From contig NZ_CP118225.1 of NCBI RefSeq assembly GCF_028768465.1, positions 1,240,001 through 1,304,000 on the forward strand: a DNA stretch of 64,000 nucleotides, given 5' to 3'. Position numbers and translations under genes: made by a program. Position 1 is the first letter of the stretch, and every line of letters starts with the position of its first letter. Shown here piece by piece: positions 1-64,000 of the stretch. The notes under the pieces are model-generated. The model did not search any database. It was not told where the DNA came from and saw only the letters and a list, made by a program, of their open reading frames with translations. This DNA comes from Rhodopirellula sp. P2. Lineage in GTDB: Bacteria > Planctomycetota > Planctomycetia > Pirellulales > Pirellulaceae.

Positions 1-1
1 G

Positions 2-385
2 AACGAAACTCCTGTGGTCAGCATGGACCTGACGGCGACGATCTTGGACGCCGCGGGGGTGAGTCTCGCCAGTGGTGAGTCCCTCGATGGCGAATCATTG
101 CGGCCGTTGTTCAGCGGTGGCGAGCTGGAACGGGATGCGTTGTACTTCCACTACCCACACTTTGCATTTCACAAAGACAATCGACCCGGTTCGGCGATTC
201 GAAGCGGTCCATACAAGCTCATTCTCCGTCATGACGACGATTCGGTCGAACTGTACGACTTGCAGAAAGACCTGAGTGAGACCAACGATCTGGCCGCAGT
301 CCACCCAGAAGTGGCTCTGAATTTGAAGGGGCGGCTGTTGGAATGGCTGGAGGCAACCGGCGCTGGAATCCCTGAAAAGCGATAG
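2..385 (+). CDS. Sulfatase, C-terminal fragment (gene starts before the window)
   Basis: The first 127 codons read without interruption from the window edge and end at TGA-less TAG at 383-385. The segment NETPVVSMDLTATILDAAG is the usual late sulfatase motif, in which the protein is handed a list of targets after the catalytic core, and it is followed by an LRPLF/YFHYPHF block and by RSGPYKLIL...ELYDL, which is the C-terminal strand pair of type I (formylglycine) sulfatases. The catalytic CxPxR box would lie upstream, outside the window, so activity and signal peptide cannot be judged. The GTG at 14 is an internal codon, not the start. Sulfatases of this kind are abundant in marine planctomycetes and act on sulfated polysaccharides, usually outside the cytoplasm. 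Substrate unknown. Confidence 0.9.
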   Translation, partial: NETPVVSMDLTATILDAAGVSLASGESLDGESLRPLFSGGELERDALYFHYPHFAFHKDNRPGSAIRSGPYKLILRHDDDSVELYDLQKDLSETNDLAAVHPEVALNLKGRLLEWLEATGAGIPEKR

Positions 386-564
386 GGAAGCTCGCGTTTG
401 TTTCGCGGCACGCCGATGTGGTGGCATTGGGCAACCGCGTTAGCGTTGCAGAATCGTGGTTGGCAGTGGATCGACTGACCTTCCGTGAAAGGTGGTGGGC
501 GAGGATGTTGGGGGCGTCTCTCTCTGTCTTTGAACTGCACCGACTTTTCTAGGAATGCTCCCAC

Positions 565-1797
565 GTGACGATTGCCATCGCTTTTTGTTGGGGTGTGTTC
601 GTCATTGTCGCGATTCAGGCTGCTTTTTCGCTGGTCTTTGTCGTACTGATGTCACGACGGGCCCGGTTGTCTGAACCGAGCTTCACACCCAAAGCCGCGA
701 TCATCCTGTGTCTCCGCGGTGCGGATCCATTTTTGAGGCAGTGCCTTCAACACTTGCTCGATCAGGATTACCCAAAGTTTCAGTTGCATGTGGTCGTGGA
801 CAGCGAAGAGGATCCTTCGCGAGCCATTCTGGGCGACTTTGAATCGGACGATCGAGTGCGGGTCAGCGTCTTGCATGATCCGCCGGAGACATGCAGCCTG
901 AAGTGCGGTGCGATTGTTCAGGTGATTCGAGAACTGGATCCATCGTTTGAGGTTGTCGCATTGTGTGATGCGGACACCGTTCCCCACCGAACGTGGTTGG
1001 CCGAGCTTGCGGCACCGCTTCAAGACCCAACGGTGGCGGTCACAACGGGCAATCGTTGGTACCAACCTCAGGATCCAACCGGGGCATCCTTGGTTCGATA
1101 CCTCTGGAACATTCCCGCCGCCATCAACATGATCGTCTTTCGGATCGCCTGGGGCGGAAGCCTGCTCATTCGGCGGCAGGTGATCGACGAAGCCGGTTTG
1201 CTGAAGAAATGGTCGCACGCATTCTGCGAAGACACGATGCTCGATCGAGTCTTGCGCCGCCACGGTTATCGACAGGTCTTTGTTCCCAATGTGATGGTCG
1301 TGAACCGGGAAACGTGCACCTTCGCCGATTTGATGAACTGGGTGCCGCGGCAATTGTTGACTGCGAAGCTTTATCATTCGAGTTGGCCGGCGACGGTTGG
1401 CTACGGCATCATCTCGTCGGCCATTCCGTTTCTAGCGGCGGTGGTTGCGATCGTGGGATGGCTGCAATCGGACTTGGACTCGGTGTGGGTCGCCTTCTTT
1501 GCATTTCTGGCTTTCGAGATTTCGAATGTGGTGCTGGTGTTGATGTGTGAAACCAGCTTTCATCGAAGCGGATCTCACGGCGGGACCGCAACGAATGGAT
1601 TGACCGGGGCGTCGCTCGTGAAACTGCCGTTTTGGATTGTCGTCAGCCAGATCGTCTCGCCGTTTTGGTTTTGCAAGTGTTTCTTGACGACGAGCGTGAA
1701 GTGGCGTGGCATCGTCTATCACATTCGCGGGAACAAGATCCAACGAGGACCGCATACGTCGTATTCCGAGCCCATGCCGGAGACTCGATCGCTGTGA
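565..1797 (+). CDS. Membrane glycosyltransferase, GT2/GT21-like
   Basis: A 410-residue protein with an N-terminal membrane helix (about residues 5-30), a cytosolic GT-A domain, and two or three C-terminal helices (about 275-390). The GT-A domain has the features of ceramide-glucosyltransferase/HpnI-like enzymes: CLRGADP near residue 50, VVVDSEEDP near 85, ETCSLKCGAIVQ near 110, the nucleotide-sugar DxD as CDADT near 132, and a late acidic CEDTMLD near 215. The usual (Q/R)xxRW is represented only by a degenerate RQLLTAK. Start is GTG at 565; no better in-frame start gives the first helix. It is a clear paralogue of the protein at 6061-7407, and the two flank the TolC/MacA pair. It probably transfers a sugar onto a lipid or lipid-linked acceptor on the inner membrane; the acceptor is not known. 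Confidence 0.82.
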   Translation: MTIAIAFCWGVFVIVAIQAAFSLVFVVLMSRRARLSEPSFTPKAAIILCLRGADPFLRQCLQHLLDQDYPKFQLHVVVDSEEDPSRAILGDFESDDRVRVSVLHDPPETCSLKCGAIVQVIRELDPSFEVVALCDADTVPHRTWLAELAAPLQDPTVAVTTGNRWYQPQDPTGASLVRYLWNIPAAINMIVFRIAWGGSLLIRRQVIDEAGLLKKWSHAFCEDTMLDRVLRRHGYRQVFVPNVMVVNRETCTFADLMNWVPRQLLTAKLYHSSWPATVGYGIISSAIPFLAAVVAIVGWLQSDLDSVWVAFFAFLAFEISNVVLVLMCETSFHRSGSHGGTATNGLTGASLVKLPFWIVVSQIVSPFWFCKCFLTTSVKWRGIVYHIRGNKIQRGPHTSYSEPMPETRSL

Positions 1798-2035
1798 TTC
1801 CTTAAGAGGATTCCCTATTAGGATTGCCCGGTAAGATCGACGAGCAAAGCGGGGGCGTTGGCAGATACTTTTTGCCTGCGTCGTCCGAGGAAGCGTCCTG
1901 TGGCCAGGCGACTTTGCGGGTTAGGTGGTTCGTTTGGGAGATGCCGGTATTGCTGTTAGGGCTGGCCTACAACTCCGATAAACGTTCAGGTCCAATCATC
2001 CCAAAGCATGCATCCGAGGACGTTGCGAACCACGA

Positions 2036-3949
2036 ATGCGTACTTTGCGATCATTCGAATTGACTCACCAAGCGATTGCTCTGATGCTGATCGCAGTGGT
2101 GACCACCAGCTTCCCGGGATGCCGGACGGCGGTCCCGCGTGCGCCGCAACAATCAGGGATGACGGCATCGGATTGGTCTGCGATTTCGCTTGAGAAGCCG
2201 GTTGGGGAAGCTGCCGCTGAGCAGCCAAACCTGCCATCTGAAATCGCGACGGTTTCGCATTTCGAATCCGTGGGGCAGCGATCGCCGCCCACAGCTGACG
2301 AGTTTGATCAGCTGACGCCTTGGCATTTGTCGTTGGACGAAGCGATTCAGTTGGCGCTCGGGAACAGCCAAGTCATTCGGGACCAAGGCGGCCGAGTGTT
2401 GTCGTACCCGGACATGGTGCGAACCACATTGGATCCGGCGGTGCTTCGCAACGATCCGAATTTGGGGCTCGACGCGAGCCTGTCCGCCTTTGATGCCCAG
2501 TTCCAATCGAGCTTTGTTTGGAACGGCGATGGCAACTCAGTCAATTCCGCGTTCTCAAACGGCCAATTTGGCGTCTTTTCTCAACCCGAGACGCTGGCGA
2601 GGTTGGGTGTTGGCCGCATCCTGCATTCGGGAACGCAGGTGTCGATCGGCAGCATCGGTGGCTATGACGAGGATCTGGCCGGCGGGCTGTATGCGGCTTA
2701 TGGAGCCGAAGTTCGGCATCCGCTGATGCGAGGATCGGGAACCGAGATCAACGAGATCGCTGGCCCGTTGGCGAAACCTGGGGTGTACCGAGGCATTCGG
2801 ATTGCCCAGATTGAACATCAGCAGGTCAGCCTCGAAGTGGAGCAGGCTGTTTCTGAATTGGTGCGTGATGTCTCGATCGTCTATTGGGAGTTGTTCTTCG
2901 CCTACCAAGATTTAGCGGCCAAGCGGGCGGCGATGGAAAACACTCGCCAAGCGTGGCGATTGGAGCAGCAACGTGTTGAACAACGAGTCAGTCCGCCTGA
3001 CGTGGAAGCCTTGGCGAGGCAGCAGTTCTATTCTGCCGAGGCCGCTGTTCGCAACGCAATCTGCGGCACGATTCCAGGGCAAACGGGCGTCTACAACGTT
3101 GAGTTCCAACTGCGGACGTTGCTCGCGCTTCCGGCTTGCGATGACCGGTTGATTCAACCCATCGGGCCTCCACTGCAGGCACCCATTCGGTTTGATTGGC
3201 GCGAAAGCGACGCGTTGGCACAAGGCAGCCGAATCGAGCTTCGGAAACAACAGGCGGTCATCGCCAAGCGTGTTCTCGAAATCAAAGCCGCGAAGAACTT
3301 GCAACGACCCCAACTGGATTTCATCGGACAGTATCGACGACTGGCTGACGACCCAACCAATGACACTGAACTGTTTGGCAGTGCGTTGCAAGGTTGGCAG
3401 GTGGGGGTCGACTACAGTCGGCCGGTGGCGAACCGCCGAGAGAACGCTGCGGTGCGACATGCCCAGCTTCAACTGCAGCGCGAGCGAGCGATTGCAGAGG
3501 AACAACGCCGGCAGATCTCGGCGCAGCTTCGCACCACGTTCATCGATCTGGATCGTGCGTATGGCACCATGAACTCGATGGCAAAGAGCCAGGAAGCGTC
3601 ACAGATTCGATTGGCTGCTCAATCGCAACGGCATGCCGAGGGCGACATCCAAGTGGAAGACGTGTTGGAAGCTCAGATCCGAGCGACCAAGGCGGAGACC
3701 GAATTCCAACGCAGTTTGGTCGACTACAACTTGGCGTTTATCAAGGTTCACCACGCTCGAGGCACATTGCTGCAAGCGATGGGAGTGGGCTTTGGTCAGC
3801 CGACGATCGATGAATGTCGCTTCGCGTTGAACTCCGCTTCGGTGTTCGCCCGACCTGAAAACCTCGACAACAATGTGACTGGCACTCGGATCGCCAGCCC
3901 ATCCGCAACGCAGCGAAATGTGCCACCACAATCTGGCACGTTCCGTTGA
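2036..3949 (+). CDS. TolC-like outer membrane efflux lipoprotein
   Basis: A 637-residue outer membrane factor of the TolC/OprM family. The N terminus (MRTLRSFELTHQAIALML...) is a lipoprotein signal ending in a lipobox-like SFPGC near residue 29. The mature chain has the outer-membrane-efflux signature LSLDEAIQLALGNSQVIRD near residue 100, and the second, helix-rich half (about 270-590) carries the repeated Q/A/R/E-rich alpha-barrel helices. At 637 residues it is longer than Escherichia coli TolC (about 490), mostly because of an N-terminal extension of about 90 residues and a polar tail. It lies convergent to the MacA-like adaptor at 4425-5687, and the matching MacB-like permease lies at 23286-25340, so it likely forms the outer membrane exit of a MacAB-TolC pump for the product of this locus. 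Confidence 0.88.
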   Translation: MRTLRSFELTHQAIALMLIAVVTTSFPGCRTAVPRAPQQSGMTASDWSAISLEKPVGEAAAEQPNLPSEIATVSHFESVGQRSPPTADEFDQLTPWHLSLDEAIQLALGNSQVIRDQGGRVLSYPDMVRTTLDPAVLRNDPNLGLDASLSAFDAQFQSSFVWNGDGNSVNSAFSNGQFGVFSQPETLARLGVGRILHSGTQVSIGSIGGYDEDLAGGLYAAYGAEVRHPLMRGSGTEINEIAGPLAKPGVYRGIRIAQIEHQQVSLEVEQAVSELVRDVSIVYWELFFAYQDLAAKRAAMENTRQAWRLEQQRVEQRVSPPDVEALARQQFYSAEAAVRNAICGTIPGQTGVYNVEFQLRTLLALPACDDRLIQPIGPPLQAPIRFDWRESDALAQGSRIELRKQQAVIAKRVLEIKAAKNLQRPQLDFIGQYRRLADDPTNDTELFGSALQGWQVGVDYSRPVANRRENAAVRHAQLQLQRERAIAEEQRRQISAQLRTTFIDLDRAYGTMNSMAKSQEASQIRLAAQSQRHAEGDIQVEDVLEAQIRATKAETEFQRSLVDYNLAFIKVHHARGTLLQAMGVGFGQPTIDECRFALNSASVFARPENLDNNVTGTRIASPSATQRNVPPQSGTFR

Positions 3950-4110
3950 CACGTGTGGCGGACGCCTGCGATCCAGCGATGCGTCGAAGCCGGTTGGCAG
4001 GGAGGTTAAGGAACAACCACGTGAGCCGTTTGGGCGCTGCCTGGACTGCGAAACGTTTGGTATTGGCGATCTGATAGCGAACGCAATTTTTCTTCCGGCT
4101 TCTGTCTTTC

Positions 4111-4320
4111 TTCATCCCGGTAGGGATTTCAGAAAGTAGCCGGGGGTTTGAGCGATAGCGATCACCCCCGGATCTCAAATGCGACCATCCATTCGACCCC
4201 GGAGGGTGTCGCAGATCGATCGCTACGACACCCTCCGGGGTCGGTGATCGTGAGCGACCGCTGACCGCAGGTGCGCTATCGCAACCGACGGCTACCAGCT
4301 GACATCCCTACCGGGATGAA
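4111..4320. repeat. Nested palindromic insert between convergent tolC-like and macA-like genes
   Basis: The outer arms TTCATCCCGGTAGGGAT (4111-4127) and ATCCCTACCGGGATGAA (4304-4320) are a perfect 17-base inverted repeat 210 bp across. Inside it are CCGGGGGT/ACCCCCGG (4140-4147 and 4164-4171) and a second perfect 17-base pair (see 4195-4242); GTAGCCG (4136-4142) also pairs with CGGCTAC (4289-4295). The unit sits inside the split copy of the 125-bp element, so it looks like a second repeat family inserted into the first. No protein-coding frame is supported. The whole stretch 3950-4424 holds these repeats and nothing else that I can name. Confidence 0.75.
4195..4242. terminator. Perfect 17-bp hairpin, possible bidirectional terminator
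   Basis: GACCCCGGAGGGTGTCG (4195-4211) and CGACACCCTCCGGGGTC (4226-4242) form a GC-rich 17-bp stem with a 14-base loop. It lies between the stop codons of two convergent genes, which suits a role in ending both transcripts, but there is no downstream T tract, so intrinsic termination is not shown. It is also part of the larger nested repeat. Confidence 0.4.
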
Positions 4321-4424
4321 AACTTGCGCAAACGCATGGCCGCCACAAGCCCAAACATTCAGCAGGCCAGCATGAGACTTGGTTGCGCGAGGGAACCGTG
4401 GCTAACGCCAAGCGGCTCACATAC

Positions 4425-5687
4425 TTACCGAAGCGTTTTCACTTTCGGAATGATTCTGGCCAGCGTGGTGCGTTTGACTTCGCCAACCACGACCGGTGAA
4501 TCGGGGGCCAATCCGGTTCCGATCACTTCGGTCTGCACACCGTCGTCGATGCCCACGAGAACCGAAATCGGGCGAACTTTTCCGTCTTCAGCGGGGACCC
4601 AAACGTAGGCGGTGTCTCCTTGGCCGGGACCGTTGGAATCGTCGCTGGGTGAGATCAAATCGGTGGCGATGGACTGTTCCATCTGTTCGGATTCCGGCCA
4701 CCACTGGAGGGCGCCGGTCGGCACCAGCCATGCTTGTTCACGCTTGGTGATTTCAAATTCAACGTCCGTGGTCATGTGCGGCAAGAGGTTCAGGTCGGTT
4801 GGGTCAATCGCCACGATCACGTCGTAGGTCACGAAGTTGCCGTGCATCCGGGCGTTGAGCAAGATCTCTTTCACATGGCCCGTCATCACTTGATCGCGAT
4901 GGGCGTCAACGGCGAAGGTGACGGGTTGGCCTTGTTTCACTTTGCCGATGTCGCTCTCACTCACGGACGCCCGGATTTGCATTTGGTCCAGGTCCTTGGC
5001 CAGCAGAAAGAGCCCCGGGTGACCGACGCTGACATACTGTCCCAGGTTGGCTCGTCGATCGATCACGATGCCGTCGATGGGGGAGCGAATGTTTGTGTTT
5101 TCCAGGCTCACCTGGGCGTGATGAACCTCTGCTTCGGCTTCCTCCAACTTGGCTTGCCCAACCGCGAGCATGGCGGTGGCCATTTCATTGGCGGTGACGA
5201 TCTCGTCGTAGACGCTTTGTGAGTTGGTCGAACGCAGGCGATTGGCTCGATCGAGGTTTCGTTGAGATTGTTGATGCTGTGCCTCCAAGCGAACCAAATC
5301 GGCAGCCGCCAAGCGATAGGCGGCATGGGCCTTTTCCAAACCAATCTCGTATTGCTGGGTATCCAGTTGGAAGAGCACGGTGCCCTTGGCGACTCGCGAA
5401 CCGACACCAAGGGGTTTGTTTGGATCGCGGGAGTCGATTCCAAAGCGAACAATCTTCCCCGCGACGTCGGGGCCCACTTGGACGACTTCGTCTGGTTCAA
5501 TGGTCCCTGTGGTGCCGACGGTGATCACAAGGTCACGGCGTTCGACATCCACGGTACGTAGTTCCGGCAACTCGTTGCGTTGGCTGAACAGACGCAATCC
5601 GATCGCTGCGAAAAGCAGGCAGCCAACGGCAAGCATGCCAATCAGGAGACGGGAAGACAGCGAGTGATTTTTAGCGGGGTGACTCAA
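4425..5687 (-). CDS. MacA-like periplasmic adaptor (HlyD/RND-type membrane fusion protein)
   Basis: A 420-residue adaptor with one N-terminal membrane anchor (about residues 13-34), a barrel-sandwich (lipoyl-like) segment opening with GTTGTIEPDEVVQVGPDVAG near 55, a coiled-coil hairpin (about 110-185) and the returning half IRSPIDGIVIDRRANLGQ near 195, followed by a beta-barrel domain with VSESDIGKVKQGQPV near 240. This order is that of MacA and other adaptors joining ABC permeases to TolC. The distance between RSPIDG and the start of the hairpin fits a MacA-length hairpin. The gene ends against the tolC-like gene and runs opposite to it. The MacB-like partner is 18 kb away at 23286-25340. 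Its stop codon abuts a repeat half-element. Confidence 0.88.
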   Translation of the reverse strand: MSHPAKNHSLSSRLLIGMLAVGCLLFAAIGLRLFSQRNELPELRTVDVERRDLVITVGTTGTIEPDEVVQVGPDVAGKIVRFGIDSRDPNKPLGVGSRVAKGTVLFQLDTQQYEIGLEKAHAAYRLAAADLVRLEAQHQQSQRNLDRANRLRSTNSQSVYDEIVTANEMATAMLAVGQAKLEEAEAEVHHAQVSLENTNIRSPIDGIVIDRRANLGQYVSVGHPGLFLLAKDLDQMQIRASVSESDIGKVKQGQPVTFAVDAHRDQVMTGHVKEILLNARMHGNFVTYDVIVAIDPTDLNLLPHMTTDVEFEITKREQAWLVPTGALQWWPESEQMEQSIATDLISPSDDSNGPGQGDTAYVWVPAEDGKVRPISVLVGIDDGVQTEVIGTGLAPDSPVVVGEVKRTTLARIIPKVKTLR

Positions 5688-6060
5688 GCGGTCGTTCCTT
5701 GCCTCGACAGGACATTCATTCGTCCGTCAACGATTCTTACCGCATGGTCGGCGGCAAAGAAGTTTGTTTTATATTTGACAGCCCAATGATCGAGCCCAGG
5801 CGATCGCCGATCGCTCGCCTTGGTATGGACGCACTCCATCAGCATGCTTCCGTTTAGCAAAGCCGGACCAGCGAACCAATAGCATTCGGGGACTTGGAGG
5901 TGGGTGCAATGAAGAATCTGAACGATTTGACCAGTCAACATGGACGTTGAGTTGCCGGCCCGATTGTTGCCAAAGTTGACCTCGCGACGGTGTTTGCGTA
6001 GTTTGCTGCCCGTCCTTCCCCAATGACGCGCCACCCGCGGCCCAGCTTCCCAATGTTCGC
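5688..6060. other. Divergent intergenic region, no gene seen
   Basis: This 373-bp stretch separates the divergent macA-like gene and the glycosyltransferase at 6061, so promoters for both should lie here. I see no convincing coding frame with a start, no strong sigma-70 pair and no repeat. Short A/T-rich text at 5755-5785 (aagtttgttttatatttgac) is the only base-composition change and could be part of a promoter. Confidence 0.5.
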
Positions 6061-7407
6061 ATGATTCTTCTTCACCTGGCGACATTTGCGTTTTGGGCGC
6101 TCACCGGATTCGCGGCAGTCAACGCCCTGTGCACCACGTTCACGCTGGTGGCATTGTTCCGGCATCGCTCTGAGACCTCCGATGACGCGGATTTACCTCG
6201 GGTCGCTGTGCTGCTGTGTTTGCGAGGGGCCGATCCTAATCTGGCGGGTGGGCTGCGGAGGTTGATGAAACAGCAGTATCCCAACTACGAAGTCTTCATC
6301 GTCATCGATTCTGAGACGGATCCCGCTTGGGGAATCGTGAAACAGACCATTGACGATGCACAGCGACGCGACTCATCCAGGTCTGTTTCTGAATCGGAAC
6401 CAACGACCGCCGATTCGAGGCAGGGCGAAGCGGGCCCCACGTCCACCCTGTCTCAGGTCCACGTGTCCTCGCTTCGCCAACGACTGGAGACCTGCAGTTT
6501 GAAGTGCAGTTCGCTGGTGCAGCTTTTGGATCAGATCGATGATTCGTTCCAGGTGGTTGTGCTTGCCGATTCTGATCTCGAAAGCCACCCCACTTGGCTG
6601 CGTGAATTGGTGGCTCCGCTGGCCGACCCGCGCGTGGGGGCTGCCTTCGGAAATCGATGGTTTCTTCCGGCCCGTGGCTGGATGGGGTCACTCGTGCGTC
6701 AGGTTTGCAATGCGATCGGCGTCGTCACCATGCATCTGGGGCAAATCCCCTGGGGAGGTTCATTGGCGATCCGCGCATCGGTGTTGAAACAGAGCGGATT
6801 GCGTCAGACACTGACCCGGTCGATCGTCGACGATGGCCCTGTCCGGGTGGCGCTCAAGGAACAGGGGTTGAAGCTTCGGTTTGTTCCATCGTTGTTGATG
6901 GCCAATCGAGAAGACTGTGATTTGCGATTCGCCCACAGCTTTCTCACTCGGCAACTGAAGTGGACGCAGACCTACATGAGCAGCCAATGGCCGGTCATGT
7001 TGGTTTACACGTTGGGAGTGCTGGGCACCTACATGGCCGCGTTGGTGTTGGCCGTGGTTTGCTTGCTGCTGGGATTGCATGTGGAAGCCTCTTGGTTTGC
7101 GGCGGGCGCAGCCGTTTACAGCGGGACGGTCATGACGCTCTGGTTTCTGTTGGATTTGGCTGCCCGCCGAATCATTCGGGCACAGGGCGAACCGGCCCCC
7201 AGAATCCTTGGGGTTCAGTTGTTGAAAATTCCCGCTGCAATGCTGTTGGCCGTTCTCGTGCATGTCTCTGCGATGATTTGTGCCACGTTTCTCAAACGAG
7301 TGATTTGGCGGGGCGTCACCTACGAAGTGCACGGGCCCAGCGAAGTTCAGTTGCTGAGCGATGGGGTGATGAAGACGTCGCTTGAGCCAGCCAACGTGTC
7401 ACTTTGA
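6061..7407 (+). CDS. Membrane glycosyltransferase, GT2/GT21-like (paralogue of 565-1797)
   Basis: A 448-residue protein starting at ATG 6061 with an N-terminal helix (about residues 5-30), a GT-A domain and three C-terminal helices (about 310-420). Shared blocks with the protein at 565-1797 include LCLRGADPNL near 55, ETCSLKCSSLVQL near 145, a DxD as ADSDLES near 165, GNRWFLPARG near 200, PWGGSLAIRASV near 230 and a degenerate RQLKW near 300 in place of QxxRW. It differs by an insert of about 25 residues (SRSVSESEPTTADSRQGEAG) between the first two blocks. The duplicated pair brackets tolC and macA. It probably glycosylates a membrane-bound acceptor; the donor is unknown. Confidence 0.82.
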   Translation: MILLHLATFAFWALTGFAAVNALCTTFTLVALFRHRSETSDDADLPRVAVLLCLRGADPNLAGGLRRLMKQQYPNYEVFIVIDSETDPAWGIVKQTIDDAQRRDSSRSVSESEPTTADSRQGEAGPTSTLSQVHVSSLRQRLETCSLKCSSLVQLLDQIDDSFQVVVLADSDLESHPTWLRELVAPLADPRVGAAFGNRWFLPARGWMGSLVRQVCNAIGVVTMHLGQIPWGGSLAIRASVLKQSGLRQTLTRSIVDDGPVRVALKEQGLKLRFVPSLLMANREDCDLRFAHSFLTRQLKWTQTYMSSQWPVMLVYTLGVLGTYMAALVLAVVCLLLGLHVEASWFAAGAAVYSGTVMTLWFLLDLAARRIIRAQGEPAPRILGVQLLKIPAAMLLAVLVHVSAMICATFLKRVIWRGVTYEVHGPSEVQLLSDGVMKTSLEPANVSL

Positions 7408-7424
7408 ACAACGTGTCACTTTGA
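7392..7424. repeat. 16-bp tandem duplication over two convergent stop codons
   Basis: CAACGTGTCACTTTGA occurs at 7392-7407 and again at 7409-7424. The first copy supplies the stop of the plus-strand glycosyltransferase (TGA 7405-7407). The second copy contains TCA at 7416-7418, the stop of the minus-strand glycosyltransferase. A short slippage duplication is the simplest origin. Confidence 0.8.
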
Positions 7425-8837
7425 GTTTTGAAGCTCAACCAGAAGCGACTTGATCGTACGAACGATGCCCGGCCACGCTTTGGGATGCCAACCGAATCGG
7501 ATGGTTCGCAACAACGCCCGCCAAGCAATTCTCAAGTCGCCGGAATACAACGCACGACCACACAGTGTCACGTAAAGTTCTGTCACCCGATGTTGTTCGG
7601 TCGACTTGAAGCATCCTGTCGCCATCGCGTCGTTCCAAAATCGATCAATCGTTTGGACTGGCGCGGGCACTGTACCGGTTCGCAGATAAAAGCCGACTTG
7701 TTTCAGCAGCTGATCCGGATCAAGGGGCGGAGCGTGTTGGAGTTGCGACGCTGCGTTCGGACTGTTTTCCGAAAGGTAGTGCCACCAGACTGAAAGCCAC
7801 CAATGCAGTGAAGTGGTCAGTTCCGCGGGATCCGATGAATTCTCATCGCCAAGGGTTCCCAAGGGATCGATCATCGATCGGACGTCTTCCGGATCTGAAC
7901 CGGCTGACTGCGTCCAACTTGTGAAGTGATACAAACAGTCGTGAGCGGTGCGTCGAAGATCGCCTTTCGAATGCGAGCGTGTTTGTTGAAGTTGATTCGT
8001 GGCAGCCGTCACGTTTTCAATGTGGAAGAGGTGCCAGGCCAGCCACATGCTGGAGTAGTATCGCACCGACCGTTCATGGCGTTTGATCTCTGAAGGGACC
8101 AACGGATTTGAATAGAACTTGTCCAGCACCATCGTGGCATATTTGACCTGGCCCAAACCGTTGCGGCGAATGATGCTGAAACGGTGGCGTCGGTAACACA
8201 GGGTGGGGGATTTTTGCCACTGAAAGGTGCAGCCGGCCAGAGACAGTCGAAGCAGCAAATCGACATCTTGAGACTGCAGCAACTCGGGATCAAACCCGCC
8301 CACTTTTTGGAGCCAATCGCGGCGAAACAGCATCGCACCGAGCTTGGCAGGTTTGAACACCAGCCATGTATTCAGGTCGAGTTCGGGAGCATCGATCCAA
8401 GGCTCAATCACCTTGGTCACCACGCCATTTTTGTCCGTGATTTTCCATCCACTGTGCACGGCGCCCAAGTCGGGATTCGCGTCGAGGATCTCCGTTTGGT
8501 GGGCAAACTTTCCGGGCAGAAACCAATCGTCGGCATCCAAGAAGGCCACGTAGTCTCCTGTGGTTTCACGCAAACCGACATTTCGAGCGACAGCCGATCC
8601 CGAATTGGATTGCCGGATGATTCCAATGCGATCCGAGAATTTCGCGAGCACTTCGGCGGTTTCATCGGTCGACCCATCATCGACCACGATGATCTCAGTG
8701 TTGCCGACGTTCTGGTCGAACACGCTTTGCAAAGCCTGCTCGATGTAGGCCGCGTTGTTGAAGACCGGAATCACAACACTGATGCGAGGTCGTGATGTGC
8801 GGGGTGATTCCGAACCGCCTTCGCTTTCGTTCGCCAT
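7416..8837 (-). CDS. Glycosyltransferase family 2, with long C-terminal extension
   Basis: A 473-residue protein with a soluble GT-A domain in the first 260 residues: ISVVIPVFNNAAYIEQAL near 20, IIVVDDGSTDETAEV near 50, NSGSAVARNVGL near 77 and the DxD as FLDADDWFLPGKF near 98. The QDVDLLLRLSLAG block near 190 is the acidic acceptor-site motif. Residues 270-473 are helical, have no membrane segments and match nothing I recognise. No signal peptide. It ends 8 bp from the convergent gene at 6061-7407, and the intergenic space to the ATP-grasp gene at 9083 is the shared promoter region. It likely adds a sugar in the cytoplasm to the product of the locus. Confidence 0.87.
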   Translation of the reverse strand: MANESEGGSESPRTSRPRISVVIPVFNNAAYIEQALQSVFDQNVGNTEIIVVDDGSTDETAEVLAKFSDRIGIIRQSNSGSAVARNVGLRETTGDYVAFLDADDWFLPGKFAHQTEILDANPDLGAVHSGWKITDKNGVVTKVIEPWIDAPELDLNTWLVFKPAKLGAMLFRRDWLQKVGGFDPELLQSQDVDLLLRLSLAGCTFQWQKSPTLCYRRHRFSIIRRNGLGQVKYATMVLDKFYSNPLVPSEIKRHERSVRYYSSMWLAWHLFHIENVTAATNQLQQTRSHSKGDLRRTAHDCLYHFTSWTQSAGSDPEDVRSMIDPLGTLGDENSSDPAELTTSLHWWLSVWWHYLSENSPNAASQLQHAPPLDPDQLLKQVGFYLRTGTVPAPVQTIDRFWNDAMATGCFKSTEQHRVTELYVTLCGRALYSGDLRIAWRALLRTIRFGWHPKAWPGIVRTIKSLLVELQNSK

Positions 8838-9082
8838 GTTGCAGGAGGCCGCGAAGTGGTTGTCAAAATTGGCGTGAAAGGGGAGGCTGCGGACGGTTCA
8901 CGATACCAGTTCCAAATGGGAAGGCACAGTTGTGGATGGATCGGGGAATCAACCCTGGATATGACTGATGAAGGCGTTCGCAGACGCACCGATTGCAATG
9001 CCCTGCCGTCGGCAGTGGTCACCTTTGCCGATACATTGACTGCGAACGCAATCACCAGCGACCGGTTTTTGAAAGTACCGAG

Positions 9083-10060
9083 ATGAACAAAGGCCGCCTC
9101 GCGGTTTACGAATGGAATGCGTGGGAGCTGTTTGCGATTTGCGAATGGCGTCTCGATGCGTATCGAATCAAGGCCCATCCGGATGACGAAGTGCAGGACG
9201 TGCTCGCTCGTCTGCGACCTGACACTTCCGATTTCTTGGTGCATCTCAACCTCAGTCGGCAAGCGTTGTTTCCAAGGCAACGCAGCGAACTTTTCGAGGC
9301 TCTTGAGAAGAAAGGGATTCGCACATGGAATGCCAACGTCAACGACATGACCAAACGGTTTGTCCAAAGTGAGTGTCAGCGGCTTGGGCTCCCGACCACC
9401 GCGGCGACTCGGGACGGGGACCCTGAGGAGAAGTTGATTTTGAAGTCCGATTGCAACCACGGCGGCCGGAATGAACGCCGGCTCGATTTGGAAACTCGTC
9501 GTCGTTTGGGATTGCCTCCCGAATCAGCGGTGATCGACGGCAGTTTGGATTACCCAGTCATGAAGCGTTCTGAATTGACCGACCAATGGGATGATCCGGG
9601 GCTGGTTGCGGAACGGTTGATCGAAAACTCCCAAGGCGTCTACTATCGAGCCTACGCGATTGAGGGCCGATTGGTGATTTCTCGTTTTGTGCCACCGAAT
9701 CCCGAGCATCCCATTCAGCGAATTGAAGGTGCGAAAGCAAGACGCAATTTCTTGTACGAGGATTACACCTCCTTTGTCGGTGCCTCGGAATCGGACGATG
9801 CCCTGCCGGCTCGTTTGAAATCCGTCGTGGCTTCGTTCCTGATCGGGATTCCGCTCGACTTTGGTGCGCTCGATGTGGTCGAGGACAACGAAGGGAATTT
9901 CTACATCATTGATCTCAACATCACCCCGTATTGGGGCGTGCCAGGGCAACCCAAGATGACAAGGTTTCTCCGTCAGGAACCATCGCTGCGGGAAAAACTC
10001 TCAAAACGAATCGTTGGCTGGATTCCCTCGTGTTGTTCCAAGGACAAACGAGAAATCTGA
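9083..10060 (+). CDS. ATP-grasp-like ligase of unknown substrate
   Basis: A 325-residue protein starting at ATG 9083, chosen because the 30 codons upstream are not protein-like. ATP-grasp features are seen: a lysine loop KLILKSDCNHGGRNE near residue 118, an adenine-side VAERLIENSQGVYYRAYAI near 180 and the metal-binding end DFGALDVVEDNEGNFYIIDLN split near 265-285, with N in DLNITP taking the usual place. ATP-grasp enzymes join a carboxylate to an amine or thiol through an acyl-phosphate, as in peptide and modified amino acid synthesis. No family within ATP-grasp is recognised. The next gene (10107) follows after 46 bp on the same strand, so the two are likely co-transcribed and may act in one pathway. 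Confidence 0.72.
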   Translation: MNKGRLAVYEWNAWELFAICEWRLDAYRIKAHPDDEVQDVLARLRPDTSDFLVHLNLSRQALFPRQRSELFEALEKKGIRTWNANVNDMTKRFVQSECQRLGLPTTAATRDGDPEEKLILKSDCNHGGRNERRLDLETRRRLGLPPESAVIDGSLDYPVMKRSELTDQWDDPGLVAERLIENSQGVYYRAYAIEGRLVISRFVPPNPEHPIQRIEGAKARRNFLYEDYTSFVGASESDDALPARLKSVVASFLIGIPLDFGALDVVEDNEGNFYIIDLNITPYWGVPGQPKMTRFLRQEPSLREKLSKRIVGWIPSCCSKDKREI

Positions 10061-10106
10061 AACCTGAGACGGTCCAACCTCTTTTTCATTCACTGACGCT
10101 TCGCCG

Positions 10107-11438
10107 ATGCCGCTCACCTATCCGCTGACCCATTTCGAAGAGCTGATGCTGCATCAAGACAGCAACGCTTTTCCGACGAACTGCTTTGTTCGCATGCGGT
10201 TCCGCGGGCGCCTGGATGAACGTGGTTTCCGTGCGGCGGCACTCGTTGCGGTGGCGCGGCACCCATTGTTACATGCCCGGGTGCAGCGACATCGTGGGCG
10301 ATATCGCTGGCAGGTTGACGAGCCCGCACCTGAGATCTCTTGGTGCGATGGGACCGTTAACCAGCAGCCGACATTTCACCGATTGAACCTCGAGTCGGAA
10401 CACGGATTGAAACTGGCGGTTTGTTTGCAGGAGCATGAATCCGAGTTGATGGTCCAATTTCATCATGCCTGTTGTGATGGACTCGCGATCTTTCAGGTGG
10501 TTCATGAATTGCTGTTGGCCTATGCCATGGAGATCGATGGGAACGCAGACGTTTCGCTTCCGGAGATCGACCTCAGTTTGCTTCAGAACCGCGGTTCGCT
10601 TGGATTGACCGCGGGGAGGTTTCTTCGACTTGTCTCTCGCCAAGCCGTTGGCCTTCGCGGGGTCTGGCAGTTTTTGACGAGAAAGCCATCGCATCTGCTG
10701 CCGCATCGTGTGCCCCAACGCGCTGAACCCGCTCCGCTGAGTTTTCCGTCGGTGATGGCCCATCACTTTGAACCGGAGGTTTCGACTGGCCTGCGACGAG
10801 CCGCGAAACGAGCCAAAGTGACCCAGAACGACCTGTTGATCCGGGACCTGTTTCTGGCGTTGGAGGAGTTTCGTCGAGCGCAGGGCGTTGATGAACCAAC
10901 AAGCTGGTTGCGATTGATGATTCCGGTCAGCTTGCGACAAAAGCACCAGTACCAGGCACCCGCTGCCAACATTGTCAGCTCCGTGTTCTTGGACCGACGA
11001 GCGATCGACATGGAGGAACCGGAGCACCTGCTGCAAGACCTCAGCGAGGAAATGGGGCTGATCAAACGTCGCCACTTGAACTATTTGTTCCTGTATTCGT
11101 TGTGGGGACAGAGGATCTTGCCGCGTGGATTGGAGCGGACTGCGAGACCGAAACGCTGCCAAACGACGGTGGTCTTCACCAACCTCAGTCGCGTTTTCGC
11201 GAGGTCACCTTTGCCGCGCCAGGACGGTCGGCTGCAATGCGGGGACGTGGTGCTGATGCATGTTGAGGCGATCCCGCCGATCGCGAGACACTTGAATGCG
11301 GCTCTGGGCGTCAGTTGGTATGCAAACCAAATGACGATCACGCTGCACCATGATCCGCGAGCGGTTTCCCACGAAGCCGCCGGCGAGTTGCTAGGTGGGT
11401 TGGTTCGACGGATGCGGGAGTCCGCGAAGGCGAAGTGA
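10107..11438 (+). CDS. Condensation-domain/acyltransferase superfamily protein
   Basis: A 443-residue protein with the core of the CoA-dependent acyltransferase fold: MPLTYPLTHFEELML at the N terminus resembles the opening of condensation and wax-ester-synthase-like domains, and HHACCDG near residue 119 is the catalytic HHxxxDG. A second-lobe motif SWLRLMIPVSLR near 268 and TVVFTNLSR near 357 match the DFGWG-side and bridging strand positions of the family, although the DFGWG box is absent, as in stand-alone members. No carrier-protein or adenylation domain is attached. It follows the ATP-grasp gene by 46 bp and precedes a desaturase, which fits acylation of the cluster's product, but the acyl donor and acceptor are not known. 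Confidence 0.75.
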   Translation: MPLTYPLTHFEELMLHQDSNAFPTNCFVRMRFRGRLDERGFRAAALVAVARHPLLHARVQRHRGRYRWQVDEPAPEISWCDGTVNQQPTFHRLNLESEHGLKLAVCLQEHESELMVQFHHACCDGLAIFQVVHELLLAYAMEIDGNADVSLPEIDLSLLQNRGSLGLTAGRFLRLVSRQAVGLRGVWQFLTRKPSHLLPHRVPQRAEPAPLSFPSVMAHHFEPEVSTGLRRAAKRAKVTQNDLLIRDLFLALEEFRRAQGVDEPTSWLRLMIPVSLRQKHQYQAPAANIVSSVFLDRRAIDMEEPEHLLQDLSEEMGLIKRRHLNYLFLYSLWGQRILPRGLERTARPKRCQTTVVFTNLSRVFARSPLPRQDGRLQCGDVVLMHVEAIPPIARHLNAALGVSWYANQMTITLHHDPRAVSHEAAGELLGGLVRRMRESAKAK

Positions 11439-11648
11439 CACTCATTTCCCGACCGTTCCTAAATCGATTCGCGTTCTGCATGCGATGCAGAACGTCGTTT
11501 TGTGATTCCATCGCTCTGTCTTGTCTTGTCGGATCGCCCTACAATCCGCTTTCTGTTGAATGGATTCACGTTGGGGCCTCTTTGCCGCTGGTCAATTCGT
11601 TCATGCGGAAGCGAACGTCTTGAAGCACCTCCCCATTGGACTTGTCGG

Positions 11649-12644
11649 ATGACCCACGCCGATCAATCGGTCGCACCTGCGGCATCGCAGGAAGCCGAGT
11701 CGCTGGCGGGGGACGCTGTCAGCGAGGTGGAGCCCTATGAGTTCACGGAAATCGCGATACCGATCATTGCCATGCATGTTTTGGCTTTGTTTGCATTCGT
11801 ACCTGAATTCATCACCGGGACGAATGTGTTGTTGCTGATGATCAGCTTGGTCGTCTTCAGCAATGGAATCACGCTTGGCTACCATCGCTTGCTGACGCAC
11901 AAAAGCCTGCGAGTTCCTAAGTGGTTGGAATACGGCTACGTCGGGCTCGCGTTGTGTTGTCTGCAAGAGTCGCCGGCCAAGTGGGTTTCAACGCATCGAC
12001 GCCACCACAGTCATTCGGACGAGCCAGACGACCCCCATTCTCCGACGGCTAGCTTTTGGTGGTCGCACGTCGGTTGGTTGCTTTGGAAGCGAAAAGGGCA
12101 GCACGAGTTTCGCACGGATGATCGCTACTGTGCCGATATCATCGCCGATCCATTTTACGCCCTCATGGAAAAGTACCCCGATCTGCCGGCGGGAATCTAC
12201 ATCCTTCACGCAGGTGTGATTTGGTTGATCGCGTCAGCACTTTTCATGCTCGAAAACAGTTTCGGATCAGCGGTTTGGCAAGGTGCGGGCCTCGTGCTTT
12301 GGTGTGTCGTGTTGCGAACGGTCATGATTTGGCACTTCTCGTGGTCGGTCAATTCGCTGACCCATTGCTTCGGCTATCAAAACTACAAGACATCGGACCA
12401 AAGTCGAAACAATTGGTTGGTTGCCATCGTGAGCAACGGCGAAGGCTGGCACAACAACCATCACCATGATCCCGCGAGTGCATCGGTGCAGCACAAATGG
12501 TGGGAGTTTGACCCCACCTACCTTCAGATCCGAGTTCTCAAACGACTCGGATTGGCAACGCATGTGATCCAGCCTCGGCAAGTCCGCAAGAGTGTCGTTG
12601 GACTGGACGATCCAAGCGGTCTGAACAAGCAGGCGGGTTCGTGA
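11649..12644 (+). CDS. Membrane acyl-CoA/acyl-lipid desaturase
   Basis: A 331-residue di-iron membrane desaturase (fatty acid desaturase type 1). The three histidine boxes are HRLLTH near residue 79, HRRHH near 117 and HNNHHH near 268, in the spacing of delta-9 desaturases. Four hydrophobic stretches (about 35-70, 90-105, 180-215 and 220-245) form the membrane part. ATG 11649 is preferred over in-frame sites further up because the added 49 residues are not conserved-looking. The enzyme would put a cis double bond into a fatty acyl chain using O2 and an electron donor. Housekeeping is possible, since many bacteria have a single such gene, but it lies between the acyltransferase (210 bp upstream) and the GT4 gene (convergent), so a role in tailoring the cluster's acyl group is reasonable. 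Confidence 0.9.
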   Translation: MTHADQSVAPAASQEAESLAGDAVSEVEPYEFTEIAIPIIAMHVLALFAFVPEFITGTNVLLLMISLVVFSNGITLGYHRLLTHKSLRVPKWLEYGYVGLALCCLQESPAKWVSTHRRHHSHSDEPDDPHSPTASFWWSHVGWLLWKRKGQHEFRTDDRYCADIIADPFYALMEKYPDLPAGIYILHAGVIWLIASALFMLENSFGSAVWQGAGLVLWCVVLRTVMIWHFSWSVNSLTHCFGYQNYKTSDQSRNNWLVAIVSNGEGWHNNHHHDPASASVQHKWWEFDPTYLQIRVLKRLGLATHVIQPRQVRKSVVGLDDPSGLNKQAGS

Positions 12645-12659
12645 ATTCGCCGTTGTTGT

Positions 12660-14129
12660 TCAACGAGATGGTTCATCGCGTTCGTTTGCGGCCGCCAACA
12701 TGACCTTCGCGTAGGAGTCCGCGCATTGATCCACCTCGTGCCATCGGGCGATGTACTCTGCTGCCGCCGCCCCTGTTTGCCGCCGAGCATTTTCGTCACA
12801 GGCTAACTCGCGAAGGGAGTTCGCCAGCCCCGTGTGGGATGAAACCTCCAAGGGGATCCTCACCAGAGTGCCATCGGGGTAGTCCAGGGCTGTTCCATAG
12901 TCGAAGACGACACAGGGCTTGCCGGCTCCCATTGCTCTGATCAGCGTTGCCGATGATTCGCCAGCGGAAGGGAAACGCAGGTTCACAACAACGTCACTGT
13001 GGTCGATGAACGCTTGGAAGGTGTCCATGTCAACTCGGCCGGTCACATGCATGTGGTTTGCCAATCCGGATTCAATGGCAAGCTCTCTCAGGCCGAGTGA
13101 ATCAGGCAACTCGCCGACCACCCACAATTCAAACGGCGGGATTTGGTCTTGGATGGCACCGAGTGCGGAGATGAGACTGTCCAATCGCTTCTGGACGGTT
13201 GCCAATCCCAACGCCACGAAGATCAGTCGATCAGGGTGCATTCCAAGTCGCTTGCGAACTTCGCTCGCGTTCATTTCAGTGAGCGGCGTTGCCCGCGAAT
13301 ATTGCAGTGGGATTCTTTGAACGAGAATGTCGGGCAGCAGGTCTCGGAATTGGTACATCGCTTCAAAGGAATGCACAATCACAGCCGTCGCGTTCTGCAA
13401 GGCGGGGGCACTCAAGGGCAAGCCGAACCGAAAGGCATCGCCTGACAATTCACGCTCGGCTAGATCGGCGATCATCGCCCCCAAGGGGCCGTGGTGTTCG
13501 AGGGCAAATTTTTTGAACGTGTGAGAATCGCCTCGCCGAAGAGTGGTTTGTTCGAAGAGATGGTGCAGGACCCTGTCGTGCAACACGACGACACCGGGCT
13601 GCTGCATGGCCTCTTGAAGGATGTAGTCGTGAATGCTGCTGTTCCCGAGATGGTAGAGCCGAGGAGTCGCGCGGTCCCGTTCCTGATTGGACTTCCATTC
13701 GCTGAGTCGCTGGACGGCGAAGCCAAAAAGGTTTGGGTCTGGCGCCGGTGCATCGTCGGCAATGATGTAGGTGGCGTTCAGTCGGGAAGCCAGTGACGGA
13801 GCCAGTTCCGCGGCGTAATCCGAGATGCCAGAGGTCGTTGGTGGAAGCGGGGTGAAGATCGCCCAGTCACCACCGAATGCACGCTCGTTTGCAGGTGAAT
13901 TGGATAGCGAGTTGCCCGCCGAGGATGTGTCGTCGAGGATCCTATGCCGGAGCAGGCGAGCCCGGAGTTCCTCGATCGGGACGCCGTACAACTCCAGCAA
14001 CGCAGCGTGATGCTGATCAAGGATTCGCTGAACCTCCTGCAGACTGAATGAGCGATTCTGTGCATTGGGATCTCGACCGATCAAAGTGCCGATCTTTTCG
14101 AAAAACTTTTTGAACACCAGCCTTGCCAA
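12660..14129 (-). CDS. Glycosyltransferase family 4 (GT-B), with N-terminal extension
   Basis: A 489-residue GT-B enzyme starting at TTG 14129 (a GTG five codons in is the alternative). The N-terminal lobe has TPLPPTTSGISDYAAEL near 95, the glycine-rich acceptor loop of GT4. The C-terminal lobe has FVALGLATVQKRLDSLISA near 305, the HVTGRVDMDTFQAFI block near 360, and the donor-binding FPSAGESSATLIRAMGAGK near 385, where the E of the usual E-x7-E is followed by GAGKP. The first 90 residues are a charged helix region unlike the family. It faces the desaturase (16 bp apart, convergent) and diverges from the PqqD/HprK operon with a 270-bp gap that carries two palindromes. Confidence 0.87.
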   Translation of the reverse strand: MARLVFKKFFEKIGTLIGRDPNAQNRSFSLQEVQRILDQHHAALLELYGVPIEELRARLLRHRILDDTSSAGNSLSNSPANERAFGGDWAIFTPLPPTTSGISDYAAELAPSLASRLNATYIIADDAPAPDPNLFGFAVQRLSEWKSNQERDRATPRLYHLGNSSIHDYILQEAMQQPGVVVLHDRVLHHLFEQTTLRRGDSHTFKKFALEHHGPLGAMIADLAERELSGDAFRFGLPLSAPALQNATAVIVHSFEAMYQFRDLLPDILVQRIPLQYSRATPLTEMNASEVRKRLGMHPDRLIFVALGLATVQKRLDSLISALGAIQDQIPPFELWVVGELPDSLGLRELAIESGLANHMHVTGRVDMDTFQAFIDHSDVVVNLRFPSAGESSATLIRAMGAGKPCVVFDYGTALDYPDGTLVRIPLEVSSHTGLANSLRELACDENARRQTGAAAAEYIARWHEVDQCADSYAKVMLAAANERDEPSR

Positions 14130-14263
14130 TCTTGCTTGCGTAGCGAGTCATGGCCCGCTGCCCACCTGTGCGAACTCACCAATCCGCTCTGGGATCCGTT
14201 CTAACGGTTGAAACTCGCCACGAATAGCAACGGCTGAGTGATCAACTGTGTTCCTCACTCCGA

Positions 14264-14306
14264 GTGAATCCGGATTCACGCCGAATCAGCCCGATCCGGA
14301 TCCGGA
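14264..14306. promoter_or_regulatory. Two perfect palindromes in the divergent region before the PqqD-like operon
   Basis: GTGAATCCGGATTCAC (14264-14279) is a perfect 16-bp palindrome, and TCCGGATCCGGA (14295-14306) is a perfect 12-bp palindrome sharing the CCGG core, 15 bp further on. They sit between the GT4 start (14129, minus) and the PqqD-like start (14400, plus). This is the shape of a pair of dimer-binding operator sites. No regulator is encoded in the locus, so the binding protein, if any, is unknown. The rest of 14130-14399 holds no clear gene. Confidence 0.45.
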
Positions 14307-14399
14307 CTGACTCAGATCCTTCTCAGACAAACCTTGCTCCGGTAGACTCGGCAAACGCATTGGGCGACGACCAAACCCCGCAAACCTTTTTGACTGACA

Positions 14400-14837
14400 A
14401 TGGACGGAGTCATGTATTTCGCGATCAATTCGCCAGCGCTTTCGCACAATGCTTTTGACGATGAAACAATCGTCATCCATTTCGCGACCGGGAACTACTT
14501 CAGTTTGCGAGAGATGGCAGAAACGATTTGGCAACGCTTGGAACAGCAGCCCTTGACGGTTTCTGCGATCGTGGACGCGTCGGAGGGAGCACCCCCGGAA
14601 GCGGCAGCCGAAGTGGAGAGCTTTTTGAAGCAACTGCTGCAGAATGATCTCGTCTGTGAACTGCAGGATCATGCCAGCCCTGAATCGGTCGAGAGCCTCG
14701 GAGCTTGGCGCACGCCGACCATGGAAGTCTTCGACGATATGAAAAACATGTTGCTCGGGGACGTCATCCACGACACCGACAAGGCTGGCTGGCCTCAGAT
14801 GGTCCAAGACGACCAGACTGCTCCTGGCACCCGCTAA
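14400..14837 (+). CDS. PqqD-like peptide chaperone (RRE) with conserved-looking C-terminal tail
   Basis: A 145-residue acidic protein. Residues 1-90 read as a PqqD-type RiPP recognition element: a short first strand region (MYFAINSPALSHNAF), DDETIVIHFATGNYFSLREM (a beta turn before the first helix), then IWQRLEQQPLTVSAIVDAS and VESFLKQLLQNDLVCEL as the paired helices. PqqD domains bind leader peptides and present them to modifying enzymes. The rest (about 100-145) is a tail with TPTMEVFDDMKNMLLGDVIH then DTDKAGWP, a form I recall from the tails of other stand-alone PqqD family proteins (from memory, not a search). It leads an operon with an HprK-like kinase 45 bp on, then GT2 and a nucleotidyltransferase. 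That trio is known from peptide-modification systems, including some lasso peptide clusters. The tail could be a substrate peptide or a docking sequence; which one is not shown. Confidence 0.78.
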   Translation: MDGVMYFAINSPALSHNAFDDETIVIHFATGNYFSLREMAETIWQRLEQQPLTVSAIVDASEGAPPEAAAEVESFLKQLLQNDLVCELQDHASPESVESLGAWRTPTMEVFDDMKNMLLGDVIHDTDKAGWPQMVQDDQTAPGTR

Positions 14838-14881
14838 CCTCAGGACAGTGGTGATTGGTCACGATCATCGCGAGAGATGAC

Positions 14882-15928
14882 ATGACAACGATCACAACCC
14901 GCGATGATTCTCAGGCTGCTTTGAAGCGGCAGTTTGACCGTGTCGCCGAAAGCGATGGCTTGGTCGAAAGGCGATTGTCGATTGGTGGACGTCAGGTTTG
15001 TTTGAAGTTCGCTGGTCAGCCGTTGCTGCGTCGATTGATGCCGGCTTTGGAACACCACCCTGAAGGCAGTGGTCCGACCGAACTGACCATTCATTTTTGG
15101 GATAGCGCCACGCCGCCGGTGGAGCACTCGTTGGCGGAGTGGACCGGTTTGCAATCCGTCATTCGCCCGGCCAGCGACTCGTGCTGGACTTTGATTGAAC
15201 CGGGGATTGGTTTGTTCAGTCGGCTGACGCAGGATGGGAATGCGTTTGTTTGCTGTCGAAATGGCGATGAGCTGCCGGTTTGGGAATCCGCGGTTCCGAT
15301 GCGCTCGTTGTTGAACGCATGGTCTGCACCGCACGGGAGCGTGGTTCATGGTGCCGCGGTGGGAAACGATCAGGCGGCGGTTCTACTGGCGGGAGTGGGT
15401 GGGTCGGGGAAATCCAGCACCGCGCTGACCTGTCTTGCCGAGCCAGATCTTTGTCATTTGGGCGATGACCTCGTCATGCTCACCAACGATCCGCAGCCCT
15501 TGGTCAACAGCCTGTACAACTCTGCAAAACTGCTGCCGGATAATCTTCGCCGTTTCAGTGATCTGTCGCTGTCGGTCAATCCGACCCTGCCACGCAATCC
15601 AGAAAAAGAGACTTACTTTTTGTTTCCGCAATTCGCGGAAAAGTTGGCGATGCAGCGGCCCCTGAAAGCGATCCTGCTGCCGAGAGTCAGTGGCGAAACT
15701 CAGACCAGTCTGGTCCCGGCTTCCCAAGCCGACGCCTGGCACGCAATTGTGCCCGTCACGCTGACGTTGTTGGGTGGCACTCGGCCCGAGAACATTCAGG
15801 CGATTGCGGAGATCATCAAACGTGTTCCGGTCTATCGCTTGAATCTGGGCTCGGATCGCACCGGGATTGCTCCCGTCATTCGTCGGGTGCTGGACGGACA
15901 TGAGCTCGAAGAAGGAGTCTCGCGGTGA
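14882..15928 (+). CDS. HprK-like (HPr serine kinase C-terminal type) P-loop kinase
   Basis: A 348-residue protein read from ATG 14882 (a TTG at 14855 would add nine residues). The P-loop is LLAGVGGSGKSS near residue 170, preceded by HGAAVGNDQAAV, the arrangement in the C-terminal kinase domain of HPr kinase and its relatives, and is followed by LGDDLVMLT near 200, which takes the place of the Walker-B-like acidic motif. The N-terminal 150 residues have no match I can name and may recognise the substrate. Relatives beside PqqD proteins phosphorylate peptides or serine side chains in some lasso peptide systems; here the neighbours are PqqD-like (upstream), a GT2 overlapping by 4 bp, and NTP_transf_5. 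So peptide phosphorylation is the leading idea, with the substrate not seen. Confidence 0.78.
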   Translation: MTTITTRDDSQAALKRQFDRVAESDGLVERRLSIGGRQVCLKFAGQPLLRRLMPALEHHPEGSGPTELTIHFWDSATPPVEHSLAEWTGLQSVIRPASDSCWTLIEPGIGLFSRLTQDGNAFVCCRNGDELPVWESAVPMRSLLNAWSAPHGSVVHGAAVGNDQAAVLLAGVGGSGKSSTALTCLAEPDLCHLGDDLVMLTNDPQPLVNSLYNSAKLLPDNLRRFSDLSLSVNPTLPRNPEKETYFLFPQFAEKLAMQRPLKAILLPRVSGETQTSLVPASQADAWHAIVPVTLTLLGGTRPENIQAIAEIIKRVPVYRLNLGSDRTGIAPVIRRVLDGHELEEGVSR

Positions 15929-16590
15929 AGGAAACCATCAGTGTTGTGATCCCGGCCTACAACGCCGAGCCGTTTCTGGCCGAGGCGATTGAGAGTTGCC
16001 TTGCGCAAACGCGGCAACCCAATCAGATCATCGTGATCGATGATGGGTCAACGGATCGCACAGCAGAGGTTGCACGCGGGTTCTCGGATGACGTCACGCT
16101 GGTTTGTTTGGAAAGATGCGGCGCCGGTGTTGCTCGCAACGCGGGTCTTGCCGCTGCGACAGGTGACTACATCGCGATGCTGGATGCCGATGATCGGATG
16201 ACGCCGGATCGACTTCAGTTGCAAATCGATCTGTTCGATGCCCGTCCGGAGATTGACATCGCTTATGGTCATCAACTGATTTTCCAAGATGGGGAAGACC
16301 CGGTGGAGCAACATCAACAGGGCACGGGGCGTGTTCTGACTCCATGCGTGACTGGGACGGTGACGTGCCGCCGGAGCGTCTTCGATGATGTCGGTCCGTT
16401 TTCGGAAGATCCTGAGACGATCGAGGTGCTCGATTGGTTTGCTCGGGCGGAAGACAAAGGGATTCTTTCCGTCAGCGTTGAGCAGATTGTCCTTTATCGA
16501 CGGCAGCATGCCAGCAATTGGTCCACTCTGAACCGCTTGAAATACGTTCATATGCTGAAAACGGTATTGGACCGGAGACGGGCCCAGTGA
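15925..16590 (+). CDS. Glycosyltransferase family 2, short
   Basis: A 221-residue GT-A protein starting at GTG 15925, overlapping the kinase stop (GTGA) by 4 bp. It has ISVVIPAYNAEPFLAEAI near residue 5, IIVIDDGSTDRTAEV near 35, GVARNAGLAAATGDYIAM near 70 and the DxD as LDADDRMTPD near 85. There is no membrane segment and no C-terminal extension, which is short for GT2 (commonly 230-330). The acidic catalytic region near 155-165 reads TIEVLDWFARAED. The overlap with genes on both sides indicates translational coupling with the kinase and nucleotidyltransferase. It probably adds a sugar to the peptide or lipid handled by the operon. Confidence 0.87.
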   Translation: MKETISVVIPAYNAEPFLAEAIESCLAQTRQPNQIIVIDDGSTDRTAEVARGFSDDVTLVCLERCGAGVARNAGLAAATGDYIAMLDADDRMTPDRLQLQIDLFDARPEIDIAYGHQLIFQDGEDPVEQHQQGTGRVLTPCVTGTVTCRRSVFDDVGPFSEDPETIEVLDWFARAEDKGILSVSVEQIVLYRRQHASNWSTLNRLKYVHMLKTVLDRRRAQ

Positions 16591-18188
16591 CGTTTTTGGC
16601 GCGTTGGATGGATGGGGATCAAACTTGGCCGCGTGGTTGTTGGCCGAACGAGGCACAGCGGTTGTTGCTGCAAGCGTGTTTGCTCGAAGACGATGCCGCC
16701 GCGACACGTGCTTGGCAGAAATGGGAAGAGTTGGTCCCGTGGGACTTCATCGATTTCGGCTCGCATCGATTGTTGTTGTTGCTGCATGATCGTTTGCGTC
16801 GCCTCGGTCTGACATCGCGGAATCAAGGCCGGTTGGCTGGCGTGGCTCGCTACTATTGGGTGCAGACGGAATTGCGCCAGCGGCAAGCGATTGCGATTCT
16901 TCAGCTCTTCGAGAACGCCCAGATTCCAACGTTGCTGCTCAAGGGAGCCGCACTGAACGCGACGGTGTACCGGACTGGGTTTCGTGCTATGAACGACCTG
17001 GATGTGGCGGTCCGCCGCGAAGATGCTCCGCGGGCCGTTCAGCTTTTGAACGAAGCGGGGGCCGCACCACCGACAAGCGTGTCGGATGATTCGTTTCGTG
17101 TTGGGCATGGCACCAACTTCAGTCTGGGCAACGGCACCGAGGTTGATCTTCACTGGGACTTTTTCCACAGTCGTTCGCTGTCGTCTGATCAGCAGCAATC
17201 GTTGTGGGATGCCAGTTTGCCAGTGAAAATTGGACCCGCCAGCAGTCGTGTGTTGTGTCCCGCTGATCAACTGTTGCACACCTGTGAGCATGGCGTTCGA
17301 TACAACGAAACCCCGCCGTTTCGTTGGCTGGCGGACTCCTTTCAAATCATTCGAGCGGCGGGAACCGATTTGGATTGGCAGCGACTCGCCGCGCAGGCGA
17401 GGGAATGGAATGCTGTGTTGCAGGTTCGTCGAAGTCTGCAATGGCTGAACGATCACTTGGATCTGCCGATTCCAGACGAGGCCTTGGCAAACCTGGATGA
17501 GAGCAAGGTGTCGCTTGCCAACCGTTTGGAGTACCGGGTGACAGGGCAGCGGGGAATCGCGGGGCAGCATACTTTTTGGCAGACGTTCCCGGAGCATGTT
17601 TTCGCGTGGCATCGTCAAGGACGCCTTGGTTCGCTTGTCAAATACCACTGCTTGCAACACAACATCAGCCAGAACCATGGGGCTCGATGGTTGGAATTCA
17701 CCAAGCTTGGGGTGCTGCAAACCGCGTCTCGGGTGAAAGCGGTGGTTCCGTCCGTTCGAAAGGTGCATCGCTTCGTCGTCAGTACTCTGGCGGATGACGA
17801 AATCATCGGTTGCCATGAAGTCGAACGATCGGGGCATCGAACGTTCCGCTGGACCAGTGGTGAGTCAACGCTGGTCGTGACGCTCCCACGCGGTGACTAC
17901 GACGTTGATGTTCAGGTGTTTCCGTGGCGTGATTGGGGGGCCGATTTGGCTTCGGAATTGCGAGTCGATTTCAATCGAAACGTTTGTTTGATCAGTCCGT
18001 TAGGGAATCGCAATCGTGTTTTGCGGTTTTCAATTCAGCGTGATATGTTTGGCTCCGCGTCGCAGCAGCGTCTCACATTTCGATGTGGCAGCTTTCGAGA
18101 TGTACCGGAAGACGAAAAGCGGCATCTTGGGCTTCCGTTGAAAGCGGTTTGCTTTCGGCCACGAAAATGCGCGGGCATTGAGTCGTGA
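16587..18188 (+). CDS. Nucleotidyltransferase of the NTP_transf_5 family
   Basis: A 533-residue protein from GTG 16587, which overlaps the GT2 stop by 4 bp as in the gene before. The core (about residues 95-300) has LLKGAALNATVYRTGFRAM followed by NDLDVAVRREDAP, giving the G-x-x-x...D-x-D pattern of the polymerase-beta-like fold, and EVDLHWDFF near 185 for the third acidic residue. HTCEHGVRYNETPPFRWLAD near 240 is typical of NTP_transf_5 (PF14907). Residues 390-530 form an additional beta-rich domain (about 390-500 with RSGHRTFRWTSG and TLPRGDYDVDVQ) of unknown role. Members occur with PqqD proteins and HprK-like kinases and are thought to act on peptide or sugar phosphates; the true reaction is not established. 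Confidence 0.82.
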   Translation: MTFLARWMDGDQTWPRGCWPNEAQRLLLQACLLEDDAAATRAWQKWEELVPWDFIDFGSHRLLLLLHDRLRRLGLTSRNQGRLAGVARYYWVQTELRQRQAIAILQLFENAQIPTLLLKGAALNATVYRTGFRAMNDLDVAVRREDAPRAVQLLNEAGAAPPTSVSDDSFRVGHGTNFSLGNGTEVDLHWDFFHSRSLSSDQQQSLWDASLPVKIGPASSRVLCPADQLLHTCEHGVRYNETPPFRWLADSFQIIRAAGTDLDWQRLAAQAREWNAVLQVRRSLQWLNDHLDLPIPDEALANLDESKVSLANRLEYRVTGQRGIAGQHTFWQTFPEHVFAWHRQGRLGSLVKYHCLQHNISQNHGARWLEFTKLGVLQTASRVKAVVPSVRKVHRFVVSTLADDEIIGCHEVERSGHRTFRWTSGESTLVVTLPRGDYDVDVQVFPWRDWGADLASELRVDFNRNVCLISPLGNRNRVLRFSIQRDMFGSASQQRLTFRCGSFRDVPEDEKRHLGLPLKAVCFRPRKCAGIES

Positions 18189-19350
18189 GTCAACCAAAGC
18201 AGTGTCATCGCCCCACCCGCCGCATCTCCACTTGGTGGATCCGACCGACAATTTCAGTGAAAGAGAATTGATGTCCAACCTACGTTCCGTTGGAGTCGTG
18301 CCGGGATCAACCGATTCAACGGGGATTCAGACCGACCGCTACGAGATTCCATCCAATCCTGAGGGGCGAATTCGACTGGCGCCGCAAACAACGTTCTCGA
18401 TGCATCGCAGCGGATGGACCGGCGCGATGGATGCTTTGATTCCGGAGCACAATGAGAACGGCGTGATCTTTGATGGCTTTTTAGATCGCCTTTTCGATCC
18501 TCATTGGCCGCACGAGATGGGACCGATGTTGCCGCTGACTCAGCCTTGGACAGGTGTCTTTCACAACCCGCCAGGTGTGGAAGGTTGGCACAGTTCATCC
18601 GGGGCTCCCCAACGTCTGCTTGCCTCCGCCGCGTTTCGCGACAGCCTGCCGGCATGCCGAGGACTCTTCACCCTGTCGGATTACTTGTCCGATTTTCTTG
18701 CGGAAGAAACCGGGCTGCTGACCTCGACGCTGAGACATCCAACGGAAATTCCTGATCGGCTGTTTCGCATGGATGCCTTTGCAAACGAAGCGGAAAAGAA
18801 GGTTGTGATGGTCGGTTGGTGGTTGCGAAAATTGGCGGCGATCTATTTTCTGCCCTTGGATCACGCCAGCGGGTTTCGAAAGTATCGACTGATCAGCAAC
18901 CCATGCACGGAAATGGAACAAGCAAGTTTGTTGAAACAAGAGTTTGTGCGACAGTCGATGGCTCTTCGACAACCCCTGTTGCCCGCCTATCGTGACAACA
19001 CGTTCGCATTGCCGCGGCATAGCAATGCTGAATACGACGAGTTGCTTTCAACGAGCATCGTGTTTCTCGATCTTTACGATGCATCCGCTAACAATGCCGT
19101 GGTCGAATGCATCGCGCGTGCGACCCCATTGCTGATCAATCGCATTGCGCCCGTCGAAGAATACTTGGGCGTGGACTACCCGTTTTACTTTGAGTCTTTG
19201 GACGAGGCCGCTCGAAAGGCCCAAGATTTGAACTTGGTCGCGACAACTCACGAGTATCTGATGCAGTGTCCGATGCGGAAGAAGCTTTCAACGTCAACTT
19301 TCCTGGACGATTTTCGCAGCAGCGATGTCTACCAGAATTTGAAGATGTGA
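18178..19350 (+). CDS. Glycosyltransferase-like protein, family not recognised
   Basis: A 390-residue protein with a TTG start at 18178 that overlaps the preceding stop by 11 bp; ATG 18271 is the next in-frame alternative. The late block STSIVFLDLYDASANNAVVE near residue 290, then CIARATPLLINRIAPVEEYL and GVDYPFYF, looks like the donor-side lobe of a GT-B fold: the E at the position of the nucleotide-ribose contact and a typical loss-of-face loop. Earlier text (SMHRSGWTGAM, FTLSDYLSDFL, MVGWWLRKLAAIYFLP) would be the acceptor lobe. No signal or membrane segment. It sits between the nucleotidyltransferase and a GT4 gene, on the same strand, so a sugar-transfer role is the most likely reading. 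Other fold assignments remain possible. Confidence 0.62.
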   Translation: MSRESTKAVSSPHPPHLHLVDPTDNFSERELMSNLRSVGVVPGSTDSTGIQTDRYEIPSNPEGRIRLAPQTTFSMHRSGWTGAMDALIPEHNENGVIFDGFLDRLFDPHWPHEMGPMLPLTQPWTGVFHNPPGVEGWHSSSGAPQRLLASAAFRDSLPACRGLFTLSDYLSDFLAEETGLLTSTLRHPTEIPDRLFRMDAFANEAEKKVVMVGWWLRKLAAIYFLPLDHASGFRKYRLISNPCTEMEQASLLKQEFVRQSMALRQPLLPAYRDNTFALPRHSNAEYDELLSTSIVFLDLYDASANNAVVECIARATPLLINRIAPVEEYLGVDYPFYFESLDEAARKAQDLNLVATTHEYLMQCPMRKKLSTSTFLDDFRSSDVYQNLKM

Positions 19351-19444
19351 TCCGTCTTCGTTCGCGATTCATCGCCTGACTGATCGAGCAAGCTTCTCGT
19401 CCCGTTTTTAACCTGATCCCAGCCTCCTTCCGGCAATTCACAAA

Positions 19445-20653
19445 TTGACTGACCACGTGAACGAACGCACCCAACGACGTCTCTTGATCGACGGAACGAA
19501 GCTGGCCGATTCGGTGTCCGATGGGATCCGCCGGTACGTTTCAGGGCTTCTTGGTGCGATGAGAGCGGTTGCGGATCCGCATCCTGAGTGGGCCGTGGAT
19601 GTCCATGTCGGTTCACGTATCATCCCGCTCGCTGAAATTGACTCGTGGCTGACGCTGCCGGAACCGCAAGCGACTGGGGCAGGGCAGTTTTTTCGAGGGA
19701 CGTTGGACCTGATTCGTTTGCAGCATCATGTGCGGACGTCGCGGTACGATGTCGTGCATCAAACCATGCCGAATACCTTTCACACGTTTCGGCGTTTTCG
19801 AGGCGGCCGCTTGGTCACGGTTCATGATCTTTCCCATTTGGCATGCCCTCAGTGGCAGGCCGCTGTGAACAGCGAAAGCTTGGAACGCGGGCTGCTCGAT
19901 GCCACCGAGCGAAACGCTTGGTTCAGCACGGACACGGATTTCATCCGCCAGGAAATGATCACCCGTTGTGGTCTGTCGAACATCGCTGTCACCGGTGCCG
20001 GTTGCGATCGATCCATTTTCCATTCGCAATATTCGCAAGAAGCGAAAGACGCTGTCAGGCGGAAGTATGCGATGCCCGACGCTCCGTTTTTGCTTTCGGT
20101 TGGGACCTTGGAGCCGCGGAAAAATTTGTTGGGGACGGTGCGAGCTTACCGGCGATTATTGGAAACGAACCCGCAAACGCCGATCGAGCTGGTCATCGTT
20201 GGGAAATACGGTTGGGGCGATCTCGGTGAGGTGTTCGAGGCCGCGAAAGATTGCGATCGGATCCACTGGCTCGGGAGTGTTCCGGACGAGGATTTGCCAC
20301 TGATTTATTCTCAAGCGGAGGCCCTGTCGTATGTCTCGCACTACGAAGGATTCGGCTTGCCACCGCTGGAATCGATGAATTGTGGTGTGCCCGTGATTTA
20401 TGGTTCCGGGACCGCGGTGGCCGAGGTGGTTGCGGACGCAGGTTGGGCAGCCGATCCCAACGACATCGAACAGATCGGCGGTTGTTTTGTTGAACTGGTC
20501 ACTCGCCCTGATCTTCGCGAAGAACGGTCTCGAAAGGCGATTGCTCGGTCGGAACAGTTCGATTGGCAACGCGTTGCCGAAGCGATGTGGGAGCAATACA
20601 TGCTCGTCGCGGAAAGTTCTGCCTCTCGGTTGGCAGGCGGATGCGAGTCATGA
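19445..20653 (+). CDS. Glycosyltransferase family 4
   Basis: A 402-residue GT-B enzyme from TTG 19445 (GTG 19457 is nearly as likely; neither has a clear ribosome binding site). The N-terminal lobe has DGIRRYVSGLLGAMR near residue 25 and GRLVTVHDLSHLACP near 120. The C-terminal lobe has FLLSVGTLEPRKNLLGTVRA near 215 and HYEGFGLPPLESMNCGVPV near 300, the classical E-x7-E donor site of GT4. It is most like mannosyl/rhamnosyl-type GT4 proteins. It lies 94 bp after the previous gene and 10 bp before the GT32 gene, on the same strand, so it likely adds a further sugar. Confidence 0.9.
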   Translation: MTDHVNERTQRRLLIDGTKLADSVSDGIRRYVSGLLGAMRAVADPHPEWAVDVHVGSRIIPLAEIDSWLTLPEPQATGAGQFFRGTLDLIRLQHHVRTSRYDVVHQTMPNTFHTFRRFRGGRLVTVHDLSHLACPQWQAAVNSESLERGLLDATERNAWFSTDTDFIRQEMITRCGLSNIAVTGAGCDRSIFHSQYSQEAKDAVRRKYAMPDAPFLLSVGTLEPRKNLLGTVRAYRRLLETNPQTPIELVIVGKYGWGDLGEVFEAAKDCDRIHWLGSVPDEDLPLIYSQAEALSYVSHYEGFGLPPLESMNCGVPVIYGSGTAVAEVVADAGWAADPNDIEQIGGCFVELVTRPDLREERSRKAIARSEQFDWQRVAEAMWEQYMLVAESSASRLAGGCES

Positions 20654-20663
20654 TCGCAAGCTG

Positions 20664-21449
20664 ATGAGCATTCCGAAAATCCTGCATCAAACCTGGAAAG
20701 ACGAAGACGTTCCCGAAGACTTTTCTGAATGTGTCCAGTCGTGGAGGACCCATCATCCGGATTGGCAGGTTCGATTGTGGACTGATCAAGACAACCGGCA
20801 ATTGATCGCGAAAGAGTACGCTTGGTTCTTGGAGACGTACGACGGCTATCCGACGGCCATTCAACGCGCCGATGCAATTCGGTACTTCATTCTCCATCGG
20901 TTTGGAGGCATGTACGCGGATCTCGACTTCATTTGTCTGAAGCCCCTCAATCCATTGTTGGATGGGCGAGACTGCGTCGTGGGGATGGAACCTCCTCAGC
21001 ATTGTCGGCACCATCGGATTCCCAATCTGTTGTGCAATGCACTGATGGCAGCGGCACCCGGGCATCCCTTCTTTGAGAGTGTGATCCGGCGATTGCCTGA
21101 ATTCGTTTGTCACGTTGAAAACAACGAGCCAATTCTCAGCAGCACGGGCCCGATCATGATGTCGCGTGTCTGGGATGATTTCGCGGCACCTGATTCCGTC
21201 ACCGTGCTTCCCTCTCGGTTCTTGTATCCGTTGACGATGCACCAGGCGGCTCAGTACCGGCTTGCGGGGCATGTGGGCGTCGATCTTTCCGACGCGTTTG
21301 CCATCCACCTTTTCTATGGCACTTGGTGGAAGACTGATCGATGGGATCGGAATTGGCGAGGCTACTACAAGCTGAAGTCTTGGATTCAGCGGCGCGGAAG
21401 TGGGCTCTGGGATCGCATTTTGGCATCGCAGGGCAGTCCACGCTCGTGA
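20664..21449 (+). CDS. Glycosyltransferase family 32 (OCH1/capsular-type)
   Basis: A 261-residue protein from ATG 20664, ten bases after the GT4 stop. It opens with MSIPKILHQTWKDEDVP, the IPKxxHQxW signature of GT32. Then comes AIQRADAIRYFILHRFGGMY near 65 and the DxD in YADLDFICLKP near 85. This is the DXD-sugar-binding fold used in OCH1 and in bacterial polysaccharide transferases. A basic, aromatic C-terminal stretch (RWDRNWRGYYKLKSW near 230) could bind the membrane surface. It most probably transfers one hexose to a growing oligosaccharide or peptide. No other domain is present. Confidence 0.9.
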   Translation: MSIPKILHQTWKDEDVPEDFSECVQSWRTHHPDWQVRLWTDQDNRQLIAKEYAWFLETYDGYPTAIQRADAIRYFILHRFGGMYADLDFICLKPLNPLLDGRDCVVGMEPPQHCRHHRIPNLLCNALMAAAPGHPFFESVIRRLPEFVCHVENNEPILSSTGPIMMSRVWDDFAAPDSVTVLPSRFLYPLTMHQAAQYRLAGHVGVDLSDAFAIHLFYGTWWKTDRWDRNWRGYYKLKSWIQRRGSGLWDRILASQGSPRS

Positions 21450-21645
21450 CCTTGGGGAACCGATCGGGCCGAAAGACGATGCTCGATGGAGTGAGATTCG
21501 TCGACTTTTGCAGGGGGGCAGCCAATCGGATCTCAATTGCGACCAAGGTTGGTTCCCTGCTATATCGAGCCGCAGCGTCTCCACCCACGCGGCCGGAAAC
21601 TGGTGTTTCCCGCATCCAGCCTGAGTTACCCAACATGCTACGTCG

Positions 21646-23289
21646 ATGAAACTGCTTCTGATCCTGCTTCGATCGTCCTGGGTTTCTGGCCTGATTTCCG
21701 GACTTCTGGGAGCGTTCAGCGGTGTCGCGAATCTCGGCTTGATCATGCTGATCCACCATGCTTTGACGGGGGACCCGTCCGAAGCCGGTTCGTTGCCGTA
21801 CTTATTCGCGGGCGCCTGTGTATTGGTGCTGATCACACAGGTGACGGCCAAGTGCTTGCTCGTTCAGCTGTCGCAGGCAACGGCGGCTCGATTGCGATAT
21901 GAGCTGTGCACCAAAATCATTTCGGCTCCCTTGCCGACATTGGAATCCGTTGGGTCGCATCGGTTGTTGGCCGCCTTGATCAATGATGTCAACGCGATCA
22001 CGTCGGCCTTGTCCGCTTTTCCGGCCGCATGCGCCAACGCGATGGTGTTGGTTTGTGGGCTGGTGTACTTGGCCACCCTGTCTCTTCCATTGGCGGGCGG
22101 GACGATCGTGATGGCCGGCATTGGCGTGTTCACGTTCATGACAGGGCTGCGGTTTGCCAACCGGCATTTGCGACAGGCTCGGGAAGACCAAGACGAGGTG
22201 GTCAAGCAATTGCGGGCCATGATTGATGGCATCAAAGAGCTGAAAGGCAACAACATGCGATGTCTGGACTTTGTCTATGACGTGTTGTTGCCAGCCGACA
22301 CAAAGATGCGTCACAGCCTGATCATCGGTTCGAACATACAGGGATTTGCGCACAGCTGGGGACGATTGTTCCTGTTCATTGGCATCGGGTTGTTGTTGTT
22401 CGCTTGGCCGCAGATCGCCACCGTGTCGACGGCGACGTTGACCGGATACGTGCTGACCATTTTGTATCTGACTTATCCGTTGGATGGAATTTTGGGTTGG
22501 TTGCCGGCGATGAACGGTGCCTCGATCGCGGTGGCCAAGATTGAAAAGTTGGGGTTGATGATCGATCAGCCCGAGCAGCAGACCTCGCACGTCGCACCGA
22601 CCAAATTTGAGTCGCTTGAGATGCGAAGCGTGACCTATCAATACGATTCAACCGGCGAAGAATGCTTTGCACTGGGCCCCGTCGATTTGACGCTCTCGCC
22701 CGGTGAGATTTTGTTCATCGCAGGTGGCAACGGCAGTGGAAAAACAACGCTCGCGAAATTGTTGACTGGACTCTACGTTCCCGACGCCGGTCAGGTGTGC
22801 TGGAACGGTCGGGATGTGACCAACAAGGTCCGAGCTGACTACCGCCAGCTCTTCTCGACTGTCTTTGTCGAAGGGCACCTTTTCGATCGGCTATTGGGCA
22901 TCGATGTCACGTCCGGCAAGTTGGAGCATTGGATCTCTCTGCTGGGAATGGAAGAAAAGGTTGACGTGCAAACCGGTCGATTGTTGACGCAAGAACTCTC
23001 TCGAGGTCAGCACAAACGTTTGGCATTGTTGGTTGCGGCGCTGGACGATCGTCCGATCTTTGTTTTCGACGAATGGGCCGCCGAACAAGATCCGGGATTC
23101 AAGGATGTCTTTTACCAACAGATCCTGCCAGAGCTTCGACGGATTGGGAAAACCGTTGTCGCGATCACGCATGATGACCGCTACTTCTCCGTTGCCACGC
23201 GCGTGCTGATGGTCGTGGATGGTCGGTTGACTGATGCGACGCAGAAAGCGGCTGATTCGTTGCACGTCATCCACCGGGACGCAGCGTGA
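21646..23289 (+). CDS. ABC exporter of the cyclic-peptide type (PvdE/SyrD-like)
   Basis: A 547-residue half-transporter: six membrane helices (residues 1-310) fused to an ABC ATPase. Walker A is GGNGSGKTTLAKLL near 361, the signature is LSRGQHKRLALLVAALD near 450 in place of LSGGQ, Walker B is IFVFDEWAAEQDP near 470, and the switch histidine is AITHDD near 505. LSxGQxKRLALLxA together with DEWAAEQDP is the hallmark of the cyclic peptide exporter family (PvdE, SyrD, YojI). In pyoverdine biosynthesis the relative moves the acylated precursor over the inner membrane for maturation in the periplasm. The gene follows GT32 after 196 bp and overlaps the MacB-like gene by 4 bp. The substrate is inferred to be this locus's product. 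Confidence 0.87.
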   Translation: MKLLLILLRSSWVSGLISGLLGAFSGVANLGLIMLIHHALTGDPSEAGSLPYLFAGACVLVLITQVTAKCLLVQLSQATAARLRYELCTKIISAPLPTLESVGSHRLLAALINDVNAITSALSAFPAACANAMVLVCGLVYLATLSLPLAGGTIVMAGIGVFTFMTGLRFANRHLRQAREDQDEVVKQLRAMIDGIKELKGNNMRCLDFVYDVLLPADTKMRHSLIIGSNIQGFAHSWGRLFLFIGIGLLLFAWPQIATVSTATLTGYVLTILYLTYPLDGILGWLPAMNGASIAVAKIEKLGLMIDQPEQQTSHVAPTKFESLEMRSVTYQYDSTGEECFALGPVDLTLSPGEILFIAGGNGSGKTTLAKLLTGLYVPDAGQVCWNGRDVTNKVRADYRQLFSTVFVEGHLFDRLLGIDVTSGKLEHWISLLGMEEKVDVQTGRLLTQELSRGQHKRLALLVAALDDRPIFVFDEWAAEQDPGFKDVFYQQILPELRRIGKTVVAITHDDRYFSVATRVLMVVDGRLTDATQKAADSLHVIHRDAA

Positions 23290-25340
23290 TTGAACTGCAT
23301 GGCCTTCGCAAAGACTACCGGGTCGGCGATCACGATCTGCCAGTGCTCAAGGGCATCACGCTGAACATCGAAGCGGGGGAATACGTCGCGTTGATGGGAT
23401 CGTCAGGGTCTGGGAAGACAACCCTGATGAACTTGCTGGGGAGTTTGGATCATCCGACTGATGGCGACTATCGTTTGGCCGGGATCGATGTTTCGCGTCT
23501 GACACCGTTGGAACTGGCCGCGTTTCGAAGCCAGCACATCGGGTTTGTGTTTCAGAACTTCAACCTGCTTCCACGTGCGACCGCACTCGACAACGTGATG
23601 CTGCCGACGATCTATGCATCGGACGGCAGGTCGAGACGGGAGTGCATCGAAGACGCGACGAAGTTGCTGGAGTCCGTCGGTCTGGGAGGTCGGCTGGACC
23701 ACATGCCCAATCAATTGTCGGGTGGTGAACGACAGCGAATCGCGATCGCTCGCGCGTTGATGAACCGTCCCAAACTGTTGCTGGCCGACGAGCCAACTGG
23801 GAACCTGGACACGGTCACGGAACAAGAAATTCTGGCGTTGTTTCGGAAGCTCAATCAGGAGCATGGCATCACGTTGGTGGTGGTCACGCATGATGCGGAG
23901 GTCGCTCATGAAGCGGACCGTGTTGTGCGCATGAAAGATGGATTGGTTGCGGAGGATGTTCGCCAACGAGCTTCCACTGTCGATCGATCGAAGCTTGCGA
24001 ATTCGAGATCAGGGCCCCTGCGTGAGCCGGCATCTGCATGGCCACTGGCTGCCACTTGGAATGCGGTGGTTGTGGCTGTTTTGGCACTCCGTCGCAATGC
24101 GTTGCGGACCGTGCTGACGATGCTGGGGGTGATCATCGGAGTGGCCTCCGTGATTTCGACGATGGAACTGAGTGCCGGTGCGTCCACTGCGATTGAAGAA
24201 ACGGTCGCGAGCATGGGCGCCAGCATGCTGACGATCAGCCCTGGCAAAGCGTCCAGCACCAGTGGACGTCAGCGTCCGATTCAGATCATTCCTGACGATG
24301 TGGTGGCGGTCTCCGAGCAATGTTCGGCCGTCAAGATTGCCGCTCCGCTTGTGTATTCTCAAGTCCAATTGGTTCGCCAGAATCGCCGTTGGAGTCCCAA
24401 TCTCGCTCTTGGTACAACGCCGCAATACTTGGCGGCACGGAACTGGGATCAGTTGGAAATGGGAACGCCATTCACGCAGGAACAAGTTCTCGATGCGGCC
24501 AAGGTTTGCATTTTGGGCAAAACCGTCGCTCTCGAATTGTTTGATTTGGAGTACCCGATCGGCGAAGAAATTCGCGTCAACGGGGTTCCGCTGCGCGTCG
24601 TTGGCGTCCTCACCGAAAAGGGTGGGGATGTGATCGGAAATGACCAGGACGACATCATCATCGGACCTTGGACGACGTTCAAGCTTCGCGTGAACAGCAG
24701 CACAGGCGTGACGGCTCAGTTCAGCACCTTTGCGGATCAGATGCCACCGATGCAATTGGCATCGACCAGGCGCTCGACGCAACGAGAAGAGATTCACCAG
24801 ATCTACGTGGAGGCCGAGTCTCCAGAGCATGTGGAACTGGCCCGTCAACAAATCACTCAGGTGCTTTCCCGCCGTCACAATGTGGAGCCTGCTGGTGCCT
24901 ATCGCATCAACGACATCACGGAAGTCTCCAAAGTTGTCGGGCAAGTCGTGGGCGGTGTTTCAGCATTGGGGTTGGTGATTGCAGGCGTTTCGCTGATGGT
25001 GGGTGGCGTGGGAATCATGAACATCATGTTGGTCTCGGTCACCGAGCGGACGCGTGAAATTGGTTTGCGGATGGCGGTCGGAGCCAACCGCAGTGCGATC
25101 CTTAGTCAATTTCTGATTGAGGCGACCGTGTTGTGCGTGGTGGGCGGGTTCCTCGGCATTTTCGCGGGCCACATGTGGTCCGTGCTGGTTGGCCGAGTGA
25201 TCGGTTGGCCGACCGCAATGTCGATCTGGGCACCGATTGTTGCCGTGACCGTTGCCGCGACCGTGGGCATCGTTTTCGGTTACTACCCCGCCCGAACGGC
25301 GTCTCGGTTGAATCCGATCGATGCGTTGCGGTACGAGTGA
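23286..25340 (+). CDS. MacB-like ABC permease (ATPase and FtsX-type permease in one chain)
   Basis: A 684-residue protein from GTG 23286, overlapping the previous stop by 4 bp. The N-terminal ATPase (1-235) has GSSGSGKTTLMNLLGSLD near 38, LSGGERQRIAIARALM near 140, and LLLADEPTGNLD near 163. A short linker leads to the MacB permease: first helix near 265-290 (LRTVLTMLGVIIGVASVIS), a large periplasmic domain (about 300-545), and three helices (about 555-580, 610-635 and 645-670), with TERTREIGLRMAVGANR as the conserved turn. It would work with the MacA-like (4425-5687) and TolC-like (2036-3949) proteins in this locus to pump a substrate out of the periplasm, as MacB and PvdT do. Coupling to the PvdE-type exporter is the main reason to see a two-stage export route. 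Confidence 0.92.
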   Translation: MIELHGLRKDYRVGDHDLPVLKGITLNIEAGEYVALMGSSGSGKTTLMNLLGSLDHPTDGDYRLAGIDVSRLTPLELAAFRSQHIGFVFQNFNLLPRATALDNVMLPTIYASDGRSRRECIEDATKLLESVGLGGRLDHMPNQLSGGERQRIAIARALMNRPKLLLADEPTGNLDTVTEQEILALFRKLNQEHGITLVVVTHDAEVAHEADRVVRMKDGLVAEDVRQRASTVDRSKLANSRSGPLREPASAWPLAATWNAVVVAVLALRRNALRTVLTMLGVIIGVASVISTMELSAGASTAIEETVASMGASMLTISPGKASSTSGRQRPIQIIPDDVVAVSEQCSAVKIAAPLVYSQVQLVRQNRRWSPNLALGTTPQYLAARNWDQLEMGTPFTQEQVLDAAKVCILGKTVALELFDLEYPIGEEIRVNGVPLRVVGVLTEKGGDVIGNDQDDIIIGPWTTFKLRVNSSTGVTAQFSTFADQMPPMQLASTRRSTQREEIHQIYVEAESPEHVELARQQITQVLSRRHNVEPAGAYRINDITEVSKVVGQVVGGVSALGLVIAGVSLMVGGVGIMNIMLVSVTERTREIGLRMAVGANRSAILSQFLIEATVLCVVGGFLGIFAGHMWSVLVGRVIGWPTAMSIWAPIVAVTVAATVGIVFGYYPARTASRLNPIDALRYE

Positions 25341-25364
25341 TCCTGCGCCGTTTGCAGAAGTGCT

Positions 25365-26870
25365 CTAAGCACACGCGACCTTCGAGAACAGTTGCCGACA
25401 GGTGTCGATGGCTTCGCGAGGGATTGTCAAAGCAGCCGAATTGCTATCGAGGTAGTGCCCCAATTCGGTGGGACAAAGATCTTGGTTGGTCATCAGTTTC
25501 GATAGCATGCGCGAGCTAGCGCGAATGGTCAGGGTTTTGGGGCAGGGAAGTCCATGGGCAACTTCCAATCTTGCCGACCCTTGGCGACTGACCACGCGCC
25601 ATTGCCCACCACCGGGGCCCAGGATGTTCAGTCCAAGCAGTGCGCGAGGCTGCGGTTCGGGCTGCTCCTGATCTTTCTGTTGCATCGATTCAACGGTTGC
25701 GTCCCGCAAGTAATCGACCAAGTGGTTGATTGACTCGACCCCGGGATTGCGACGCTTGCCCCATCGATCTGCCAATCCAAACGCGAGGTAGCGATGGATC
25801 ACCGTTTCGTCGATCTCTGGGCACGGAAGATCGGAGGTGAACGCCAGCAGGTTGGAGTTGTCGAACGCTGGATCGGTGGAGTTGTAAGACTCGTAGAGGG
25901 AAACGCCGGAGAAATAGTTCTGTTCAAAGCCATTCAGTTCGTTGCTTGGAACGTCAATGTCACCGCAGTATTGGACCCCGGTGGAGTTGAAGTAGGAGCA
26001 GCAGCAATCAATGATCTTTCGCGGTGTCAGGTGGACCCGAGGAGTCAAATGATACGTTTGCCCGTGAGCTTCCGGTGTGTCGAGGAGACGTGACACCACG
26101 TCGGCAACCCAATCAATCGGCACGACGTTGCGGCGTTCTTCCCCGGTCATCGGGAGTCGAATGGGGGTGTGCCGGACGCCGTTTTGGTCCGGTTCCACCA
26201 TCGGCACCAACAATGCCATCAGTCGCAGGTAAGTGTGCAGCCCGTGGTAGCTTGTTGTGTGTCCGGTCTGAGAATCGCCTGAGATCACCGCAGGCCGGTA
26301 GACGGTCAGCTGATCCAAGAACGATGCTGCCCGAACGGCTTGTTCCGCTTCAAACTTACTTTGCTCGTAGTCGTTCCGGAATTTCTGTCCGGCATCCAAG
26401 TCCGATTCGCGAACCAAGTCGGTTCGGTTGCCGCAAACGTAGGCGGTGGAGAGATAATGGAAGTCTCGGATGTCAGTGTCGCGACAGAACGCCAATACAT
26501 TCTGGGTGCCACCCAGGTTGGTTTTCCAAGGGTCGCCGGTTCGGTCGGAGCCTTGGAATTTCAGCACCGCGGCCCCGTGAATCATCCGGTCGCAGTTTTG
26601 CCGCACCCATTCGGTCGCACCAGCGCTCAGACCAAGATTTGGATGGACGATGTCGCCTTCCAAGCAAACCGGGCGAGGCAATTCACGGCCCAGTTCGGTT
26701 TCAAACCTTTGCAGAATCGCTTCCACTCGTTCGTGAGCGGTTTTCTTCTTAGTGCTTCTCGCGATCACCGCGATGCGTTTGCCGCTCATCATCGCGTTGC
26801 GAAGCAGGTACTGTCCGACAAGACCAGTTGCGCTGGTCATCAAGGTGTATTGATGGTTGCCAATAACCAT
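25365..26870 (-). CDS. NAD(P)-binding acyl/thioester reductase-like protein with extra C-terminal domain
   Basis: A 501-residue protein. The Rossmann half (residues 1-320) belongs to the extended SDR/NAD_binding_4 (male-sterility) group: TSATGLVGQYLLRNAMMSGK at the start, KFQGSDRTGDPWKTNLGGTQ near 105 and HYLSTAYVCGNRTDL then NDYEQSKFEAEQA (YxxxK) near 140-175. Such proteins reduce carrier-bound or CoA acyl thioesters to aldehyde or alcohol. The last 160 residues hold QPRALLGLNILGPGGGQWRV and ISLHVDLTIRASS-like text; I cannot assign this domain, although it faintly recalls SCP2 lipid-binding. No adenylation or carrier domain is attached. It is convergent to the MacB-like gene (24 bp apart) and marks the end of the locus. 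Confidence 0.72.
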   Translation of the reverse strand: MVIGNHQYTLMTSATGLVGQYLLRNAMMSGKRIAVIARSTKKKTAHERVEAILQRFETELGRELPRPVCLEGDIVHPNLGLSAGATEWVRQNCDRMIHGAAVLKFQGSDRTGDPWKTNLGGTQNVLAFCRDTDIRDFHYLSTAYVCGNRTDLVRESDLDAGQKFRNDYEQSKFEAEQAVRAASFLDQLTVYRPAVISGDSQTGHTTSYHGLHTYLRLMALLVPMVEPDQNGVRHTPIRLPMTGEERRNVVPIDWVADVVSRLLDTPEAHGQTYHLTPRVHLTPRKIIDCCCSYFNSTGVQYCGDIDVPSNELNGFEQNYFSGVSLYESYNSTDPAFDNSNLLAFTSDLPCPEIDETVIHRYLAFGLADRWGKRRNPGVESINHLVDYLRDATVESMQQKDQEQPEPQPRALLGLNILGPGGGQWRVVSRQGSARLEVAHGLPCPKTLTIRASSRMLSKLMTNQDLCPTELGHYLDSNSAALTIPREAIDTCRQLFSKVACA

Positions 26871-27017
26871 AGAGAACAGACGACACGAGGTGCCAAGAGG
26901 GCCACGGATGAAATGAGTGGGGGCGGGGATGGTCGCGGGTGATTGTAGTGGTCGTCATGAACAAGCTGCAAGGCACTGTCCGGCGAGTGGGACAGGCACC
27001 TTCCGCGAACGGGTGAA

Positions 27018-27697
27018 TCACCGAATTTTGATCTCCATTGAAATTTGCTGCAGCGGCATGGCACCGCGACCTTGCGAATCGTGCAGTTCGATCGAGTCGT
27101 CTGATTGGATAACGAGTGTGTCGCAGATAGGCGGTGATTTCTCGGAAATCGCCGTTTCGAAGGCTTCTCGAGTGACGGTGGCGATGGAGCTTTCGAATTT
27201 GACCAATTCGCTTTTGTCTTCAGTCATGCACAACTGCTTCGCTTTGTGGGTCCAGGTTCCTTGTTCGAGACTGGTCACACTGTACAGTTGTTCGTTCGAG
27301 TTTCCGGCCAACATCGTCAGCGTGGAATAGGTCTCGTACGTGCCGTCGGCGTCGAAGCGATAGGTGCTTCGATTGATTCCCGTGTTCCCGCTGGCGTAGG
27401 CTTCCTTCACTTCAAAACGCGACCAATGGATGACAAATAGAGTTTGTCTTCGCTGGGATTGAAGGAGAGCTTGGGATAGTAGATGCGTCCGAGATCGCTC
27501 AGCGGTTGCGACCCGGTGATCTTCCCTTCCAACAGATCGACCTTCTCGCCAACCCTTTCGATCAATTTTGCTGTGACCTGAAAGCGGCCGGTGGAATCTT
27601 TCCAAACTCGTGCTGTGCTCGGAAGATTGTCCTGCGCGGTTGCAAAGACGAGGCAGAATAACAGCGACGGAATGATTCCACCTGCGACGCGAAACAT
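27018..27697 (-). pseudogene. SHD1-domain secreted protein with a probable frameshift
   Basis: The 96-codon frame 27407-27697 encodes a signal peptide (MFRVAGGIIPSLLFCLVFAT) and an SHD1-like domain (ARVWKDSTGRFQVTAKLIER followed by GEKVDLLEG and PLSDLG). It stops at 27407 with the text SSIGRVLK. In the adjacent frame, on the same strand, the reading resumes without a start codon as SRFEVKEAYASGNTGINRST and continues to 27018 as a beta-rich domain of about 130 residues. The join falls near 27410-27430 at the text gcgttttgaag (reverse strand). A single-base change there would give one 220-residue protein. So this is either a frameshift mutation or a sequencing error. SHD1 proteins are common in planctomycetes; their role is unknown. 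Confidence 0.6.
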
Positions 27698-27822
27698 ACG
27701 TTGCTTCCAACTGTTCGATGAAGGTTTGATTTTGTGAACGCGGTGCGCCCGCTATACCTTTGCTGAAAGCGAGTGTTGCTGAAATGGTTGTCGTTCGCAT
27801 CCCGACTATGGTTGCCGCATGT

Positions 27823-30630
27823 TCATTCTTCGCCTGATGAATACTCCATGCTTTGTTTGCCTGATTTGTCGATCAGCGTGGCCGTGCCGCTCGCACCACC
27901 CACGATGAACTGGCTGCCGTCGCGATTGGAATCCAATGCGTACAGGTAATCTCCGGCGACCTTGGCATTGGTTTCTCTCGCTCCGTTGTCGGTGCGATAG
28001 ACCCGGAAAACACTGTCTCCGCTCGTCACTCCGAGTCGATTTTCGCGGCCGACAAAGACCAGTTTCGTCACTTCGGTTTTGAATCCGGTGATCGTGCGTG
28101 TGGCCTGCCCGGTTTCAATGTTCCAAATCTTGACTGTTGCGTCAGCGGATCCCGTCGCGAGCTCACGAAGATTCACGTTCCACGCAATCGACGTGACATG
28201 GTGCGTGTGGCCTTCGAGTGTTTTGATCAGCTTGCCGGATTCGACGTCCCACAGTTTGATCATCTGGTCGGCGCCTCCGGTGGCCAACGTTTGCCCATCC
28301 GGTGAAAACTGAACGCAGAACACGGTGTCGTCGTGCGGGTTGGGAATCTTTCGAATCAAGGACCCGTCGGAGACTTTCCAAAGCATCCATTCACCCGTCC
28401 GAGAAGGCTCGCCGCCACCGGTGGCGAGCAATTTTCCGGAGGGATGAATGTCGATGCTCAACACGCGATCCGCGAAAGGGCTCGGCCCGGTTGTCGCACC
28501 GATGGTTTGGCGAAGACTCCACAAACGGGGCCGAGCGACGAACGCCTGCGTCTGGCCGTTGGTCCCTTGCATCAGAACGCAACAATCTCCGCTCGCGATC
28601 AGTTGTCCGTCGGTCGGCAGTTCGGGCAATTCGGCCAACCAGTCGCCGGATTCGGCCCACAGACTCCATGAGTTTTCCGATGCGTCGTCCGTGTTGGCGG
28701 CATGGGTGAGAATGCGAGAGCCTGAGAGCATGACCGCGAATGTGGCGTCGGTCGCACGAGATGAATCGTGGCGTGATTGGGATGCGGTGGCCGTGGCCTT
28801 TCTGGATTCGTGATCTTGTTTGAGTTTCGCGAGGATTTGCTGATGACGCTCACGCTCCGCCTCCAGTTCCTTCAGTCGCGTCTCTCCACGGAGCTTGATT
28901 TTTTCGGCTTGACCGAGGGCTGTCACTGCAGCATCCAGTTCGCTTTCTTTGGTCGCGAGGGCTTGTTCGGCTTCGGCAAGCTTCTTGGCTGCTGACTCGG
29001 CGGCTTGCTTGGCTTCCTCAACACTGGCCTGTTTCTCGTCACGCAGTTTGGTTTTGGTTTCGATGTCTTTGGCGATCGAATCCAAGCTTTTCTGTTCGGC
29101 CGTCACGTCGTCTTCGGCTTGTTTCGCGTCCTTCTCTTCAGCCGCGACCAGTGTCTCGGTGACCAACGTTTGCCAATTGTCGTTTGCTAATTGAGCTGCT
29201 GCGACGGGATCCTTCTTCGCGATTTCGAGATAGCTTTGATCGGCGATGTTGTATCGTCCCAAGGCTCCTGATTCGGTGCTGATCCACAGCGTGGCACCGT
29301 TGGACGAAAGCGATGCAGACACGGCGGGGGCGGGCAATTGGCCGGTTGCTTCGAACGTTTGATCGGTTGGATTCCAATTGGCAAGGTTGCCTGCTGCATC
29401 CATCGCGATCAATTGTCCCGGAGACTCGGGCGCCGAGTGAATCGCAAGGACAGCTTGTTCAAAAACGTTGTGCTCTGTCTTGGTCCAAACCTCTTCGGCT
29501 CGCTTCCAAAACAAGACTTGTCCATTGTCGGTCGCGGTCGCCAATTGATCCTCTTCGATCCACTGCATCGAAGTGAACGTGTTGGCAGCATCGAGGGTTT
29601 CGACGTCTTTGCGATCGATTCGAACGATGCGAATCGTACTGTCCCACTGAATCGCGGCTTGTTGACCCGCGTTGTCCAAAGTGATCCGAACCTTGGTCGG
29701 ATCATTGGTCTTCGGTTCCTCGGTTTTCAGATGATCGGGCAGGTCAAAGCTTTTCATCCACAGCCAGCGATCTTTGCCGACTTCCGCCACACTCAATTCT
29801 CCGCGACGGGAAAGCACGGCGAAGTGACTGCCGCTGGCGTTCATTGCGATTGCCAGGGTGTCGTCCTGGTTGATGGCGGGAATCGTGGCTGATTCGAATG
29901 GCGACAGCTCCCAAAGTTTGACGTTGCGATAACCTGCCGAGATGATTTGACGACCGGTGGGATCGATGTGCAGGTCTTGGACGAAGTCATCATGAGCTGG
30001 TTTGGTGACTTCGCCTTCGACGATTGCAAGCGTCTCGATGGGCTGAGCGGACTTGGCACCGAACAGACGAATCTCATTTCCAAAGCTGATCGCGGACAAT
30101 CTTCCATCGTCGGTCATGGTCGACCCGTAGACGGTCTGCAGCGACGATGGAAGCGGTTGCCACTCTCGCTTGATCGGTGCACTGGGGGCTTGGTCGACGG
30201 CGGCACCGGATTGGATCCAACGTTTTAGCAGGGCCAATTCCATCGGAGTCAAAATGGATGCCGAGACATCATTGTCCTCCGGGGGCATCACAGGATCGTC
30301 CGCGTGGGAGGCGAGCAGAAACAGTCGGCTGGATTCGGGCTTGCCGGGAACGACAAGGTCGTCCAATTCGGAGGTTCGGATTTGGTCTCCGGATTCCAGG
30401 TTCACACCGCCTTCGTCGTCGCTGGCGTTGTGGCAGGCAACGCAGTTCTTTTTCAGCACGGGTGCCACATCACGGCTGAACAGGACCTCGCGGTCGTCCG
30501 GCAATTCATCGATCGGGAGCGAGTCTGCCGTTGCTTGAGTGGGTGTGTTGAAGACCGACTCCAGGCCGACGCTCCACTCAAAACTCAGGGCCAGCACGAC
30601 GAGCAGCGTCTTGGTGGCTGGACGGATCAT
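27823..30630 (-). CDS. Secreted WD40 protein with N-terminal planctomycete cytochrome (PSCyt1-like) domain and coiled coil
   Basis: A 935-residue protein, last gene of the operon that begins at 36292. It has a signal peptide, then a heme-binding domain with CVACH at residues 63-67 and MPPED near 115 as a possible sixth ligand (planctomycete cytochrome C-like). Residues 150-490 are beta-propeller-like. A long Ala/Glu/Lys coiled coil (about 495-625) is followed by WD repeats from about 700 (DDTVFCVQFSPDGQTLATGG, then DQMIKLWDVESGKLI, HTHHVTSIAWN and DATVKIWNIETG). ATGA overlap with the PPC gene indicates coupling. Proteins of this layout occur with DUF1501 and PSCyt proteins in Planctomycetes; none has an established biochemical role that I know of. 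It likely acts in the periplasm or at the cell surface. Confidence 0.85.
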   Translation of the reverse strand: MIRPATKTLLVVLALSFEWSVGLESVFNTPTQATADSLPIDELPDDREVLFSRDVAPVLKKNCVACHNASDDEGGVNLESGDQIRTSELDDLVVPGKPESSRLFLLASHADDPVMPPEDNDVSASILTPMELALLKRWIQSGAAVDQAPSAPIKREWQPLPSSLQTVYGSTMTDDGRLSAISFGNEIRLFGAKSAQPIETLAIVEGEVTKPAHDDFVQDLHIDPTGRQIISAGYRNVKLWELSPFESATIPAINQDDTLAIAMNASGSHFAVLSRRGELSVAEVGKDRWLWMKSFDLPDHLKTEEPKTNDPTKVRITLDNAGQQAAIQWDSTIRIVRIDRKDVETLDAANTFTSMQWIEEDQLATATDNGQVLFWKRAEEVWTKTEHNVFEQAVLAIHSAPESPGQLIAMDAAGNLANWNPTDQTFEATGQLPAPAVSASLSSNGATLWISTESGALGRYNIADQSYLEIAKKDPVAAAQLANDNWQTLVTETLVAAEEKDAKQAEDDVTAEQKSLDSIAKDIETKTKLRDEKQASVEEAKQAAESAAKKLAEAEQALATKESELDAAVTALGQAEKIKLRGETRLKELEAERERHQQILAKLKQDHESRKATATASQSRHDSSRATDATFAVMLSGSRILTHAANTDDASENSWSLWAESGDWLAELPELPTDGQLIASGDCCVLMQGTNGQTQAFVARPRLWSLRQTIGATTGPSPFADRVLSIDIHPSGKLLATGGGEPSRTGEWMLWKVSDGSLIRKIPNPHDDTVFCVQFSPDGQTLATGGADQMIKLWDVESGKLIKTLEGHTHHVTSIAWNVNLRELATGSADATVKIWNIETGQATRTITGFKTEVTKLVFVGRENRLGVTSGDSVFRVYRTDNGARETNAKVAGDYLYALDSNRDGSQFIVGGASGTATLIDKSGKQSMEYSSGEE

Positions 30631-32336
30631 GGCGATGCTTCTTTGGCGGGAACAGGAGGAACGGTGAGCCAGAACTCCGTCAGTGGAACGGACGGTCGCA
30701 GGTTGTAGGTGGCCTGGATGGTCTCTTTCGATGGTTGGTCATCCGCGTCCAAAATGGTTCCGACGATTCGAAAATGACCCTGGCCGATCGCATTGTCAGA
30801 CGCGGTGACTTTCAGTTTGATTGTTTTGGCGGTGTCGCCCTTAGGTTCTGAAACCACGGGTTCTGCCTGGATACCTTCCGGTAAATCGGTTGCGGTGACT
30901 CGGATTTTGGATTGGAAACCGGACTTGCGATTGACGGACACGCTGAGTTCGAGCGGTTTGGCCTGAGTGACCACGAAGTGATCTTCCGCAATCGAAAGCT
31001 GACATTCGGGTTTCGATTCGCGAATGGACAATTGATAGAAGTGTCGTGGTCCAAACTCCCCCAGCATTTCGGAGATCGCGACGTCGATGGGACCGTCCTC
31101 GGCCGCGGTGATGTCGACTCCCGCGTCATAGCCTCCGGAGGAAACATCGTCGTTGCTGGCCAGTGTTTTGCCTGACTTTGGATCTGTGATTGTGAGCTTG
31201 GAATCGAGCAAGAATCCGTCGGCTTTGGACCGAACTTCGGCACGGTACTTGGTCCCTTTGCTGGCCGTGAATGCGTGGTGATGCGTTTCATCTGCCCCCG
31301 TAAAATGGCCGAACAGCAGAGCGGGCAGTGTCCCCTCGAACTCGTCCCCAGGCAAAACTCGATGGACCGCTTCATCAACTGGCGGGACCCAAGACCAACC
31401 CAAGGCACCGGGGACGGTCGCGATGGGAGGCGAGAGGTTTTCGGCGATGTCTGAAACAGTCGCGGTTTGATCTTCGAGGTTGTAGCCAAACGCGATGGCT
31501 CTCTTTTCGTTGGCAGCAACATGATCCACAAAGGGACCCGTGGTCACGTCCAACGTGTAAAGGAACGAGGCGGATCCCGCGTAGCCGATCGTGCTGTTGG
31601 GCGTTTCGGGAAACGCGAAAATTCGAATCAGCAGATCTTGATCCGAGTCGGTTGGGTAGACGATTTGTGGGTCCAGCCCACGTGTATCGTCGGAATGGTA
31701 GAGCACGTTCCCGCGGAGATCGGTCAATTGCAGCACCGCATCCATGGGTGACTTCAACACTTGGTTGGCGGTCGCGGACACGACCAACGTCTGGCCCGTC
31801 TTCAGTGACACGCGGTAAGCATCGCTGTCACCGCTCTTGGACAAGCGTCCCGTAACCACAGTGGGAAGCTCGATTCGGTTGGCCTGCGAACGTTTGTCAT
31901 TGGGCTCCGTTTCGGGAAGCACACGGGTGGTGGAGAGAATCAAGGGGACCAACCCGGTCGCAGACTGGTCGTCGTGGAATCGGATCCAAGCGACTCCCGG
32001 CGAGGCATCTTCGGCAACTTTGATCGTTAGCTTTCCGGACTCTTTGCCGGCCGAGACGGAAACCTGGTCGACATCGCAATCGATGTTGGGCGGCCAATTT
32101 GGAAAGGTGCCTTCTGCGGTGATCGCTGTCTCGGCACCAACGGCAACCGCCGGCGGGAACACGCGATCCAGCTTGATTTGTGCTTGAGCTGATGGCGAGG
32201 TGACGCAGCACAGAACCAGCATCCAGGTCAGTCGATGACTGAGTCCGGCAAAGACCATGGAGCAACACGCATCGCGTGAACGAAGAATGCTTTCGTCGCC
32301 GCGCTTGCGGTTGATTGAATTCAAGACGGTTCTCAT
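30627..32336 (-). CDS. Secreted PPC-domain (pre-peptidase C-terminal) protein
   Basis: A 569-residue protein with a signal peptide near residues 27-52 (MVFAGLSHRLTWMLVLC; ATG at residue 27 is a possible start). After an Ig-like N-terminal domain (KLDRVFPPAVAVGAETAIT), residues 135-235 form a PPC domain: ETEPNDKRSQANRIELPTVV, GRLSKSGDSDAYRVSLKTGQ and LVVSATANQVL. A second PPC-like stretch lies near 350-420 (YRAEVRSKADGFLLDSKLTI), and the last 140 residues are another beta-sandwich. No peptidase is attached. It overlaps the downstream WD40 gene by 4 bp. In Planctomycetes these proteins stand beside PSCyt and DUF1501 genes; a structural or binding role at the cell surface is inferred. Confidence 0.87.
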   Translation of the reverse strand: MRTVLNSINRKRGDESILRSRDACCSMVFAGLSHRLTWMLVLCCVTSPSAQAQIKLDRVFPPAVAVGAETAITAEGTFPNWPPNIDCDVDQVSVSAGKESGKLTIKVAEDASPGVAWIRFHDDQSATGLVPLILSTTRVLPETEPNDKRSQANRIELPTVVTGRLSKSGDSDAYRVSLKTGQTLVVSATANQVLKSPMDAVLQLTDLRGNVLYHSDDTRGLDPQIVYPTDSDQDLLIRIFAFPETPNSTIGYAGSASFLYTLDVTTGPFVDHVAANEKRAIAFGYNLEDQTATVSDIAENLSPPIATVPGALGWSWVPPVDEAVHRVLPGDEFEGTLPALLFGHFTGADETHHHAFTASKGTKYRAEVRSKADGFLLDSKLTITDPKSGKTLASNDDVSSGGYDAGVDITAAEDGPIDVAISEMLGEFGPRHFYQLSIRESKPECQLSIAEDHFVVTQAKPLELSVSVNRKSGFQSKIRVTATDLPEGIQAEPVVSEPKGDTAKTIKLKVTASDNAIGQGHFRIVGTILDADDQPSKETIQATYNLRPSVPLTEFWLTVPPVPAKEASP

Positions 32337-32476
32337 GAAGCAGACATGGCGGAGTGTTTGGTGGTATCAGTCGCTTGGCATCAGCCGCGGATGAAAGGTG
32401 GAACCGAGGCCAACACCGGGGTGCTGGATCGGCGACCCTTTCCGGGTCGAGGAGTCGTCGATGGATCCGACGCACT

Positions 32477-32545
32477 AAGCAGGTCGACAGGAATGATCGG
32501 GTGCAACGAAGTGAGCCGTTTGGGCGTTAGCCCCGGTTGTACGTG
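32477..32545 (+). repeat. Truncated copy (left half) of the 125-bp palindromic element
   Basis: Starts with AAGCAGGTCG, then GGAATGATCGGG, then GTGAGCCGTTTGGGCGTTAG and CCCCGGTTGT, matching the first half of the 40301 copy with several substitutions. The right arm is absent. It lies in the 263-bp gap between the DUF1501 stop (32600) and the PPC start (32336), where nothing else is seen. Confidence 0.75.
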
Positions 32546-32599
32546 GGAGCAACGACGCTACTCAAAAAAACAAATGCTGAAAGACTCCTGCCGAATTGC

Positions 32600-33940
32600 T
32601 TAGCTCATCAACTCGGTGATTGGAGTTGCGTCGCTGACCAAGTGAGTGGGGCGTCCTTCGCCGGTGTACATCATTTGGCCCGGATCGATGCCCAGTTTTT
32701 CATAGATCGTGGACACAAAGTTTTCTGGCGAGAGGACTCGTTCGACGGCTGCGTAACCCTGCCGGTCGGTCGCCCCGATGACTTGTCCGCCAGTCGTTTG
32801 ACCGCCGGCAAACACGACGCTCATGGCGTTGGACCAATGGTCTCGTCCACCGCGCACGTTGATCTTGGGCGTTCGTCCGAACTCACCCAAGACAACCACC
32901 AAGGTGCGTTCCAGCATGCCTTGTTCTTTGAGGTCGGAGATCAGCGCCGCGACGGTGGCTTCAAATGGCGGCAGTTTCTTATCCAGTGCATTGAAGATGT
33001 CGACGTGATGATCCCAGCCACCGCTGTAAAGCGTCACGAAGGGAACGCCTGCACCGACCAGTCGTCTCGCCAGCAGGGCTTGTTGACCAAACGGGTTCCG
33101 CCCGTAGGCATCGCGAATCGCGTCGGATTCTTGGTGAATGTCGAAAGCGGCCTGAGCTTCTTTGCTGCTGATGATTTGCAGGCTCTGTTGATAGAACTCA
33201 TCGACCGCCAAGGTTGGGTCGGCGACGCTGGCGTCATTGAAACGCATCATTGTGTCGATGCGTTTTCGGATTTGTTGTCGAGAACTGAAGCGGCCATCGG
33301 TCAGTCCGGTGGGAATCGTGACATCACGCACGCGAAAGCTAGAACGGTTGGGATCGTCGGGAACCACAAAGGGTGCGTACTTGCTGCCTAGGAAATTCGG
33401 CCCGCCCGATCGCGACATCCGGGGCAGCGAAAAGTAGGCGGGGATCCCATGGGGCGCGCCGATCTCTTTGGAGACCACACTGCCCAAGCTGGGATGGAAA
33501 CTGACAAACGCACCACAACCAACAGGGATGCGAGGCGGGGCCCCGGTCATCATGTAGTGATTGCCGGCGCCGTGGTTGCCTTGGTCGTGTCGAATCGATC
33601 GAACAATGGCCAGGTCATCGCTGATCGCCGCCATCTTTTGCATCGGTTGGGCGAACTGAATCCCAGGGGTCTGGGTCGCGATTGGCTGGTAGGCACCGCG
33701 AATTTCGACGGGCGCATCAGGCTTCGGGTCAAACGTTTCGTAGTGACTGGGCCCACCGTCCATCCAGACCAAAATGCAGGCATCCGCTTGAGCGTTTTTG
33801 CGGCGCGAACCTAAACCCTCCGACGCGCGTGCTTGAGCACTCAGCGCCCCCGAGAGGCCTCCGCCGATCAGTCCGCCAAGACCCAATTTCAGACCGTCGC
33901 GGCGCGTCAGTCCTTCACAGTTTGTCCAAGTGTTCGACAT
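32600..33940 (-). CDS. DUF1501 protein with Tat signal
   Basis: A 446-residue protein whose N terminus carries TRRDGLKLGLGGLIGGGL, a twin-arginine signal followed by a hydrophobic stretch (about residues 13-40), so it is exported folded by Tat. Blocks of the DUF1501 family (alkaline-phosphatase-like fold) are present: CILVWMDGGPSHYETFDPKP near 52, GNHGAGNHYMMTGAPPR near 120, YSGGWDHHVDIFNALD near 300 and VVVLGEFGRTPKIN near 340. The gene follows the DUF1549/DUF1553 gene by 6 bp, which is the standard planctomycete arrangement. Its substrate has not been shown in any case I know. Confidence 0.93.
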   Translation of the reverse strand: MSNTWTNCEGLTRRDGLKLGLGGLIGGGLSGALSAQARASEGLGSRRKNAQADACILVWMDGGPSHYETFDPKPDAPVEIRGAYQPIATQTPGIQFAQPMQKMAAISDDLAIVRSIRHDQGNHGAGNHYMMTGAPPRIPVGCGAFVSFHPSLGSVVSKEIGAPHGIPAYFSLPRMSRSGGPNFLGSKYAPFVVPDDPNRSSFRVRDVTIPTGLTDGRFSSRQQIRKRIDTMMRFNDASVADPTLAVDEFYQQSLQIISSKEAQAAFDIHQESDAIRDAYGRNPFGQQALLARRLVGAGVPFVTLYSGGWDHHVDIFNALDKKLPPFEATVAALISDLKEQGMLERTLVVVLGEFGRTPKINVRGGRDHWSNAMSVVFAGGQTTGGQVIGATDRQGYAAVERVLSPENFVSTIYEKLGIDPGQMMYTGEGRPTHLVSDATPITELMS

Positions 33941-33946
33941 GGTTCA

Positions 33947-36292
33947 TCAGTTTTGGATAATAAACTCAGGCGAATTCGTCATCGCCCAGATCAAGTCTTC
34001 AATGACGCGCCGCCGGTTCTCTTCGGTGGCGACGTCGTCCTTCACATCGCTGCTTGGATTCGCTTCGTCGCTTTCGCTGGCTTCGCGAATCAGTGTTTCG
34101 GCAAAGCTTTGTTCGTCGGCGTTTGGTTTTCGCGAAAAGATGGCCAAGTACAAATCCGTGACGATGTCCGCGGGTGATGAGTCACTTTGGGCCAGTCTTG
34201 CGGCACGTCCCGAATCACTTCGGATGCGTGTGTCCAGTTCCCGTGCGTTCATCAAGTGCAGCGTCTGGGTGACCGACGAATCGGGGATGCGTTCGCAGGG
34301 CGGATCCTTGTTCTCGTCGGGTCTGCCAAACGTGTCCAAAAACGTTGAGTCGATTCGGTGCGTCCAAACTTGGTTGGCTCGCGATTCGGGAGCGAGTGCA
34401 GAAAACGATTCAGACGTTTCCGTCACATCCGCGACGGCTTGGGCCAGCACCTCGGCTCGCAACCGATGGCGGTAGTGGCGCGAGTAGTTCAATCGGTCGG
34501 CTGCGTTGGTTTCGTTGGGAACGGAACTGAGCGAGTAGACATTGGAGAGCACGATGGTCTTGATCAAGTTCTTTTGATCGAAACCGGATTGTTGAAAGTG
34601 CGTTGCCAAGGCATCCAGCAGCGCCGGGTTGCTGGGCGGGTTGGTGCTGCGAAGATCGTCGACGGGGTCGACGATGCCTCGGCCCATCAACTGTGCCCAC
34701 ACGCGATTGACGTGAACCTGGGCGAAGTAATCGTTGTCCGGGGAGGTCATCCATTCCGCGAGTGCGTCCCGTGGGTCCGAGCCCTCGGGCACGTCGGCTG
34801 TTCCGAACAGGGGCGATGGAGGCAGCACTTCGTCGGTCACCGGATGTTTGACGTCGCCCTTGGTCGAAGCGTAAACGATTTCTTCACCGCCGGAGATTGG
34901 CGGGGACAAACCTTTGCCTTTGCGACCGACTCTGCCAAAGTAGGCGGCGAAGGAATAGAAGTCGTGCTGGCTCCACTTTTCAAACGGATGATGGTGACAC
35001 TTGGCGCATTCCAATCGGACGCCGAGAAACAATTGGCTGACCAACGTGGCAACTTCATCGGGGCTGCGTCGATCACGGAACAGTGTCACCGCTCCGTTGT
35101 GCCAGGTGCTGCCTTTGGCTGTGATCAGACGCCGTGCAAATTCGTCGTAGGGAACGTTCTCTCGAAACTGCTGGCGAATCCAGTTGTCATAGTTCAGCAC
35201 CGCCTTGATTCCGACGCGATAGGGATTGGGACGCAGCAGGTCAGCCCATTGGTTGGCCCAGTGATCGATGTATTCGGGTTGATCGAGCAGCTGGTCCACC
35301 AGCTGCTGGCGTTTATCGGGATCTTGAGAATCAAGGAATTCGCGAGCCTCTTCCACCGTCGGTGCTCGACCGATCACATCGGTGTAAACGCGTCGCAAGA
35401 ACGTTGACTCGCTGGCCGGATCCGAAACCTGGATTTGAAGTTGGTTCAGTTTGTCATGGACCAGATCATCGATGAAATTCGCACGGGGTTGTTGATCGTA
35501 AAAACCTTCTGGCAATGCCGTCGTTCGCGGGATGCTGACGTTGGCCACACAAATGTGATTCATGTAGCGAGCCATCACAGCGGTCTCGCCTGGAATCGGC
35601 CCGGCGACGAGCTTTCCCGTGGCGTCGACCGATGTGATCGCGTCATCGTTGGATAGATACCCGGTCAACGATGTGACATCTCTCTGGCTGCCATCGCTGT
35701 AGTGAGCCACCACCGCAAGCTGAGCCGTTTCGGATGGCTTGAGCAGGAATTCGGTCTCGGCGATTTCAACGGATGTCACCGAGGGTTCGTCTGCCAATCG
35801 ACGCGGCGCTCCTTGACGAATCCAAGCGGTCAGGGTGGCGTAGGCCTTCGACCCCACTTCGATTTTTCGACCACCGCCATGCGGCCATTCCGCGGTCGCT
35901 TTTTGAACCAACAGGCTGGACTCGGGAGACCGGATGGTGAGCCGTCGCCCGCGGGCTTGTCGAACAATCGCGTCGTAATCGAAATTGGAATCAAATCCCA
36001 GCAATGAGAGCTGGAACCCGTTCTGACCGCGTTGTTTGCCGTGGCAGGCACCTGCGTTGCAGCCGTGAGCAGCCAGGATGGGCTGGACGTCCAATTCGAA
36101 ACTGACCGGCGTTTCCACGACGACGGGTGATTTTGAGCCGTTTGGCAACGTCTGATTGGACGCAGTCGCTGGCAACGTCGGATCCGCGAGCACTTTGCTG
36201 GGACTCGCGATGCTGAGGCAGATGACCCCCAACAACATCGCTGCAATGGCGACGTGAATGGGCGACAACCTTGGGGAAAGGCGATCAGACAT
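33947..36292 (-). CDS. PSCyt/DUF1549/DUF1553 multidomain protein
   Basis: Read from ATG 36292 (781 residues) because a signal-peptide helix (PIHVAIAAMLLGVICLSIA) follows directly; an upstream in-frame start at 36403 would add 37 unlikely residues. The N-terminal domain has a C-x4-C-H heme motif HGCNAGACHG near 75, then QNGFQLSLLGFDSNFDYD, as in planctomycete cytochromes of this class. A BIG2-like beta domain (LKPSETAQLAVVAHYSDGSQ) lies near 185-260. DUF1549 (FIDDLVHDKLNQLQIQVSD) starts near 280, with GVRLECAKCHHHPFEKWSQH near 430 giving a second CxxCH. DUF1553 (NRVWAQLMGRGIVDPVDDLR) covers the last 270 residues. First gene of the operon; followed by DUF1501 after 6 bp. Confidence 0.92.
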   Translation of the reverse strand: MSDRLSPRLSPIHVAIAAMLLGVICLSIASPSKVLADPTLPATASNQTLPNGSKSPVVVETPVSFELDVQPILAAHGCNAGACHGKQRGQNGFQLSLLGFDSNFDYDAIVRQARGRRLTIRSPESSLLVQKATAEWPHGGGRKIEVGSKAYATLTAWIRQGAPRRLADEPSVTSVEIAETEFLLKPSETAQLAVVAHYSDGSQRDVTSLTGYLSNDDAITSVDATGKLVAGPIPGETAVMARYMNHICVANVSIPRTTALPEGFYDQQPRANFIDDLVHDKLNQLQIQVSDPASESTFLRRVYTDVIGRAPTVEEAREFLDSQDPDKRQQLVDQLLDQPEYIDHWANQWADLLRPNPYRVGIKAVLNYDNWIRQQFRENVPYDEFARRLITAKGSTWHNGAVTLFRDRRSPDEVATLVSQLFLGVRLECAKCHHHPFEKWSQHDFYSFAAYFGRVGRKGKGLSPPISGGEEIVYASTKGDVKHPVTDEVLPPSPLFGTADVPEGSDPRDALAEWMTSPDNDYFAQVHVNRVWAQLMGRGIVDPVDDLRSTNPPSNPALLDALATHFQQSGFDQKNLIKTIVLSNVYSLSSVPNETNAADRLNYSRHYRHRLRAEVLAQAVADVTETSESFSALAPESRANQVWTHRIDSTFLDTFGRPDENKDPPCERIPDSSVTQTLHLMNARELDTRIRSDSGRAARLAQSDSSPADIVTDLYLAIFSRKPNADEQSFAETLIREASESDEANPSSDVKDDVATEENRRRVIEDLIWAMTNSPEFIIQN

Positions 36293-36362
36293 GGCGGGCG
36301 GGAGGTGGGTGGGGTCTGGGGAGGGACCCTCAGCATAGCCAATTGCGGAGCGCCGTTGGGAA

Positions 36363-36671
36363 CTAATTTTCGCGAGGCACAGGATCGACCGCGTTGGCAA
36401 CATCGCAACCGCTCAACCGGAGTCGCACCAGCAGATCGTTGAGAGCCGGGCGAGCGGTTGGAACTTCGGGCAAATGGGACTGCTCGTGGGCCTCCTCCAG
36501 TTGCCGAACCAATCGCTCAAATTCGCCGGCATGAAAGTCAAGGTCGGCGGCATCCAGGGGGCCTTTCTCCGGCCCGGTTTGCTTGCGATCGATCAACTCA
36601 TCAATGTACGAGAGTCTCGCGATTTGATTGAGTGTCGCGAGGTTGGACTCGACGACGCCCGCCCGCATCAA
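36363..36671 (-). CDS. Small protein of unknown function
   Basis: A 102-residue frame with a protein-like composition: MMRAGVVESNLATLNQIARL, then SYIDELIDRKQTGPEK, an acidic helix ADLDFHAGEFERLVRQLEEA and PTARPALNDLLVRLRLSG. The end could be the C-terminal helical part of a nucleotidyltransferase of the polymerase-beta type, and the N-terminal catalytic half would then be missing upstream. I cannot prove this. There is no signal peptide. It runs into the 71-bp space before the PSCyt gene on the same strand, so it may be the start of that transcript. Confidence 0.5.
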   Translation of the reverse strand: MMRAGVVESNLATLNQIARLSYIDELIDRKQTGPEKGPLDAADLDFHAGEFERLVRQLEEAHEQSHLPEVPTARPALNDLLVRLRLSGCDVANAVDPVPREN

Positions 36672-37077
36672 TTGTCATCACCTCTTTCTGAGCGACAACC
36701 TGCGTGCCCGGTGAATGGATCAGCGAAGCGTTTGTTGAATGGGACATTGAATTTGACTGTCACGATGAAACTGGGTGGTCTTGATTGTAGATGGTGGGTC
36801 GCTTGGGAAGGCTCAAGGTTTGGTTGACGTTTTGTTGAAAATGAGGTCCGGAAGTTTCAGGTACCGTTCGCTTTGTTTTGCCGGGCATCGGTCTCTTCCC
36901 GAGAAAAATGCCGCCGTCTGGGCGAGGAACTACGAAACAGGAGAGTGTGGCTGACGGACGGTTCAAAAGAAAAGGCATTGTCAGGGAGCCATAAGGTTGT
37001 ATAGTGCAAGTAAATGACTCGAGTCGATCGACGCATTCGCAGATCGGAACGGATTCATTGATTGACTTGATCGGAGA
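36672..37077. other. Intergenic region with the MarR promoter, no gene seen
   Basis: This 406-bp stretch separates the divergent small protein and the marR-like gene. The right end holds a promoter and a palindrome (listed separately). The rest, about 36672-36960, has no supported frame or repeat; it is somewhat A/T-richer than the flanking genes. Confidence 0.6.
36978..37025 (+). promoter_or_regulatory. Sigma-70-like promoter and overlapping palindrome before the MarR gene
   Basis: TTGTCA (36978-36983) and TATAGT (37000-37005) are 16 bp apart, close to the sigma-70 consensus. The perfect palindrome GACTCGAGTC (37016-37025) begins 11 bp after the -10 box, near the expected start of transcription, which would suit autorepression by the MarR protein encoded 53 bp on. 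Binding is inferred only. Confidence 0.5.
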
Positions 37078-37515
37078 ATGAACATGGACCACGAAGAACG
37101 ACCAGGATTTTTGTTGAGCCGGTTGGCGTATCTGTTTCGAATCCGAGTCACCGAGGTTTTGAAAGAGGCCGGGCTGGATCTCTCAGTGGAAGAATCATCG
37201 ATTTTGATGGTGTTGCACGAAGCCGGTGAACCACTGCGTGCGGGAGATTTTGCGAAGCTGGTGATGCGTGACATCACGACGGTTACGCGGCAGGTCGATG
37301 GCTTGGTCGAGAAGCGGTTGGTCTCGCGGGAACGCGATCCAAACGATGGACGAGTGGTTCTCGTTCGCCCGACCGCCAAAGGCACCAAGCAAATGAAAAA
37401 ACTGATGCCGTTGGCGGAAGCACTTCGGCAGCGTTTGAAGTCAGGGATCAGTGCCCAGCAATGGAACACCACCATTCAAACGATGCAGCGAATGCAGGAA
37501 AACTTGATCGACTGA
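37078..37515 (+). CDS. MarR family transcriptional regulator
   Basis: A 145-residue winged-helix protein from ATG 37078. Helix-turn-helix text LRAGDFAKLVMRDITTVTRQ (residues 52-71), with VDGLVEKRLVSRERDPNDGR (wing, residues 72-91) is the core MarR signature, and the flanking helices (RLAYLFRIRVTEVLKEAG and AQQWNTTIQTMQRMQENL) make the dimer interface. MarR proteins bind palindromes as dimers and let go when they bind small phenolic or lipophilic compounds. The next gene (37635) codes for a metallo-beta-lactamase alkylsulfatase 119 bp on, the likely target together with its own gene. Confidence 0.95.
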   Translation: MNMDHEERPGFLLSRLAYLFRIRVTEVLKEAGLDLSVEESSILMVLHEAGEPLRAGDFAKLVMRDITTVTRQVDGLVEKRLVSRERDPNDGRVVLVRPTAKGTKQMKKLMPLAEALRQRLKSGISAQQWNTTIQTMQRMQENLID

Positions 37516-37634
37516 AGACGCAAATGGCAAGTCGATTTGCAAACGTTTTGGTGACGTTTGCGGAAGCGAAGCTTGGCGATCGGTTGCCGCATGGCACCTC
37601 ATTGAAGCCATCACTCACTCTGGAGACGAGACCC

Positions 37635-39008
37635 ATGAATTGGAAAGCACGACCTTGGATTGTTGCGAATCTGTTGACGCTCGCATTGCTTTGGGCGGCA
37701 CCTGCTGTCGCTCAAGAGAACGCGGCGACGGTGAAGTTGATGGAACAATCGAAACAGTTTGAAGAAGAGATTGTTCGTGTTTCGGGCAACGTCTACATCG
37801 CGGTGGGGTACAGCGTTTCGAATGTGACGATGATCGTTGGCGACGATGGCGTGGTGATCATCGACACGGGCGTGTCACTGGAGGATGCCGATCGGATCGT
37901 GACGGAGTTTCGCAAACTCAGCGACAAGCCAATCAAGGGGATTGTCTTCACGCACTCCCACGGGGATCACACGGGCGGTGCGGCAGCGTTCTTTGGGGAT
38001 GAACGTCCGCAGATCTGGGCTCACAAGAACTTTGGCAGTGAAGCTCAACCGTTGGTCGCGGGCGGCGTGACGTTTCAAAGCGTGCGAGGTGCGAGGCAGG
38101 GCGGGTTCAAGTTGCCGCCCGAGCAACGTATCAACAACGGCGTTGCACCCGTTCGATATCCCAAGCGAGGTGGTCACGCTTTCGCTTCTCGCGCAGAAAC
38201 CAAGCCGACTCACTTGTTGGAAGACGAACGACAAACGATCAAGATTGCTGGCATCGAACTCGAATTGGTTTCTTCGCCGGGCGAGACCAACGACCAACTG
38301 TTTGTTTGGTATCCCGCTGGAAAGGCATTGTTTGCTGGTGACAATTTCTACCGATCGTTTCCCAACCTGTATGCGATTCGGGGGACACCCAATCGCAGCG
38401 TGCGTTTGTGGGCTGAAAGCCTGGGCAAGCTAGCGGCCAACGATGCGGATGTGCTGGTTGGCGGTCACACCAAACCGATTCTGGGAGCTGACAAAGTCAA
38501 GCAGGTTCTGGAAGACTACCGCGATGCCGTTCAGTACATTCACGACAAAACCGTCGAGGGAATGAACCAAGGAATGACGCCCGATGAACTGGTCGGGTAT
38601 GTGCAGTTGCCAGAAGATCTGGCCAGCAAAGATTACTTGCAGCCGTTCTATGGGCATCCCGAGTGGGGAGTTCGTAGTGTCTTCAGCGGTTACTTTGGCT
38701 GGTACGACGGCAACCCATCGAATCTGTTTCGATTGTCGCCTCAAGCGGAAGCCGAGCGAGTCGCCCAACTGGCCGGAGGCCCCGACAAACTGTTCGCGGT
38801 CGCGAAGGCTGCGTTGGCCGACGATGACAACCAATGGGCAGCGCAGCTTGCGGATCACCTGCTGGCAATCGATGGTGATTCTGCTGACGCGAAGTCGCTC
38901 AAGGCCGATGCGTTGACCAAGCTCGCTGGCAAAATGGTCAACGCCACCGCGAGAAACTACTACCTCACGGTCGCCCGCGAACTTCGCGAAGCCGTCGCGG
39001 TGAACTAG
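37635..39008 (+). CDS. Metallo-beta-lactamase alkyl sulfatase-like protein (no SCP2 domain)
   Basis: A 457-residue protein from ATG 37635, chosen because a signal peptide follows at once (VANLLTLALLWAAPAVAQ). The metallo-beta-lactamase motif HSHGDH is at 107-112, the third-ligand region YPAGKALFAGDNFYRSFPN near 230 and VLVGGHTKPILGADK near 277, in the order of SdsA1/BDS1-type alkylsulfatases. The dimerisation helices (TPDELVGYVQLPEDLASKDY near 315; ADHLLAIDGDSADAKSLKAD near 415) are present, but the C-terminal SCP2-like domain of SdsA1 is not, since the chain ends after the dimerisation region. Such enzymes hydrolyse alkyl sulfates to alcohol and sulfate. Export and MarR control suggest detergent-like or sulfated lipid substrates. 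Confidence 0.85.
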   Translation: MNWKARPWIVANLLTLALLWAAPAVAQENAATVKLMEQSKQFEEEIVRVSGNVYIAVGYSVSNVTMIVGDDGVVIIDTGVSLEDADRIVTEFRKLSDKPIKGIVFTHSHGDHTGGAAAFFGDERPQIWAHKNFGSEAQPLVAGGVTFQSVRGARQGGFKLPPEQRINNGVAPVRYPKRGGHAFASRAETKPTHLLEDERQTIKIAGIELELVSSPGETNDQLFVWYPAGKALFAGDNFYRSFPNLYAIRGTPNRSVRLWAESLGKLAANDADVLVGGHTKPILGADKVKQVLEDYRDAVQYIHDKTVEGMNQGMTPDELVGYVQLPEDLASKDYLQPFYGHPEWGVRSVFSGYFGWYDGNPSNLFRLSPQAEAERVAQLAGGPDKLFAVAKAALADDDNQWAAQLADHLLAIDGDSADAKSLKADALTKLAGKMVNATARNYYLTVARELREAVAVN

Positions 39009-39236
39009 AATCACGAGATTTCACGCCGTCCTTCCAGTTGCTGGAACAGCTCTTCGCTTGGTGCGGCCTGCGATTTACGATAGCGTTGTCCTTCTCAAGC
39101 ACGAATCGGTCGTTGGTTTTGAGGTGTGGTTGAGACTGGGGGCAGCCCGATCGTATTCGAGGACGATCCTTGATTGTAAAAGAGGCTTGATCCGTTTGAT
39201 TGCCCAACCTGCTTCTACACTGAGAGCCCGCCACTT

Positions 39237-40283
39237 GTGAGTCAGCCACCACCACTCCCAATGCTGATCACTGGCATTGCTGGTGTACCAGGGTACAACG
39301 CGTTGCACTATTTCCGGTCGTTGTACGGTGATCAGGTCATTGGCATCCGGCAACCGTCGATGTGGCCGTTGGTCGGGGAAGGCGTGGTGGCTTGCGATGT
39401 CGAGGACGCGGATCAAGTCAATGCATTGTGGGCGAAGTACAGGTTTGCAAGCTTGTTGAACTGTGGCGGAAGTTGTCGGCTAAAGTCCTGCGAGCTGGAT
39501 CCGGAAATGGCGCATCGCGTCAACGTCACCAGCACGGAAAACATGATCCGTGCGGCGGTTCGCTACGACGCGCAGGTCATTCATCTGTCCATCGATTTGG
39601 TCTACGCCGGTCGCGAGGACCGGGCGTACCTCGAGGATGATCCGCCCGATCCCGTCACGGTGTACGGGGCCAAAATGGTGGAGGCGGAGCAGGTTGTTCG
39701 TCACTTGAGGCCGGATGCGTGTCTGTTGCGAATTTCGCTGCCGATGGGAATCAGCTTCAGCGGTCACGCTGGGGCGATCGATTGGATTTCATCCCGATTC
39801 AAACAGTCCAAGCCGGCCACGTTGTATATCGATGAAGCCCGCACCCCGACCTACACCGATTGTATGAATCGGTTGTTCGCTCGGCTGTTGTCGCACCCCA
39901 TTGAGGGAACCTTCCACGCTGGCGGGACGCGGCGGTTGAGCCTGTATGAGATCGCACAAATCGTCAACGTCGTGGGCGGTTACGATCCCGATTGCCTTCA
40001 AGGATGCCCGCGGATGGAAGCCGGGCCGATGCCACCGCGTGCTGGTGACGTGGCAATGGATTCCTCCAAGCTAGCCGACGCGATTGGGTTGGAACCATTC
40101 ACTCCTTGGCCCGCCGACGATGCGCTGGTGCCGACCGATCCGGAATGGCACTACCGGATGGGCAAGCAGTTTGGCGGCAGTGAATCGGCTGTGCATCGAC
40201 TGCTGTACTGCAACCCCAATCGCCCCGGAGTGGTGCCACCCAGCCGAGACGAGCTTTGGGGCGAACGATTCGGCAAGCAATGA
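39237..40283 (+). CDS. NAD-dependent sugar-nucleotide epimerase/dTDP-4-dehydrorhamnose reductase-like (RmlD-type)
   Basis: A 348-residue Rossmann protein from GTG 39237: MLITGIAGVPGYNALHYFRS (GxxGxxG) near residue 9, LLNCGGSCRLKSCE near 75, and VIHLSIDLVYAG with TVYGAKMVEAE (YxxxK) near 119-142. LRISLPMGISFSGHAG follows. Extended SDRs of this shape act on nucleotide sugars or on precursors of cofactors. No other sugar gene is near it (the glycosyl locus is 12 kb away), so the substrate is unknown. It has about 230 bp of intergenic DNA upstream and the 125-bp element immediately downstream. Confidence 0.75.
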   Translation: MSQPPPLPMLITGIAGVPGYNALHYFRSLYGDQVIGIRQPSMWPLVGEGVVACDVEDADQVNALWAKYRFASLLNCGGSCRLKSCELDPEMAHRVNVTSTENMIRAAVRYDAQVIHLSIDLVYAGREDRAYLEDDPPDPVTVYGAKMVEAEQVVRHLRPDACLLRISLPMGISFSGHAGAIDWISSRFKQSKPATLYIDEARTPTYTDCMNRLFARLLSHPIEGTFHAGGTRRLSLYEIAQIVNVVGGYDPDCLQGCPRMEAGPMPPRAGDVAMDSSKLADAIGLEPFTPWPADDALVPTDPEWHYRMGKQFGGSESAVHRLLYCNPNRPGVVPPSRDELWGERFGKQ

Positions 40284-40300
40284 GCTGGGGAATCAGTGTT

Positions 40301-40425
40301 AAGCAGGTCGGCTGGAATGATCGGGCACAACCATGTGAGCCGTTTGGGCGTTCGCCCCGGTTGCGTGTGAAAACCGTGGCTAACGCCAACGGCTCACATA
40401 CCCGATGACACCTGCGTACCTGCTT
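40301..40425 (+). repeat. 125-bp palindromic element, full copy
   Basis: Runs from AAGCAGGT (40301-40308) to ACCTGCTT (40418-40425), which are exact inverted ends. Inside, CATGTGAGCCGTTTGGGCGT pairs with ACGCCAACGGCTCACAT on the other side, and CCCCGGTT pairs with AACCGTGG, giving a long imperfect hairpin. It lies after the epimerase stop (40283) and before the SDR stop (40456), between convergent genes. The copy at 52976-53100 is near identical (125 bp). Confidence 0.9.
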
Positions 40426-40455
40426 AGGTACCCAGTGACGAAGCATTCCCCTTCT

Positions 40456-41262
40456 TCAGTTGAGTGGCTTGGCGAGTGTTGCTTCGATGGCCTGGATGAT
40501 TTGGGCGTTCTTTTCGGCGTCCAGTGCATCGGCGTGTGGCGAGCAAAACTCTCCGGTGTCGTTGTTGAAGTATTGGCCTGATGCGGCGGCGAAGTCATCG
40601 TCCAAGCTGGCGCGGGTAAGGATTTTCGAGCCGATACTGATGTCTTGGCCCGGGACACCAAAGGCTTGCTGAACCATTTTGCTGGCCAGCAAGGAACCTG
40701 GGTTCACTGCAATGATCGCCGGGCCGTCGGTGCCCAGGGAATCTGCCAGCCCGCGGGACCACATGGTGAGCGCAAGTTTGCTTTGTGAGTAAGCGTCCAG
40801 ATCGCTCAGCAGGCGCTCACCACGAAAAGCGTCCATCGCCACGGGAGATTGGGCGGAGGAAGAGAGGTTGATGACTCGGCCCTTGGAGTCCATTCGCGGC
40901 AACAAGCGTTTCGTCAGCAGGTACGGCGCGAGGGTGTTGACGACGAACCGAATGTCCAGTCCGTCCGGCGTGAGCGGATCCGGGGTTGAGAAAACGCCAG
41001 CGTTGTTGATCAGCACGTCCAGGTGATCGTGTTTAGCGGAGACCGCTTCGGCCAGCGTTTCCACTTCGTTCATGCGGGACAGATCAGCGACGTAGCGTTC
41101 CATCACAGCGTCATTGGAAAGTGGCCGCAAGGACTGTTCCAATTGCTCGAGTTTCTGGGCATCGCGGCCGTGCAACAAAACATGGTGGCCGAGGGAGACC
41201 AGCATCTTGGCGGTCGCCAGTCCAATGCCGTCGGTGGCTCCGGTGATCAGAATGCGTTTCAT
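40456..41262 (-). CDS. SDR family oxidoreductase
   Basis: A 268-residue classical short-chain dehydrogenase from ATG 41262: MKRILITGATDGIGLATAKM (TGxxxGIG), LDVLINNAGVFSTPDP (NNAG) near 80, and VINLSSSAQSP with LDAYSQSKLALTMWSRG (YxxxK) near 125-160. Binding residues for NAD(P) are at the N terminus; HGR after the second strand favours NADP. It lies downstream of the quinone oxidoreductase gene (41441-42427) on the same strand, with 178 bp between them, so it may be under the same HxlR control. Substrate unknown. Confidence 0.9.
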   Translation of the reverse strand: MKRILITGATDGIGLATAKMLVSLGHHVLLHGRDAQKLEQLEQSLRPLSNDAVMERYVADLSRMNEVETLAEAVSAKHDHLDVLINNAGVFSTPDPLTPDGLDIRFVVNTLAPYLLTKRLLPRMDSKGRVINLSSSAQSPVAMDAFRGERLLSDLDAYSQSKLALTMWSRGLADSLGTDGPAIIAVNPGSLLASKMVQQAFGVPGQDISIGSKILTRASLDDDFAAASGQYFNNDTGEFCSPHADALDAEKNAQIIQAIEATLAKPLN

Positions 41263-41440
41263 CAGGGACTCATTTCGTGTCGAATTTTGGAAGGGCTTCG
41301 TTGGCGATTGGCGGCACCATTGAATCAACATCGGCTGGGTTCAATCCTAGGTCCAAAGCGCTCGGATTGACACCCATCGCTGTGAGGCCGCTGGCGCAAA
41401 ATGCCGTTGCAGGGCGGCTAGCGAGTCTTTTTGCGTCCAT

Positions 41441-42427
41441 CTAATTCTCGATGACGACTTTGCCCATGGCCTTGCCGCTTTCCAGTCTCGCGTAGGCTTG
41501 GCCTGCTTCTTCCAAGGAGAAGTTGGTCTCATCGAGGACGGGTTTTAGCTCACCGGACTCGGCGATCTCAGTCAGTTTGCGGAGGATCTCACCATGCTGT
41601 TCCCGTTTGTGGTTGTGCAGCATGGGGATCAGCATGAAGACAACGTGAAGAGACAAACCCTTGAAGTGAGCCGGTGTGAGATCCAACTCGCACATCGAAA
41701 CGGTGGTCGCGACTTGCCCGTTGAGTGCAGCGGCTTCGAATGAGTTGGTCAGGTTGGCTCCGCCGACGGAATCAAACACCACCTCGAATCCCGCCCCATC
41801 GGTGTATTTGGCAACGTATTGCTCCACCGATTCGGTTTTGTAGTTGATGCCTGTCGCACCCAGATTTTCGATCAGAGCAAGTTGTTTGTCACCGCCGCCA
41901 GTGGAATAGACGTCGGCTCCAAAGTGCTTTGCCAATTGCAACGCGACATGTCCTACGCCGCCTGATCCACCATGCACGAGGACTTTCTGGCCGGCTTGGA
42001 TGCCTGCGCGAACCAGACCTTCGTAGGCGGTGATCGCGACGAGTGGCAAGGCGGCGGCTTCCTTCATCGACAGGTTCTTTGCCTTGTGCGCGATCAAGTC
42101 GGCATCGGCAACGATGTACTCGGCCAACGTGCCCGGCAAATCCGCCAGTCCGCCAGCGCACCCATAAACTTCGTCGCCGACGGAGTAATTCTGCACACCT
42201 TCGCCAACGGCTTCGACAGTGCCGGCAAAGTCCATTCCGAGGATGGCGGGTGCATCAGGTGAGAGAGGCAGGTCCTTTCCCATCTTGCGAATCATCGTGT
42301 CGACCGTGTTGACGCTCGAGGCGGCAATCTTGACCAGGACGTGCCCCGGTTTGACTTCGGGTTGATCGACATCGGAAGCCTCGAAGGGGGCGTTCTCACC
42401 GTAGTTCTTGATCAACATGGCTTTCAT
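41441..42427 (-). CDS. Zinc-independent alcohol dehydrogenase/quinone oxidoreductase (MDR)
   Basis: A 328-residue medium-chain dehydrogenase/reductase from ATG 42427. MKAMLIKNYGENAPFEASDV opens the chain. SSVNTVDTMIRKMGKD near 50 and GMDFAGTVEAVGEGVQNYSV near 78 form the catalytic domain, and VLVHGGSGGVGHVALQLAK near 140 is the NADP-binding GxGxxG. The zinc ligands of alcohol dehydrogenase are absent, as in the QOR group. It reduces quinones or enones using NADPH. It diverges from the hxlR-like gene at 42581 across 153 bp with an inverted repeat; HxlR proteins usually repress an adjacent detoxification gene of this type. Confidence 0.9.
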   Translation of the reverse strand: MKAMLIKNYGENAPFEASDVDQPEVKPGHVLVKIAASSVNTVDTMIRKMGKDLPLSPDAPAILGMDFAGTVEAVGEGVQNYSVGDEVYGCAGGLADLPGTLAEYIVADADLIAHKAKNLSMKEAAALPLVAITAYEGLVRAGIQAGQKVLVHGGSGGVGHVALQLAKHFGADVYSTGGGDKQLALIENLGATGINYKTESVEQYVAKYTDGAGFEVVFDSVGGANLTNSFEAAALNGQVATTVSMCELDLTPAHFKGLSLHVVFMLIPMLHNHKREQHGEILRKLTEIAESGELKPVLDETNFSLEEAGQAYARLESGKAMGKVVIEN

Positions 42428-42494
42428 GAGTGGTTTCCTTTGAGTCGAGATTGGATCGGACGCGAAAGGAGTATTTCGTTGTTTTCGCGGTCGC

Positions 42495-42513
42495 CTGACT
42501 GTTTGTTTGTCAG
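42495..42513. promoter_or_regulatory. Inverted repeat in the divergent HxlR/QOR promoter region
   Basis: CTGAC (42495-42499) and GTCAG (42509-42513) are an inverted pair 9 bp apart, lying between the two divergent start codons. This is a candidate HxlR operator. It is short, so it could be chance. Confidence 0.3.
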
Positions 42514-42580
42514 TACGGTGTGATAATAGAGGTAGGTGCCAACTCGGCAAGAACGCACTTTTTAGGCCTATAGGCACAAA

Positions 42581-42967
42581 ATGGATACTAATGGAAAATC
42601 CCGGCACTCGAATTACGAACTGCCGGCTTGTCCCGTGGAAGCAACGCTGGAATTGATCGGCGGCAAGTGGAAAGGCATCGTGCTTTATTACTTGATGGTC
42701 GATGGACGCCTCCGATTCAGCGTTCTTAAACGCAAAGTCGGCTGTGTCACGCAGAGAATGCTGACCAAGCAACTTCGCGAATTGGAGAGCAGTGGGTTGG
42801 TCAATCGAATCGTCTACGCCGAGGTGCCACCGCGGGTCGAATACGAATTGACGGAAGAGGGCGAGTCGCTCAAGCCCGTGTTGTTGGCACTGAAGAAGTG
42901 GGGCGAAGCACACGCGTTGCCGTTGTTGGAAGAACGCGAACGTCGCAAGGCAGTGGAAGCGTCGTGA
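42581..42967 (+). CDS. HxlR family transcriptional regulator
   Basis: A 128-residue winged-helix regulator from ATG 42581: [20 protein letters not shown] near residue 13 (the conserved Cys and IGGKWK of HxlR), [20 protein letters not shown] near 45 (recognition helix), and [20 protein letters not shown] near 70 (wing). HxlR proteins act as dimers and often sense redox or aldehyde stress through the N-terminal Cys. It is divergent from the MDR oxidoreductase at 41441-42427, the likely target. Confidence 0.95.
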
Positions 42968-43162
42968 GGTGTGGCTCGGCTAAATCGAAGAATCAAGCTC
43001 GCGCGAATGGGTTTGCCGGCAGTCGTTCGACGCGGTCTGGCAACCGTTGTCATTCCGGGGTGGTGCTGATCCGGAACAGCGTGGATCCGGCTATGCCTAA
43101 TCGAGCTTGAGTGCAACATTGGTGATCAACGACATCTCAGTGGCGACTCAAGGACAAACGAC

Positions 43163-43969
43163 ATGGATTTGAAATTAGGCGGCAACGTGGCTTTGATCAC
43201 GGGTGGCGCGAGCGGGATCGGATTGGCGACCGCGAGAATGTTTGCGGAAGAAGGCTGTTCGCTTCAGCTTTGGGATGTTTCGCCCCAAGTCGAAGAAGCG
43301 GCGAGCGAGTTGCGAGAGCTGGGCGTGAAAGTCGGCACGCAGATCGTCGACATTGTCGATGAAGAACAGGTCAAACACGCGGTCAGTTCCTGCATGAATG
43401 AACACGGACGTCTCGACCATGTGGTGCACTGCGCTGCGATCGGGTCGGGGAAGTTCGGCTTCCCGTTCACCCACGTTGCTCCAAGCGATTGGAAGCGAAC
43501 GCTGGAAGTCAATGTCATCGGGATGGCGAACGTCGCTGCAGCACTGGCTCCGCCGTTGGTTGAGCAGCGGTCGGGATCGTTTGTGTTCCTCGCATCCATC
43601 GCGGGACAAATGGGGTCGCAGACCGATCCGCCGTACAGTGCCAGCAAAGCAGCCAACATTAACTTTGCGCAGTGCATGGCCAAAGACTTGGCACCGCACA
43701 ATGTTCGGGTCAACACGGTTTGTCCGGGGATGGTCAAGACACCGCTGAACCGATCGGTGTGGCAGGCTTGGTACGAACGCACCGATCCTCGCGACCAACT
43801 TTCTTACGAAGATTGGACGGAGCAGAAGATCAAAAACGTGATCCCGCTCGGACGTTGGCAATCCAGTGAAGACGTCGCCGCGATGATCGTGTTTCTCTCG
43901 TCAGAACGAACCAAAGAAGTGACCGGCCAAACCATCAACGTGGATGGTGGTTGCGTGATGCACTGCTAG
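43163..43969 (+). CDS. SDR family oxidoreductase
   Basis: A 268-residue SDR from ATG 43163: VALITGGASGIGLATARMFA at the N terminus, a cofactor-choice aspartate in LQLWDVSPQ that favours NAD, HVVHCAAIGSG near 88 and FLASIAGQMGSQ with PPYSASKAANINFAQ (YSASK) near 140-165. The C-terminal GQTINVDGG motif is standard. It is not in a recognisable operon: the gene downstream is the decayed FecR fragment on the opposite strand, which overlaps the end of this gene. Substrate unknown. Confidence 0.92.
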   Translation: MDLKLGGNVALITGGASGIGLATARMFAEEGCSLQLWDVSPQVEEAASELRELGVKVGTQIVDIVDEEQVKHAVSSCMNEHGRLDHVVHCAAIGSGKFGFPFTHVAPSDWKRTLEVNVIGMANVAAALAPPLVEQRSGSFVFLASIAGQMGSQTDPPYSASKAANINFAQCMAKDLAPHNVRVNTVCPGMVKTPLNRSVWQAWYERTDPRDQLSYEDWTEQKIKNVIPLGRWQSSEDVAAMIVFLSSERTKEVTGQTINVDGGCVMHC

Positions 43970-44315
43970 GAGCATCGAACGATGAAGCGATGCCGAGGGA
44001 CTTGATTCGGGAAGCGGACGAGAGGGCGTCCTGCCGTGGAAGGCGGAGACGTCCGCTTCGCGATCCACTTTGCCGCCGCATCGCTGCAAAGTCCTGCGGG
44101 TGTTGTTGGTCGGAGAGGTTTCGCAGGTCAAAACGCAAGCGGATTTGACGATCGAATCCGATTTGTTCGCTGGATTTCTTGACCAGCAGCAGGTCCTCGG
44201 GCCCCTTGCGGATGTTGGGATTCGTTTGGACCCAGATGTCTCCACCGTTCCCTTGCGCCGCGATGATTTGGGTGAGTTGTCCGGAGTTCTGTTCGAGTGG
44301 CACTCGGTATTCGCT
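43970..44315 (-). pseudogene. Remnant of the C-terminal part of a FecR/adhesin-type protein
   Basis: The minus-strand reading right after the 125-bp element gives SEYRVPLEQNSGQLTQIIAA, then GGDIWVQTNPNIRKGPEDLL and FDRQIRLRFDLRNLSD. The block LLLVKxxx...RLRFDLR resembles disaggregatase-related (CBM96/DUF7594-like) beta-sandwich modules that follow FecR domains in planctomycetes. After RNLSD the reading loses that pattern and runs on in basic and Ser/Arg-rich text to a stop at 43935. It is in frame with nothing upstream, since the element separates it from the FecR fragment at 44433-44677. Judged a broken end of the same original gene. Confidence 0.55.
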
Positions 44316-44432
44316 AAGCAGGTGTCATCGGGTATGTGAGCCGTTGGCGTTAGCCACGGTTTTCACGCGCAACCGGGGCTAACGCCCAAACGGCTCACAT
44401 GGTTGTGCCCGATCATTCCAGCCGACCTGCTT
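44316..44432 (-). repeat. 125-bp palindromic element, copy inserted in the FecR gene (117 bp)
   Basis: Reverse orientation relative to 40301-40425. Reading the plus strand it starts AAGCAGGTGTCATCGGG and ends GACCTGCTT, with the same hairpin as the other copies. It lacks 8 bp near its right end (reverse sense CACCTGCTTAG in place of CACCTGCGTACCTGCTTAG). Its outer ends extend to GCTAAGCAGG and CCTGCTTAGC. It lies between SAWLLPQQILS and SEYRVPLEQ, the two remaining parts of one gene, which is the clearest evidence that these elements move. Confidence 0.85.
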
Positions 44433-44677
44433 AGCGGACAAAATTTGCTGGGGCAGCAACCAGGCGGATGTTTGTTCGGTCAAGCTGCGTGTCTCTCCCG
44501 TTGCGGCCACTTCGATGTCGACTTGTCCATCGAACACCTCGACCACCGACGCCCCACCGGATTTCACCGACACACCGAAGCTGGTCCCTTGATCAATCAG
44601 GCGGCCGTTGGGGGTGTCGACCACAAAGCCTCGCAAGCCATCGCGAACGGTGATCACAGCGGTCCGTGTGGGTGTCC
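44433..44677 (-). pseudogene. FecR-domain fragment
   Basis: The minus-strand frame reads TAVITVRDGLRGFVVDTPNG, then RLIDQGTSFGVSVKSGGASV and VEVFDGQVDIEVAATGETRS, ending SAWLLPQQIL where the 125-bp element begins. This is the conserved second half of FecR periplasmic domains. The first half and the membrane helix that should precede it are missing: the text joins straight onto the sigma factor at about 44677. FecR proteins transmit signals to ECF sigma factors. This copy cannot be functional as it stands. Confidence 0.75.
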
Positions 44678-45009
44678 AGTTGGGTTGCCACCGCGGTCAA
44701 GAACTCATCTGAAAATTGCAGACGGCTGCGTTGTTGCTTTTGCCGCCACGCTCTCATTTGATTGAATGCGACGCGACAGGACCACGCGGTGAAATTGGGG
44801 CCCCATTCGAAGTCATCGAACTTTCGCCACAGAACCAAATCGGTTTCTTGCAGGACCTCTTCGACATCGTTGCGGTCATTCATCAGGCTCATCAGGTAGG
44901 CAAACCGATGACGACGGGTTTGCCCGAGCAACCGCACAAACTCTTCGGTGTGATCGATGGGACCGGTGATCGACGCATTGTGTTCGGGAGTTTCGTGAGA
45001 TGAGTTCAT
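44678..45009 (-). pseudogene. ECF sigma factor, truncated after region 2
   Basis: From ATG 45009 the frame gives MNSSHETPEHNASITGPIDH, then EFVRLLGQTRRHRFAYLMSL, NDVEEVLQETDLVLWRKFDD and FTAWSCRVAFNQMRAWRQKQ, which is sigma region 2 of a planctomycete ECF factor, with the -10-binding helix intact. At about residue 110 the homology stops (AVATQLDTHTD), and the frame then runs into a different reading frame of FecR text. Region 4, needed for -35 recognition, is absent. The two genes seem joined by one deletion, so this sigma factor is broken. Confidence 0.75.
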
Positions 45010-45206
45010 GCCGTTGATCAATCGCGGTTCGGACGGTGTGTTGTCATGCAAAAGAAGACAGCCGATGGGACGCCTTTTTGGACAAAAATGTGGGGGCAAT
45101 CTCAAAATGGTCGATAATTCATGTCCAATGTTTCCGTGTTCCGCTATTTCACGGCAGTTCAGCCACCTTGGAACGATTCTCACACCGAAACCCTTTGAGC
45201 TCCCCC

Positions 45207-48086
45207 ATGCAATCTCTGCGGCGTCTCATTTTATGCTGTTGGTTCTTGTTGATCGTCACGAATGCAAAGTTTGCTGGCGGCCAGCAGCCACCCATTCGGA
45301 CGGATCTGTTCATCAGTGGCGTTCGCCCGCACCTGACGACGTATGGTATCTACAGCCAAAACGGGGCGCATCGGAAGTCGGGACACAACGAGTGTGGGAT
45401 CGGAGCGATTGTGCCGTGGGCCGGCAAGCTATGGATGGTCAACTATGCACCGCACATGCCAGGTGGCAGTGAGCACAAGTTGTTCTCCGTCGAACCGGAT
45501 CTGACCAAGCCCCTGAATGTGCATCCCGAAAGCGTCGGTGGAACACCAGCGGGGCGGATGATTCACGAAGAGTCGCAGCAGTTGCTGATCGGGCATCACT
45601 TGATCGATGCCAAAGGCAAGGTGCGAACCATTTCTCCCAGCGACATGCCGATGCGAGTGACGGCGATCGCGCGGCATCTGAAAGATCCCGAGAACATGGT
45701 GTACTACATCGACATGGAAGGGGCCATTTGGGAAGCCAATGTGCACTCCTTGGAGGTCAATCGGTTGTTCAAAAAGCCCGTTCCGGGTTGGCACGCGAAG
45801 GGCGGCTACACTTCGCAAGGACGTTTGGTGATTTCCAACAACGGGGAACTGCACGTTGGTGACTACAAAGATGTTTTGGTCGGTGGCGAAGCCAAGGACG
45901 ACGAAGAACGTGGCGTGCTGGCGGAGTGGGATGGCGAGACATGGCGGATCGTTGAGCGTCGGCAATACACCGAAGTCACAGGACCCAAAGGCATCACGGG
46001 CGGCAGTGATGGAAATGAGCCGATTTGGTCGATGGGCTGGGATCGACGAAGCGTTCGTTTGAAGTTGTTGGAAAACGGAACGTGGCACACTTATCTGCTG
46101 CCCAAGGCTGCCTATTGCAACGACGCCAGTCATGGTTGGTACACCGAATGGCCGCGAATCCGTGAGATCACAGACGGACGTTGGATGATGGACATGCACG
46201 GCATGTTCTTTGATTTTCCGAAGGGGTTTTCGGCGGCCAATTCCAAAGGCTTGCGTCCCATCGGAAGCCATCTACGCTACGTTCCTGATTTTTGTGCTTG
46301 GAACGATCAGTTGGTGCTGGCATCGGATGAAACCAGTGTTCAAGGCAATCCCTTGGCGGGCCAACCACAAAGCAATTTGTGGTTTGGTGACTACCAGGAT
46401 CTGAAGACTTGGGGGCCCGCGTCAGCTTACGGTGGCCCCTGGATTGATGATGAAGTGAACGCGGATCAATGGACGGATCCTTTCCTCGTCGATGGTTTCC
46501 AAACGAGAACGTTGTATCTGGCGGTTGGCCAGTTGAAATCGAAGCCGGTGGTCGCCTTGCGAGCGACGGATCAACAAGCGATCACATCGATGCCCGAGAA
46601 GCTGAGCGTGCTTCCGACCGTGACGGTGCGACGTGGCAATTGGACTCGGCCGGCAAAGGGATATGCCTTTGAAGTTGATCAGCCCGTCACGGTTTACTTG
46701 GCCGTGGATCATCGAGGTGACCCGCCCATGTCATCGGACTGGCAGTTGACGCAGATGGAAGTCCGGTGGGGCAATGGGCACCATGATCGGGTTTACAAAC
46801 GATCGTTCCCCGCTGGGAAAGTTTCCGTTCCCGCCAATGAAACCGAGCACACACCCGGATCGTTTGGGATGCCGCACACCGCGTTCGTCGAAGGCAACGC
46901 GACGGTGAAAACGATTCGAGGTGAAGGAGCGACGTTGAACCAACCGCAAGCTTCGCAGCAATCCAAGAAATTCGCCGTGCCTGCGGATTCATCGGTTCAG
47001 CTCACCATGCAAATCGATCCCAATGGAACGAACGAGTGGGTTGGTTTTCGTGAATTTTCGGTGGCTGGTGGAGACAGCGTTGTGGAGACGCTTCCCGAAG
47101 AGTTGGGGGCCGTTTGGGTACGGTTCAAAACGGATCGCGATTGCATCGCGACCGCGTTTTTGCATCAAACATCCGCCTATCCAAATCAGCAGCGTCACGA
47201 GGAACTGTTTGCTGGATTGGCTGACGTGGATGATTCGCAAGCCGTTGAAGCATTGGTCTATCCCGCTCAACGCAGTCGTGACTTGCGGTTGCTGACGGCT
47301 GATGGAAAGGCATTTGAATTCACGAAAAACGCCTTTCAATTCGAGTCAGATGAATTTGATTCGAAGTTGGCCGAGAAGCTGCAAGTGGAACCGGAGTTCA
47401 CGGTGGATGAAGCTTCCGACATCGTTCGATATCAGGGAAGAAATTATCGACTGCCCAAGGGCGACGCGATCTATGACAAGCCCTTTGAATCGGGTTGGCC
47501 TCGCGCGCTGCGAGAAGTGGAATCAGAACGCACGATCGCGAATATTCATGGGACGTTTTATGAAGTGCCGTTGGTGATCAATGGCGCTCCGCCGGCTTGG
47601 AATTTGATCCGGCCGGTGTCGAGTCATGGAAAACGGATCTCGGACTATTGTTCTTGGAACGGATTGTTGGTGCTGGCTGGTGTCAAGCAAGACGCAGCAG
47701 CGAGCGAGCATGTGTTTCGTGATTCGGCGTCCGGAATGGGGATTTGGTTTGGTGGAGTGGATGACCTTTGGAAGTTTGGCAAGCCGGTCGGACACGGGGG
47801 CCCCTGGAAAAACTCCGACGTCCGGGCGGGGAAACCATCGGACGCCTATCTGATGCGGGGCTACGACAAGAAAGCACTCGCACTGTCGCACACCGACACG
47901 ACTCCGGTAACGATGACCGTGGAAGTGGACTTGGACGGTGAAGGTCGGTGGATCCCGGTGAAGGAATTGGTTGTGCCCGCCGGAAGCACGGTCCGGCACG
48001 AGTTTCCGGTTGGTTTCGCTGCGTGCTGGGCACGTGTTGTCAGCGATTCTGACACGACCGCGACGGCGATGTTCGATTACAGGTAG
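45207..48086 (+). CDS. Large secreted protein with internal duplication, function unknown
   Basis: A 959-residue protein read from ATG 45207, the start that puts a signal peptide at the N terminus (LRRLILCCWFLLIVTNAKFA). The two halves carry a matching block. In the first: GTHMFFDFPKGF-like text near 338, then SHLRYVPDFCAWNDQLVLAS near 360, LWFGDYQDLKTWGPASAYGG near 395 and PWIDDEVNADQWTDPFLVDG. In the second: IHGTFYEVPLVING near 780, ISDYCSWNGLLVLAGVKQD near 810, IWFGGVDDLWKFGKPVGHGG near 842 and PWKNSDVRAGKPSDAYLMRG. This indicates a duplicated beta-propeller- or lectin-like module. No catalytic motif is evident. Exported and probably periplasmic or surface-attached. Confidence 0.75.
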   Translation: MQSLRRLILCCWFLLIVTNAKFAGGQQPPIRTDLFISGVRPHLTTYGIYSQNGAHRKSGHNECGIGAIVPWAGKLWMVNYAPHMPGGSEHKLFSVEPDLTKPLNVHPESVGGTPAGRMIHEESQQLLIGHHLIDAKGKVRTISPSDMPMRVTAIARHLKDPENMVYYIDMEGAIWEANVHSLEVNRLFKKPVPGWHAKGGYTSQGRLVISNNGELHVGDYKDVLVGGEAKDDEERGVLAEWDGETWRIVERRQYTEVTGPKGITGGSDGNEPIWSMGWDRRSVRLKLLENGTWHTYLLPKAAYCNDASHGWYTEWPRIREITDGRWMMDMHGMFFDFPKGFSAANSKGLRPIGSHLRYVPDFCAWNDQLVLASDETSVQGNPLAGQPQSNLWFGDYQDLKTWGPASAYGGPWIDDEVNADQWTDPFLVDGFQTRTLYLAVGQLKSKPVVALRATDQQAITSMPEKLSVLPTVTVRRGNWTRPAKGYAFEVDQPVTVYLAVDHRGDPPMSSDWQLTQMEVRWGNGHHDRVYKRSFPAGKVSVPANETEHTPGSFGMPHTAFVEGNATVKTIRGEGATLNQPQASQQSKKFAVPADSSVQLTMQIDPNGTNEWVGFREFSVAGGDSVVETLPEELGAVWVRFKTDRDCIATAFLHQTSAYPNQQRHEELFAGLADVDDSQAVEALVYPAQRSRDLRLLTADGKAFEFTKNAFQFESDEFDSKLAEKLQVEPEFTVDEASDIVRYQGRNYRLPKGDAIYDKPFESGWPRALREVESERTIANIHGTFYEVPLVINGAPPAWNLIRPVSSHGKRISDYCSWNGLLVLAGVKQDAAASEHVFRDSASGMGIWFGGVDDLWKFGKPVGHGGPWKNSDVRAGKPSDAYLMRGYDKKALALSHTDTTPVTMTVEVDLDGEGRWIPVKELVVPAGSTVRHEFPVGFAACWARVVSDSDTTATAMFDYR

Positions 48087-48192
48087 TCCGCCGTCGGTGG
48101 GGCCGCGCGACTTGGCATTTGCACGAAACGCCCTATCGGATTCATGTTAAAAAGAAACGACGTGTGTCCGTGTTTTGAAGGGTGGGAGTGGA

Positions 48193-48417
48193 ATGGCGAA
48201 CGAGGCGTTGGATCGAGATGGATACTGGGTTCTTCGCGGTGCGGTGACGCCTTCCGAGGTGGAGCATCTGCTGCAGGTGTTCACGCAATTTTTGGTTGCG
48301 GAGTCCAAGTCCGTGCGGGCTCGGTCCAGTCGCGGGCATGTCTATGCCGCACGCAACTTGATTGACAGCACTCCGGACGCTATCGCTTTCCGGTTGACTC
48401 AATCAACAGGCTGTTAA
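48193..48417 (+). pseudogene. Truncated phytanoyl-CoA dioxygenase family protein
   Basis: The 75-codon frame (ATG 48193) opens with MANEALDRDGYWVLRGAVTP, then SEVEHLLQVFTQFL and SRGHVYAARNLIDSTPDAIA, the standard N-terminal helix and strand of PhyH-family Fe(II)/2-oxoglutarate enzymes. It then stops at TAA 48415-48417. The whole catalytic part, with the HxD...H facial triad, is missing and no continuation follows in other frames before the convergent sulfatase gene. A 3' deletion is the simplest explanation, and no function is expected. Confidence 0.65.
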
Positions 48418-48439
48418 GTCGCGGTGGATCGCATGGCGT

Positions 48440-51400
48440 TCACTTGGACTTCGAAAGGGGGTGGTCGTCAAAGTAGAAGTCGTACCAATCTCGCTCTCGC
48501 ATTTTTTTACCTTTGGGCAAACCGGGGGGATCCAGTTCCAGGGTCCAGGTTTGCAAGGTTTCATGCAATTTGCCTGCCAGTTCCGGGTAGCTTTCGATCA
48601 GGTTGCGATGCTCGTGTTGGTCGCTTTCCAAATCGAAGAGGTAGCGTCGTCCGTCGCCAACGAAGATGTACTTCCATTTTCCTTGCCGAACCGCGGCTTG
48701 GTCCCAAAAGCGAAAGTACAACGTGCGAGTCGAGGGGATTTGAATGTCGTTCAGTCGCGGGATCAGGTTGATGCCATCGAAGGGTTCGCTTTCAGGGTCG
48801 AGCGTTCCACCAGCGAGTTGCAAGACACTGGGGGCGATGTCGAGGGTGCTGATAGGCCAGTTGTAGGTGATCGCGCTGGGCAGTTGGCTGGGCAGGCTCC
48901 AGATCATCGGCACGCGAATTCCGCCTTCGGAGAGCATGCCTTTTTCACCCACCCAGGGGTCATTGAGGGAGCCGTCCCATCCGCCAGCATCGCCATCAAT
49001 GGGAGTGTCAACCTTGGTCATTTTAAGCGGTGCTCCGTTGTCGCTGGTCATGACGACCAAGGTGTTGTCCAGCAAACCGTGGGTCTTCAATTGGTCCACG
49101 ATCCGTCCAACGCCGTCGTCGATCGCGGCGAGCATCGCGAGTGCATAACGCCGTCGTTTGGGCATCGATTGTGGGAACCGATCGAGGTACTCGTCGGTGG
49201 CTTCCAGCGGCGTGTGCGGTCCGTAGTAATTCAACTGCAAGTAAAACGGTTGGTCGTGATTGCGGTCGATGAAGTTCACCGCCGCATCGGATTGCACGTC
49301 AATGCGAAATCGTTCGTCACGGAGTTGCTTCATCTGTGGCAGCAACTCACCCGAGGCGAGATCAAAGTTGGTGCGATAGTTCGTCATGGCTCCCCAGTAG
49401 TATTCGTCGAAACCTTGCTGGGCTGGGGAATATGGTTGGATCTTTGGCCATGGGATTCGGACTTGTCGTCGCGGTTTGTCCGCCATCGCTGGCAATTCGC
49501 GGCGGATCCAGTCGACGCAGGTCACGTTGGGTTCCAAGTGCCATTTGCCGACGAAACCGGTGCGGTAGCCGAGTGGTTGCAAATGCTCAGCCATGGTCAC
49601 GGCTTCGGTTGGCAAAGGCATGTCGGGGATGGTGTCGATCCCAAAACGTTGTTGGTAGCGTCCGGTGATCAAACCGGCCCGTGATGGACTGCACTGGGGC
49701 GAGGTGACGTAGGCGTTGGTGCAACGAACACCGCGGGCTGCTAGAGCATCGATGTGCGGTGTTTGAATGTCATCAACCACGTCTTGGCAACTCAGGTCAG
49801 CCCAGCCTTGGTCATCGGTGAGGATGATGACGACGTTGGGTTTGGTGGCGGGAATGACGGCTTGGGCGGTTCGGTCACCGACGCGAAAGTAGCCCAGTGG
49901 TTTGCCGGTGGCAGGTTCTCTGACCATCCACACCGCTCCAGGACGAGTGGACTGGGTTTGCGTTTGACCAGGTTGGATGGTGCCGTAGGGTTTGGGATTC
50001 GCTTCTTCATCCATCCAGCAAAGTTCGACGGGGTCGCGTTGCTGGTTGAGGAAGTGCACCGGGAATTTGTTCCCGGCGGGTTTGGACGGCGGGGCGGCAC
50101 CGTCATCGATCGGGTGGAACGAGAGTTTCGCCAGTGACTTCACCGATGGTTCAATCCGTTTCGCAAACTCGGTCGGTGCGATGGATCGAAAGTGAGTGAG
50201 TTGCGAAATGGCGGTGGCCTGATTCGCGAGATTTTCCCACTCATAGGGATCGGCCTGGATGTCATACAGTTCTTCACTGCCGTCCGGGTAATGAACGTAA
50301 CGATGAGTCCGCCCGCTGATCGCGTAACCGCCTGGTTGGGAGAGATACGTGACGGAATTTTGAGTCCAGTCCTGCGAATCCGGATCGTGAAGCAGAGGCA
50401 GGAGACTCGGCCCGTCGTTTTGCGGCCGCGAAGGCAATTCGCACAGATCGAGGAGCGTCGGGAACAGACTGAGAGTGTTCACCGGTGCATCGCAGACGAC
50501 GCCGGAGGGTGTGCCCTCGGGCAGCGAGGGGCTGAGCGATTGAGGGACGCGAACCATCAAGGGTACGCGGGTGACCGCTCGCCATGGGGTGTACTTTTGC
50601 CAGTGTTCTTTCTCACCCAGTTGCCACCCGTGATCTGACCAGAGAACCACGATCGTGTTGTTCGCGTTGGGCCCGGATTCCAAGGCGTCCAGGACTCGAC
50701 CGAGCATTGCATCGGCAAAGTGAATGGATGCGAGGTAGCCTTGAATGCCTTGCTTCCATTGGTCTTGTTCTTGAATGTGAGCGAAGTAGCGATTGCGAGC
50801 GGCGCGTTGACCCGCAGCGGGCACGTCGTCCAAATCGTTTTCAAGGTATCCCGGTGGTAGCTGGATGCTCTCGAGTGGAAATGGTTCGAAGTACTTTTGG
50901 GGCACAAACCAGGGTTCGTGAGGTCGGTAGATCCCGCAACCAAGGAAGAACGGTTGGTCATGTTCGGCGCGAAGTTGGTCGCCGATCCACTGGCTGACCG
51001 CCCAGTCACCACCGAACTCTTCATCGGTGACGTCGAGTGCGGCCCAGTCCGTTTCAACGTATTGCCACGGCCCGCCACGTTTCAAACTGACCGGGCGCTG
51101 GGTGGGGTAGAACGTTTGTGGCAATGGGTTTTCGGATTCGGCTTTGGGAAAGTACTCGTCCCACGAGTCCGCGTCGATGAAGTAGTGCAGCAGTTTGCCG
51201 GAGCCCGCGGCGTGATAGCCATGGTTGCGAAAGTACTGCGGCAAGATGACCTCGTCCGGCATGATCTCTCGCATCTGTTGGCGATTGTCATACAGCCCCG
51301 ATTGATGAGGGGACCGGCCGGTGAAGACGGCAGAGCGACATGGGTTGCAAGCCGGTGCCGGGCAATGAGCGTTGGAGAACAGGATCCCACTGGCCGCCAG

Positions 51401-51583
51401 CCGATCCAAGTTGGGAGTGATCGTTTGCGGGTGCCCGCCCAAGCAACCGATCCAGTCATTCAGATCGTCCATCGCGATGAACAGAACGTTCGGTTTCGCG
51501 GGCGGTTGGGAGGATTCCGCGAAAGCATGTGGAAGGGCCAGCAGCATCCAAAGCAGCAAGGTCGACAGTGGGCGGTACATCAT
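48440..51583 (-). CDS. Two-sulfatase fusion with a VHL beta-like domain in the linker
   Basis: About 1,047 residues from ATG 51583 (a second ATG follows directly), with the signal peptide MYRPLSTLLLWMLLALPHAF. The first sulfatase (about 30-480) has LFIAMDDLNDWIGCLGGHPQ near 35 and CNPCRSAVFTGR near 76, a Cys-type CxPxR that is converted to formylglycine, and SDHGWQLGEKEHWQK near 320. The second (about 580-1030) has VVIILTDDQGWADLSCQDV and CSPSRAGLITGRYQQRFG near 629, again Cys-type, and TSDNGAPLKMTK near 850. Between them (nt about 49846-50072) lies FPVHFLNQQRDPVELCWMDE, then NPKPYGTIQPGQTQTQSTRP and VWMVREPATGKPLGYF, the pattern of the VHL beta domain. Both catalytic cysteines are kept, so two activities on sulfated glycans are expected. 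Confidence 0.9.
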   Translation of the reverse strand: MMYRPLSTLLLWMLLALPHAFAESSQPPAKPNVLFIAMDDLNDWIGCLGGHPQTITPNLDRLAASGILFSNAHCPAPACNPCRSAVFTGRSPHQSGLYDNRQQMREIMPDEVILPQYFRNHGYHAAGSGKLLHYFIDADSWDEYFPKAESENPLPQTFYPTQRPVSLKRGGPWQYVETDWAALDVTDEEFGGDWAVSQWIGDQLRAEHDQPFFLGCGIYRPHEPWFVPQKYFEPFPLESIQLPPGYLENDLDDVPAAGQRAARNRYFAHIQEQDQWKQGIQGYLASIHFADAMLGRVLDALESGPNANNTIVVLWSDHGWQLGEKEHWQKYTPWRAVTRVPLMVRVPQSLSPSLPEGTPSGVVCDAPVNTLSLFPTLLDLCELPSRPQNDGPSLLPLLHDPDSQDWTQNSVTYLSQPGGYAISGRTHRYVHYPDGSEELYDIQADPYEWENLANQATAISQLTHFRSIAPTEFAKRIEPSVKSLAKLSFHPIDDGAAPPSKPAGNKFPVHFLNQQRDPVELCWMDEEANPKPYGTIQPGQTQTQSTRPGAVWMVREPATGKPLGYFRVGDRTAQAVIPATKPNVVIILTDDQGWADLSCQDVVDDIQTPHIDALAARGVRCTNAYVTSPQCSPSRAGLITGRYQQRFGIDTIPDMPLPTEAVTMAEHLQPLGYRTGFVGKWHLEPNVTCVDWIRRELPAMADKPRRQVRIPWPKIQPYSPAQQGFDEYYWGAMTNYRTNFDLASGELLPQMKQLRDERFRIDVQSDAAVNFIDRNHDQPFYLQLNYYGPHTPLEATDEYLDRFPQSMPKRRRYALAMLAAIDDGVGRIVDQLKTHGLLDNTLVVMTSDNGAPLKMTKVDTPIDGDAGGWDGSLNDPWVGEKGMLSEGGIRVPMIWSLPSQLPSAITYNWPISTLDIAPSVLQLAGGTLDPESEPFDGINLIPRLNDIQIPSTRTLYFRFWDQAAVRQGKWKYIFVGDGRRYLFDLESDQHEHRNLIESYPELAGKLHETLQTWTLELDPPGLPKGKKMRERDWYDFYFDDHPLSKSK

Positions 51584-52013
51584 CGCGAATCTTTGTTGAG
51601 TGCGAGTGAGAACGGGCAGCGTGAGAACAGTTTCCGATTCGAACCGCAAAAGGGAACGCTATCCCGGAGGGCATCGATTTGATGCGTGACTCCTTTGAGC
51701 GTGCTCGTCTGCGTGGGCCGAAGGAAGGAGGCTTTGCGACGCATCTCCGGCAAGGACTTGCCTGGAAAGGTTCGCTCATCTGCCGGAGCAGCGCCGAAGC
51801 GGCTCGATCCGGCCTACCTGTTCAACGTCGATGATACAATGCGCGTGGCAGCGATGTTTCACCCCGATGACTGAGAGGGCACAAACGCCCGCTAGCGGTG
51901 GATTATGCTGCGTTCGGACGAAGTTTTATTTTTGCACGCGGCGCCGGGTGGTGTTGCCTGCGATTTGATAACTGCACTTTTGTATTTTGATTGCTCCATT
52001 GGATAGGCAAGTG
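51584..52013. other. Intergenic region between divergent sulfatase and esterase, no gene seen
   Basis: About 430 bp with no supported coding frame. The stretch nearest the esterase (about 51905-52010) is A/T-rich (tttatttttgcacg, tttgtattttgattgc) and could hold its promoter. No repeat or palindrome stands out. Confidence 0.5.
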
Positions 52014-52859
52014 ATGAGACGTGATTTCCTGGCAGGTGTGATGTTGGCCGCAGCGACGGTTGGCCTGAGTGATTTCCAAGGTGGAGCGTTGTTGGCGCAA
52101 GAGTCCACCGCAACTGGAGCGACGACGGAATCGTCGGCGAAAATCCAGGTGGAACCTGGCGAGCAAACCGAGAACTTCTTTGCGATTCCAGAACCGGCGG
52201 AGGGGCGACCGAACAGGCTGCCATTCTTGCTGTACACGCCCAAGGACTATGAGGCAGGTCAACACGTGCCATTGTTGTTGTTCTTGCACGGGCTGGGCGA
52301 GAGTGGCGACGGGAACTTCCAACAGATCGCCGTGCATGGGCCACCCAAGCGAGTTGGAAAAGAGGGCAAAGAGATGCCGTTTGTGATCGTTTCACCGCAG
52401 AGTCCCAAGCCGGGGAAAGATCGCAAAGAGGTTGTCGAGTCTTGGAGGACCGATGAGTTGATGGCTCTTCTGGATCATGTCGAAGGACAACTCTCGATCG
52501 ATACCCGTCGCGTGTACGTGTCCGGTTTGAGCATGGGTGGATTTGGGACATGGCGATTGGCAGCGACTCATCCCGAACGCTTTGCAGCGGCGATTCCCAT
52601 TTGTGGTGGCGGAAAAACAGAATGGGCGGACAAGCTTGCCAAGATTCCTCTGTGGGTCTTTCATGGTGGCCAGGACACCGTGGTTGAACTCCACGAGAGC
52701 GAAGAGATGGTGACCGCGATCCAGCGTGCTGGCGGGGATGTGAAGCTGACGATCTATCCTGATGCGGGGCATGACAGTTGGACAGCAACGTATGCGAATC
52801 CTGAGGTCTACGCGTGGTTGCTGCGGCATCAGCTGGATCAATCGAGTCGAGCGTTTTGA
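52014..52859 (+). CDS. Tat-exported alpha/beta-hydrolase (esterase/peptidase S9-like)
   Basis: A 281-residue protein from ATG 52014, where MRRDFLAGVMLAAATVGLSD gives a twin-arginine signal. A start at 51987 would place nine odd residues ahead. The fold: LPFLLYTPKDYEAGQHVPLL and LFLHGLGESGDGNFQQ (oxyanion HG) near 80, the nucleophile elbow YVSGLSMGGFGTWRL with GLSMGG near 175, acid VFHGGQDTVVELHE near 220 and the catalytic His in DAGHDSWTATYANPE near 253. It most resembles dienelactone-hydrolase-like/phospholipase-carboxylesterases and feruloyl-esterase-like proteins. It probably cleaves ester bonds outside the cytoplasm; the substrate is unknown. Confidence 0.85.
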   Translation: MRRDFLAGVMLAAATVGLSDFQGGALLAQESTATGATTESSAKIQVEPGEQTENFFAIPEPAEGRPNRLPFLLYTPKDYEAGQHVPLLLFLHGLGESGDGNFQQIAVHGPPKRVGKEGKEMPFVIVSPQSPKPGKDRKEVVESWRTDELMALLDHVEGQLSIDTRRVYVSGLSMGGFGTWRLAATHPERFAAAIPICGGGKTEWADKLAKIPLWVFHGGQDTVVELHESEEMVTAIQRAGGDVKLTIYPDAGHDSWTATYANPEVYAWLLRHQLDQSSRAF

Positions 52860-52975
52860 GTTCGCAATCATTCAATTGTTTGTCGAGAAGAAGTCTCCCA
52901 GTCGTCCATTGGAGAGTGCACCGTGACAAGCTTTGGCCTGCTGTTAGCGTCATGTTTGTTTGCAACGGTGACGCC

Positions 52976-53100
52976 AAGCAGGTCGGCTGGAATGATCGGG
53001 CACAACCATGTGAGCCGTTTGGGCGTTCGCCCCGGTTGCGCGTGAAAACCGTGGCTAACGCCAACGGCTCACATACCCGATGACACCTGCGTACCTGCTT
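52976..53100 (+). repeat. 125-bp palindromic element, full copy
   Basis: From AAGCAGGT (52976-52983) to ACCTGCTT (53093-53100), 125 bp, nearly identical to 40301-40425 over its length (one or two substitutions, GCGCGTGAAAACC in place of GCGTGTGAAAACC). Lies in the 473-bp space between the esterase stop (52859) and the AI-2E-type start (53333). The rest of that space shows no gene. Confidence 0.9.
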
Positions 53101-53332
53101 AGCCGATCGACCCAATGGGTTGTTGTTCTACATCGACGATCGGCGCCCGCAGACGAGAGACGATGGGCACTCGTCGATGCAAACGCCTCATTTTGGTGAG
53201 TTGGCGGGGAGGTTCTGGCGTTGATCCGCGTCTGATGATGAAATCGGTGTTTTGGTATAGTCCCGCAAGAACTTGTGGCGGATCACTGACGCTGGGCTCA
53301 TCCTTTTCAACGCAACCAAAACGAAGTCACCC

Positions 53333-54487
53333 ATGACAGACCGGCCTTCACGAAGCAACTCGGTGCAGGACGCCTGTTTGCTGATTCTGACCGCGATCGC
53401 TTTGACGGCGGCGGTGTACTGGTTGCGTTCGGTGTTGGTTCCCTTTGTGGTGGCGTTGTTCATCGTCAGCGGGATCACTCCGATTTTGGATTTCTTGCAG
53501 GCGCGTTTGAATGTGAATCGTGTGGTTGCCGCAGGCGTCACGTTTGTGTTGGCAATCGGCGGCACGTGTTTGGTCGGAATGAGCATTTGGTTGTCGATCG
53601 CTCAAATGTCCGAAGAGGGCAAGCTGTATCGGATGCGAGTGTCGGAGATCGTTTCGAACGCGGAAGGCTGGTTGCACGACAACGTTGCTGGTCGATTTGA
53701 TTCCAAGGAAGTGATGGAGCGATCCGAAGCTGCGGTCGCCGACTTGGTGGAGGAAGCGGAGACGCCGGTTGTTTCGGCGAAGCCATCGGAACCTGATGAA
53801 TTGCTCGCCAACGCAGCGGCGGATTTGCGGGCTCAGCTCGAGGACTTTTTGCGAAATGGTGTCGCGTCGTTGTCGAGCGAACTGTTCCAGCTGGGCTCAA
53901 CCAGCATCGTGATCTTGATCTACGTCTTCTTTCTGCTGTTGGGTAACCTGAGTGGGTATGGTGAAAACTCGTTGGCGTACCAAGTCAATCGGCAGGTTCG
54001 TTCGTACTTGTTCGTGAAGACGATGATTTCGCTTGCAACCGGCATCGTGTTTGGAACGGCACTGTGGTTGTTCGGGGTGCCGATGGCACTGACGTTTGGA
54101 TTGCTGGCTTTCTTGCTCAATTACATTCCCAACATCGGCCCAATCTTGGCCAGCATTCTGCCGCTGCCGTTCATCTTGCTGCATCCCGACGGTAGTTTGG
54201 CCTGGATGGTCAGTGCGATCGCGGTGACGTGCTCGATTCAGGTTGCCAGCGGCAATTTGGTGGAGCCGAAGTTGATGGGCAACTCGGCGGATCTGCACCC
54301 GGTGGTGATCCTGTTGGCGTTGATGTTTTGGGGGACGCTGTGGGGGATCACGGGGATGTTCCTGGCGACACCGATCACAGCCGCGATCAAGATTGTGCTG
54401 GACCGGATGGATGCCACGCGACCGGTCGCACAAGTGATGGCGGGACGGTTGGGACCACCTGCGAACGACAGCATGGTCGCCAATTGA
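53333..54487 (+). CDS. AI-2E family transporter (PerM/YdiK-type)
   Basis: A 384-residue membrane protein from ATG 53333. It has about seven or eight helices: two at the N terminus (ACLLILTAIALTAAVYWL and VALFIVSGITPILDFL), a long soluble insertion (about 95-205), and then YLFVKTMISLATGIVFGTAL with LNYIPNIGPILASILPLPFI, the conserved PNIGP turn of AI-2E exporters. Members export small molecules or act as ion transporters; the AI-2 role is shown for only a few, so the name denotes the family. No luxS is seen nearby. Confidence 0.9.
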   Translation: MTDRPSRSNSVQDACLLILTAIALTAAVYWLRSVLVPFVVALFIVSGITPILDFLQARLNVNRVVAAGVTFVLAIGGTCLVGMSIWLSIAQMSEEGKLYRMRVSEIVSNAEGWLHDNVAGRFDSKEVMERSEAAVADLVEEAETPVVSAKPSEPDELLANAAADLRAQLEDFLRNGVASLSSELFQLGSTSIVILIYVFFLLLGNLSGYGENSLAYQVNRQVRSYLFVKTMISLATGIVFGTALWLFGVPMALTFGLLAFLLNYIPNIGPILASILPLPFILLHPDGSLAWMVSAIAVTCSIQVASGNLVEPKLMGNSADLHPVVILLALMFWGTLWGITGMFLATPITAAIKIVLDRMDATRPVAQVMAGRLGPPANDSMVAN

Positions 54488-54527
54488 ACGGCGACCGGTG
54501 AGGGGGACGTGCTGGTTCCGATGCTCG

Positions 54528-54567
54528 ACCCTCCCCTCGCTTCGCTCGACCTTCCCAGAGGGAGGGT
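54528..54567 (+). terminator. Possible terminator hairpin
   Basis: ACCCTCCC (54528-54535) and GGGAGGGT (54560-54567) pair as an 8-bp stem with a 24-base loop, 41 bp after the AI-2E-family stop and between that gene and the convergent RND gene. It has no strong T tract, so this is a weak call. Confidence 0.35.
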
Positions 54568-54623
54568 GAAGTGAAACTGCACGTGTGGCATTTTGAATCG
54601 GAGCGGTTATCAATGGCGAAAGA

Positions 54624-57600
54624 TTAGCTGTCGGACTTGCCAGCCATGCGTTCGGAGAGCGTTCGGAAGACGACGAAGAACGTGGGGACGAGCAGCAGTG
54701 CAAAGATGGTGGCGGCGATCATGCCTCCCACCACGGCGGTGCCGACAGCTTGTCGGCTGGCGGCCCCCGCACCGGAGGCGACCAGCAATGGCAGGAAGCC
54801 CAGGATCGACGAGAACGCTGTCATCAAGATGGCTCGGAACCGAAGCTTGGCAGCTTCCGTCGCGGCTTCTGTTGGAGATCGACCTGCGGAGCGCAGTTCA
54901 CTGGCAAACTCCACGATCAGAATCGCGTTTTTGCTGGCCAATGCGACCAGCAGCACGATGCCAATTTGTGTGTAGGTGTTGTTATCGCTTCCTCGCAGCA
55001 TCAATGACAACGCGACACCGAGTGCGGCGAGCGGCACGACAGCAATCACCGCCGCGGGGCTGGTCCAACTTTCGTACTGAGCGGCGAGGACCAAGAACAC
55101 GAACAGAATCGCCAATCCGAAGATCAGGTACTGGCCACCGGAGGCCTGTTTTTCTTGGAACGACATCCCGGTCCATTCGTAGGAGAAGGACGCAGGCAGC
55201 GTTTGGTCCGCGGTCTGTTCCATCAACTCCAGAGCCGAGCCGGAGCTGACGCCAGGGGCGGCGGAGCCGTTGATCGCGGCGCTGGGGTACATGTTGTAGC
55301 GTCGCACGACATCGGGACCAAAGTCATCGCGGACAGTCACGATGGAACCCAGCGGAACCATGTTGCCGTTGTTGTCTCGAACGTCCAGTTGGGTGATGTC
55401 CGATGCCGTTCGACGGAAGGGAGCTTCGGCTTGCGCACGGACTTGGTACGAACGGTTGTTGAGCGTGAAGTCGTTGATGTAGGCCGACCCGAGGGAGGTC
55501 TGCAACGTTGAGAACACGGTGCTCAGGGGGATGTTCATCGTCTTCGCTTTTTCGCGATCCACATCCACATAAAGCTGAGGAACGGTGGCTCGGAAAGAAG
55601 TGTTCAACGCTGCCAAGCTGGACTGAGTCGAGGCGTTGGCAACCAATTCTTCCGTTGCATTTTGCAGGGGCAGGTAGCCGTTGCTGCCTCGGTCCTGGAC
55701 TTCCATTTGGAATCCGCCCGCGGTTCCTAACCCATCGATGGGCGGAGGAGCGAACGTGAACAGCATGGCTCGTTGTTCGGTGGCAAATTCATTTTGCAGG
55801 TATTGTTGAATCGCAGCGATACTCTCGGTGGTGGCGTCCCGATCATCCCATGGTTTCAGGACCAACACCGAAAAGCCGACGTTCGGGCCACCACTGCCGC
55901 CCAGCAAGGAGTAACCGGTCACGGACAACCAACCTTGCACACCGGGAGTTTGGGAGTAGACCTCGTCCAAGTGTTTGATCACCGCATCGGTGCGTTCCTT
56001 GCTGGCCGCGTCGGGAAGTTGAACGTTGACGAACAGAACGCCTTGGTCTTCATCGGGGACGAAACCGGTTGGCAATTGCGTCAGCATCCAGCCGGTTGCC
56101 ATTGTCAAGGCGATGGAGGCCACGGAGACGATCAATGTCAGGCGGACCAAGCGGGCGACCGCAGCACCGTAGATGGCAGTCGTGCGATCAAAGATTTGGT
56201 TGAACCAGCGGAAGCCAATGAATCGCGTTGCGGTGGCGGGGCGGAGGAAGATTCCGCACAGGGCAGGGCTGAGTGTCAACGCGTTGATCGTGCTGATGAC
56301 AACGGCAGCGGAGATGGTCAAGGCAAATTGCCGAAACAACTCGCCGGTGATGCCGGGCATGAAGGCACAGGGCACAAAGACGGCCAGCAGCACCAAGGTG
56401 GTGGCGATCACGGGGCCAGTGATTTCGGACATGGCTTTGACCGCCGCATCGCGGCTGGACAGACCATTGGCGACGTGTCGCGAAACGTTTTCGACCACCA
56501 CGATGGCATCGTCCACCACGATCCCAATGGCCAGCACGATGCCGAACAACGACAGCATGTTCAGTGAGAATCCGATGCCTGCCATGATGGCGAAGGTGCC
56601 GATCAGCGACACGGGGATCGCGGCGACGGGAACAATCGTGGCACGCCAGTCTTGTAGGAAGATGAAGATGACAAGGACAACCAATGCGATCGCCGTTGCC
56701 AGAGTTTTGTAGACTTCACTGATGGAGGCGTTGACGAATTCGGTGGCGTCATAGGCGATCTGGTACTCGACGTCATCGGGCCAGTTGGACGCCGATGAAA
56801 GCTCGTCCATTTTGACGTGGATCGCTTCAGCGGTTTCCAACGCGTTGGCGCCGGGAAGTTGGTAGATCGCGATGGTGGCCGCAGCGTCGCCGGAAAAGGA
56901 GCTGGAGTACGTGTAGGCTTCGGAACCAAGCTCGACGCGGGCAAGATCGCCCAGTCGCAGGACTTCACCATTGTCGCCGGTGCGGACGATGATGTTCCGG
57001 AATTGTTCGACGCTGGAAAAGCGACCTTGCGTGTTGACGGAAAACTGAAACGAGGTGCCGGATTGTGCAGGGGGAGCGCCAATTTGTCCTGCCGCGACTT
57101 GAACGTTTTGTTCCGCGATGGCCGCGACAACATCTTCGGTGGTGAGTCCACGTTGTTTCAGCAGACGTGGGTCCAACCAGACTCGCATGCTGTAATCGCC
57201 ATCGCCAAAGGATTGGACGTCGCCGACCCCTTTGATGCGGCTGATTTCGTCTCGAATGTCGAGCGAGAAGTTGCTCAGAAACAATCCGTCATGGGTGCCA
57301 CCAGGGGATGTCAGCGCGATGAACTGCAGCGTTTGGGTGGAACGTTTTTTTGTCGTGATGCCTTGTTGCCGGACCTCCTGTGGCAGGCTGGCTTCGGCGC
57401 TGCCGACCAGGTTTTGAACCAGCACCGACGCGATGTCCAAATCCATGCCCAGCTCGAAGGTGACCGTGAGCGTGTAGAGGCCTTCGTTGGTGCTGGTGGA
57501 AGACATGTAGATCATGCCTTCGACGCCGTTGACCGCTTGCTCGATGGGAGCAGCCACGGTTTCGGCGACGGTCCGAGCGTTCGCGCCGGGATAGACGGCG

Positions 57601-57737
57601 GTGACCTGGACCGTGGGCGGTGTGATCGGCGGGAACTTTTCGATCGGCAGGCCGAAGAACGAAACCGCGCCGGCGATCACGATCACGATGGAAATCACCG
57701 TGGCAAAGATCGGACGGTAGATGAAAAACTTTGACAT
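54624..57737 (-). CDS. RND multidrug efflux permease (HAE1/AcrB-type)
   Basis: A 1,037-residue inner-membrane pump from ATG 57737. It has 12 helices and two large periplasmic loops: TM1 (FATVISIVIVIAGAVSFF), the porter domain opening with PPTVQVTAVYPGANARTVAE near 40, VVVEN with the twin aspartates DDAIVVVENVSRHVANG near 405 (proton relay), and the C-terminal TM set with LAGLARKSAMIAVV-like text in FASKNAILIVEFASELRSA near 935. AcrB-type length and layout. It is preceded by its adaptor (57741-59171) with 3 bp between, so both are co-transcribed. No outer membrane factor lies nearby; it may share the TolC-like protein at 2036 or another one. The substrate cannot be read from sequence. Confidence 0.95.
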   Translation of the reverse strand: MSKFFIYRPIFATVISIVIVIAGAVSFFGLPIEKFPPITPPTVQVTAVYPGANARTVAETVAAPIEQAVNGVEGMIYMSSTSTNEGLYTLTVTFELGMDLDIASVLVQNLVGSAEASLPQEVRQQGITTKKRSTQTLQFIALTSPGGTHDGLFLSNFSLDIRDEISRIKGVGDVQSFGDGDYSMRVWLDPRLLKQRGLTTEDVVAAIAEQNVQVAAGQIGAPPAQSGTSFQFSVNTQGRFSSVEQFRNIIVRTGDNGEVLRLGDLARVELGSEAYTYSSSFSGDAAATIAIYQLPGANALETAEAIHVKMDELSSASNWPDDVEYQIAYDATEFVNASISEVYKTLATAIALVVLVIFIFLQDWRATIVPVAAIPVSLIGTFAIMAGIGFSLNMLSLFGIVLAIGIVVDDAIVVVENVSRHVANGLSSRDAAVKAMSEITGPVIATTLVLLAVFVPCAFMPGITGELFRQFALTISAAVVISTINALTLSPALCGIFLRPATATRFIGFRWFNQIFDRTTAIYGAAVARLVRLTLIVSVASIALTMATGWMLTQLPTGFVPDEDQGVLFVNVQLPDAASKERTDAVIKHLDEVYSQTPGVQGWLSVTGYSLLGGSGGPNVGFSVLVLKPWDDRDATTESIAAIQQYLQNEFATEQRAMLFTFAPPPIDGLGTAGGFQMEVQDRGSNGYLPLQNATEELVANASTQSSLAALNTSFRATVPQLYVDVDREKAKTMNIPLSTVFSTLQTSLGSAYINDFTLNNRSYQVRAQAEAPFRRTASDITQLDVRDNNGNMVPLGSIVTVRDDFGPDVVRRYNMYPSAAINGSAAPGVSSGSALELMEQTADQTLPASFSYEWTGMSFQEKQASGGQYLIFGLAILFVFLVLAAQYESWTSPAAVIAVVPLAALGVALSLMLRGSDNNTYTQIGIVLLVALASKNAILIVEFASELRSAGRSPTEAATEAAKLRFRAILMTAFSSILGFLPLLVASGAGAASRQAVGTAVVGGMIAATIFALLLVPTFFVVFRTLSERMAGKSDS

Positions 57738-57740
57738 GGA

Positions 57741-59171
57741 TCAGTCCGCGGTGGATGAATCGGAGGCGGGTTCATCGTCGGTCGGATTGACCGTGGGGGC
57801 TGGTTCAGCAGCGGCTCCCGGGGTGGCGGTTCCGGCGTTGGAATCGATCGCGGCTTGCAGCATGGGACTGCCTTGAGTCGACAGTTCAGTTGGTTTGGGA
57901 GAGACCTTGCTTCCCGGTCGGGCTCGCTGCAGACCTTCCAGCACGAAGGTGTCGTCGGCGGACAGTCCCTCTTTGATCAATGCCCAGCCATCGAGTGTTT
58001 GGCCGACCATGATCTCGCGTTGCTCAATTTGGTTCTCGGAGTCCACCAGCATCACGTACGATCCCGTTTGATTTCGAACGATGGCACGTTCCGGAATCAA
58101 AATGGCGTTTTCGACTTCGCGAACTGGCAACCGGATGATCACGAACATTCCCGGCAGCAACTTGCCGTCTTCGTTGTCGAAGTCAGCACGCAGTCCGAAG
58201 GTTCCCGTTTTTTGGTCGATGCCACGCTGGTCGACGTAGTCCAGTTTTCCTGACAGCCATTGCCCGGAGTCCCCGTCGCGTTGCAGGTAGACCGGGATCT
58301 TCGACCAGTCCTCGGGGGAGTCGGCAGGTTCTTCTGTTTCTGGTCGAGCTTCGACGAGTTCCAGCAGTTTGCGATCGCTGATACTGAAGTTAGCGAAGAT
58401 CTTTCGTTGGTCCACGATCGTCGCCAGGGTGCTACCGACTTGGACCAGGTTGCCGAGTTTGACTTGCGTTTTGGAGACACGGCCCTCGATGGGAGCACGC
58501 ACCACGGTGTACTTCAGATCCAATTCCGCTTGGGCCAGTTGAGCTTGAGCTTGCAACAGCTTGGCTTTATCGGCTTCGATGTTGGCCTCCGCGGCTTTGG
58601 ATTGGGCCATCGCAGAATCACGAGCTGCCACGGCCGCATCGAAGGTGGCTTGTGATCCGGCGTTGGACGCTTTCAAACGTTGTTCGCGTTTGAGATCGTT
58701 TTCAGCTTTTTGGACGGAGGCGAGCGCGGATGCCAGCGCCGCTTCACTGACTTGGATGGCAGCCTTGGCAGCTTCCACCGAAGCAGCGGCGGCATTGCGA
58801 TTGGCTTGATAGGTGTCCGGTTCGATTCGGTAAAGCTCCTGATCCTCACTGACAAATTGTCCGGGTTCAAAGGAAAGCTCTTCCACGAATCCGCCGACGC
58901 GGGCGCGAACATCCGCCTGTTCCACCGCTTCGGTTTCACCATTTTCTTCGATGAAAATGGTGAGGCTTTGTTGAACGGGGTTGGCCGTCGTCACGTCGGG
59001 AGGTGGCGGCGCTTGGTACTCGTTGGCTGCGGGGGTGCAAGCGGTCAGGGCCAGCAAGCACAGCGGGGCCAACAACAGGGACGCCAGCGAGCAAAGGCCA
59101 TTTGTCTGACGAGCAGCAATGCTGCCCCGAGCAAACATCCGGTGGGCTGGTGGGGGGGGGATTTTGTTCAT
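57741..59171 (-). CDS. RND efflux adaptor lipoprotein (membrane fusion protein)
   Basis: A 476-residue adaptor from ATG 59171 with a lipoprotein signal ending LLALTACTPAANEYQAPPPP (lipobox LTAC, Cys near 45). The order is: barrel-sandwich half with DVRARVGGFVEELSFEPGQF near 85, a long coiled-coil hairpin rich in Ala/Glu (about 120-215), the returning half RAPIEGRVSKTQVKLGNLVQ near 222, beta-barrel domain and C-terminal membrane-proximal domain to about 410, then a low-complexity, acidic tail. First gene of an operon with the RND permease. The 237-bp gap to the divergent K+ channel gene holds the promoters of both. Confidence 0.92.
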   Translation of the reverse strand: MNKIPPPPAHRMFARGSIAARQTNGLCSLASLLLAPLCLLALTACTPAANEYQAPPPPDVTTANPVQQSLTIFIEENGETEAVEQADVRARVGGFVEELSFEPGQFVSEDQELYRIEPDTYQANRNAAAASVEAAKAAIQVSEAALASALASVQKAENDLKREQRLKASNAGSQATFDAAVAARDSAMAQSKAAEANIEADKAKLLQAQAQLAQAELDLKYTVVRAPIEGRVSKTQVKLGNLVQVGSTLATIVDQRKIFANFSISDRKLLELVEARPETEEPADSPEDWSKIPVYLQRDGDSGQWLSGKLDYVDQRGIDQKTGTFGLRADFDNEDGKLLPGMFVIIRLPVREVENAILIPERAIVRNQTGSYVMLVDSENQIEQREIMVGQTLDGWALIKEGLSADDTFVLEGLQRARPGSKVSPKPTELSTQGSPMLQAAIDSNAGTATPGAAAEPAPTVNPTDDEPASDSSTAD

Positions 59172-59408
59172 GCGTCAAAAGGGGACCGCGTGATGAACCA
59201 TTGCAAAGAAAGGGAGCGGCATGTGCCGGGACCGTTCCTATTAAGAACTGGGAAAACCTCACGAAACGATGTGAAATCGACTTCGCGGCGGGATCCTCGT
59301 AGCATCCTACACGACGGGGAATGAACGTCCTACGCGAGAATGTCTCCGTCAGAGAGATCTCACATTACAATTTGTGACCCGCTTTCCCCGTCTCCACGAT
59401 CCATCTGC

Positions 59409-60113
59409 ATGATTCCTACGCTCCAATCTGAAACGCACCGCTGGCGGGGACGCCCTCGCCACGGGGAGTTGTTGCTTGCTCTCGTTTCCCTGCTTTTCGT
59501 GCAATCCTGTTTGTCGCCCGAGAATATGATTCATCGAGTGGCTCTCAACGCGCTGTTCTTTCTGGTGGTCCTTTCCGCGATTCGTTCGCTGACCGGGTCG
59601 GCGGTGCGAATGTGGGGCACGCTGCTGGCTGGGGGTGTGGCCTACGTGACCTCCTGGGCCAATGAAATCACCGGAACGATGGGGTTGGCGATCGTCAGTG
59701 ATGCGTGCTTTGCTCTGGTGTTTGTGATCCTGATTTATGCAGTCGGCGAGAACGTGTTTGGTGAGGGGCCGATTGATGCCAGTCGAATCATTGGAGCGGT
59801 GTCGATCTACTTTTTGCTCGGGCTGCTTTGGGCTTTTCTCTACACGTTGGCAGAACTCATTCAGCCAGGATCCTTTTTGTTTCCAGTTGCGAACACGGAA
59901 TCCATTCAGAACACTCGGTTGATCAGCGAGTTCATTTACTTCAGCAACGTGACACTGACAACGCTTGGGTACGGTGACGTGGTGCCGCTGTCCCGGCCCG
60001 CGAAAATGTTGGCGGTGTTGCAAGCCATGTTGGGACAGCTCTACGTGGCGATCGTGATCGCACGCATGGTCGGGCTTCAGGTGTCACAACGGTCAAGCGA
60101 TTCGGTCGGCTGA
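59409..60113 (+). CDS. Two-TM (plus four upstream helices) potassium channel
   Basis: A 234-residue membrane protein read from ATG 59409, which places the first helix (LLLALVSLLFVQSCLSP) near the N terminus. Four or five helices precede a pore module: helix near 150-170, pore loop and filter TLTTLGYGDVVPLSRP near 186, and a last helix MLAVLQAMLGQLYVAIVIAR near 205. The TxGYGD filter is that of K+ channels, and no RCK/NAD-binding domain follows. It would let K+ flow along its gradient. It ends 22 bp from the convergent bestrophin gene. Confidence 0.9.
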   Translation: MIPTLQSETHRWRGRPRHGELLLALVSLLFVQSCLSPENMIHRVALNALFFLVVLSAIRSLTGSAVRMWGTLLAGGVAYVTSWANEITGTMGLAIVSDACFALVFVILIYAVGENVFGEGPIDASRIIGAVSIYFLLGLLWAFLYTLAELIQPGSFLFPVANTESIQNTRLISEFIYFSNVTLTTLGYGDVVPLSRPAKMLAVLQAMLGQLYVAIVIARMVGLQVSQRSSDSVG

Positions 60114-60134
60114 GGAGACGGAGGGTTGCTGGAA

Positions 60135-61043
60135 TCAAATCGAGACATCATCGATTGGTTGCAGGATCGCTGGCGTGTCGGTGTCACCAAGCATTTGCCG
60201 GGCATCGATTTCGATGTTTCGGCACAAGGTCAGCATCGGAGTGCACGAGGGCGTGTCAGCGAACGGTGTTTCGAGCACCTTGGCGACCTTCTCCATTGCC
60301 AGAAAGACAATGGAGACCGGAACGGTGAACGCGATCAGTCCCAACGCAGGCATTTCCAATAGCGCAAACGGCAAAATGATGATGAATGCAAACACGAGAT
60401 AATGAATCAGCATCGCGTACATCGGCGGGAACGGTGTGTTGCGAATGCGTTCGCAACCACCCATGTGATCCGTCAGGCGACGAAGGCTGCGGTCAAGTTC
60501 CAAGGCTTGCCATCGATCCAGTGCTTCGGACTGGCGGAGTTGTTGCAGGTCGTTGGCTTGTTGCAGAAGAATTTGGTTCGTTGCGTTGCGGCAGTGGCGA
60601 TACGTTTCCAGTTCGGTGGACGCGATCCATTCGTTGGGGATTGAGAGCCCATCTTCGTCTCGCAACGACATGGCCAGTGCGTGGCACCAGTGAATGTGTC
60701 GATTGACGATGCGGCGTATCGTGGTGCTGTTTTCACCCGTGGACGTCGAAGGTTTGGTGAAGCTGATCAATTGTCGGACGAAGGTCCTGGAGTCATTCGT
60801 GATACGCCCCCACAAAATCCGAGCTTCCCACCACCGCGAATAGCTGGAATTGGTTCGGAATGCGAGCACGATGCCAAGGAATGTGCCAGGAAATGTGGCG
60901 ACACCAGGTGGCAGTTCGTATGCATCCAGGGGCATCCAGTAGTCCACCGCGGAAATCAAAAGCGAATAGACCATCGAGAAGGTGGCCACCGGCCAAAGTG
61001 TTCGAGTCAAGCGACCCCAAGGGATGCGTGGGCGAATTAGCAA
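60135..61043 (-). CDS. Bestrophin family anion channel
   Basis: A 302-residue protein from TTG 61043; a stop lies four codons upstream in frame, and M24 is a later option. Bestrophin hallmarks: PGTFLGIVLAFRTNSSYSRW near 52, ARILWGRITNDSR, MGGCERIRNTPFPPMYAMLI near 195 and MEKVAKVLETPFADTPSCTP near 252. Bacterial bestrophins are pentameric, conduct anions or cations, and are often coupled to ion homeostasis. Convergent with a K+ channel gene, which could act with it to keep charge balance; that link is inferred. Confidence 0.9.
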   Translation of the reverse strand: MLIRPRIPWGRLTRTLWPVATFSMVYSLLISAVDYWMPLDAYELPPGVATFPGTFLGIVLAFRTNSSYSRWWEARILWGRITNDSRTFVRQLISFTKPSTSTGENSTTIRRIVNRHIHWCHALAMSLRDEDGLSIPNEWIASTELETYRHCRNATNQILLQQANDLQQLRQSEALDRWQALELDRSLRRLTDHMGGCERIRNTPFPPMYAMLIHYLVFAFIIILPFALLEMPALGLIAFTVPVSIVFLAMEKVAKVLETPFADTPSCTPMLTLCRNIEIDARQMLGDTDTPAILQPIDDVSI

Positions 61044-61082
61044 GGCATCAAATCAGCAGAAGGGAGAATGGGTTGGGCGAAG

Positions 61083-62405
61083 TCAGTTGGAGTCGGAGGA
61101 GGTTGGGTCGGTGGCGCGGCGAGTCGTCAGGGCGTACATCGTTCCGCCGACCAAAAACGTGAGACCCGTTGCGATCAGTTGCTTGGGATCATGAGAGGTC
61201 ATGATGCCTGCCGAAAGGATCGTCGCGACGACATAAAAGGCTGGTGCGAGCAGCCAGGATTTCGGAGCCGCCTGGGGTGAGTTGCGGATCGAAGGCAGGA
61301 ACAAGCAGCAGACCGAACAGGCGGCGGACAATGACAATGTCAATCCGAGATACGACAGCAAACCTTGCAGGTCCGAGATCAAAACGAGAGTGACGGCCAC
61401 CACGATCTGAACCACGGTCGCGGCAAACGGTGCCTCGCCGCGAAACCGCATCCAGGCAGGCAGCATGCCATCGTCCGCCATTTTCGCGTACACGCGGGGT
61501 GCCGCCATCATCATGCTCAACACCGAGGTCAGCAAACACAGAGCAATGGTCCAGCGAACGAAGTGTGCGAAACCATTGCCGCCCAGGCTGGCCGCTGCGA
61601 TGGCCGCCACGTCGGGCTTGCCAACGATGCTTTGCAGGGGAGGTGCAAACACAAAGACGGCATTGAGGCAGAGGTACAGAATGGTCGTGGCCAAGGTTCC
61701 AACGACCAGAGCGCGGGGGACGACTCGCTTGGCATCGATCACTTCATCGGCCACATAGACCGCCGCATTGAATCCTGAATAGCTCAGCGAGATCCAAACC
61801 AGACTTCCTGCGAAGGCGGTCCAGTGCGACCACGGGGTGGCATCGGGCGATGTTGGCAGTGGTGGACTGCTGGCGACCAAGTCTCCGCTGAACCACTGGT
61901 AAGCGGCGAACACTAGAATTGTTCCCAAGAGAACCAGTTTGACGCTGACGGCGATGTTCTGGGTGGCTGCTCCGATGCGAGGGTGCAAGCCATGGAAAAA
62001 TCCGGCCAAGACAATCGCCATGATGGTGACGATTCCTGCGGGCATCCACTCAGGACGCAAGTGTTCGGGAAGCAGGTAGCCTTCCAGTGCCGTCGCCGCG
62101 AAAGCGATTGCGCCGGAGAACCCCGCGATCAAAGAAACCCAGCCGGCGATGTAGCCGAGCAACGGGTGCGCCGCCCGAGAGAGAAACAAGTATTCGCCGC
62201 CGGATTGCGGCATCACCCGGATCAGCATCGCGTAGCTGATGGCCCCCGTGACAGCGATCACGCCGCCCGCCAACCACGCCCAGAGGACTCGTTCAGGAGA
62301 TCCCAAGTCGGCCAGTGAATACCCGGACGTTGTGAACACGCCAGCGCCGATCATGTTGGCGATGACCAGGAACGTGAGGGTCCAAAATCCGTATTTGCCG
62401 CTCAA
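61083..62405 (-). CDS. APC-family amino acid permease
   Basis: A 440-residue permease from TTG 62405 with 12 helices: FWTLTFLVIANMIGAGVFTT (the NMIGAGVF unwound TM1 that binds the substrate backbone) at the N terminus, ISYAMLIRVMPQSGGEYLFL near 58 (TM2-loop), and SYSGFNAAVYVADEVIDAKR near 213 (TM6, with the NAAVYVADE signature). LAATTILYLCLNAVFVFAP-like and MMMAAPRVYAKMADDGMLPA near 300 follow. Takes in amino acids or related compounds by proton symport or antiport. 40 bp from the bestrophin start, same strand, so the two could be one operon. Confidence 0.92.
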   Translation of the reverse strand: MSGKYGFWTLTFLVIANMIGAGVFTTSGYSLADLGSPERVLWAWLAGGVIAVTGAISYAMLIRVMPQSGGEYLFLSRAAHPLLGYIAGWVSLIAGFSGAIAFAATALEGYLLPEHLRPEWMPAGIVTIMAIVLAGFFHGLHPRIGAATQNIAVSVKLVLLGTILVFAAYQWFSGDLVASSPPLPTSPDATPWSHWTAFAGSLVWISLSYSGFNAAVYVADEVIDAKRVVPRALVVGTLATTILYLCLNAVFVFAPPLQSIVGKPDVAAIAAASLGGNGFAHFVRWTIALCLLTSVLSMMMAAPRVYAKMADDGMLPAWMRFRGEAPFAATVVQIVVAVTLVLISDLQGLLSYLGLTLSLSAACSVCCLFLPSIRNSPQAAPKSWLLAPAFYVVATILSAGIMTSHDPKQLIATGLTFLVGGTMYALTTRRATDPTSSDSN

Positions 62406-62558
62406 ACGACTGCTTTCGTGGTGATGGTTCCGAGCTCGATTCGATCCCGGCGGAAGCGGAGGAACGGATCAAATGGGGGCAGTGATCGCTAATGTAGTCC
62501 AATCCTGGGAGGACTTCATCGCTACGCCATCGCAATCACCCGAGGGGGTGTACGGAGG

Positions 62559-64000
62559 CTAAAGAATGGGGCCCAGCGTCGCCAGCACGTTGTTCCACAA
62601 CCGCCGGGGGAGCGACCAGGCACCGACCATTTCCGAGGTGATCGCGTTGGAGTGCTCGATGTAGGTTTGTTGTCGAGCCTGAACGGCAGCGGTGAGTTTG
62701 GGATCGTGGAACAGAATGTTGTTCTCGTAGTTCAGGTCAAAACTACGGCGGTCCATGTTGGCGGACCCGATCAGGGTGACCTCGTCATCCAGTGTCACCG
62801 ATTTGGTATGCAGCAGACCGCCGGTGTATTCGTGAATGAGAACGCCTGCCTCGAGAAGTCCGGCGTAGTAACTACGACTGGCTCCGCCGACAATTTTTGA
62901 ATCGTTGTTGGCGGGCATGATGAGCGTTGTCTTGACCCCTCGCCACGCGGTCGCGCAGAGAGCCTGCTGCATGGATTCGTTGGGCACGTAATAGGGCGTT
63001 GAAATGGTCAGCTTGCGCCGCGCCGTGTGGAACAGTGTTTCGAAGACCTCTGGCATCGCTGAGTCACGAACGGTCGGACCGGTGCCGATGACCTGGGCAG
63101 GGAACCCTGGCCCTGTGTCAGGAAGCGGTTGGTCCAGCAACTCCGTGAGGTCGTCGCTGGTGCAGGACATCCAATCGGCGACAAAGAGTTCCTGGTTCTG
63201 CCGGACAATGGGACCTTCGAAACGAATCACGGCGTCGACCCAGGGAGCGTACTTGGGTTTGACCCGGAACTCGGGATCGGCACAGTTTTGACTGCCGCAG
63301 TAAGTGATCCTTCCATCGATCACCACGATCTTGCGGTGATTGCGGAGGTCGATGCGACCACGAAGAGCCCGCAAGACCAAATTGCCGATCGGCAAAGCTC
63401 GTGCAACATGCACTCCCGCGTCTTGCATCTCTTTCCAGTGAGCCGAGCGAATGATGGTTCGTGAGCCGAGGTCGTCTGCCATCGCTCGGCAGGTCACACC
63501 TCGCTTCGCCGCTCGTTTGAGTGCCTCGACCATCTTCAGGCCATTGTTGTCGGGCAACCAGATGTAAAACAGCAAGTGAACATGGTCTTGGGCTTGATCA
63601 ATGTCCGCGATCATCGATTCAATCGTGGCGTTGGAATCGTCCATCAGCGTTCCGGAGTTCCCACCAATCGCATCGAACCCGTTGATGGATTCCCCCATGC
63701 GAAACAAGTGTTCGTATCGAACCGGCACATTCGCCAGCGCGTGACGAGATTCTTCCGGGTTGATGTCTGGCATCGCGGGCAAGCGTTTCATGACTTGCTT
63801 CATGCGTTCCAAGCGTCGGCGGCCGATGTTGGTTTCGCCAAACAGCATGTACAGAAGCACGCCCAGGAACGGCACCGCCGCGATGATGGTGACCCACGCG
63901 ACACGTGATGCGGGTTCCCGGTGGGGCCGCGTCATCACACGGATGATCGTGACGGCTTCAATCGCAACGTGCGCCACCAAGGCAATGGAAACAGCATTGA
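62559..64000 (-). CDS. Cardiolipin synthase (phospholipase D family), start beyond the window
   Basis: The frame is open to the window's right edge (NAVSIALVAHVAIEA at the start as seen), so the first codons are outside. About 480 residues are visible: hydrophobic N terminus with two membrane helices (VAWVTIIAAVPFLGVLLYML) typical of ClsA/ClsB, then two phospholipase D motifs, HRKIVVIDG near residue 217 with NCADP, and HTKSVTLDD near 390 with GSANMDRRSF. Each is HxKxxxxD. The enzyme condenses two phosphatidylglycerol molecules to cardiolipin plus glycerol at the inner membrane. Separate from its left neighbour by 153 bp with no other feature. Confidence 0.92.
   Translation of the reverse strand, partial: NAVSIALVAHVAIEAVTIIRVMTRPHREPASRVAWVTIIAAVPFLGVLLYMLFGETNIGRRRLERMKQVMKRLPAMPDINPEESRHALANVPVRYEHLFRMGESINGFDAIGGNSGTLMDDSNATIESMIADIDQAQDHVHLLFYIWLPDNNGLKMVEALKRAAKRGVTCRAMADDLGSRTIIRSAHWKEMQDAGVHVARALPIGNLVLRALRGRIDLRNHRKIVVIDGRITYCGSQNCADPEFRVKPKYAPWVDAVIRFEGPIVRQNQELFVADWMSCTSDDLTELLDQPLPDTGPGFPAQVIGTGPTVRDSAMPEVFETLFHTARRKLTISTPYYVPNESMQQALCATAWRGVKTTLIMPANNDSKIVGGASRSYYAGLLEAGVLIHEYTGGLLHTKSVTLDDEVTLIGSANMDRRSFDLNYENNILFHDPKLTAAVQARQQTYIEHSNAITSEMVGAWSLPRRLWNNVLATLGPIL

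Follow-up and report, generated by a model that had tools for sequence, protein, structure and literature searches.

In this work, we describe four adjacent genes of the planctomycete Rhodopirellula sp. P2, located in a 64,000-nucleotide stretch of DNA that we analysed as a whole and refer to as the window. They encode a PqqD-like protein, an HprK/PEPCK-superfamily kinase, a GT2 glycosyltransferase, and an NTP_transf_5 nucleotidyltransferase and, judged by sequence, are the planctomycete version of a gene set that is widespread in bacteria. The PqqD-like protein consists of an RRE domain, a linker, and a conserved C-terminal tail, and we regard it as an even bet that it is an RRE fused to its own substrate or carrier peptide, whose end would be presented to the kinase, GT2, and NTP_transf_5 enzymes to give a product that is then exported. 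We read an RRE of this kind as a relative of the LPP and phosphorylated lasso peptide systems that does without a separate precursor, a cyclase, and a leader peptidase.

RESULTS

All four genes lie on the forward strand. The PqqD-like gene spans positions 14400 to 14837, and its product matches PF05402 with an E value of 3.6e-11 (43.7 bits; cutoff, 23.4). It is followed by the kinase gene (14855 to 15928, with an in-frame ATG at 14882 as a possible start), the GT2 gene (15925 to 16590; PF00535, E = 4.1e-35), and the NTP_transf_5 gene (16587 to 18188; PF14907, E = 7.5e-40; 137.5 bits; cutoff, 31.2), the product of which extends approximately 245 amino acids past the Pfam match. The PqqD-like and kinase genes do not overlap and are separated by 17 bp if the TTG start of the kinase is used or by 44 bp if the ATG is used. 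A previous sequence-only reading had placed the four genes here in a single direction with two 4-base GTGA overlaps, and coordinates and profile matches confirm this; the overlaps are found at 15925 to 15928 (kinase/GT2) and 16587 to 16590 (GT2/NTP_transf_5), the latter because GTG at 16587, and not the longer TTG at 16518, is taken as the NTP_transf_5 start. The motifs quoted in that reading are also present, with GVGGSGKSS forming the kinase P-loop (15392 to 15418) and KGAALN and NDLDV located in the nucleotidyltransferase; a GDD sequence is encoded in the kinase gene at 15461 to 15469. When the four frames were compared with two congeneric genomes, substitutions fell mainly at third codon positions (relative to congener G003, for instance, 32 of 49 for the PqqD-like gene and, for the kinase gene, 68 of 107), a bias which suggests that the four frames are selected as proteins.

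By sequence, the kinase is marginally HprK-like (PF07475, E = 0.21; 11.6 bits, below the gathering score of 33.3). Its AlphaFold model (pLDDT 88, pTM 0.89) matches PEPCK with a Z score of 17.9 and HprK with a Z score of 14.2 over 140 residues (1ko7), and the protein shows the C-domain fold of HprK, including its P-loop, His, and Asp. Residues H58, P139, H156, G174, G176, K177, D196, and K242 are invariant in 26 aligned homologues. The nucleotidyltransferase scores above the PF14907 gathering threshold and contains a DxD motif, and K142, G143, D160, and D162 (numbered from 16518) are kept in 51 to 57 of 59 to 60 homologues; conservation was taken from an alignment, as a strict motif pattern missed 42 of 72 NTP_transf_5 proteins. 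Solved structures gave no sequence match to this protein.

At the 35 related loci whose downstream flank reaches 5 kb or more, the kinase was found 33 times, GT2 34 times, and NTP_transf_5 24 times, and all three accompany the PqqD-like gene at 24. The kinase gene lies downstream of the PqqD-like gene in 86 of 88 cases, and in 61 of the 88 no more than about 150 bp separates the PqqD stop codon from its start. The GT2 gene between the kinase and the nucleotidyltransferase had been considered an unusual insertion. This view does not hold, since 34 of the 35 loci contain GT2 genes, in one to four copies per cassette (two in 19), and the kinase is fused to GT2 at 13 distinct loci. Such fusions provide a genetic tie between the kinase and a sugar transferase.

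The AlphaFold model of the PqqD-like protein, which starts at the in-frame ATG at 14412, has a mean pLDDT of 87 and is TbiB1-like. Its RRE domain (model residues 1 to 86; 14412 to 14669, forward strand) is predicted with high confidence, the pLDDT values of 10-residue blocks being 95 to 98 through residue 80 and 89 at residues 81 to 90, and it aligns with TbiB1 over 84 residues with an rmsd of 2.4 (VIA-align Z score, 11.6). By fold, the model best matches B1 RREs of lasso systems whose crystal structures include leader peptides, and 72 of the 73 rows of an alignment of related proteins (A3) match PF05402 at an E value of ≤0.001. The tail begins with a leader-like segment, WRTPTMEVFD (14706 to 14735, forward strand), which contains a WxxP motif and is predicted to form an extra β-strand (residues 103 to 107); the pLDDT values for blocks 91 to 100 and 101 to 110 are 93 and 92, respectively. 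In the fold comparison, one row aligns model residues 1 to 109 with NisB in its complex with the NisA leader. The core-like end, DMKNMLLGDVIHDTDKAGWPQ..., is encoded at 14736 to 14834 on the forward strand, and the final 31 residues have a pLDDT of about 60. Thus modelled with uncertainty, the conserved end is probably free, with the caveat that a low pLDDT is no proof of a free end. The tail by itself gave no match when searched against solved structures.

The tail consensus, [FYW]xxPxLxkYxDMxxLLLLDPIHxVDxxGWP, forms the C terminus of the PqqD-like proteins; the window's own tail diverges from it (GDVIHDTD). With a pattern scan, the tail was located at no fewer than 116 loci, drawn from at least 14 groups at the phylum level. 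Of the 116 motif ORFs, 112 match a PqqD-domain profile among the matches listed, this profile having been built in part from the same sequences that it scored; the exceptions are L079, L135, L140, and L169, with at least L079 and L140 lying at an end of the available sequence. Positions outside the pattern are also kept, with P114 present in 112, Y/F119 in 119, D121 in 120, and L126 in 112 of 123 aligned tails, four near-duplicates among them. A further census took the kinase as its anchor, with a kinase alignment that had been made from tail loci in the first place. It found the tail at 22 of 23 loci, the one exception being truncated where its contig ends. Two loci that fell below the census limit of 1e-40 and were left out (L058 and L057) both carry the tail. 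Genome G016 has a fourth kinase-like locus (L021), which matches weakly and contains an Asn-synthase; it was not included when cassettes were compared. Genome G411 has another HprK-like kinase region (L249).

The aromatic-xxP motif is present in 109 of 124 related tails, compared with 23% of shuffles, and it is missing from the other 15 and from three tails found through the kinase (L229 to L231). It fits the RRE recognition motif [Y/W]xxPx[L/V/I/F/A] given in the available text of PMC13381572. In all 109 tails with the motif, the Asp of DPIH occupies position +18 relative to the aromatic residue of the leader part, and the window's tail likewise has an Asp (14760 to 14762) at +18 from its Trp. 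Two cassettes (L015 and L017) keep the leader part and lack the H and GWP. Ser and Thr are absent from DPIH to the end in 24 of the 124 tails, and hence the tail has no obligatory phospho-acceptor.

A separate precursor was sought among ORFs of at least 18 amino acids, mostly outside called genes, at positions 1 to 27100 of the window. In the gaps of this region that can be aligned with two congeners, the second of which covers 4844 onward only, no conserved discrete small ORF was found; positions 4030 to 4370, approximately, align to neither. Of the ORFs compared where alignment was possible, none looks like a complete small gene whose changes concentrate at third positions. The segment from 14 to 385 was rejected as a precursor because, although biased (32 of 43), it is the terminal portion of a longer gene (470 amino acids in G003), and a 22-codon TTG frame at 14136 to 14204 (11 of 16 changes at the third position) was rejected because it contains indels in both congeners. 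The 786 small ORFs around tail loci gave six groups, each of only two related loci (L107 and L160 or L109 and L121). The prediction that a short conserved peptide would be found near the homologues therefore fails for a separate small ORF in the flanks and holds in another form, the peptide being the C-terminal tail of the PqqD-like protein.

Downstream of the four genes, the forward strand encodes a protein with no assigned family (18178 to 19350, with an ATG at 18271), which is syntenic in two congeners, has no Pfam match, and matches NCBIfam weakly (E = 0.094). It is followed by a GT4-type glycosyltransferase (19445 to 20653; PF00534, E = 4e-25), a glycosyltransferase with a DXD sugar-binding region (20400 to 21449; PF04488, E = 2.7e-23), an ABC exporter of the cyclic-peptide-export type (21646 to 23289; TIGR01194, E = 3.6e-125, above the cutoff), and a MacB-type ABC permease (23286 to 25340; PF12704, E = 8.2e-41, and PF02687). 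The exporter also hits the MsbA model, though with a score under the cutoff. Upstream, an outer membrane efflux protein is encoded at 2036 to 3949 on the forward strand (PF02321, E = 4e-19) and an HlyD-type membrane fusion protein is encoded at 4425 to 5687 on the reverse strand (PF16576 and PF13437). A close homologue of the exporter (70% identity) adjoins the divergent cassette of L018, where the MacB-type and HlyD-type proteins also have homologues. Nonspecific ABC transporter matches occur in 15 of the 35 related loci, and none of these matches is a protein of at least 450 amino acids that hits the window-type exporter profile at 1e-30. The sequence data thus lend weak support to export outside this genus.

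DISCUSSION

How might the four proteins work together? We propose that the leader-like part of the tail ([FYW]xxPxL) would fold back in cis as the extra strand predicted on the RRE domain, filling its leader cleft and leaving free the end, which comprises DMxxLLLLDPIHxVDxxGWP and several further residues. The tail would then be the substrate of the neighbouring kinase, GT2, and NTP_transf_5 enzymes, presumably with phosphoryl transfer first and sugar or nucleotidyl transfer second, and the product may be a peptide bearing phosphate, sugar, or both, or else a glycan anchored on a peptide. A peptide that is both glycosylated and phosphorylated, as suggested previously, is a possible product. In Rhodopirellula sp. 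P2, the adjacent peptide-type ABC exporter, together with the MacB, HlyD, and outer membrane efflux parts, may carry out the export. Near invariance of the tail end over many phyla, as seen in the sequences and unlike a diversifying RiPP core, counts against the RRE carrying its own peptide, as do the tails that lack Ser and Thr, those that lack the aromatic-xxP motif, the ends of L015 and L017, and the divergence of the window's own tail. It is conceivable that the tail is a universal carrier, which we consider unlikely; the kinase would convert the Asp of DPIH to an acyl phosphate, NTP_transf_5 or GT2 would start a glycan on it, and other glycosyltransferases would extend this glycan for export, so that each species would build its own glycan on one RRE-fused, near-invariant peptide handle. 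The +18 spacing of this Asp equals the spacing counted for the phosphorylated Ser3 in the LPP motif YxxPxVLxHQxIxFETxxS (available text of PMC13381572), an agreement that could be due to chance, given about nine near-invariant tail positions.

The same near invariance, over at least 14 phylum-level groups, is typical of a binding motif, and the tail could instead be a docking element, a short linear motif through which the RRE protein is held to the kinase and GT2, or by which these two are activated, while a sugar, a lipid, or a nascent glycan is modified. Tails without a conserved hydroxyl acceptor and the location of the cassette within a glycosyltransferase-rich cluster fit with this, but the tail carries an RRE recognition motif and is predicted to form a strand on its own RRE, where known RREs hold substrate leaders, and related kinases with similar partners phosphorylate peptides (available sections of PMC13381572, PMC9266682, and PMC5067487); on balance, we consider docking rather unlikely. 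That the cluster simply directs the synthesis of a surface polysaccharide, with the kinase, GT2, and NTP_transf_5 making the sugar and the PqqD-like protein being an accessory without peptide chemistry, seems quite improbable. The many glycosyltransferases in the cluster and the presence of GT2 genes, between one and four of them, in all but one of the 35 related cassettes are in line with this idea, but it leaves no role for a consistently co-occurring RRE with a leader-like tail, and a peptide-type ABC exporter adjoins the cassette in the window.

Stand-alone RREs of the LPP and lasso systems work on separate precursors, according to the available text of PMC13381572, and the RRE described here might similarly serve a peptide encoded elsewhere in the genome, with the tail as an autoinhibitory placeholder that this peptide displaces. 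We give this little credence, as small ORFs near cassettes are common only to pairs of related genomes, the alignable window gaps contain no intact constrained small gene, and, at 22 of the 23 census loci, the tail and the kinase occur together. The closest RRE match is to lasso B1, and the cassette has an HprK-type kinase and NTP_transf_5 in common with lasso and LPP clusters, yet it is highly unlikely that the cassette is simply one of these, an identity that is contradicted on their defining parts. No separate precursor was found in the flanks. The lasso B2 peptidase (PF13471) has no match in the genome of the window (G000) or in G003, G001, and G002; it occurs in 7 of 22 genomes (G449, G453, and G455 and the four in which contigs were compared, G016, G411, G454, and G460), in those four on contigs other than that of the cassette. 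An Asn-synthase-like macrolactam cyclase gave no hit in positions 1 to 45000 of the window and, among the matches listed, occurs at 1 of the 116 motif loci, as scored with a single-sequence profile and with short flanks at many loci. The leader peptidase SpI (TIGR02228) has no match in 11 of 15 genomes, that of the window included, and in the other four its matches are not at the cassette (on other contigs in G411, G110, and G454 and about 2 Mb away in G003).

If the RRE carries its own peptide, as we favour, these clusters would look empty to genome mining because the probable peptide is the tail of the RRE protein, and a common mining route is to find an RRE and then a separate short precursor nearby. 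The presence of a near-invariant end in many phyla suggests a conserved function rather than that of an arms-race peptide. The parts of the cassette are small and can be expressed, and they could serve to study the action of HprK-type kinases and NTP_transf_5 proteins on peptides. In the open-access article texts searched, we found no description of the set of four genes, no account of an RRE-precursor fusion, and no occurrence of the strings DPIHEVD, DPIHDVD, LLLLDPIH, and PIHEVDE.

Several known systems share parts of this set. HPr-rel-A (TIGR04352 and TIGR04353) and SynChlorMet (ScmC/ScmD; TIGR04249 and TIGR04248) also combine a PqqD family protein with an HprK-related kinase. The window proteins score below the curated cutoffs of both, and an HPr-rel-A identity was rejected (TIGR04352, 17.8 versus 200 bits; TIGR04353, 25.4 versus 35 bits); the PqqD models of these systems end at residue 81 of the 141 residues of the window protein. 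With the PEARL/3-thiaglutamate pathway, as described in the available part of PMC9016710, only the logic of a ribosomal peptide as a scaffold is shared, and the enzymes differ. The phosphorylated and glycosylated lasso peptides paeninodin and pseudomycoidin share a B1-type RRE fold, an HprK-type kinase, and a nucleotidyltransferase, and in pseudomycoidin the attachment of hexoses to phosphoserine is ascribed to PsmN (available sections of PMC9266682 and PMC5067487). In contrast to these clusters, as there described, no B2 peptidase, Asn-synthase-like cyclase, or separate precursor was found with the window set, and the window-type kinase differs from the lasso kinases in that its model matches PEPCK along the N-terminal part too and in that fusions to GT2 occur.

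Another of the closest known systems is LPP, encoded by the lpp cluster of Paenibacillus alginolyticus (available text of PMC13381572, which is also the source of the further LPP details given here). Both systems have a discrete RRE, an HprK-like kinase, an NTP transferase, and an ABC exporter (MsbA-like in LPP and of the cyclic-peptide-export type in the window), together with a [Y/W]xxP leader motif, a polysaccharide-locus setting, and no cyclase. The proposal that the four genes form a peptide modification core is supported in part, in that the RRE, HprK superfamily kinase, and NTP_transf_5 components together point to peptide modification, as in pseudomycoidin (PsmK and PsmN) and LPP, and is not supported as regards an unusual GT2. 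In LPP, LppK phosphorylates LppA at Ser3, deletion of lppN caused no change in the host used, and the authors consider the system restricted to Bacillota. LPP differs in having an SpI-type leader peptidase and a separate precursor with a variable C terminus (YxxPxVLxHQxIxFETxxS), whereas in the set described here, the leader and a near-invariant end are fused to the RRE as its tail, GT2 is a core member, and the genes are found in many phyla.

Results

The genes for the PqqD-like protein (14400-14837), the kinase (14855-15928), the GT2 protein (15925-16590) and the NTP_transf_5 protein (16587-18188) are co-directional on the plus strand of the window, which lies in a 7.29-Mb planctomycete chromosome. 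Both this arrangement and the GTGA overlaps at 15925-15928 and 16587-16590, as described in the sequence-only reading, were borne out by the window sequence and domain matches. Substitutions relative to two congeners show third-position bias in all four genes, which indicates that all four are translated. A kinase-sequence search of 13 genus-level genomes, including the window's own, detected close copies in three (G000, the window's own, G003 and G009), divergent copies in two (G001 and G002) and no match in eight. G003 has the same cluster, with protein identities of 82 to 97%.

Related PqqD proteins have a RiPP recognition element (RRE) domain, a variable Ala/Pro-rich linker and a conserved C-terminal tail with the consensus [FYW]xxPxLxkYxDMxxLLLLDPIHxVDxxGWP, followed by 3 to 17 residues. 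Genome contigs were scanned with the DNA of DPIH[DE]xxxxGWP ends, a fixed-length pattern and hence one that misses longer end variants. At least 116 stretches matched, with about 1.4 expected by chance in 257 billion bases on both strands (hand calculation, equal base frequencies). Among the 80 of these with listed titles, most of which are metagenome-assembled, 14 or more phylum-level groups are named: Pseudomonadota, Cyanobacteria, Bacteroidota, Chloroflexota, Acidobacteriota, Verrucomicrobiota, Gemmatimonadota, Actinomycetota, Chlamydiota, Planctomycetota, Bacillota, Cloacimonadota, Sumerlaeota and Binatia. One cassette (L084) is in a metagenome-assembled record titled Klebsiella pneumoniae, for which a naming or binning error seems more likely than a genuine enteric copy.

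The PqqD-domain profile, made partly from these same proteins, matched 112 of the 116 listed scan ORFs. PqqD proteins do not carry the tail as a rule: a full-length alignment search of the window's phylum matched 85/392 genomes, with the match extending into the tail in 8 of the 85. Because the tail scan forces the DPIH..GWP end, a kinase-anchored census (E of 1e-40 or better) was added. It matched 5/392 genomes in the window's phylum and 5/194 (six loci), 2/151, 1/145, 5/249 and 4/198 in the other sets, for a total of 23 loci. A tail-bearing PqqD gene was located within 8 kb at 22 of the 23, and the remaining locus (L246) runs off its contig; this census is not fully independent, since six loci are in centre genomes picked for having the tail, one locus is the window's own and tail loci supplied the kinase alignment. 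Some tails depart from the consensus: those of L229, L230 and L231 lack the aromatic-xxP element, and that of L058 ends in DPIHEVKPETGWK. Two further PqqD proteins (L015 and L017), which adjoin a kinase homologue and GT2, keep the leader-like part and end in LDPPSPVL... and LDPPLPVL..., without the H or GWP; such ends possibly represent a second tail class.

Among 124 tails (128 motif ORFs minus four near-duplicates), [FYW]xxP is present in 109, compared with 23% in shuffles. Published work gives [Y/W]xxPx[L/V/I/F/A] as the recognition motif of discrete lasso and linear polyphosphorylated peptide (LPP) RREs (PMC13381572, PMC12710340). An AlphaFold2 model of the window PqqD protein, built from an alignment of 73 tail proteins chosen from 118 candidates, had pLDDT blocks of 95 to 98 for residues 1 to 80, values of 93 and 92 for residues 91 to 110, with an extra strand at 103 to 107, and fell to about 60 over the final 31 residues. 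The closest solved folds were TbiB1 (Z 11.6, 84 residues, rmsd 2.4) and TfuB1 (Z 10.2), both lasso RREs crystallised with leader peptides, followed by NisB in complex with the NisA leader (Z 8.4, 94 residues, aligned up to model residue 109). NCBIfam PqqD-type models match the 73 tail proteins, and on the window protein they stop at residue 81. The tail looks like a leader in cis, and we infer from the model that its leader-like strand would occupy the RRE cleft.

Eight residues are invariant in 26 kinase homologues (H58, P139, H156, G174, G176, K177, D196 and K242). The kinase model (pLDDT 88) is matched across its whole length by PEP carboxykinases (Z 17.9, 309 residues, rmsd 4.6) and mainly in the C-terminal domain by HPr kinases (Z 14.2, 140 residues). 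Based on these residues and folds, the kinase is predicted to be an active member of the HprK/PEPCK superfamily. Of the planctomycete matches, the five at 1e-40 or better span nearly the whole kinase model, and most weaker ones are limited to its C-terminal half.

GT2 had been regarded as an unusual insertion, a view that does not hold: among the 35 motif loci where 5 kb or more follows the tail, GT2 was found in 34, the kinase in 33, NTP_transf_5 in 24, all three in 24 and Asn-synthase in 1, using profiles made from planctomycete proteins. GT2 copies numbered none, one, two, three and four at 1, 10, 19, 4 and 1 of these loci, respectively. A non-specific ABC-transporter profile matched 15 of the 35, none with a match of at least 450 aa at 1e-30; by clustering, 25 of the 116 listed loci have an ABC protein about 540 aa long. 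Across those 116, whatever the flank length, the kinase was found at 88, GT2 at 92, NTP_transf_5 at 56 and Asn-synthase at 1. The kinase is on the same strand in 87/88 and downstream in 86/88; 61 of these 86 start no more than about 150 bp from the PqqD stop. Kinase-GT2 fusions, listed as 17 ORFs of which four are repeats, occur at 13 distinct loci, three of them with two GT2 domains. The divergent planctomycete cassettes L015 to L020 (L015 being a 9.5-kb contig) have a kinase homologue and GT2 in 6/6 and NTP_transf_5 in 5/6. One planctomycete genome (G016) has four kinase homologues (L017, L019, L020 and L021), three with PqqD, GT2 and NTP_transf_5 alongside in differing contexts; the gene set can therefore be multiplied inside one genome.

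The NTP_transf_5 protein continues for about 245 aa past PF14907 (17445-18185), and the end of this extension presumably resembles a beta domain on some glycosyltransferases. Further genes of the cluster (8993-12644 and 25365-26870) encode a weak ATP-grasp-like protein, a PapA/wax-ester-synthase-like acyltransferase and a DesA-like desaturase, none of the three reaching its NCBIfam cut-off, and a male-sterility/thioester-reductase-type SDR. Given these genes, the cluster's product might also be acylated.

Discussion

The peptide of this gene set is probably the PqqD protein's own tail. Short leader-bearing ORFs had been proposed as the place to look, but no discrete conserved small ORF was found in the flanks of the window cassette or related loci; the conserved peptide is the tail. 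A PF13471 leader peptidase had no match in four genus-level genomes, Asn-synthase had none in window positions 1-45000, and no SpI was found at the cassette in the 15 genomes searched.

By analogy with LPP and pseudomycoidin, phosphoryl transfer onto the presented tail would be followed by sugar transfer. According to the LPP report, LppK phosphorylates the precursor on Ser3, and deletion of the NTP transferase was without effect in the host used (PMC13381572); work on pseudomycoidin describes phosphorylation by PsmK and credits hexose addition to PsmN (PMC9266682, PMC5067487). The acceptor residue is a difficulty for such transfers, to go by the tail sequences: Ser and Thr are absent from DPIH onwards in 24/124 tails, and only 87/124 have T or S immediately before DM. 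The Asp of DPIH is at +18 from the aromatic residue in each of the 109 motif-bearing tails, equal to the aromatic-to-Ser3 distance counted in the LPP motif as printed (PMC13381572). This spacing may serve as a lead; since the tail has about nine nearly invariant positions, coincidence is quite possible.

Another planctomycete locus (L250, G110:C104, 7628-9437, minus strand) contains, near a contig end, a 73-aa ORF whose leader-like start has KYQKP, beside genes for an HprK-like kinase and a signal-peptidase-like protein (TIGR02228 match above its cut-off). This set is LPP-like yet lies outside Bacillota, to which LPP is restricted according to its authors (PMC13381572).

In summary, the guess of a peptide-modification core was in the right general area but misread both the peptide and what part GT2 plays. 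The gene set is real, coherent and widespread, and is placed here among RRE-guided peptide-modification systems as a new form, akin to LPP and to phosphorylated lasso systems without being a member of either.
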